Virus record (IMG/VR): IMGVR_UViG_3300042978_000005
Coordinates: 1 to 22,468 of that record
Direction: 5' to 3' (one strand)
DNA: 22,468 nt
Source of the DNA: a virus
The notes under the pieces are model-generated. The model was not told where the DNA came from, searched no databases, and worked only from the letters and a program-made list of their open reading frames with translations. The stretch's first letter is position 1. Each line of letters starts with the position of its first letter. Of the stretch, positions 1 to 22,468 are shown in pieces. A program made the translations under genes and the position numbers.

Positions 1-2
1 TG

Positions 3-1106
3 TTCGACGCCGTCCCCCTCGGCGAGCCTCGGCTCACGCGGGATGGATACCCCGTGGCCGATGCCAAGATCGCCCGTACCGGCATCCAGCTGTACGCGGG
101 CAAAGAGGTCGACCCCGAGAACAAGAATGGCCGGCGCGACCAGCCCCAGGCCCGCGTCTACCGGCCCCCGCCCCACGCCGTCCCCGCCGCCCCCAGGCCG
201 CGCGTCGCACACCGGCCGGTCACCAATGACCACCCAGCAGCGGCCGTCTCAGCCGCCAACTGGAAGTCGCACAGCGTCGGGATGACCGGCAACGAGATCG
301 CCCGCGACGGCGCCTTTATCCGCGTCCCCATGGTCGTCATGGACCAAGCCGCCATCCAAGACTGGAAGGACGGCAAGCGCGAGCTGTCCTGCGGCTACGA
401 AAGCCAGATCGTCTTCGACGCCGGCACCACGCCCGAGGGCGAGGCCTACGACGCCATCCAGACCAACATCCGAGGCAACCACCTGGCCATCGTGGGCCGG
501 GGTCGAGCCGGATCAGCATGCCGCATCGGGGACCAGGGCGCCTCCGAGACCGGTCAATCCAAAGCGCCCGTCCACCAAGGAGATCGTCTGATGACGCTCA
601 AGACCATCACCGTGGACGGCCTGCCGGTCGAAACCACGGATGCGGGCATCGCCGCCATCGAGAAGCTGCGCGGCCTGCTCACGGTCTCGGATGCCGCCCT
701 GGCTTCCGAGAAGGTTGCCCACGAGAAGACCAAGGCCGAGAAGGACGCCGAGGCCGCCAAGAAGGACGTCGAGATCGAGGACCTGAAGAAGAAGGTCGTC
801 GACGGCGCCGCTCTGGATGCCCTGGTCGCCGACCGCGCCGCTGTTGTCACCAAGGCCAAGGCCCTCAACCCAAACGTCGTCACCGATGGCAAGTCGAACG
901 CCGAGATCAAGCGCGCCGTCCTCGGCGACAGCGTCAAGGACAAGTCCGAAGCCTACGTCGATGCCGCCTGGGACATGAAGGCCACCGACACGGCCAACGA
1001 CGATGTGCGCGCCGCCATCCGCTCGCAGGACCACTCGATCACCTCCGACGCCTGGAACGACGGCATCTTCACCGCCGCCGGCGTCAATCAGAAGAAGGCT
1101 GCCTGA
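3..1106 (+). CDS. DUF2213 head protein, likely maturation protease-scaffold fusion (5' end outside window)
   Basis: The reading frame is already open at base 3, and the residues before the first GTG (54) fit the family, so the true start lies left of the window. The N-terminal part carries the DUF2213 pattern: GYPVADAKIARTGIQLYAG, then HRPVTNDHP, then RELSCGY, then NHLAIVGRGRAG. The C-terminal part (from about base 591) is a lysine/glutamate/alanine-rich helical region typical of scaffolds. DUF2213 genes usually sit just upstream of decoration and capsid genes, as here. Inference: the order His (HRPVT), Ser (ELSCGY), His (NHLAI) resembles assemblin-type prohead proteases, so this may be a lambda C/Nu3-like protease-scaffold. 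The segment between VYRP and HRPVT is an unusual proline-rich run. Family call is confident; protease activity is not shown. Confidence 0.85.
   Translation, partial: FDAVPLGEPRLTRDGYPVADAKIARTGIQLYAGKEVDPENKNGRRDQPQARVYRPPPHAVPAAPRPRVAHRPVTNDHPAAAVSAANWKSHSVGMTGNEIARDGAFIRVPMVVMDQAAIQDWKDGKRELSCGYESQIVFDAGTTPEGEAYDAIQTNIRGNHLAIVGRGRAGSACRIGDQGASETGQSKAPVHQGDRLMTLKTITVDGLPVETTDAGIAAIEKLRGLLTVSDAALASEKVAHEKTKAEKDAEAAKKDVEIEDLKKKVVDGAALDALVADRAAVVTKAKALNPNVVTDGKSNAEIKRAVLGDSVKDKSEAYVDAAWDMKATDTANDDVRAAIRSQDHSITSDAWNDGIFTAAGVNQKKAA
577..582 (+). promoter_or_regulatory. Strong internal Shine-Dalgarno AAGGAG
   Basis: The AAGGAG lies inside the coding frame of the DUF2213 gene, 8 bases before the in-frame ATG at 591. 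It is the basis for proposing a second translation product. Confidence 0.6.
591..1106 (+). CDS. Internal in-frame start: predicted separate scaffold protein (171 aa)
   Basis: An ATG at 591 is in frame with the DUF2213 gene and is preceded by a perfect AAGGAG (577-582) with 8-base spacing, one of the strongest ribosome-binding sites in the window. The product begins MTLKTITVDGLPVETTDAG and contains a charged coiled-coil-like stretch (about residues 40-65), then a compact C-terminal domain. The linker just before it (GASETGQSKAPVHQGDRL) is where the DUF2213 core ends. In lambda the scaffold Nu3 is made from an internal in-frame start in the protease gene C. The same layout is inferred here: a full-length protease-scaffold plus a free scaffold that guides capsid assembly and is then removed. 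Confidence 0.6.
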   Translation: MTLKTITVDGLPVETTDAGIAAIEKLRGLLTVSDAALASEKVAHEKTKAEKDAEAAKKDVEIEDLKKKVVDGAALDALVADRAAVVTKAKALNPNVVTDGKSNAEIKRAVLGDSVKDKSEAYVDAAWDMKATDTANDDVRAAIRSQDHSITSDAWNDGIFTAAGVNQKKAA

Positions 1107-1109
1107 CCC

Positions 1110-1475
1110 ATGGCCCAACTGAACTCGACTCGCGGCTCGGCCGGTTTCCTCGTCTCTGAAGCCAACGGCATGTACCGCTCGCGTGATGTCGGCACAGTCG
1201 CCGCCGGCGCTGCTCCGGGCCTGGCTGTCGGCACGATCCTAGGCAGGCTGACGGCGGGCGGCAACTTCGTCGCCTATGCCCCCGGCGGCTCCGATGGCTC
1301 TCAGACCGTTGCCGGCATCCTGTGGGAAGCCGCCATCGGCACGGTCAAGAAAACCATCGTCACCCGCGACGCCGAAGTGAACGGCGCGCACCTCGTCTAT
1401 CAAGCCGGCGCCAACGACGCCGCGAAGGCTACGGCCAACGCGGCGCTGAAGGCCCTCGGCATCATCGTCCGCTAA
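1110..1475 (+). CDS. Head decoration protein, lambda gpD-like
   Basis: A 121-residue protein. It shows the gpD-type pattern: an N-terminal segment ending in YRSRDVGTVAAG, a GTILGRLTAGGNFVAY strand pair, a DGSQTVAGILWEA motif near the middle, VTRDAEVNGAHLVY, and a C-terminal ALKALGIIVR. Decoration proteins of this family bind as trimers at three-fold positions of the expanded capsid and stabilise it against DNA pressure. The start lies four bases after the stop of the scaffold gene. The next gene encodes the matching major capsid protein, exactly as in lambda (D then E). Confidence 0.9.
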   Translation: MAQLNSTRGSAGFLVSEANGMYRSRDVGTVAAGAAPGLAVGTILGRLTAGGNFVAYAPGGSDGSQTVAGILWEAAIGTVKKTIVTRDAEVNGAHLVYQAGANDAAKATANAALKALGIIVR

Positions 1476-1480
1476 GGAGG
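1473..1480 (+). promoter_or_regulatory. Very strong Shine-Dalgarno (TAAGGAGG) for the capsid gene
   Basis: The sequence includes the stop codon of the decoration gene and is almost fully complementary to the 16S rRNA tail. It decides the capsid start at 1490 and fits the high expression a capsid protein needs. Confidence 0.75.
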
Positions 1481-1489
1481 GCTGACACC

Positions 1490-2515
1490 ATGGCATCCAT
1501 GGATATCTTCAACTCGTCGGCCTTCTCGATGACCTCGCTCACCGGCGCGGTTACCAAGGTCGGCTATAAGCCGCAGCTCCTGGGCTCGCTCAACCTGTTC
1601 GAGCCGATGCCGGTGCGCACCCGCACCGTCTTCGTCGATCGCCAGAACCAGCGCCTGACGCTGATCCCGTCTAGCCCGGTCGGCGCCCCGCCGAAGGAGT
1701 TGGTGGTTGATCCGCGCAACGCCGTGCCGCTGAAGACCACTCGCCTGGCAGAGGGCTTCACGCTCTATGCCGAAGAGATCCAAGGCATCCGCGCCTTCGG
1801 GTCGGAGAGCGAGACGCAGCAGGTGCAGACCGAATATCTGCGCCGCATGGCGTCCGTTCGGGACGACATGGAGCTCACTCACGAGTTCCACCGCCTCGGC
1901 GCCCTGCAAGGCCTGCTGCTGGACGCGGACGGCACCACTGTCATCTACGACTACTTCTCCGAGTTCGGCATCTCGCAGCCGGCGGTCATCGACTTCGATT
2001 TGGACAACGCCAGCCCGGCCCAGGGCGCAATCCGCCTGAAGTCGGCGGCGCTGATCCGCTCGATGGCACGCTCGGCCGGCGGCGCGTTCACGCCGGGCAC
2101 CACGGTCCACGCCTTGGCTGGCGATGCGTTCTTCGACGCTCTTGTCACCAGCGCCGAGGTCGAGAAGTCGTATCTGAACTGGGCGGCTGCGGCCGATCTG
2201 CGTCAGGACCGCTCGTTCCAGGCCTTCACCTACGCCGGGATCACCTATCACAACTACCAAGGCACGGACGACAACTCGACGGTGGCGATTGCTCCCGACG
2301 AGGCGAAGTTCTTCCCGGTGGGTGCGAAGGACATCTTCAAGAAGGCGATGGCGCCGGCCGAGTTCGGCCCGTACGTCAACACGCTGGGCCAGGACACCTA
2401 CGCGATGAACATCGTGGACCGTGACCGCCAAGCGTGGACCCGTGGCGAACTCTACAGCTACCCGCTGTATCTCTGCCAGCGCCCCGACGTCCTGCGCACC
2501 GGCAAGAGGACCTGA
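1490..2515 (+). CDS. Major capsid protein, lambda gpE-like
   Basis: The 341-residue length equals that of lambda gpE. The start ATG at 1490 follows a very strong TAAGGAGG (1473-1480) with 9-base spacing; a frame extending upstream has no support. Features typical of the E family include the N-terminal MDIFNSSAFSMTSLT, an early basic segment RTVFVDRQNQRLTLIP, the long helix region around ESETQQVQTEYLRRM, the ELTHEFHRLGALQGLLLDADG segment, and a C-terminal part ending with GELYSYPLYLCQRPDVL. It forms the HK97-fold icosahedral shell. Its immediate neighbours are decoration and scaffold proteins, which confirms the role. Confidence 0.93.
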   Translation: MASMDIFNSSAFSMTSLTGAVTKVGYKPQLLGSLNLFEPMPVRTRTVFVDRQNQRLTLIPSSPVGAPPKELVVDPRNAVPLKTTRLAEGFTLYAEEIQGIRAFGSESETQQVQTEYLRRMASVRDDMELTHEFHRLGALQGLLLDADGTTVIYDYFSEFGISQPAVIDFDLDNASPAQGAIRLKSAALIRSMARSAGGAFTPGTTVHALAGDAFFDALVTSAEVEKSYLNWAAAADLRQDRSFQAFTYAGITYHNYQGTDDNSTVAIAPDEAKFFPVGAKDIFKKAMAPAEFGPYVNTLGQDTYAMNIVDRDRQAWTRGELYSYPLYLCQRPDVLRTGKRT

Positions 2516-2517
2516 TC

Positions 2518-2775
2518 ATGGCGACCTACAGCGTCAAGAACGGGTCATCGCTCGGCAAGGCCTTCAAGGTCGACGGCGGCCATCAGGTCGTCCCGGCCGG
2601 AGAGACTGCCGAGGTCACCACGACCGAAGCTCTGACCGAAGAGCAGATCGACGCCTATGCAGTTGATGGCGTGAAGGTCACGGCGAAGAAGGCCAAGGAT
2701 CCGCTGGACCACGACGACGACGGCAAGAAGGGCGGCTCCGCTGCCCCGAAAGCTGACGACAAGAAGGACGCCTGA
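2518..2775 (+). CDS. Small hypothetical head-region protein with charged tail (85 aa)
   Basis: Not recognised with confidence. The start ATG at 2518 overlaps nothing but follows the capsid stop by two bases and has AAGAGGA (2504-2510) upstream. The N-terminal 60 residues look like a small beta-rich domain (MATYSVKNGSSLGKAFKVDG, then VVPAGETAEV and ALTEEQIDAY). The last 25 residues are almost all Lys, Asp, Gly and Ala and are probably disordered. Position directly after the capsid gene matches where lambda keeps FI and where many siphophages keep a small capsid accessory protein. A role in head maturation or DNA packaging is inference from position only. Confidence 0.7.
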   Translation: MATYSVKNGSSLGKAFKVDGGHQVVPAGETAEVTTTEALTEEQIDAYAVDGVKVTAKKAKDPLDHDDDGKKGGSAAPKADDKKDA

Positions 2776-2777
2776 TC

Positions 2778-3257
2778 GTGGCGGGCTACGGTTCTGATGA
2801 CCGCATCGAGGCATGGGCTGCCGACAACGGCTATGCCCTGCCCGCCGGCGGTCCTCTGACCGTAGCCCAGCTGCGCCAACGTGGGTCCGCCTATATCGAC
2901 GCCCTCTATGAGCCGAAGTTCCCCGGTCAGCGCACCGGCGGCCTGGAGCAAGAGCGCGCTTTCCCTCGCACCGGTGCGTCTGCCTATGGCCAGGCCATTG
3001 GGGCAGACGTCATTCCTCTTGCTGTCGAGCACGCCAGTTATCACGCGGCGCTCCAAGAAGCGGCGAAACCCGGCTCGCTGTCGATCTCGGCCGTCAACTC
3101 AGGCGCCCTGAAGCGCAAGAAGGTGGACGTGATCGAGAAGGAATATTTCGAAGGCTCTGGCGATGCAGTCGCCGACAACACCCTGCGGCTTAGCGCCGTC
3201 GAAGGCCTGCTCGCCCCGTTTTTCCGCGTCCCCGAAGTCGCTGTGTTTGTCGTCTGA
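2778..3257 (+). CDS. DnaT-like domain protein, putative head-tail connector (159 aa)
   Basis: GTG start two bases after the previous stop, with AGAAGGA upstream. The opening pattern (MAGYGSDDRIEAWAADNGY, then LTVAQLRQRGSAYIDALYE, then FPRTGAS) matches phage proteins commonly labelled DnaT-like ssDNA-binding. These genes sit right after the capsid gene in many alpha- and gammaproteobacterial siphophages. In that setting they are more plausibly head-completion connectors of the gp6 type than replication proteins. The C-terminus has a KKVDVIEKEYFEG segment and ends hydrophobic (VPEVAVFVV). Family call fairly confident; the connector role is inferred from gene order. Confidence 0.7.
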   Translation: MAGYGSDDRIEAWAADNGYALPAGGPLTVAQLRQRGSAYIDALYEPKFPGQRTGGLEQERAFPRTGASAYGQAIGADVIPLAVEHASYHAALQEAAKPGSLSISAVNSGALKRKKVDVIEKEYFEGSGDAVADNTLRLSAVEGLLAPFFRVPEVAVFVV

Positions 3258-3258
3258 C

Positions 3259-3516
3259 ATGACCTGTGCGACTGTCCCGGCTGTGGCGAACGATCCCGAA
3301 AATCAGCGCGAAACCGCGCATCGGATGCCGTCAAAGATGTCGACGGAGATCATCCTCGACGTCGTGACGACGGCCGACCTGATGCAGCAGGCCATCTACA
3401 AAGATCAGCCCCAGGCAGAGATCGAGCGCCTTCGTGAGGTCGCTCGGGCTCAGTTCGAAGCGTATCTCGACGCCATGGCCGAAGCCGCCACCCACGTCAG
3501 AGCGCTTCGGCCCTAA
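3259..3516 (+). CDS. Small hypothetical protein (85 aa)
   Basis: Not recognised. The start ATG at 3259 lies one base after the stop of the preceding gene and probably depends on translational coupling, as no good ribosome-binding site is visible. In-frame ATGs at 3325 and 3337 are alternatives giving 63 or 59 residues. The C-terminal half is predicted helical (QAEIERLREVARAQFEAYLDAMAEAATHV). It sits between connector-type genes, so a neck or head-assembly role is possible but unsupported. Confidence 0.6.
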   Translation: MTCATVPAVANDPENQRETAHRMPSKMSTEIILDVVTTADLMQQAIYKDQPQAEIERLREVARAQFEAYLDAMAEAATHVRALRP

Positions 3517-3522
3517 CACCAC

Positions 3523-4548
3523 ATGGCACGGCGACCGTCTCAGAAACGGCTCTTCCGGGAGCTGGCGGCGAAGTATGGCCTGGAGGTCGCTGAGGCCTTC
3601 ATGGCGGCGGTCAAAGACCTGACGAAAGAGGTCGAGCTGCAGAAGCTGCTGCTGGCCTTGGAGCGCCGCGATCTCGACGCCGCCATGCAGGCCCTGCACA
3701 TCGACAGGGCCGCGTTCCAACCGCTGGAAGCCAAGCTGGTGGAAGCCTTCACCGCTGCGGGCCAAGGCGCTGTCGCATCTATGCCGGCCGCTGTGTCGAT
3801 CGGTTTCCGCTTCGATCCCGGCAACCAGCGCGCCGCCGCGATCATCAGGGAGATGGCCGGCTCGCTCATCACCCGCCTCACACAGGGCGAAATCGATCAG
3901 GCTCGCGCCTTCCTCGCCGACGGCATGGCGCGCGGCGCCGGTCCTCGGTCTGTGGCGCTGGATCTGGTCGGACGGATCAGCCGCGCCACCGGGAACCGCG
4001 AAGGCGGCCTGATCGGCCTGTCCGGCCCCTATCGTGACTACGTCGCCACCGCCCGCGCCGAGTTGGCGTCGACGGACCCCGCCCTGCTCCGCAACTACCT
4101 GACCCGCAACCAGCGGGACCGCCGCTATGACAGGGCCGTGGCCCGCGCCATTGAGACGGGCAAGCCAGTTACGCCGGAAACCGCCCGCACGGCCGTCACC
4201 CGCTATTCCGCTCGCCTGGTCCGCCTCCGTGGCGAGGTCATCGCCCGCACAGAAGGCCTGCCCGCCATCCGCGCCGCCAAGCATGAGGCGTTTCAGCAGC
4301 TCGTCGATGACGGCCGGGTCGAGGTCATGGACATCGTGCGCGGCTGGTCCACCACGGAAGATGGACGCCAACGCGACACCCACGACGCCATGAACGGGCA
4401 AGAGGTTCGCGGGCTCGACATGCCGTTCACCAGCCCGAGCGGCGCGCAGTTCCGCTGGCCTGGAGATACGTCGCTCGGAGCGCCGGCCGCCGAAGTGGTC
4501 GCGTGCCGCTGCGATGAATATCTGACAATCAGGAAGTGGCCCCTATGA
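3523..4548 (+). CDS. Minor head protein, Mu gpF / SPP1 gp7-like head morphogenesis family
   Basis: A 341-residue protein. The long helical N-terminal part is followed by the diagnostic C-terminal domain: VIARTEGLPAIRAAKHEAF, then a region with DGRQRDTHDAMNGQ (the conserved R..H pattern), PFTSPSG and FRWPGD, ending in ACRCDE with paired cysteines at residues 328 and 330. This domain belongs to the family of Mu gpF and SPP1 gp7, minor head proteins linked to the portal and to DNA ejection. Such genes usually lie between portal and scaffold; here the gene is downstream of the capsid gene, before the neck genes. It overlaps the next gene by four bases (ATGA). Confidence 0.85.
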   Translation: MARRPSQKRLFRELAAKYGLEVAEAFMAAVKDLTKEVELQKLLLALERRDLDAAMQALHIDRAAFQPLEAKLVEAFTAAGQGAVASMPAAVSIGFRFDPGNQRAAAIIREMAGSLITRLTQGEIDQARAFLADGMARGAGPRSVALDLVGRISRATGNREGGLIGLSGPYRDYVATARAELASTDPALLRNYLTRNQRDRRYDRAVARAIETGKPVTPETARTAVTRYSARLVRLRGEVIARTEGLPAIRAAKHEAFQQLVDDGRVEVMDIVRGWSTTEDGRQRDTHDAMNGQEVRGLDMPFTSPSGAQFRWPGDTSLGAPAAEVVACRCDEYLTIRKWPL

Positions 4549-4919
4549 GCATCATCACGGGTGTCGCCGAAGAGGCACTGGAAGACTTCGGCGAAGACTT
4601 CGAAGACGGGGCTCTGACTGTGCCAGGCTCGCGTACCCCAGATGGCCAGGGCGGCTTCACGACGGGCCTCGCAACCATCTACCCCTGCAAGGCCCTCGTC
4701 GGCAGCTACAAGGACACGCGCCGCGTCGCGCTGGGCATCCCTGCCAGCGATCGACGCGTCCTGGTCCTCGCTGCCAGCCTGCCGTCCGGCATCTATCCGG
4801 CGAAGGGCCACAAGATCGCAGCGCCTGACCCCGCCAAGGGCCTGCTGATGACCACATTCGAAGTCATCGAGCGGACGGGCGATCTGGCGGGCGCTCTTGC
4901 CGAGTTGCAGGCGCGCTAG
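4545..4919 (+). CDS. Putative head closure / head-tail joining protein (124 aa)
   Basis: The ATG at 4545 overlaps the stop of the minor head gene (ATGA) and has AGGAAG eight bases upstream; a GTG at 4536 is a weaker alternative. The protein has an acidic N-terminus (EEALEDFGEDFEDG), then a small beta-rich domain with PDGQGGFTTG, KALVGSYKDTRR, DRRVLVLAASLPSGIYPAKGHKI and FEVIERTGD. That pattern, and its place between the minor head protein and an HK97 gp10-like gene, fits a head-closure or stopper-type connector. The assignment rests mainly on gene order. Its stop shares CTAG with the stop of a gene on the opposite strand. Confidence 0.65.
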   Translation: MSIITGVAEEALEDFGEDFEDGALTVPGSRTPDGQGGFTTGLATIYPCKALVGSYKDTRRVALGIPASDRRVLVLAASLPSGIYPAKGHKIAAPDPAKGLLMTTFEVIERTGDLAGALAELQAR

Positions 4920-5101
4920 GCGTCCTTCGCCAGGACCGGGGCGGCCTGGACACCCTTCGGCAGCGACGCCCTCATCTCGGCAGCCTCGCGCCAATCCAGC
5001 TCGACGGCTTCGCCACGATCCGGTGACCATTCCTTGCCTGCGGTCAGATACTGGCGCGGCTCGGTGAGCGAGACGATGACGAGCTTCAGAGGTTCGGACA
5101 T
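4916..5101 (-). CDS. Reverse-strand 61-aa hypothetical protein inside the late operon (moron candidate)
   Basis: Not recognised. The region between the closure gene and the gp10-like gene has no forward gene. On the reverse strand it carries MSEPLKLVIVSLTEPRQY, then EAVELDWREAAEMRASLPKG, ending APVLAKDA, with amino-acid and codon choice like a real protein. The tag stop overlaps the tag stop of the forward gene in a shared CTAG. There is no Shine-Dalgarno before the ATG at 5101, but a promoter-like pair places the transcript start near the ATG, so translation may be leaderless. A gene opposing the late operon with its own signals fits a phage moron expressed during lysogeny. Function unknown. 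Confidence 0.6.
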   Translation of the reverse strand: MSEPLKLVIVSLTEPRQYLTAGKEWSPDRGEAVELDWREAAEMRASLPKGVQAAPVLAKDA

Positions 5102-5107
5102 CCGGTC

Positions 5108-5137
5108 GTCATAGGAGACCCCGATGGCGAAAGTCAC
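5108..5137 (-). promoter_or_regulatory. Candidate reverse promoter GTGACT-18-TATGAC for the 61-aa gene
   Basis: On the reverse strand GTGACT (5137-5132) and TATGAC (5113-5108) are separated by 18 bases, each matching four of six consensus positions. The -10 element ends six bases before the ATG, so transcription would begin at or next to the start codon. This would explain the missing ribosome-binding site. Weak matches; it also overlaps the start of the forward gp10-like gene. Confidence 0.3.
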
Positions 5138-5522
5138 GCTCGACCTTGGCGCCATCGATGCGGTTTCGGATCGAGCGGCTGAGGCCGGCCTTCGACAGGC
5201 CCTTGGCGAGTACGAGCGGATCCTCAAGACCGATGTCCTGAACCGGGCCGGGTCGGGGAAGCAATACGGCAAGCACCAGGCCTCAGCCCCAGGCGAGCCC
5301 CCTGCCCGCGACCTGGGCAACCTCGTCGCCAACACGAACGCCGATCCGACCATCCGCGACGACGGGGACGCCAAGGTCGGCACGGTAACCGCCAACGCCG
5401 CCTATGCCCTGCCCCTGCACAACGGCACCGAGCGCATCGCGGCGCGCCCCTTCATGGATGTGCCGGCGAAAGAGAACCAGCGCGAGCTAACCGAGGCGTT
5501 CGTCAGAGGTGCGAGAGAATGA
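5124..5522 (+). CDS. HK97 gp10-like tail/neck protein (132 aa)
   Basis: The ATG at 5124 is preceded by AGGAGA (5114-5119). The N-terminal half is helical (AIDAVSDRAAEAGLRQALGEYERIL). A segment SAPGEPPARDLGNLVAN is followed by the family signature AAYALPLHNGTERIAARPFMDVP: an aromatic-Ala strand, a conserved Gly-Thr, then ARPFM. HK97 gp10-family proteins join the neck to the tail and are needed for tail completion. The gene overlaps the next one by four bases (ATGA), as expected for a tightly coupled neck pair. Confidence 0.85.
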   Translation: MAKVTLDLGAIDAVSDRAAEAGLRQALGEYERILKTDVLNRAGSGKQYGKHQASAPGEPPARDLGNLVANTNADPTIRDDGDAKVGTVTANAAYALPLHNGTERIAARPFMDVPAKENQRELTEAFVRGARE

Positions 5523-5950
5523 ACAGCACCGCCGCCATCTTCGCCCGCCTGAACGGCTCGCTGTCGATCATCGACCGTCTCGACGTATTCGAAGACCGCG
5601 CCGCCATCTTCAACGACCGTGCCCCCGACGACTTCCAGTTCACGGGTAAGGCCGCCTTGGTGATCGCCGCGCCGTCGGGCGACATCGACGCCAGCACCTT
5701 CTCCGAGACCATCCGCGACATCACCCAGGACGTCCGCCTCTACGCCCGCGACACCGGCTCGACAGCCGGCATCGACGCGCTGGGCCGCGACATCCGCGAC
5801 CTCTTCCACCTCCAGGCCTCACAGATCGAGATCGAGGACGGAACCTGCTCTCTCGCGACCGCTACCGGGCCGGTTGCAGCGCCGACCACTGACCCCTCGC
5901 TGGTCGGTCGGCGGGTTCAGCTCCGGATCCAACTGAAAAAGGACCTCTGA
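5519..5950 (+). CDS. Tail terminator / tail completion protein, DUF3168-like (143 aa)
   Basis: The ATG at 5519 overlaps the stop of the gp10-like gene. The pattern fits the tail terminator family, which includes lambda gpU: an N-terminal helix AAIFARLNGSL, a strand with IFNDRAPDDFQF and ALVIAAPSGDIDAST, a conserved RDITQDVRLYAR strand, the helix DALGRDIRDLF and a C-terminal strand VQLRIQLKKDL. Such proteins cap the tail tube and form the surface that meets the head. Position between the gp10-like gene and the tube gene is standard. Family assignment is by pattern and order. Confidence 0.75.
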   Translation: MNSTAAIFARLNGSLSIIDRLDVFEDRAAIFNDRAPDDFQFTGKAALVIAAPSGDIDASTFSETIRDITQDVRLYARDTGSTAGIDALGRDIRDLFHLQASQIEIEDGTCSLATATGPVAAPTTDPSLVGRRVQLRIQLKKDL

Positions 5951-5952
5951 CC

Positions 5953-6375
5953 ATGCCCACCTTGGCGCAAGGCTATATGAAGCTGCAGGTGGACCTGTCA
6001 GCCACCGGCACCCCCGACTGGACCAACATTCCCGGCGTCACCGTCGCCAACGGTCTCGGCTTCTCCGAGAACCGCATCGACACGACCGACTTCGATACCG
6101 CGCCTGGCTCGACCGAGAGCATCAGCGGCCCGCGTGCGAACACGCCCCTGACCTTCACGATGCACGACGAGGCAGCCGACGAAGCTCAGATCGCGCTACA
6201 CGACGCTTCAGACGCCAACGAGGCCCTGCAGTTCCGCCTGATCCGCGGCACGAAGGCTCAGGTCTTCACCGGCGTGCCCGTCCTGAACTTGGCGGCGCCG
6301 GTCAACGGCGTGGTCACTTACTCGGGCTCGATCACCCCCGACGCCAAGCCTACTCGCGGCAACGTGACCCCGTAA
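5953..6375 (+). CDS. Major tail tube protein (140 aa)
   Basis: The ATG at 5953 is preceded by AAAAAGGA (5936-5943). The product has the tube-protein layout: an opening strand YMKLQVDL, PDWTNIPGVTVANGLGFSENRIDTTD (the conserved helix/strand leading to a Thr-Thr-Asp), SGPRANTPLTFTMHD, then EALQFRLIRGTKAQVF and a closing GVVTYSGSITP. These proteins stack as hexamers to form the non-contractile tail tube. It lies directly before the tail-assembly chaperones and tape measure, as in lambda (V, G, GT, H). Confidence 0.88.
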   Translation: MPTLAQGYMKLQVDLSATGTPDWTNIPGVTVANGLGFSENRIDTTDFDTAPGSTESISGPRANTPLTFTMHDEAADEAQIALHDASDANEALQFRLIRGTKAQVFTGVPVLNLAAPVNGVVTYSGSITPDAKPTRGNVTP

Positions 6376-6376
6376 A

Positions 6377-6757
6377 ATGAACGACGCCCGCCTCGGCATT
6401 GTGCGCCTGTCGCTCCCAGACGAGCGGCAGGTCGCCCTGCAACTGACCTTCGCTGCCTTAGACGCCAAAGGCCATGACTGGCTGCTGGACCGCTTCAAGG
6501 TGCTACAGAAGGGCCGTGCCGGGGCGTCGTCTGCTCTCGGTGACCTGCTGGAGGTGCTGACCGCAGGCGCCATCACCAAGGCAGATGTGATCGGTGCCCC
6601 TGTTGCCGCTTTTCCCCTGTCGCCCTGCATGAAAGCCTGCTGGGATGCGTGGGAGCTTGCCCAATACGGCCCGGCCGGGAGGTCCGCCGAAGCTGGCCCC
6701 GCAAACCCTCCGACGCGCCGGCCGACGCTGTGGAGGCGGCTCTTCGGGCGGCGCTGA
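6377..6757 (+). CDS. Tail assembly chaperone, first frame (gpG-like, 126 aa)
   Basis: The start is one base after the tube stop (TAAAATG), so coupling is likely. The protein opens with a small strand-rich segment (LGIVRLSLPDERQVALQLTFAAL), then helices around LLDRFKVLQKGRAG and LGDLLEVLTAGAI, and a C-terminal CMKACWDAWELAQYGPAGR followed by a basic LWRRLFGRR. This is the pattern of the first tail-assembly chaperone in GTA-like and siphophage tails. These proteins bind the tape measure during tail assembly and are absent from the virion. A second chaperone frame overlaps its 3' end in the -1 frame, as in lambda G/GT. Confidence 0.8.
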   Translation: MNDARLGIVRLSLPDERQVALQLTFAALDAKGHDWLLDRFKVLQKGRAGASSALGDLLEVLTAGAITKADVIGAPVAAFPLSPCMKACWDAWELAQYGPAGRSAEAGPANPPTRRPTLWRRLFGRR

Positions 6758-7056
6758 AAGGCGGACTGTCCGAAGCCGAGTTCTGGAAGCTTACGCCCTA
6801 CCGCCTGGGCATGATCCTGACCGAGCGTGGGCGCGGTGAAGCAGCCTCGGCCCTCTGGACCGGATGGATGGTCGCCCGTCTCGCTGTTGAGCGGGAACCG
6901 ACCCTGTCAGGGCCCCAGCATTATTTCCGCGAGTTCTTCGACCCGAGCGGCAAGGCCTCCGATGCCGAGGCCATGGCCGATGCCGAGTTCAACCGGATCG
7001 CCCGCGTCTATGGCGTCGAGATCGTGGACTTGTCGGATGAGGGCGCGGCGCCCTAG
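6649..7056 (+). CDS. Tail assembly chaperone, second (-1) frame (gpT-like)
   Basis: The coding part is clear from about 6720 onward: ADAVEAALRAALKGGLSEAEFWKLTPYRLGMIL. The FWKLTP motif is typical of the second tail-assembly chaperone of alphaproteobacterial siphophages and GTAs. It then runs through SALWTGWMVARLAVE to a C-terminal NRIARVYGVEIVDLSDEG. No start codon in this frame (GTG 6649, GTG 6730) has a good ribosome-binding site, and the frame is -1 to the first chaperone. It is probably expressed as a frameshift fusion in the manner of lambda gpGT. The coordinates given are the open frame from 6649; the exact junction is not resolved. Confidence 0.7.
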   Translation: MGACPIRPGREVRRSWPRKPSDAPADAVEAALRAALKGGLSEAEFWKLTPYRLGMILTERGRGEAASALWTGWMVARLAVEREPTLSGPQHYFREFFDPSGKASDAEAMADAEFNRIARVYGVEIVDLSDEGAAP

Positions 7057-7081
7057 CCTGTCGTTCTTTCGGGAGTGACGA

Positions 7082-7288
7082 ATGCTGAAGCTGATCGCCG
7101 GTTGGATCCTAGTGCTGCTGGGCCTCGCTCTCGGTGGCTTTGGGCTTCTGGCCCTTGCTGGCCCGCCCCAAACGTTGGGCCTAGGCAGCGCCGCGCAGCT
7201 TCTGGCCTTGCAGACACAGATGCTGGTCCTGGGTTCGACCTCCCTCATCGTCGGCACGATCCTCCTGACGACCAGACGGCGCGACTAG
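7082..7288 (+). CDS. Small membrane protein with two hydrophobic helices (68 aa)
   Basis: Not recognised. The ATG at 7082 has GGGAG six bases upstream. The product has a first hydrophobic helix (about residues 5-27, IAGWILVLLGLALGGFGLLA), a short Gln/Pro/Gly-rich linker and a second one (about 42-63, LALQTQMLVLGSTSLIVGTI), ending in TTRRRD. Both ends are short, so it is mostly membrane-embedded. It lies between the tail chaperones and the tape measure and is followed directly by an intrinsic-terminator-like hairpin. It is not part of the conserved tail-gene order; a moron acting at the host membrane is a reasonable guess. Confidence 0.7.
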   Translation: MLKLIAGWILVLLGLALGGFGLLALAGPPQTLGLGSAAQLLALQTQMLVLGSTSLIVGTILLTTRRRD

Positions 7289-7310
7289 CGCCCACGACAT
7301 TGATCCTACC

Positions 7311-7338
7311 AGGGCTCGCTTCGGTGGGCCTTTTTCTT
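7311..7338 (+). terminator. Intrinsic terminator-like hairpin with UUCG loop, inside the tail operon
   Basis: Bases 7311-7319 pair with 7324-7332 (nine pairs, three or four of them G-U) closing a C(UUCG)G tetraloop, the most stable loop type known. A T-rich run (TTTTTCTTT) follows. It lies between the small membrane protein gene and the Shine-Dalgarno of the tape measure gene. It could end a separate transcript of the upstream small gene, or lower tape measure expression relative to the tube and chaperones. Confidence 0.6.
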
Positions 7339-7348
7339 TGGAGGCGGC

Positions 7349-9667
7349 ATGACCGACAGCCCTGTAGTCGGCAGCGCCTCTTGGGAGCTGCGCGCCACAC
7401 GCGACAAGCTGAAGCAGGATCTGCGCGATTCCGAGACCGACGTGAAACAAGCCGTCGGCGCCATGGAGAGGGACGCCACCGCAGGCGCAGACAAGGTCGG
7501 CGCTTCGTTCGGCAAGATGGGTAAAGCCATTGGTGTCGGGATTGCAGCCGTCGCCGCCGTAGCAGCCGCCGGCCTGGCCATCGCGCTCCAGTTCGGCCAA
7601 GCCAGCCTCAAGATGGCCGATGACCTGGCCAACTCGGCCCAGCGCATCGGCATCGGGACCGCCGCACTACAGGAATGGCAGTACGTCGCGCGCAAGACCG
7701 GCGAGGACGCCTCAGCAGTCAGCGGCTCGCTAGAGACCTTCTCCAACAAGTTCGCCTCTGCGGCTGCCGAATTGTCGAAAGCGGACGTGAAGGCCTTTGC
7801 AGCCCTGCGGCTAAATCCAGAAGACCTTCGCGGCTTCAAGGACGTCGAGGCAGCGCTTGATGAGGTGGTTGACCGGATCGGGTCACTGAAAAGCGAAAGC
7901 GACCGCGCGGCGATTGCTGAGCGACTGGGCCTTGGTCCGCTGGCCTCAGCACTTCGCGACGGTTCGGCGGAAGTCGCTAGGCTGAGGGATGAGGCGCAAG
8001 CCCTCGGCTTCGTGATGGACGAAGACCTGATCCGGAAAGGATCGGAAGCCCAAGGCCAGATGGAAGACCTGGCGCAAGTGATCGGCATCCAGCTCGCCGG
8101 GGCGTTCATCGAACTGTCAGACGAAGTGCTGACCTTCACCAGCTACATCGCTGACGCGCTACGGGGCCTGAACGCCTTTATCGAGCGCGCCCAGACCTGG
8201 AAGACGCGTGTGGACGCCATGTACGGCGACGGCGTCACCACAGGCATTAAAGAAGGCGGCGTCATGGGCCCCCTTCGCGCCATAGGCAGCGCCGTCGGGT
8301 CGGTCGTCTCCGGAAGAACGTTCCGAGCGGCCGCTGACATCCGTGCCGGCAAAAGCCTTCCGGATTACGCCAATCCCATCGATGCCAACGCGGTAGCTGC
8401 CTTCGGCATCTCACCGCCGCCACCCCGCACACCTCGCAATGACTTCGCCGGCACGCTTTCCGTTCCAGCCGGCCGCACCCGCACCGACAATAGCGCCCAA
8501 CGCGCCGCCGAGCGCGAAGCCCGCCGCGCCGAACGCGTCGAGCAGGAAATCTTCCGCGCTCGTCAGCGCCTGCTTCGGGTCGCCGAAGACGACATCTTGA
8601 CCGCCCAGCAGCGCTACGACCTGGCGCGCGAGCAGCTGAAGATGGACCGCGAGGCGCGCGACGCCGAGATCCAGAGCAAAACCGACCGTGGAGAGATCAA
8701 GGCTGCTGAACGCCGCCAGCTGGACGCCGCCAACGCTTCGGCCGACGCCCTGGAAGACCGGCTGCTGACCGACAACGCCTTCCGCGAAATTCAAGACGAG
8801 CGCTTGGCGACCGAGAAGCTGCTCTCTGGCCTGACCGCCGACCTGCTGTCGCTTCAGTCCGGCGCCGCCCGCACCGCCAAGGAGCGCCAGCGGATTGAAC
8901 TGGACCTGCTGGAGATCACCCAGCGCCAGCGTCGCGAAGCACTCCGTCTGGAGCTGGACCGCAACCCATCGCTGACCCAGGCGCAGCGCGACGGCGCTAT
9001 GGCCACCAACGGCCGGATCGAGCGCGGCGAACGCGACGCCGTGATCCGCAACAACCTGTCGCCGCTCCAAGCCTGGCGCGACGAGAGCCTGAAGACTGCC
9101 GACGAAATCCGCGAGGCCTATGAGAACGTCGGCGCACGCGGCCTCGATGCGCTCAACAGCGGCATCGTCGACGCCATCATGAACACCAAGAGCCTGGGCG
9201 AGACCTTCTCGTCTGTGGCCAAGCAAATCCTGGCGGACCTGCTGTCGATCTCGGTGCGGCGCGGGATCACCGAGCCTCTGGCGGATATGCTGTTCGGCGG
9301 CTCAGGTTCTGGATCAGGCGGCGGCATCGGCTCGTCGATCTTCTCGGCCATCAAGTCGGCGCTGAAGATCCCAGGCTTCTCCAGCGGCGTCTCTAACTTC
9401 GGCGGGGGGCTCGCTTATGTCCATGCCGGCGAAATCCTGGCCAACCTGCCGCAGGGCACCGACGTGATCCCCGCTCATGCGGTCCAGGCCATGGGAAGCA
9501 GGGGCAGCGTGTCACGCATTGTGGTGACGACCAATGATGACCGGTTCAACGCCTACGTCGACGACCGGGCCGCCCGGCCGGCCGCTGCTGCCTTCAGCAC
9601 CGCTCGCGAGACTGTTCCGACCGACATGGCCCGAAAGAGCCGTTACACCTTGGGACGTCGTCGCTGA
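7349..9667 (+). CDS. Tail tape measure protein (772 aa)
   Basis: The longest gene of the window. The start ATG follows GGAGG (7340-7344). An N-terminal helical region is followed by a long hydrophobic segment (about residues 50-75, KAIGVGIAAVAAVAAAGLAIAL). Next comes the conserved tape-measure core: SLKMADDLANSAQRIGIG, ALQEWQYVARKTGEDAS, and LGLGPLASALRDGS. The central part (about residues 380-560) is charged coiled coil. The C-terminus has a GETFSSVAKQILADLL motif and a glycine-rich stretch ending YVHAGEILANLPQGTDVIPAHA. Tape measure proteins set tail length and are ejected into the host envelope. Its length implies a moderate tail. The stop overlaps the next start (TGATG). Confidence 0.92.
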   Translation: MTDSPVVGSASWELRATRDKLKQDLRDSETDVKQAVGAMERDATAGADKVGASFGKMGKAIGVGIAAVAAVAAAGLAIALQFGQASLKMADDLANSAQRIGIGTAALQEWQYVARKTGEDASAVSGSLETFSNKFASAAAELSKADVKAFAALRLNPEDLRGFKDVEAALDEVVDRIGSLKSESDRAAIAERLGLGPLASALRDGSAEVARLRDEAQALGFVMDEDLIRKGSEAQGQMEDLAQVIGIQLAGAFIELSDEVLTFTSYIADALRGLNAFIERAQTWKTRVDAMYGDGVTTGIKEGGVMGPLRAIGSAVGSVVSGRTFRAAADIRAGKSLPDYANPIDANAVAAFGISPPPPRTPRNDFAGTLSVPAGRTRTDNSAQRAAEREARRAERVEQEIFRARQRLLRVAEDDILTAQQRYDLAREQLKMDREARDAEIQSKTDRGEIKAAERRQLDAANASADALEDRLLTDNAFREIQDERLATEKLLSGLTADLLSLQSGAARTAKERQRIELDLLEITQRQRREALRLELDRNPSLTQAQRDGAMATNGRIERGERDAVIRNNLSPLQAWRDESLKTADEIREAYENVGARGLDALNSGIVDAIMNTKSLGETFSSVAKQILADLLSISVRRGITEPLADMLFGGSGSGSGGGIGSSIFSAIKSALKIPGFSSGVSNFGGGLAYVHAGEILANLPQGTDVIPAHAVQAMGSRGSVSRIVVTTNDDRFNAYVDDRAARPAAAAFSTARETVPTDMARKSRYTLGRRR

Positions 9668-10251
9668 TGGGCGTGCTGACCCTGCCGACGAGTCCGGCGC
9701 CGTCGAACATGGGCATTGCCCTGATCTCGGCGAAGAACGTCCTGGCCCCGGCCTTTGGTGACGGAGAACAAGAGCTTCTGCGCAAGGGCAGCCGCTACGC
9801 CCTGACCTTCCAGATGCCGCCCATGCGCTACGTCACGTCGATGGACTGGGACGACCTGATGGCCGAGGGCGACACGGTCGTAATGAAGGTTCACCAGCCC
9901 GGCTTCGACACCGGCGCGCCGGGCACACCCCGTGTGAACACGTCGGGCCAATCTGGTCGCATCATCGCCTTGAAGGGTATGACGCCGGGCTATGTGATCC
10001 ACAAAGGCCAGTTCCTGTCGATCGTCACGCAGGGCCGGCGGTTCCTGTATCGCGCAGCGAACGCCGCTCTGGTGCTGGAGAACGGTCGGGCCAACGTCTT
10101 GCTGCGCACCATGCTGCGCTTCCCGCCGGCGGATAACGACGTGGTCGAGATCGCTCAGCCGATGATCGAGGGCTTCGTCCGTGACCTGGGCGAATGGTCG
10201 GTTGGCGTCGATCGTTTGGTCGGGCTGCAGTTCACGGTGAGGGAGCGCTGA
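9667..10251 (+). CDS. Putative distal tail protein (194 aa)
   Basis: The ATG shares one base with the tape measure stop. The protein is strand-rich with motifs LLRKGSRYALTFQMPPM, a helical MDWDDLMAEGDTVVMKV, SGRIIALKGMTPGYVIHKGQFLSIVTQG and a C-terminal FTVRER. The segment around KGQFLSIV...RRFLYRAANA looks like a distal-tail or baseplate beta domain. Position directly after the tape measure and before the hub genes fits the first tail-tip protein (distal tail, or the lambda M/L position). The role is inferred mainly from gene order. Confidence 0.65.
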   Translation: MGVLTLPTSPAPSNMGIALISAKNVLAPAFGDGEQELLRKGSRYALTFQMPPMRYVTSMDWDDLMAEGDTVVMKVHQPGFDTGAPGTPRVNTSGQSGRIIALKGMTPGYVIHKGQFLSIVTQGRRFLYRAANAALVLENGRANVLLRTMLRFPPADNDVVEIAQPMIEGFVRDLGEWSVGVDRLVGLQFTVRER

Positions 10252-10886
10252 TGGACGCGAACCTGATCGCCGCCTATCAGCAGCCCGCCTTTGTCAAAGC
10301 GACCCTGGTGCGGTTCGATATGGCGGGCGGCGCCGTCTGCCTGACGGACGGCGGTTTCGTTGTGTTCGACGCCGGCGAAGGCGATGGGCCGGAGGGGTAT
10401 GTCGCCTACCATCCCGTCTATGGATCGCTGGACACTGTCGGCGGCGTCAAAGACGGCGCCGAGGCCCAGACCACACGCATCGACATCGCTCTTCTGCCCG
10501 CCTCGGACACCGCCGCCGCAGCTCTGGCTTCGCCAACGACTCAAGGCACGCGTATCCAGTGGTGGGAGGGCGCCGTCGATCCTGACAGCGGTCTCCTGAT
10601 CGGCGTCCCCGAACTGAAGTTCGACGGGGAGATCGACAAGGCGCGGTTCCAGGTCAGCGACAGCTGGAGCCTGACGCTGGAATGCGGAACCCAGGCCGAG
10701 CGCCAGCTGGAGCCGAACGCCGACTGGCGGTTGAACAACGCCTTTCATCAACTGATCTGGCCCGGCGAACTGGGCCTGTCCTACGTCGACGGCGTCACCC
10801 GTAAAAAGGAATGGCGCAGCCGACCCGAAAACCCGGGCGTGTTCAAACGTCTGTTGAAGTCGCTGGTCCCGCTGCTGCCCGACTGA
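10251..10886 (+). CDS. Tail-tip protein, possibly DUF2163-like (211 aa)
   Basis: The ATG at 10251 overlaps the preceding stop (TGATG) and has GGGAG upstream. The opening MDANLIAAYQQPAFVKATLVRFDMAGG, followed by VCLTDGGFVVFDAG, resembles the start of DUF2163/GTA tail-tip proteins. A middle part with GVKDGAEAQTTRIDIALLP and TRIQWWEGAVDPDSGLL suggests stacked beta domains. The C-terminal NNAFHQLIWPGELGLSYVDG resembles the family's C-terminal segment, without its usual cysteines. In RcGTA and related tails such a protein sits between the distal tail protein and the NlpC/P60 protein, as here. Family call is tentative. Confidence 0.65.
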   Translation: MDANLIAAYQQPAFVKATLVRFDMAGGAVCLTDGGFVVFDAGEGDGPEGYVAYHPVYGSLDTVGGVKDGAEAQTTRIDIALLPASDTAAAALASPTTQGTRIQWWEGAVDPDSGLLIGVPELKFDGEIDKARFQVSDSWSLTLECGTQAERQLEPNADWRLNNAFHQLIWPGELGLSYVDGVTRKKEWRSRPENPGVFKRLLKSLVPLLPD

Positions 10887-10897
10887 GGGAAACCATC

Positions 10898-11323
10898 ATG
10901 AACACGATGCTCAAGCGGGCTGCGGCGACGCAGGCCTGCATGGACCGTTTCGCCTACAAGCCCGTCGAACCCGGCGTGCGGGATTGCGGCAAGCTGGCGG
11001 CTCACGCCCTGCACAAGCAGGGCCGATCCGCCAAACTGCTGAACGCCTCGAAACACCGTAGCTGGCGCGGGGCCCTGGCCTATCTGAAACGAACCGGGTT
11101 CGCGTCCCTGGTCGAGCTGATCGACGCCATGGAGCTGCAGCGGATTCCGCCGGCCGCGGCCCTGCCGGGCGACATCATCGCCATGCCGACCGATGAGGCG
11201 AACGGCTTCGGCTGTTCACTGGCCGTGGCGCTGGAGAACGGCCGGGTGCTGGGTCTGAACCCGGCGACGAACTTGATCGAGCCGATGATCCCGCACCTGT
11301 TCGTCTGCGCCTGGAGGGTCTGA
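10898..11323 (+). CDS. NlpC/P60-like tail protein, DUF6950-like (141 aa)
   Basis: The ATG at 10898 follows GAGGGA (10885-10890). The protein begins with a helix, then FAYKPVEPGVRDCGKLAAHAL, where the Asp-Cys-Gly is the catalytic-cysteine motif of NlpC/P60-type and DUF6950 proteins. It continues with SWRGALAYLKRTGFASL, AALPGDIIAMPTDEA (the conserved GDI/V segment) and a C-terminal NLIEPMIPHLFVCAWRV, ending in the typical AWRV. It lies just upstream of the J-like gene, where lambda has K and GTAs have a cell-wall peptidase. It probably cuts peptidoglycan locally during entry or helps build the tip. The His partner residue is not obvious. Confidence 0.75.
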   Translation: MNTMLKRAAATQACMDRFAYKPVEPGVRDCGKLAAHALHKQGRSAKLLNASKHRSWRGALAYLKRTGFASLVELIDAMELQRIPPAAALPGDIIAMPTDEANGFGCSLAVALENGRVLGLNPATNLIEPMIPHLFVCAWRV

Positions 11324-13594
11324 GTGCCGCACCTTCTGCCCGCCGCCGCCAGCGCCATCGCCCAGGCCGCGCCGACCGCCGCCGCCACGGCGGCCAAGGC
11401 GACCGTCATGGGGACGCTGAAGTCGGTCGCTTTCAACGCCCTGACCAGCCTGGCGATCAGTTCGGCCTTGTCGGTCTTTTCGCCCGCCGTGGGGGCGTCG
11501 GCGCGGCAGGTCGAGTTCGTTATCGATCCGGACGGACCGATCCCCTTCGCCGCCGGCCGCGTCGGCGTGTCGGGCTCGGTGATCCACCGCGACACCTTCG
11601 GCCCCGACCTGATGTATTACGGCATCCCGTTCGTCCTGTCGGGCGCGGGGCCGATCACCGCCATCGAATCCTTCATGGCGGACGATCATCCGATGGCGTT
11701 CGACGCCAACGGCGGCGCGACGACCGAACCCTATCGCCAGGAACTGTTCTTTCGGTCCGTCCTGGGTTTCCAGCCCGCCCCCGCCGCCCTGACCACGCCC
11801 AGCGGTCTCAAGAAGGGCGCGACGCTGCCGGGCTGGACGTCGGCGCACAAGCTGTCGGGCAAGGCGGCCGGGCTGATCGTCATGGCCGAGAACAGCAAGG
11901 GCTCGGCCTTCCCGACCGGCGAGATCAAGCCGCTGATCCAGCTGCTCGGCCTGAAGGGGTGGGACCCCACGCTGGACAGCACCTATCCCGGCGGCGACGG
12001 CCCGTGCCGGCTTCACGACGCCTCGACCTGGGTGACGTTGACCTGTCCGATCCTGTGGGGGCTGAAGTGGGCGTTGGGGCTGTGGGAAGGCCCGACGTTG
12101 AAAGGCGCGCCCGCGCACGACAGTCTGACCGACCATCAGGTCGGCGGCATCGGCGCCCGGTTGTCGGGCATCGACGTCCCCGCCTTCGTCGCCGCCTCCA
12201 ATATCGCCAAGGCGAACGCCTGGACGGTGTCCGCCTATCCGAACACCGACGACGACAAGCACCAGGTGCTGGAGGCCTTCCTCCAGACCGGCGGCGCCAC
12301 CTATTCCCAGCGCGCGGGCAAGATTAGCTGCATCAGCCGCGCAGCGCCACGCGCCAGCTTGGTCACGATCTCGGCCCGCGACACGGCCGGACCGCTGGAG
12401 ATCGACACGGCCGCCAGCCGTATCGACCGTATCAACACCCTGCGTCCCCGTTTCTGGAGCCCTGCGCACCGTTGGCAGATGACGGCGATGGACGGGGAGG
12501 TCACGGCCCAGTCCTATCGCGACGAGGACGGCGGGCGCACCCGGTCGCGCGGCATCGACTTCCCGTTCGTGTCGGACGCGACCCAGACCGCTCAGCTGAC
12601 CGCGCTGCAGATCGCCAACACGCGCGAGGGCATCGCGGGCGTGATCCCGCTGAAGCCGCATCTGCAGCGCATCCGTCCAGGCGACGCGTTCACCATCACC
12701 GAGGCAGGCTTTGTCCTGAATGGGCTGAAATGCTTGTGCCTGAACACTGACTATGATCCGGCCACGGGGGTGGTGCGGGTGTCGTTCGTCAGCGAGACCG
12801 ACGCCAAATATCCGTTCGCTCTCGGTCAGAATCCCACCCCGCCTGAGCCTCAGGTTCTGACGCCCGTTGATCCGACCTTCGTCTCCGCGCCTGACGAAGG
12901 CGAATGGGCTCTTGCCGCCGAGACGCTCGTAGATAACGGCGTCTCCATTCCAATACTGGCAATCACCGGGTCCTGCGAAAACGCGACTGCAGATCAGGTT
13001 ATCTTCGACTTCCGGCCGGTTGATGATCCAGAGAGAGAATGGGCCGGCGCGGGCGTCGAGGGTCCCACTGTTGTTCGCAAAGAAATCGGCGGACCGATCA
13101 CGCCAGGGACAATCTACGAAGCGTCGGTGAGATATCGACGAGGGAATAACGTCTCGGAACGGCGCTTATTGGCCCCGGGCGTGGCTGGAGCATTGATCGC
13201 AGCGACCCCAACTCAATCCAGGATCACCACATTCTCGGGCTCAATCGGTCGAACGACGCCGCTGAATACGGCGGGCAGCACGTCAGCGATGACCGTACCG
13301 ACATCCGGCCGGTTCATCGTCGAGGTCACCAACGGTTTCACGTCCAGCCCGGGTGAAGCCAGCGGATTGCTGCGGCTTTACATTTCAAAGAATGGTGCGG
13401 AGACACAGGTCGGATCGGTCCCGGTCGTCGCGAGTGACGGGATTCAGCCGTGCGATCTAAGCGGCCTCAATATGGAGGTCGAACATGCCTTTTCAGGTCC
13501 GGTCTCGTTCATTCTTAAGGCGAACGGAAATGGCCCACGCGATGAGGCGATAGGCGCGATCACTGGAACGCTTAAAGCCACATTTTACTCCTGA
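11324..13594 (+). CDS. Host specificity / central tail tip protein, lambda gpJ-like (756 aa)
   Basis: GTG start at 11324 directly after the previous stop, with GGAGGG (11312-11317). The N-terminus is Ala-rich and partly hydrophobic (about residues 1-55). The conserved hub region follows: PIPFAAGRVGVSGSVIHRDTFG, YYGIPFVLSGAGPI, later LEAFLQTGGATYSQRAGKISC and RPRFWSPAHRWQMTAMDGEVTAQSYRDEDGGRTRSRGIDFPFV. These match the central tip proteins of alphaproteobacterial siphophages. After about residue 505 a fibronectin-like, strand-rich C-terminal part begins. From there codon use becomes less GC-biased, with ata, aga and gta codons. The N-terminal hub is virion-conserved; the C-terminal part is likely the receptor-facing, exchanged part. 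Confidence 0.85.
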   Translation: MPHLLPAAASAIAQAAPTAAATAAKATVMGTLKSVAFNALTSLAISSALSVFSPAVGASARQVEFVIDPDGPIPFAAGRVGVSGSVIHRDTFGPDLMYYGIPFVLSGAGPITAIESFMADDHPMAFDANGGATTEPYRQELFFRSVLGFQPAPAALTTPSGLKKGATLPGWTSAHKLSGKAAGLIVMAENSKGSAFPTGEIKPLIQLLGLKGWDPTLDSTYPGGDGPCRLHDASTWVTLTCPILWGLKWALGLWEGPTLKGAPAHDSLTDHQVGGIGARLSGIDVPAFVAASNIAKANAWTVSAYPNTDDDKHQVLEAFLQTGGATYSQRAGKISCISRAAPRASLVTISARDTAGPLEIDTAASRIDRINTLRPRFWSPAHRWQMTAMDGEVTAQSYRDEDGGRTRSRGIDFPFVSDATQTAQLTALQIANTREGIAGVIPLKPHLQRIRPGDAFTITEAGFVLNGLKCLCLNTDYDPATGVVRVSFVSETDAKYPFALGQNPTPPEPQVLTPVDPTFVSAPDEGEWALAAETLVDNGVSIPILAITGSCENATADQVIFDFRPVDDPEREWAGAGVEGPTVVRKEIGGPITPGTIYEASVRYRRGNNVSERRLLAPGVAGALIAATPTQSRITTFSGSIGRTTPLNTAGSTSAMTVPTSGRFIVEVTNGFTSSPGEASGLLRLYISKNGAETQVGSVPVVASDGIQPCDLSGLNMEVEHAFSGPVSFILKANGNGPRDEAIGAITGTLKATFYS

Positions 13595-13627
13595 CCGCCC
13601 TCCCGGTTCGAGCCAAGGATGCCCGCC

Positions 13628-14020
13628 ATGATCACTCCCGGACGTCTGGACCTCACGGTCCAGCGATGGACGCCGTTCGTCTATCAGATCGACTTCGAAG
13701 GGCTGGATTTCACAGGCGCCACGATGGCGATGCAGGTTCGCCTGTATCGTGATGCGCCAAGCGCGGCGCTGGTCTCGCTGGTCAATGCCGCTTCGAACGC
13801 CGAGGGCCTGTCATTGACGGTTGCGACGGTTGATGACGCGCCAGTTTCCACCATTCAGATCCGCATCAACGAGACCACAGCCGAAGCTCTTCTCCTGAAC
13901 GCCGGCAAACCCGGTGACGACATCCGGCTGGTCTACGACCTTCACATCACGGGTGGCGGCTTTCCGAAAACTCGATGGATCGAAGGCGATCTGATCATCC
14001 GTGCTGGAGCGACGCAGTAA
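13628..14020 (+). CDS. Small tail-fibre-associated protein (130 aa)
   Basis: I chose the ATG at 13628, which has AAGGA (13615-13619) at good spacing; an ATG at 13619 would add three residues but has no ribosome-binding site. The protein is strand-rich (LDLTVQRWTPFVYQIDFEGLDFTGATMAMQVRLY, later STIQIRINETTAEALLL and DIRLVYDLHIT), ending GDLIIRAGATQ. This is the pattern of small all-beta proteins found between the J-like gene and the tail fibre in alphaproteobacterial phages. They may link fibre to baseplate. The stop overlaps the tailspike start (TAATG). No enzymatic motif is visible. Confidence 0.7.
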   Translation: MITPGRLDLTVQRWTPFVYQIDFEGLDFTGATMAMQVRLYRDAPSAALVSLVNAASNAEGLSLTVATVDDAPVSTIQIRINETTAEALLLNAGKPGDDIRLVYDLHITGGGFPKTRWIEGDLIIRAGATQ

Positions 14021-15843
14021 TGGCCGATGTTATCGTTAGGGTCATCAATAACCGCGCAGTCGTTCAGGTGGCAGGGGCGGAAGCGCTTGTGCGGCTTGCA
14101 GAGGCAGCGACGCGAGAGAATGCCGAGCGGGCTGAAGAAGCGCTCGCGCAGATCGAACAGATTGCGGCAGGCGCACCGGATGCGCCAAGCGTCCTCAATA
14201 AGCTCGACAAGACCGAGAACCTGTCCGAACTGGCGGACGTTGCGGCGGCGCGACAAAACCTGTCACTCAATGAAGTTTCGCCGCTGGACTACGGGGCAGT
14301 CGGAAATGGAATCGACGCCGACGACATGCCTATTGCTCTGGCGATTGCAGCGGCTTTGGCTACTGGGCGTTCGGTCAATCTTCGCGGTCTAGCGTACGGC
14401 GTTTCAGCCCCCGTGGTTCTTGAGTCGGGAGTGTCGATACTGAACGGTGCTCTGGTTGCGCGCTCAGACTTCGATGGTTTCTGGATCATTCAATATGCCG
14501 GGACTAACATCACGGTTCGTGGTGTCGCAATCGATGGAGCCAATCTTCCAAGCGAGTCCATCGTATCGGGCGCCCGCGCGCAGGGCTCTACCGTCAACCT
14601 GTTGATCGAAAACTGCCTTGTAAAGAACTTGTCTTTTGACGGGATTTCAATAGCCGCTGCTGGCGGACTTTACTCGCATGCCTATCCAACAGTTCGTGGA
14701 TGCCGCATCGAGAATGTGGGGTGGGGTGGCATATCAATGGAAGATGCCACCGACGGCCTCATTCTGGGCAACACCGTCTACCGATCGGCATATCATGGCA
14801 TTGCTGTTGCAAGATCTTGCCGGCGAGTCAGGATTACCGCCAATTCCGTCGATCGTTCAATGCCCCCTGACATTATATACGACGGCCCCGGTTCGGTCGG
14901 CGGAGTTGAAGGCGGCTTCCTTTGCTACAAAGAACCGCTGTGTGCGGAGATCACGATCTCCGCCAATACCTTTGAAGACAACCGAAATGCGGGCCAAGAC
15001 GGCATCGGCGTTGGCGAGGACGGCACAGAGCACGGGTCGTGGGCGATTACAGGGAATGTCGTACGTTATGCCGGCCTCTTTGGAATCGATCCTGTCGGAA
15101 ACTGCACATGCTCAGGAAATCTGATTGAGTTTGCGGCTGAGCAAGGCATCCACGTTGGTCTAGATCTGGGCGGGATGATGCGGAACATCACCGTCACCGG
15201 AAATACGATCAAGAATACGGGCCTCTCGGCGGGCAAGGCCGGAATACTTGTCGGTGATACGCTGGGCGCGAGTTGCACCGCCCGAAACATAAAAATTGCC
15301 GACAACATGGTCATCGACGATCGGGCGACCAAGTACACCGACTACGGGATAATCATCGTCGCCGAGGCAGGCGAGACGACGATCGAGGGCCTGTCGGTGA
15401 CCGGAAACGACCTTGCGCGCGTCGGCGTGTCGTCATTCCTGCACGTCGGCGCAAGTGGGCCTGGTGCCGATTTTCAGTGCTGGGGTAACAATACCCTAGG
15501 CGACGAGCGAACGGCCTTTATGCCCTCTGTGACATCTGCTTCGGGCACCATATCGGCAGTTAGCGCGTCCGGTCGGTTTCACAGGGTTGGATCAACCGTG
15601 CATTTCCGCTGCCGCATTCAAATCACATCGGCAGGTACTGGAACGGGCGTTATGACGGTCGCCCTACCTGTTCCAGCGCGCTCAGGAACATCCTTCCCGC
15701 TCTATGGGGTAGCTGGCAACCTGGCCGTACCGCTGTATGTACTCGCCCAAGGGAGTGACATGGTCGTAGTCCAGCCAGGCGGCGGCACTGTTATTGCCAG
15801 CGGTGCGGATCTTTACCTGTCAGGAACGTACGAAGCCTCGTGA
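14020..15843 (+). CDS. Tailspike with right-handed beta-helix (pectate-lyase-like fold, 607 aa)
   Basis: The ATG shares a base with the previous stop. Residues about 20-50 form a coiled coil (EALVRLAEAATRENAERAEE). A NLSELADVAAARQNLSL motif typical of tail fibres follows at 67-83, then the tailspike signature DYGAVGNGIDADD (90-102). From about 120 to 500 the repeats (NITVRGVAIDG, GCRIENVGWGGISM, NITVTGNTIKNTGL, GLSVTGNDLARVG) are the rungs of a right-handed parallel beta-helix. The last 110 residues are strand-rich (HRVGSTVHFRCRIQ, LPVPARSGTSFPLYGV) and look like a trimer-forming cap. Such spikes bind and often cut surface polysaccharide. Substrate cannot be read from sequence. Confidence 0.85.
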   Translation: MADVIVRVINNRAVVQVAGAEALVRLAEAATRENAERAEEALAQIEQIAAGAPDAPSVLNKLDKTENLSELADVAAARQNLSLNEVSPLDYGAVGNGIDADDMPIALAIAAALATGRSVNLRGLAYGVSAPVVLESGVSILNGALVARSDFDGFWIIQYAGTNITVRGVAIDGANLPSESIVSGARAQGSTVNLLIENCLVKNLSFDGISIAAAGGLYSHAYPTVRGCRIENVGWGGISMEDATDGLILGNTVYRSAYHGIAVARSCRRVRITANSVDRSMPPDIIYDGPGSVGGVEGGFLCYKEPLCAEITISANTFEDNRNAGQDGIGVGEDGTEHGSWAITGNVVRYAGLFGIDPVGNCTCSGNLIEFAAEQGIHVGLDLGGMMRNITVTGNTIKNTGLSAGKAGILVGDTLGASCTARNIKIADNMVIDDRATKYTDYGIIIVAEAGETTIEGLSVTGNDLARVGVSSFLHVGASGPGADFQCWGNNTLGDERTAFMPSVTSASGTISAVSASGRFHRVGSTVHFRCRIQITSAGTGTGVMTVALPVPARSGTSFPLYGVAGNLAVPLYVLAQGSDMVVVQPGGGTVIASGADLYLSGTYEAS

Positions 15844-15874
15844 CAGAGGAAGCGAGAACGATCATCTTAAAGGG

Positions 15875-16867
15875 ATGACCTTAGATCGGATTTTGTTCAC
15901 CGGCGACGCCTTTCGAACGACCGAAGGCCTGGAGCCTGTTCAGCTCGCCAACTCAATTTGGCTGCATGAGCAGTTTGGGGGGGTGTTCCACGGGGTGACG
16001 CAACTAGAGGTGCAGCTTGCGTTCCCTCTCTGGGGTTCGCTGGCTGACTGGGTAGCGCTGCAGACGTATCCTGGTTTTGAACCATGGGCTGCCGCGTTTT
16101 GGAACGCTCCAAGTCCAGAGCTGATCCGCGCAGTGAGGGCGAGTACGAAGGGCGCGCTAGTTGTCGGCATAGAGTTGCCGCCAGTCATGATTGCGGCTTT
16201 GGATGCTGCAGACACGCCATGGATTGAGATAACCATTAGCCCGCTGCGGTTCTTAGCGGATTTCGCGATCCACGTGCGCACGTCGGCACATTTCGATCTT
16301 GCCGCAGTATCGGATGCACGATTGGCCGAAGAAGATCTGCAGGAGGCAATACGGAGGGTGAGGGCGTGGGCCATTCCTCAAGAGCCGGGTCGCGTGTTCT
16401 TCGGTCAAACTCCGACAGATCGCACCGTCATTACGAGCGGACGCTTCGCCTCCGCCGATGACGCGCTAGCGGCTTTCAACCCGGTAGGATTGCGCATCAA
16501 GCGGCACCCTTGGGTGCAGGACTGCCCTATCGTTGATGCCATGGTGGAGCGGGGGGCCGTAGTGACCGATGCTGATACCTACGCCCTACTTTCAAGCGAG
16601 GGCGTTGAAGTCGAAACTCTAGCGTCCTCGGTCGGGAGAGAGGCTAAAACATTCGGCCGACCGACGACGATAGCCCTGCCGGAAGTGCAGGACTGGTCCA
16701 ACTCAGGCATGGACGTGCTGCGGATGGCGTTCGCCTCTACCTTCTGGGCCGATCTGCTTTCCACTGCCGGAGTTCCTGTCTCGCCGAAGGCTGATGACCC
16801 TTGGCGGCCTAACCGCTTGCGGTCGCAGATTGGCGGTTTCGGCCTACATCCCGACGTCTGGGGCTGA
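15875..16867 (+). CDS. GT-B-fold glycan-enzyme candidate, KpsC/KpsS-like C-terminus (330 aa)
   Basis: The ATG at 15875 is the first good start after the tailspike stop; its ribosome-binding site is weak. The opening RILFTGDAFRTTEG is a strand-loop like the start of a Rossmann domain. In the C-terminal half, IKRHPWVQDCPIV (residues 208-220) is followed by VTDADTYALLSSEGVEVETLASSVGREAKTFGRPTTI (230-266). This resembles the nucleotide-sugar site of capsule transferases of the KpsC/KpsS type (lys-x-his-pro, then thr/ser-ser-x-gly-x-glu-ala, then phe-gly-x-pro). I infer a surface-glycan transferase acting in the cytoplasm. The gene is followed two bases later by a methyltransferase. Lower GC at third positions than the tail genes suggests recent gain. 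It could also act on virion proteins. Confidence 0.6.
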   Translation: MTLDRILFTGDAFRTTEGLEPVQLANSIWLHEQFGGVFHGVTQLEVQLAFPLWGSLADWVALQTYPGFEPWAAAFWNAPSPELIRAVRASTKGALVVGIELPPVMIAALDAADTPWIEITISPLRFLADFAIHVRTSAHFDLAAVSDARLAEEDLQEAIRRVRAWAIPQEPGRVFFGQTPTDRTVITSGRFASADDALAAFNPVGLRIKRHPWVQDCPIVDAMVERGAVVTDADTYALLSSEGVEVETLASSVGREAKTFGRPTTIALPEVQDWSNSGMDVLRMAFASTFWADLLSTAGVPVSPKADDPWRPNRLRSQIGGFGLHPDVWG

Positions 16868-16869
16868 GC

Positions 16870-17442
16870 ATGATCTCATTCTACGACCTTACTGAAGACG
16901 AACGCATCGCGCTTACCGATACAGTGATCGAGAATGGAACGACGCTTAAAGCGCGGTGGGATCGCTTGCGAGATGCCGAGGCAAACCCGTGGTCACGTCG
17001 CGCTGAACGAGCGGGCGAACTGTTGGGTCCGGTAGAAACACTGCTGGACGTGGGTTGCGGGACGATGGCTCTAGAGCGCTTCGTCCAAGCCAAAACCTAC
17101 ATCCCGTCTGACGTGACCAGGCGCGACGATCGCACGATCGTCATGGACTACAACGTAGAGGGCGCGCCGGGTGTGGAAGTCGATGCTGTCGCGGTGCTGG
17201 GCGTGCTCGAATATTTGCACGACCCTCTATCGTTCATGCGCGGACTGAATGCGCGACGCGCCGTGGTCAGTTACTGCGTAACGGATGCCCCGGAACCGCT
17301 TGAGCCCAGAAAAGCCCACGCATGGGTGAATAGCTTTGCAATGTCAGATATGAGCGACCTGCTGAAAAGCGCCGGTTGGACTATAGATTGCATAGAGGTT
17401 CTAGACAGTATTCAGTCGATATGGCTGGCGCATCGCGATTAA
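16870..17442 (+). CDS. Class I SAM-dependent methyltransferase (190 aa)
   Basis: The ATG follows the previous stop by two bases, so the two are co-translated. Motif I is LLDVGCGTM (58-66), the SAM-binding glycine loop. Motif II acidic residue is in IPSDVTRRDD (79-87), and MDYN (92-95) precedes the VAVLGVLEYLHDP (107-119) motif IV strand. The rest is the usual Rossmann C-terminal half. There is no DNA-methylase catalytic motif ((N/D)PPY or PC), so a small-molecule, sugar or protein target is more likely. Pairing with the upstream transferase-like gene suggests methylation of a glycan. The stop overlaps that of the convergent DUF1796 gene (TTAA). Confidence 0.8.
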   Translation: MISFYDLTEDERIALTDTVIENGTTLKARWDRLRDAEANPWSRRAERAGELLGPVETLLDVGCGTMALERFVQAKTYIPSDVTRRDDRTIVMDYNVEGAPGVEVDAVAVLGVLEYLHDPLSFMRGLNARRAVVSYCVTDAPEPLEPRKAHAWVNSFAMSDMSDLLKSAGWTIDCIEVLDSIQSIWLAHRD

Positions 17443-18011
17443 AGCGCTTGTAGCCATTCCAGCCGGTGGCATTCTCGGCAAGTACTATAAATTGGATAAT
17501 CTACGAACAAATCATCATAGCCTGCCTCATCGCCCTCATTGGCCGCATGGGCCGGGGCATAGAACCGCAGCGTATGGGACGGGCCAAGAGGCACAGGGTC
17601 GTCGGGCCGGCGCAGGACCACCAAGGCGTAGTCGTGAGCAAGCCGGTCTAGCAGCCTTCGCAGGCGCGCAAGGTCGCTATCCGAGGGCGGGGCCTGCGGC
17701 TTCAGGATGTAGCAGCGGCGCCCGGTTGGCGCCATGAACCGCTCACCTAGATAGGCGCACTTCTCGCGCTCCTGATGAACAGGCTGATTGTGGAACTGGA
17801 AGCCATATCGGGCATCCATGCTCATGCCGTCATGCTCACCCGGCGCGACGGCTTCAGCGATGCCGGCGAAGCGGCTTTCCAGCAAGTCGAGCAGCGCTGA
17901 GAGTGGCGTGATCTTCCAGTCAAAGAGGTGCTTTCTCCGCGACGGGAAGGCCCGGTCTAGCTGAAAAGCAACTTCGCAGTTGCTGCCAAGCGAAACATAT
18001 TCGTCGAACAT
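17439..18011 (-). CDS. DUF1796 family protein, putative papain-like cysteine peptidase (190 aa)
   Basis: The ATG at 18011 follows GGAGGA with seven-base spacing on the reverse strand, so I prefer it to the GTG at 18026. The N-terminus FDEYVSLGSNCEVAFQLDR with Cys12, then HLFDWKITPLSALLDLLE, is the DUF1796 signature (SLGS-x-C, later FDW). His74 (YGFQFHNQ) and ALVVLRRPDD follow, which fits the predicted papain-like fold. In other bacteria DUF1796 genes lie in surface-polysaccharide and glycosyltransferase clusters; that agrees with the two genes convergent to it. It is transcribed against the late operon and ends inside the methyltransferase stop. Substrate unknown. Part of the C-terminal coding segment (17470-17520) is clearly AT-richer. 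Confidence 0.75.
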   Translation of the reverse strand: MFDEYVSLGSNCEVAFQLDRAFPSRRKHLFDWKITPLSALLDLLESRFAGIAEAVAPGEHDGMSMDARYGFQFHNQPVHQEREKCAYLGERFMAPTGRRCYILKPQAPPSDSDLARLRRLLDRLAHDYALVVLRRPDDPVPLGPSHTLRFYAPAHAANEGDEAGYDDLFVDYPIYSTCRECHRLEWLQAL

Positions 18012-18119
18012 CGCCCTGTCCTCCACGCCGAATCCTCTCGCGACACGCGCGTGAAAGCAACTCCCCAGTTCAAGCCGCCCAACGGCTGTTCCACCACGGC
18101 CTGACTATTGGAGGGGCGG

Positions 18120-18449
18120 ATGTTCGACCCACGCGAACTGCCCGCGTTCTGGGGCCTGTGCGGCGGTTTGCTGTCGGGGGCTGTGGGGCTGGTGACAGCC
18201 TATTCTGCAAAGGCCGGCAATCCGGTCGCCCAGCGGAAGGCATGGCTGCATCTTGGCCTCGGCATCGTCGCCGGTCCCATCGTCGCCGAGGCGCTGACCC
18301 ATGGCGTCATCCTCGCCGTCGTGCCGGTCCTTGATATGCGCGGCGTCGCCTTGGCGCTGGGATGGATGGTCGCCAACGACCCGCGCGCTCTCTTCGACAC
18401 CTTGACCCGCGTGGTGCGGGCCGTCTTCAACCAGGAGCCTCAGCGATGA
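18120..18449 (+). CDS. Small membrane protein, holin candidate (109 aa)
   Basis: The ATG at 18120 follows GGAGG (18110-18114); starts further upstream lack support. Hydrophobic segments are seen at about residues 9-29 (AFWGLCGGLLSGAVGLVTAYS), 44-66 (LHLGLGIVAGPIVAEALTHGVIL) and 75-88 (GVALALGWMV), with a basic C-terminal tail. Three membrane segments in about 110 residues, directly upstream of another membrane protein, endolysin and spanins, suggest a holin. No named holin family was recognised. It overlaps the next gene by four bases (ATGA). It is the first gene of the lysis module. Confidence 0.65.
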   Translation: MFDPRELPAFWGLCGGLLSGAVGLVTAYSAKAGNPVAQRKAWLHLGLGIVAGPIVAEALTHGVILAVVPVLDMRGVALALGWMVANDPRALFDTLTRVVRAVFNQEPQR

Positions 18450-18967
18450 ACGCTCACGTGCTGATGGTGCTCTACACGGGCATCACCTTCGTCTCGGCCG
18501 GCGCATGCCTGCTGGAGATCTGCCGGCTGCTCGGCAAGACCTACGAGACGAAGGCCTCGGCCTCGATGCTCTGGCGCGGCGTCCACTTCATCGGCGCCGC
18601 GATCCTGTTCGTTTACGGCTGCATGGTCCTGTTCCCCGGCCGCGCGTTGCAGGTGCAGCACATGAGCATCGGCCTGCCGTTGGTCGGGACGGTGATCATT
18701 GTCGCCGCCCTCGCCTATCTCGACCACGTCATGGGTGAACGCGAGCCGCCGCCCTGGAGCCATCAGTTCATCCAGCTTCTGGTGCTGCTGGGGATGGACG
18801 GTCTGTCCCGCCGCGCCGCCTTCATGCTCCCGCCCGCCGCGACCGATGAAGGCCCGCCGCCAGAAGACGACGGGAGACGTGGTCTGCGGTTGCTGGTTTT
18901 GACCGGCGCTATCGCCGTCATCGCCAGTGTCGCCGGCTTTATCCTGACCAACAGCGCCGCCGCTTAG
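18446..18967 (+). CDS. Membrane protein of lysis module, second holin or antiholin candidate (173 aa)
   Basis: The ATG at 18446 overlaps the previous stop and has AGGAG eight bases upstream. Hydrophobic segments lie at about residues 4-25, 44-65, 76-93 and 152-169, so the protein has four membrane spans. A cytoplasmic or periplasmic loop (about 95-150) carries GEREPPPWSHQF and a Pro/Glu-rich stretch. Not recognised as a named family. Tight coupling to the first membrane protein, and the endolysin 335 bases downstream, suggest paired lysis proteins. The assignment is by context. Confidence 0.65.
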   Translation: MNAHVLMVLYTGITFVSAGACLLEICRLLGKTYETKASASMLWRGVHFIGAAILFVYGCMVLFPGRALQVQHMSIGLPLVGTVIIVAALAYLDHVMGEREPPPWSHQFIQLLVLLGMDGLSRRAAFMLPPAATDEGPPPEDDGRRGLRLLVLTGAIAVIASVAGFILTNSAAA

Positions 18968-19301
18968 CGGCCCGACCGATGATGTCCTCGCCCAGCCGGG
19001 CCGCCTGACGCAGTTCGGGCATGAGCCGCGACAGCGTGGCGAATACCGCAACCGAAGGATGGTGTCACCGGATGCGCGGCACACCCGCGAAGATCAGTGC
19101 GGTGATCCAAGTCAGCATGGGCAGCAGCATAGACGCGGCCCTTTTCTCTTCGACCGCCATGCTTCCTCCCCGAAACTGAAATGGCCGGGGCATTTGCGGA
19201 ACCGCCGGCCTTAGCTCCCCGCTAGAGCGAGCCGCACGGCTCAACCCTGACGCTATCGCGCACCTCTAAAGCGCGCAACACCTACAATCTGGAGATAGAC
19301 C
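18968..19301. other. 334-base intergenic region in the lysis module
   Basis: No forward gene. It contains the small reverse-strand frame described separately (19065-19160, with an open continuation to 18939) and a GC-rich segment with inverted repeats: GGCCGG...CCGGCC around 19183-19210, and GAGCC/GGCTC near 19229-19242. A GGAG just before the endolysin start is its ribosome-binding site. I see no convincing promoter or terminator. Confidence 0.5.
19065..19160 (-). CDS. Possible reverse-strand 31-aa membrane peptide in the lysis-module gap
   Basis: The 334-base gap between the second membrane gene and the endolysin has no forward gene. On the reverse strand an ATG at 19160 has GGGGAGGA just upstream and encodes MAVEEKRAASMLLPMLTWIT followed by ALIFAGVPRIR, a charged start and one hydrophobic helix, before a TGA (19067-19065). 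After the TGA the same frame continues to 18939 with protein-like sequence (VAVFATLSRLMPELRQAARLG, EDIIGRAAKRRR). This suggests either two small peptides or one gene split by a stop. Too short for firm assignment. Confidence 0.35.
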   Translation of the reverse strand: MAVEEKRAASMLLPMLTWITALIFAGVPRIR

Positions 19302-19778
19302 ATGCCGTACGTGCTGGGCGCGAAGTCGCGCGCCGAACTCAAGGGCGTTCACCCTGATCTGGTCCGCGTCGTAGAGCGCGCGATCCAGATCACGTTGCAG
19401 GACTTCAGCGTTCACGACGGCCTGCGCACGGCCGAAGAGCAAAAGGCTCTGGTCGCCTCTGGCGCTTCCCAGACCATGAACTCGATGCACCGGCCCCAAG
19501 CCGACGGATTCGGCCATGCCGTGGACCTCGTGCCCTTCATCAACGGCAAGATGCGTTGGGAATGGCCCGCCATCTATCCGATCGCCGCCGCCGTCTGGCA
19601 GGCGTCCCGCGAGTTGGGCGTCTCGATCCGCTGGGGCGGCGCCTGGATCAACATGGCAGATATCAAGACCGGGACGCCCGGCGCCATGAAAACGGCCGTC
19701 GATGCCTATGGCGCGGCGCGGCGCAAGCTGGGCAAGTCTGCGTTCACCGATGGTCCGCACTTCGAGCTGGCGCGATGA
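19302..19778 (+). CDS. Endolysin, M15-family (L-Ala-D-Glu / VanY-CwlK-type) peptidase (158 aa)
   Basis: The ATG follows GGAG with seven-base spacing. The layout is that of phage M15 peptidases: an N-terminal helix (HPDLVRVVERAIQI), DFSVHDGLRTAEEQKAL (Arg42, Gln47), SMHRPQADGFGHAVDLVPF with His63 and Asp75 as zinc ligands, and DGPHFELAR with His153 as the third ligand. These enzymes cut the peptide stems of peptidoglycan. No signal peptide or anchor is seen, so release through a holin is expected, which fits the membrane proteins upstream. The stop overlaps the i-spanin start (ATGA). Confidence 0.9.
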   Translation: MPYVLGAKSRAELKGVHPDLVRVVERAIQITLQDFSVHDGLRTAEEQKALVASGASQTMNSMHRPQADGFGHAVDLVPFINGKMRWEWPAIYPIAAAVWQASRELGVSIRWGGAWINMADIKTGTPGAMKTAVDAYGAARRKLGKSAFTDGPHFELAR

Positions 19779-20152
19779 CTGCCCTCGCCTTCCTCCGCTC
19801 CATCCCGCGCCTGCTCAGCCCGACCGGCTGGCTGATCGTCGCCATCATCACCGCATTCGTCCTGACCGGCGCCTATTGCTCCCACAGGGGCGCACAGGGC
19901 GAACGTGACCGTCAGGCGGCACAGACCCAGAAGACAGAGGCGAAAGCGTCAGGCGCGCGGGAAACCGCTGCTGGCGAGCGCCTGACTGACACCCTGTCCA
20001 ACAACGCTGCACGAGAGGAACTGAACGATGCGCTCAAAGACCTTCCTGACGCTGTGCCCTCTGATCGCCGGGTCCGCCTTGCTTGTGTCCGGCTGTCTCG
20101 GCAAGGAACGCCCGCCGCTGACTTACCCGAGCGCTGCCGATCTGTCGGTTGA
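19775..20152 (+). CDS. Inner-membrane spanin, Rz-like (125 aa)
   Basis: The ATG at 19775 overlaps the endolysin stop. A single N-terminal membrane segment (about residues 14-33, LSPTGWLIVAIITAFVLTGA) is followed by a helical charged part (GERDRQAAQTQKTEAKASGA) and a C-terminal globular-like end (LPDAVPSDRRVRLACVRLSR). This topology, the position right after the endolysin, and a lipoprotein gene starting within it in another frame identify the Rz component of a two-part spanin. It spans the periplasm with its partner and fuses inner and outer membranes in the last step of lysis. Confidence 0.85.
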   Translation: MTALAFLRSIPRLLSPTGWLIVAIITAFVLTGAYCSHRGAQGERDRQAAQTQKTEAKASGARETAAGERLTDTLSNNAAREELNDALKDLPDAVPSDRRVRLACVRLSRQGTPAADLPERCRSVG

Positions 20153-20330
20153 GACGAAGCCCCGGCTGGACCCCGCCGCCGTCGAGAGCGAAGCGGCGCT
20201 GGACAGATTTGAGATCGACATGGAGCTTTGGGGCGAACGCGGGTGGGCCTCAGTGGCGCGCCTCTGTCGGTTCTTCGACACCATGGGGATGCGGGGGCTG
20301 GACTGTCCGCCGCCGCCGCGACCGGGCTAG
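20028..20330 (+). CDS. Outer-membrane spanin lipoprotein, Rz1-like, starting inside the Rz gene (100 aa)
   Basis: The ATG at 20028 lies within the i-spanin gene in the +1 frame, with GAGAGGA (20013-20019) about eight bases upstream. Residues 1-23 form a lipoprotein signal (RSKTFLTL...SALLVSGC) with lipobox V-S-G-Cys23. The mature part begins LGKERPPLTYPSAADL and is Pro-rich at both ends (CPPPPRPG). Embedded overlap of o-spanin with i-spanin is a known arrangement in lambda. At about 77 mature residues it is longer than lambda Rz1. The overlap with Rz is 125 bases. Confidence 0.85.
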   Translation: MRSKTFLTLCPLIAGSALLVSGCLGKERPPLTYPSAADLSVETKPRLDPAAVESEAALDRFEIDMELWGERGWASVARLCRFFDTMGMRGLDCPPPPRPG

Positions 20331-20347
20331 GTATCGGATCGGATAAT

Positions 20348-20512
20348 ATGGACCCGCGCACGGCGGTCTTGTTATTCGGGTTGGACAACATAAGCGTCGA
20401 GCCTCGGCTCCGCATCGAGGCCGCTCCGGGAAACCGGGGCGGCTTCGTCGTATTCCGCTCAGAGGAACCGACGGTCACTGCTGGAGTTAAACGCAGCAGA
20501 GCCGGCTTATGA
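20348..20512 (+). CDS. Doubtful 54-aa frame downstream of the spanins
   Basis: Opens with MDPRTAVLLFGLDNISVEPR and ends VTAGVKRSRAGL. No ribosome-binding site precedes the ATG, and much of the frame is occupied by a 14-pair hairpin. The codons are only moderately phage-like. It may be a spurious frame over a structured 3' region. Listed because nothing else covers this stretch. Confidence 0.2.
   Translation: MDPRTAVLLFGLDNISVEPRLRIEAAPGNRGGFVVFRSEEPTVTAGVKRSRAGL
20416..20447 (+). other. Strong 14-bp hairpin with GAAA tetraloop
   Basis: Bases 20416-20429 pair with 20434-20447 without a break (two G-U pairs) around the GNRA loop GAAA. No T run follows, so this is not a simple terminator. It is the first of three consecutive hairpins between the spanins and the late terminator. 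Confidence 0.6.
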
Positions 20513-20516
20513 GGGT

Positions 20517-20542
20517 GGTGGCCCGGCAATATGCGCCACCCC
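20517..20542 (+). other. Hairpin GGTGGC...GCCACC in the 3' region
   Basis: A perfect six-base inverted repeat with a loop of about twelve bases, between the GAAA hairpin and the intrinsic terminator. It adds to the structured character of the late 3' region. No function assigned. Confidence 0.4.
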
Positions 20543-20592
20543 GCTCGGCGCGCGGTCTATTACGTTCCCTGGGTCAGACCGCCCGCCCCAAG

Positions 20593-20624
20593 CGCCCTCG
20601 GTTCACGCCGGGGGCGTTTTGCTT
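20593..20624 (+). terminator. Intrinsic terminator of the late operon
   Basis: Bases 20593-20601 pair with 20608-20616 (nine pairs, one G-U) around a six-base loop, followed by TTTTGCTTT. It is the first clear forward terminator after the spanin genes and presumably ends late transcription. The stop codon of the reverse-strand zinc-ribbon gene (20603-20605) lies in its loop. In the reverse direction the hairpin has no T run. Confidence 0.75.
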
Positions 20625-20875
20625 TGCCCGCCCGGTATCAAGCAGCCATGTCCCCGCGCTTGATCGTAATAGTCCGAGATCGAGAACCTGACCTGTAGGG
20701 CGGCGCCCTTCGACCCGCAGGCCTTGCAGACCAGGTGATGCGCGACGAGCGGTAGCGACATGGATGTGTCTAGCCTCCGCGCCGCCTCTGCCGGCACATA
20801 GCCTGTTCGGCCGCAGATGCAGAACACGTCCAGGCCAATGCCGTCATCGACCCACGTGGAGATCGGCAGCATCAT
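20603..20875 (-). CDS. Small zinc-ribbon-like protein (90 aa), second gene of LexA-box pair
   Basis: Starts ATGATG at 20875, overlapping the stop of the upstream gene (TGA at 20874-20872), so translation is coupled. A CIC motif (DVFCICGRTGYVPAEAARRLD) and a CKAC motif (LVCKACGSKGAALQVRF) about 33 residues apart form a two-knuckle zinc ribbon (Cys-x-Cys ... Cys-x-x-Cys). Small proteins of this pattern are common and mostly uncharacterised in alphaproteobacteria. A nucleic-acid or protein-binding role is possible, not shown. The stop falls in the loop of the late terminator. Confidence 0.7.
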   Translation of the reverse strand: MMLPISTWVDDGIGLDVFCICGRTGYVPAEAARRLDTSMSLPLVAHHLVCKACGSKGAALQVRFSISDYYDQARGHGCLIPGGQSKTPPA

Positions 20876-21075
20876 CGCGCCTGGAAGCGACCGAGGCCCA
20901 GCACCATCGCCTGCCTCACAAGCCGGTCGTTCTCGTCCTTCGACACATAGGCGACGTTCGACCCCGGCGCCGGTATCGCCGGCAAGCTGGGATGTGGTGC
21001 CGGGTTGCGCACGACTCGGGCAGCCAGCTCGGCGTCCAGGCGCATCAGTTCTTCGGTTGATAGGGGTTGGCCCAT
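20872..21075 (-). CDS. Small hypothetical protein (67 aa), first gene of LexA-box pair
   Basis: Not recognised. The ATG at 21075 has GGAGGA shortly upstream on the reverse strand. The N-terminus is helical (LSTEELMRLDAELAARVVRN), then a Pro-rich middle (PAPHPSLPAIPAPGS) and a C-terminal VAYVSKDENDRLVRQAMVLGLG. It overlaps the zinc-ribbon gene, and a LexA box sits in its promoter region. The pair is transcribed away from the attachment site and toward the late terminator. Induction by DNA damage is inferred from the box only. Confidence 0.65.
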   Translation of the reverse strand: MGQPLSTEELMRLDAELAARVVRNPAPHPSLPAIPAPGSNVAYVSKDENDRLVRQAMVLGLGRFQAR

Positions 21076-21105
21076 GATGTCCTCCGTCGCGCCACCGACG
21101 AGGCA

Positions 21106-21134
21106 GCCATAGCTTACCGTGAACAGAATGAGAA
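21106..21134 (-). promoter_or_regulatory. Candidate promoter TTCTCA-17-TATGGC of the small reverse operon
   Basis: On the reverse strand TTCTCA (21134-21129, four of six) and TATGGC (21111-21106, three of six) are 17 bases apart and lie 31-59 bases upstream of the ATG at 21075. The LexA box covers the -35 element and part of the spacer, the right place for repression. Confidence 0.35.
21116..21124 (+). repeat. Copy 1 of ACCGTGAAC, possible integrase arm-type site
   Basis: A nine-base sequence repeated in inverted orientation at 21313-21321, on the other side of the tRNA core. It overlaps the LexA box by four bases, so one of the two readings may be chance. Confidence 0.35.
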
Positions 21135-21135
21135 C
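21121..21135 (-). promoter_or_regulatory. Alphaproteobacterial LexA box GTTC-N7-GTTC
   Basis: The reverse strand reads GTTCTCATTCTGTTC, an exact match to the direct-repeat LexA box of alphaproteobacteria, pyrimidine-rich between the repeats as is usual. It lies 46 bases upstream of the first gene of the reverse pair. By base composition about half a chance match is expected in a window this size, but its position in a promoter favours a real site. Confidence 0.6.
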
Positions 21136-21203
21136 ATCTGCTGTTTATGGGAAGTCGGGCGGGGAGTAAGAAGCAAGGCTTCGAGCTAAGTGCTTGAAAA
21201 GGA

Positions 21204-21253
21204 TGGTGGACGCGACAGGGATTGAACCTGTGACCCCCTCGGTGTGAACGAAG
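21204..21253 (-). other. Attachment site: 3' part of tRNA-Val(CAC) gene (att core)
   Basis: Read on the reverse strand, 21253-21204 gives an anticodon arm CTTCG-TTCACAC-CGAGG, variable loop GGGTC, T arm ACAGG-TTCAATC-CCTGT, acceptor 3' strand CGCGTCC, discriminator A and CCA. The anticodon CAC with T33 and A37 points to tRNA-Val. The D arm and 5' acceptor strand are missing, so this is not a complete gene. Its place about 100 bases from the integrase gene identifies it as the phage attachment site, with crossover probably in or near the anticodon loop. Confidence 0.85.
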
Positions 21254-21312
21254 CGTGTTCCGCCCGAAACGCCCTTTCCGCTTGGATTCGGCCTTCGCTA
21301 CTTTCCGGTTTC

Positions 21313-21321
21313 GTTCACGGT
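21313..21321 (-). repeat. Copy 2 (inverted) of ACCGTGAAC, possible integrase arm-type site
   Basis: Reads GTTCACGGT on the forward strand. It also forms a nine-base inverted match (TTCGTTCAC, 21310-21318) with GTGAACGAA in the att core at 21244-21252. Confidence 0.35.
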
Positions 21322-21356
21322 GTTTTCGACCATTTGCGGGAAGTAACTGGGGAGCA

Positions 21357-22468
21357 TCAGCGCATCGCCCGCCGCGCCGCCGACTGGTGATCCGGCCTAT
21401 GGTGCCCGTAGTGACTTTCAAGGGTCGCCGTCGTCATGCCGAGATAGCCCGCTGCTTCCCAGCCATCGACGTTCTGTTCCATCAGCCAAGTCGCCGCAGT
21501 GTGTCGGAGCCAGTGCGGCGTGACGCCCGAAAGCCCGGCCGCCTTGGCGCATGCGGCGAATCCGGTCCGCACCGAGCCGATCTGCTCCCCGCCATGGTGG
21601 ATGACGATGGCCAAGCCCTTCTTCTCGTCGATGCGGCGCCAGCGTCGGAGGTGCGCTAGAAGCCGGGGCGGCAGCTTCACCAGGGGGCGCTTCTTGTTCG
21701 CAGCGACACTTTCATTCCGGCCGCGCCGATAGATGATGCCGCGCTCCAGATCGACCCAGGGGTTGTTCAGGCTTTCCAGCCACGACAGACGCTTGATCGC
21801 TGTCGAGCGAGTGCCGGTGTAAAGCCCGATCAGAATGAAGCGACGAAGGTGTGCCCGGTTCTCCCGGCCGGATGAGGAATCGCCCCGCTGCATGGTCGCC
21901 CGCAGAAGGGCAGCCGCCTGCGATCGCGTGAGGGCGTCCCGGTTGCTTTCCGCCTTTTCGGGGAGGACGACCATCGGCCGGCGCGTCAGATGGTGCTCTG
22001 CGTCCCAGAAGCCGATCGCGGCCGACAGAACCTCCAGCTCGCGCCGCGCTGTCTGCGCAGACACCTTTCGCCCGGTCGAGCCGGTGCGGATGACCTGGGA
22101 CGTTCTGTAGCGGACATAGGCGTTACATGACGATCGCTTGACGTCCGAAAGCATTTGCTCGCCCCAGAAGGCGTTCAGGTGATCGACGAACCCCTTCATG
22201 GTCGCGGGATCCGCCTTCAGCTGTGGCCCGCGCTCCATGCTGTAGAGCGCGAGTGCGTCAGCTACGAGGACTTGAGCGGGATCACTGTTGCCGACTGGCT
22301 TGGACCATTTTTCCGCGATGAACGCGGCGAGTTGTCGTTCCGCGTCGTCCAAGCGCTCGACGCTGCAGCCTGTGCCAACCTCACTCTTTCCGTCACGGAT
22401 GAACCAACGGTCGGGGAGCTGCTGGCCCGTCCGATTGTCGATCCGGCCTTTGCGGAGGTAGAGGCGCG
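21357..22468 (-). CDS. int: Tyrosine site-specific integrase (5' end outside window)
   Basis: The frame stays open to the right edge; the residues before the TTG at 22352 (LYLRKGRIDNRTGQQLPDRW, then FIRDGKSEVGTGC) look coding, so the start lies outside. The N-terminal/SAM-like domain runs through KGFVDHLNAFWGEQMLSDV and SCNAYVRYRT. The catalytic domain shows TGTRSTAIKRLSW (first Arg), HWLRHTAATWLM (His-x-x-Arg box) and ETLESHYGHH-type end (TATLESHYGHHRPDHQ) with the nucleophile Tyr. It catalyses recombination between attP and a tRNA-Val attB and excision. It ends 104 bases from the att core. No excisionase gene is in the window. Confidence 0.92.
   Translation of the reverse strand, partial: RLYLRKGRIDNRTGQQLPDRWFIRDGKSEVGTGCSVERLDDAERQLAAFIAEKWSKPVGNSDPAQVLVADALALYSMERGPQLKADPATMKGFVDHLNAFWGEQMLSDVKRSSCNAYVRYRTSQVIRTGSTGRKVSAQTARRELEVLSAAIGFWDAEHHLTRRPMVVLPEKAESNRDALTRSQAAALLRATMQRGDSSSGRENRAHLRRFILIGLYTGTRSTAIKRLSWLESLNNPWVDLERGIIYRRGRNESVAANKKRPLVKLPPRLLAHLRRWRRIDEKKGLAIVIHHGGEQIGSVRTGFAACAKAAGLSGVTPHWLRHTAATWLMEQNVDGWEAAGYLGMTTATLESHYGHHRPDHQSAARRAMR

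Follow-up and report, generated by a model that had tools for sequence, protein, structure and literature searches.

A putative glycan-modifying gene cassette behind the tailspike of a Brevundimonas-type temperate siphophage, a probable interchangeable lysogenic-conversion module

Tailspike-linked conversion genes and the layout of the locus

In the temperate Shigella phage Sf6, the convergent glycan enzyme gene oac lies directly behind the tailspike gene, and the O-acetylation conferred by this phage leads to immunity to superinfection (PMC9558356). For the Salmonella phage epsilon34, which is P22-like, a convergent three-gene conversion operon, gtrCBA, is found directly behind the tailspike (PMC2629481), and a prophage of E. 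coli O104:H4 was reported to encode a putative O-antigen acetylase just behind its tailspike (PMC3303846). In addition, prophages of Acinetobacter baumannii that carry both a depolymerase and Wzy unite a tailspike and a capsule-changing enzyme in one prophage (PMC13228068). The locus described here resembles each of these but differs in composition. Sf6 is a podophage of an enteric host with a single O-acetyltransferase, and epsilon34 uses a periplasmic Gtr system with an undecaprenyl carrier and has no Kdo transferase, methyltransferase or DUF1796 protein. The Acinetobacter prophages replace a polymerase, whereas no polymerase is encoded here, an EpsG-like one being present in the sibling locus L037. 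The kind of module is already known, but the enzyme set, its GT140 member, DUF1796 in such a role and a plug-in slot in alphaproteobacterial siphophages were not found described in the open-access literature.

The window, i.e., the whole virus record of 22,468 bases that was analysed, encodes head, tail and lysis proteins and an integrase, the set of a temperate siphophage as identified with Pfam and PHROG, and belongs to a Brevundimonas/Caulobacter phage group, a family of temperate siphophages of Caulobacterales with Brevundimonas-type hosts. The temperate lifestyle is evident from the integrase gene (21357..22466, minus strand; PHROG integrase E 9e-32), which runs off the window, and from the presence of siblings in bacterial genome contigs. 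All four genes on which the initial annotation was built, a tailspike followed by a transferase, a methyltransferase and a convergent DUF1796 gene, are present according to Pfam, PHROG and phmmer searches. The tailspike (14020..15843, plus strand, ATG at 14020) is a right-handed beta-helix protein of 607 aa (Pfam Beta_helix E 2.8e-19; PHROG tail spike E 4e-7), and directly upstream of it lies a gene for a small PHROG 1084 protein (13619..14020, plus strand; E 1.3e-9) that is kept in the siblings, with 65-86% identity among those aligned. Behind the spike, and separated from it by 31 bases, the gene of a 330-aa transferase (15875..16867, plus strand, ATG at 15875) is followed after only 2 bases by that of a 190-aa SAM-dependent methyltransferase (16870..17442, plus strand), whose stop is overlapped by 4 bases by the DUF1796 gene (17439..18011, minus strand; 190 aa). 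A short conserved leader (18071..18119) then precedes a conserved small hydrophobic protein, holin-like by position (18120..18449, plus strand; 96% identical in the sibling L012), at which the common backbone restarts, and an endolysin gene is found further downstream (19302..19778, plus strand; PHROG 465 E 4.9e-52). No defence system was matched by PADLOC among the window genes, the only match being a generic methyltransferase one in the sibling L030.

The three cassette proteins

The 330-aa protein matched no model of Pfam, PHROG or NCBIfam, and its previous description as KpsC/KpsS-like (GT107) is therefore without family-level support. A match was obtained with the solved structure of KrkA (PDB 9yfx), the founder of family GT140 and, in E. 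coli, the retaining beta-Kdo transferase for the K13 capsule (PMC12887879), both with the single sequence (phmmer, E 1e-8, residues 81-296) and with a profile of eight homologues including the window protein (E 1.5e-65, chain residues 2-354). Loss of KrkA residues Asp193 (the nucleophile), Glu102 (the base), Arg127, His227 or Asn21 abolishes or nearly abolishes activity (PMC12887879). In an alignment of the eight homologues these residues, together with Gln189 of the QxxxD motif, are identical throughout. In the window protein they correspond to D181, E99, R124, H210, N25 and Q177, and Pro228 of the HP motif is likewise identical (P211; numbered without the first Met). The two proteins are homologous over most of the chain of the KrkA GT140 domain (PDB 9yfx/9yfy), but they are only ~23% identical, and the window protein is phage-borne, stands alone without a ribosyltransferase and has a shorter N-terminal domain. 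On this sequence evidence, the 330-aa protein is a divergent, KrkA-type GT140 homologue and not a detectable member of the KpsC/KpsS family. As the fold of KrkA is KpsC/WbbB-like (PMC12887879), the original guess had nevertheless probably placed the protein in the right fold clan; the beta-Kdo transferases WbbB (GT99) and KpsC/KpsS (GT107) share the QxxxD and HP motifs and the double-displacement mechanism of this clan (PMC12887879), although neither family is matched by the window protein at a detectable level. The single-sequence AlphaFold2 model (pLDDT 33) was too low in confidence to judge the modified GT-B fold.

The GT140 enzyme is thus a probable CMP-ulosonate (beta-Kdo) transferase, and its donor is probably CMP-Kdo drawn from the LPS-core pathway, as suggested by homology and by the neighbours of related genes. 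For instance, on two roseobacter plasmids a GT140 homologue adjoins CMP-Kdo genes of the kpsF, kdsB and kdsA type, and other homologues have glycosyltransferases, gmd or further sugar-nucleotide genes as their neighbours. At the positions of two KrkA residues tied to the acceptor side, Glu17 and Lys71 (PMC12887879), the window protein has Val and Trp, and the other seven homologues lack these residues as well, so that the acceptor presumably differs from that of KrkA and the identity of the donor is not certain. GT140 genes are rare: within the Brevundimonas family they were identified in 3 of 199 genomes, and within the class in 3 of 385. In one of these genomes (L072) the GT140 gene is directly followed by another methyltransferase gene, unrelated to that of the window by blastp. 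Two different GT140 queries gave no tblastn match among 50,697 phage records, and neither a protein scan nor a GT140 alignment scan of viral contigs retrieved relatives.

The methyltransferase resembles Methyltransf_23 (E 1.5e-5; 25.2 bits, just under the curated cut-off of 27) and contains a motif-I-like LLDVGCGT; at the blastp level it is related neither to the L030 nor to the L072 methyltransferase. A role as a DNA methylase was considered and set aside, as the Pfam matches are to generic small-molecule or sugar types.

The DUF1796 protein (PF08795), a putative papain-like cysteine peptidase, just reaches the curated cut-off of 23 bits (score 23.0) and aligns with profile positions 2-51 only, the first third of the model. 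Its assignment is supported by a 40% identical copy in L030 (23.3 bits), and Cys12 and His74 of the window protein are kept in this two-copy comparison; the AlphaFold2 model (pLDDT 38) was again too low to judge the fold. No relatives were detected by the protein scan of viral contigs or by tblastn against the phage records, and a motif scan of the viral contigs matched the L030 contig only. Many DUF1796 genes of Caulobacteraceae are placed outside phage or glycan loci. In two prophage-like loci of this family (L064 and L065), where genes for virion structure and DNA ejection adjoin, a DUF1796 gene follows or lies close to a large protein at the place of a tail fibre; these large proteins matched no family, and the link between DUF1796 and a fibre is therefore only suggestive there. 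A function as a virion protease was set aside, as DUF1796 occurs outside phages as well. No paper on DUF1796 was found in the open-access literature.

A variable slot behind the spike in related phages

Relatives were located via the J tail protein and via the PHROG 1084 protein upstream of the spike, which yielded 18 loci that have a separate spike and whose slot could be read (the window included) and six relatives without a separate spike after J. Surface-glycan enzymes were identified behind the spike in 13 of the former and in none of the latter (one-sided Fisher p 0.003, uncorrected for relatedness). Aside from the GT140, methyltransferase and DUF1796 set of the window, the slots hold a Methyltransf_23 protein (L012), FkbM (L019, L020), a methyltransferase with DUF1796 and GT34 (L030), GT4 (L026, and L038 on the minus strand), a PglD-like protein (L035, minus strand), EpsG (L037), Acyl_transf_3 (L039, L040, L046), and Acyl_transf_3 with a hexapeptide transferase (L044, minus strand). 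In the pooled scan behind the result for the six spikeless relatives, glycan-transferase families occurred only in the members L035, L038 and L044. Five of the 18 spike-bearing loci (L025, L027, L028, L041, L047) have no recognised cassette. The EpsG arrangement of L037 is repeated in L087, whose genome falls in the same genus group as a Brevundimonas MAG, and no cassette was recognised in the more distant loci L088-L090 of that genome, of which the Pfam scan covered L088 and L090. The three genes do not form a recurring system beside tailspikes: the slot recurs among the relatives and DUF1796 accompanies a homologous spike in L030, but the three-gene set does not recur.

The spike and the cassette are, by sequence comparison, exchanged as one block. 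About the first 80 aa of the window spike are common to the siblings; sibling spikes match it over the first ~50-140 residues only, with an exchangeable remainder, and the sole full-length match (58%) is the spike of L030, which is also the only other locus with DUF1796 in its slot, next to a glycosyltransferase and a methyltransferase unrelated to those of the window. DNA similarity to L012 ends at 14210, within the spike gene, and restarts at 18073 (blastn). A comparison of sequences placed the right edge of the block at 18071-18073 in common for L012, L028, L030 and the window, and in L028 this edge follows directly after the spike, which corresponds to an empty site. The GC content across the genes between 13619 and 18011 is 0.565-0.600, compared with 0.64-0.68 in the flanks.

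This association bears on the purpose of the cassette. It could be accessory cargo for the host surface, serving it in connection with biofilm, stress or grazing and unrelated to the spike, with adjacency reflecting a convenient insertion point, and GT140 and DUF1796 genes are indeed present, if rarely, at non-phage positions of Caulobacteraceae genomes. However, the restriction of the cassettes to spike-bearing relatives and the covariation of spike type with DUF1796 leave little room for such cargo. It is similarly very improbable that the enzymes modify the virion, for example by adding sugars and methyl groups to the spike or tail. The tail genes do adjoin the cassette and the window enzymes are soluble, but the slot enzymes with several membrane spans, four of the Acyl_transf_3 type and one EpsG, are multi-pass O-acetyltransferases and a polymerase that act at the inner membrane on polysaccharide, and GT140 homologues are located in polysaccharide loci.

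Probable lysogenic conversion and its implications

The block is likely to be a lysogenic-conversion module that is interchangeable between relatives and linked to the tailspike with which this family of temperate siphophages binds its receptor. Lysogenic conversion, as the initial annotation had proposed, is well supported by comparison, given the temperate phage, the distribution of cassettes over spike-bearing and spikeless relatives and the Sf6- and epsilon34-like layout; by analogy with these systems, the cassette should alter the glycan bound by the spike. In the proposed mechanism the GT140 enzyme would draw on the host's LPS-core pathway for CMP-Kdo or a comparable CMP-ulosonate and attach a beta-linked residue to the host O-antigen or capsule at the cytoplasmic face, probably as a cap or as a side residue. 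The methyltransferase would methylate the added sugar or a neighbouring one, DUF1796 would act on the same glycan in a third step, and the altered glycan would no longer fit the phage's own spike. Because of this misfit, lysogens would withstand superinfection by sister phages, and debris would not trap the progeny. More tentatively, capping with a methylated Kdo-type ulosonic acid by the phage GT140 enzyme may be what masks the receptor, and DUF1796 may represent a new kind of enzyme that modifies surface glycans and accompanies particular tailspikes of alphaproteobacterial phages, a proposal we regard as possible but doubtful.

The timing of expression is relevant to this mechanism. The GT140 and methyltransferase genes read in the direction of the late genes, whereas DUF1796 runs against them, and no promoter-like site was detected in 15400-18400 with the E. 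coli consensus. Since the two co-directional genes lie behind the spike and no separate promoter was detected for them, their products may be made during lytic growth. The enzymes might accordingly act late in the lytic cycle, with the GT140 and methyltransferase genes transcribed together with the spike, the glycan of the dying cell altered so that virions escape debris, and little or no effect on the lysogen. The close spacing of these genes agrees with late transcription, as do four sibling cassettes that are also co-directional with the late genes (L026, L037, L040, L046). On the other hand, DUF1796 opposes the late genes, and so do the cassettes of eight siblings (L012, L019, L020, L030, L035, L038, L039, L044), as is the case in Sf6 and epsilon34, and capping enzymes made minutes before lysis would be expected to change little of the existing surface. 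A mainly lytic role is thus considered unlikely, and conversion of the lysogen is the preferred reading.

Serotype conversion linked to a spike is known best from enteric phages, and the same design is observed here in alphaproteobacterial siphophages. As the plug-in slot accommodates at least seven enzyme types, each spike provides a clue to a glycan and each cassette a clue to its modification. If the proposed mechanism is true, CMP-ulosonate transfer and methylation would join the chemistries of phage seroconversion and a first handle on DUF1796 would be gained, and the pairing of spike and cassette yields predictions testable in laboratory strains of Caulobacter and Brevundimonas.

Near-identical contig and integrase end

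The window at positions 1324-12820 is 99.99% identical to positions 1-11497 of L015, a contig of a different metagenome, so the same or a very near phage has been sampled twice; the L015 contig ends within the gene for the tail protein J. A tRNA-Val (cac) gene (21204-21274, minus strand) separates the lysis genes from the integrase gene (21357-22466, minus strand). The 3' end of the integrase gene points towards this tRNA gene, which is possibly the attachment site of the phage.

Related domains and enzymes in other loci

In the sibling phage locus L046, the slot behind the tailspike holds a GDSL/SGNH lipase-like protein (11622-12968) followed by an acyltransferase, and the former is possibly a deacetylating receptor enzyme that partners an O-acetyltransferase. 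An unusual large protein with a DUF1796-like domain, starting 'MAPTRKTSSLFKT', is common to three Caulobacteraceae genomes (L066, L067 and L069), where its chromosomal setting is conserved and without obvious phage genes. On two roseobacter plasmids, GT140 genes of polysaccharide loci have DUF2793 genes nearby (L003, 16895-17053; L009, 4657-5730), DUF2793 being a phage/GTA fibre-type domain.

Conserved leader behind the cassette

Where the exchanged block of tailspike and cassette ends on the right, a conserved leader (18071-18119) contains a hairpin-like GCCG...CGGC stretch. This leader is common to the sibling loci L012, L028 and L030, and may serve as a boundary sequence for module exchange.
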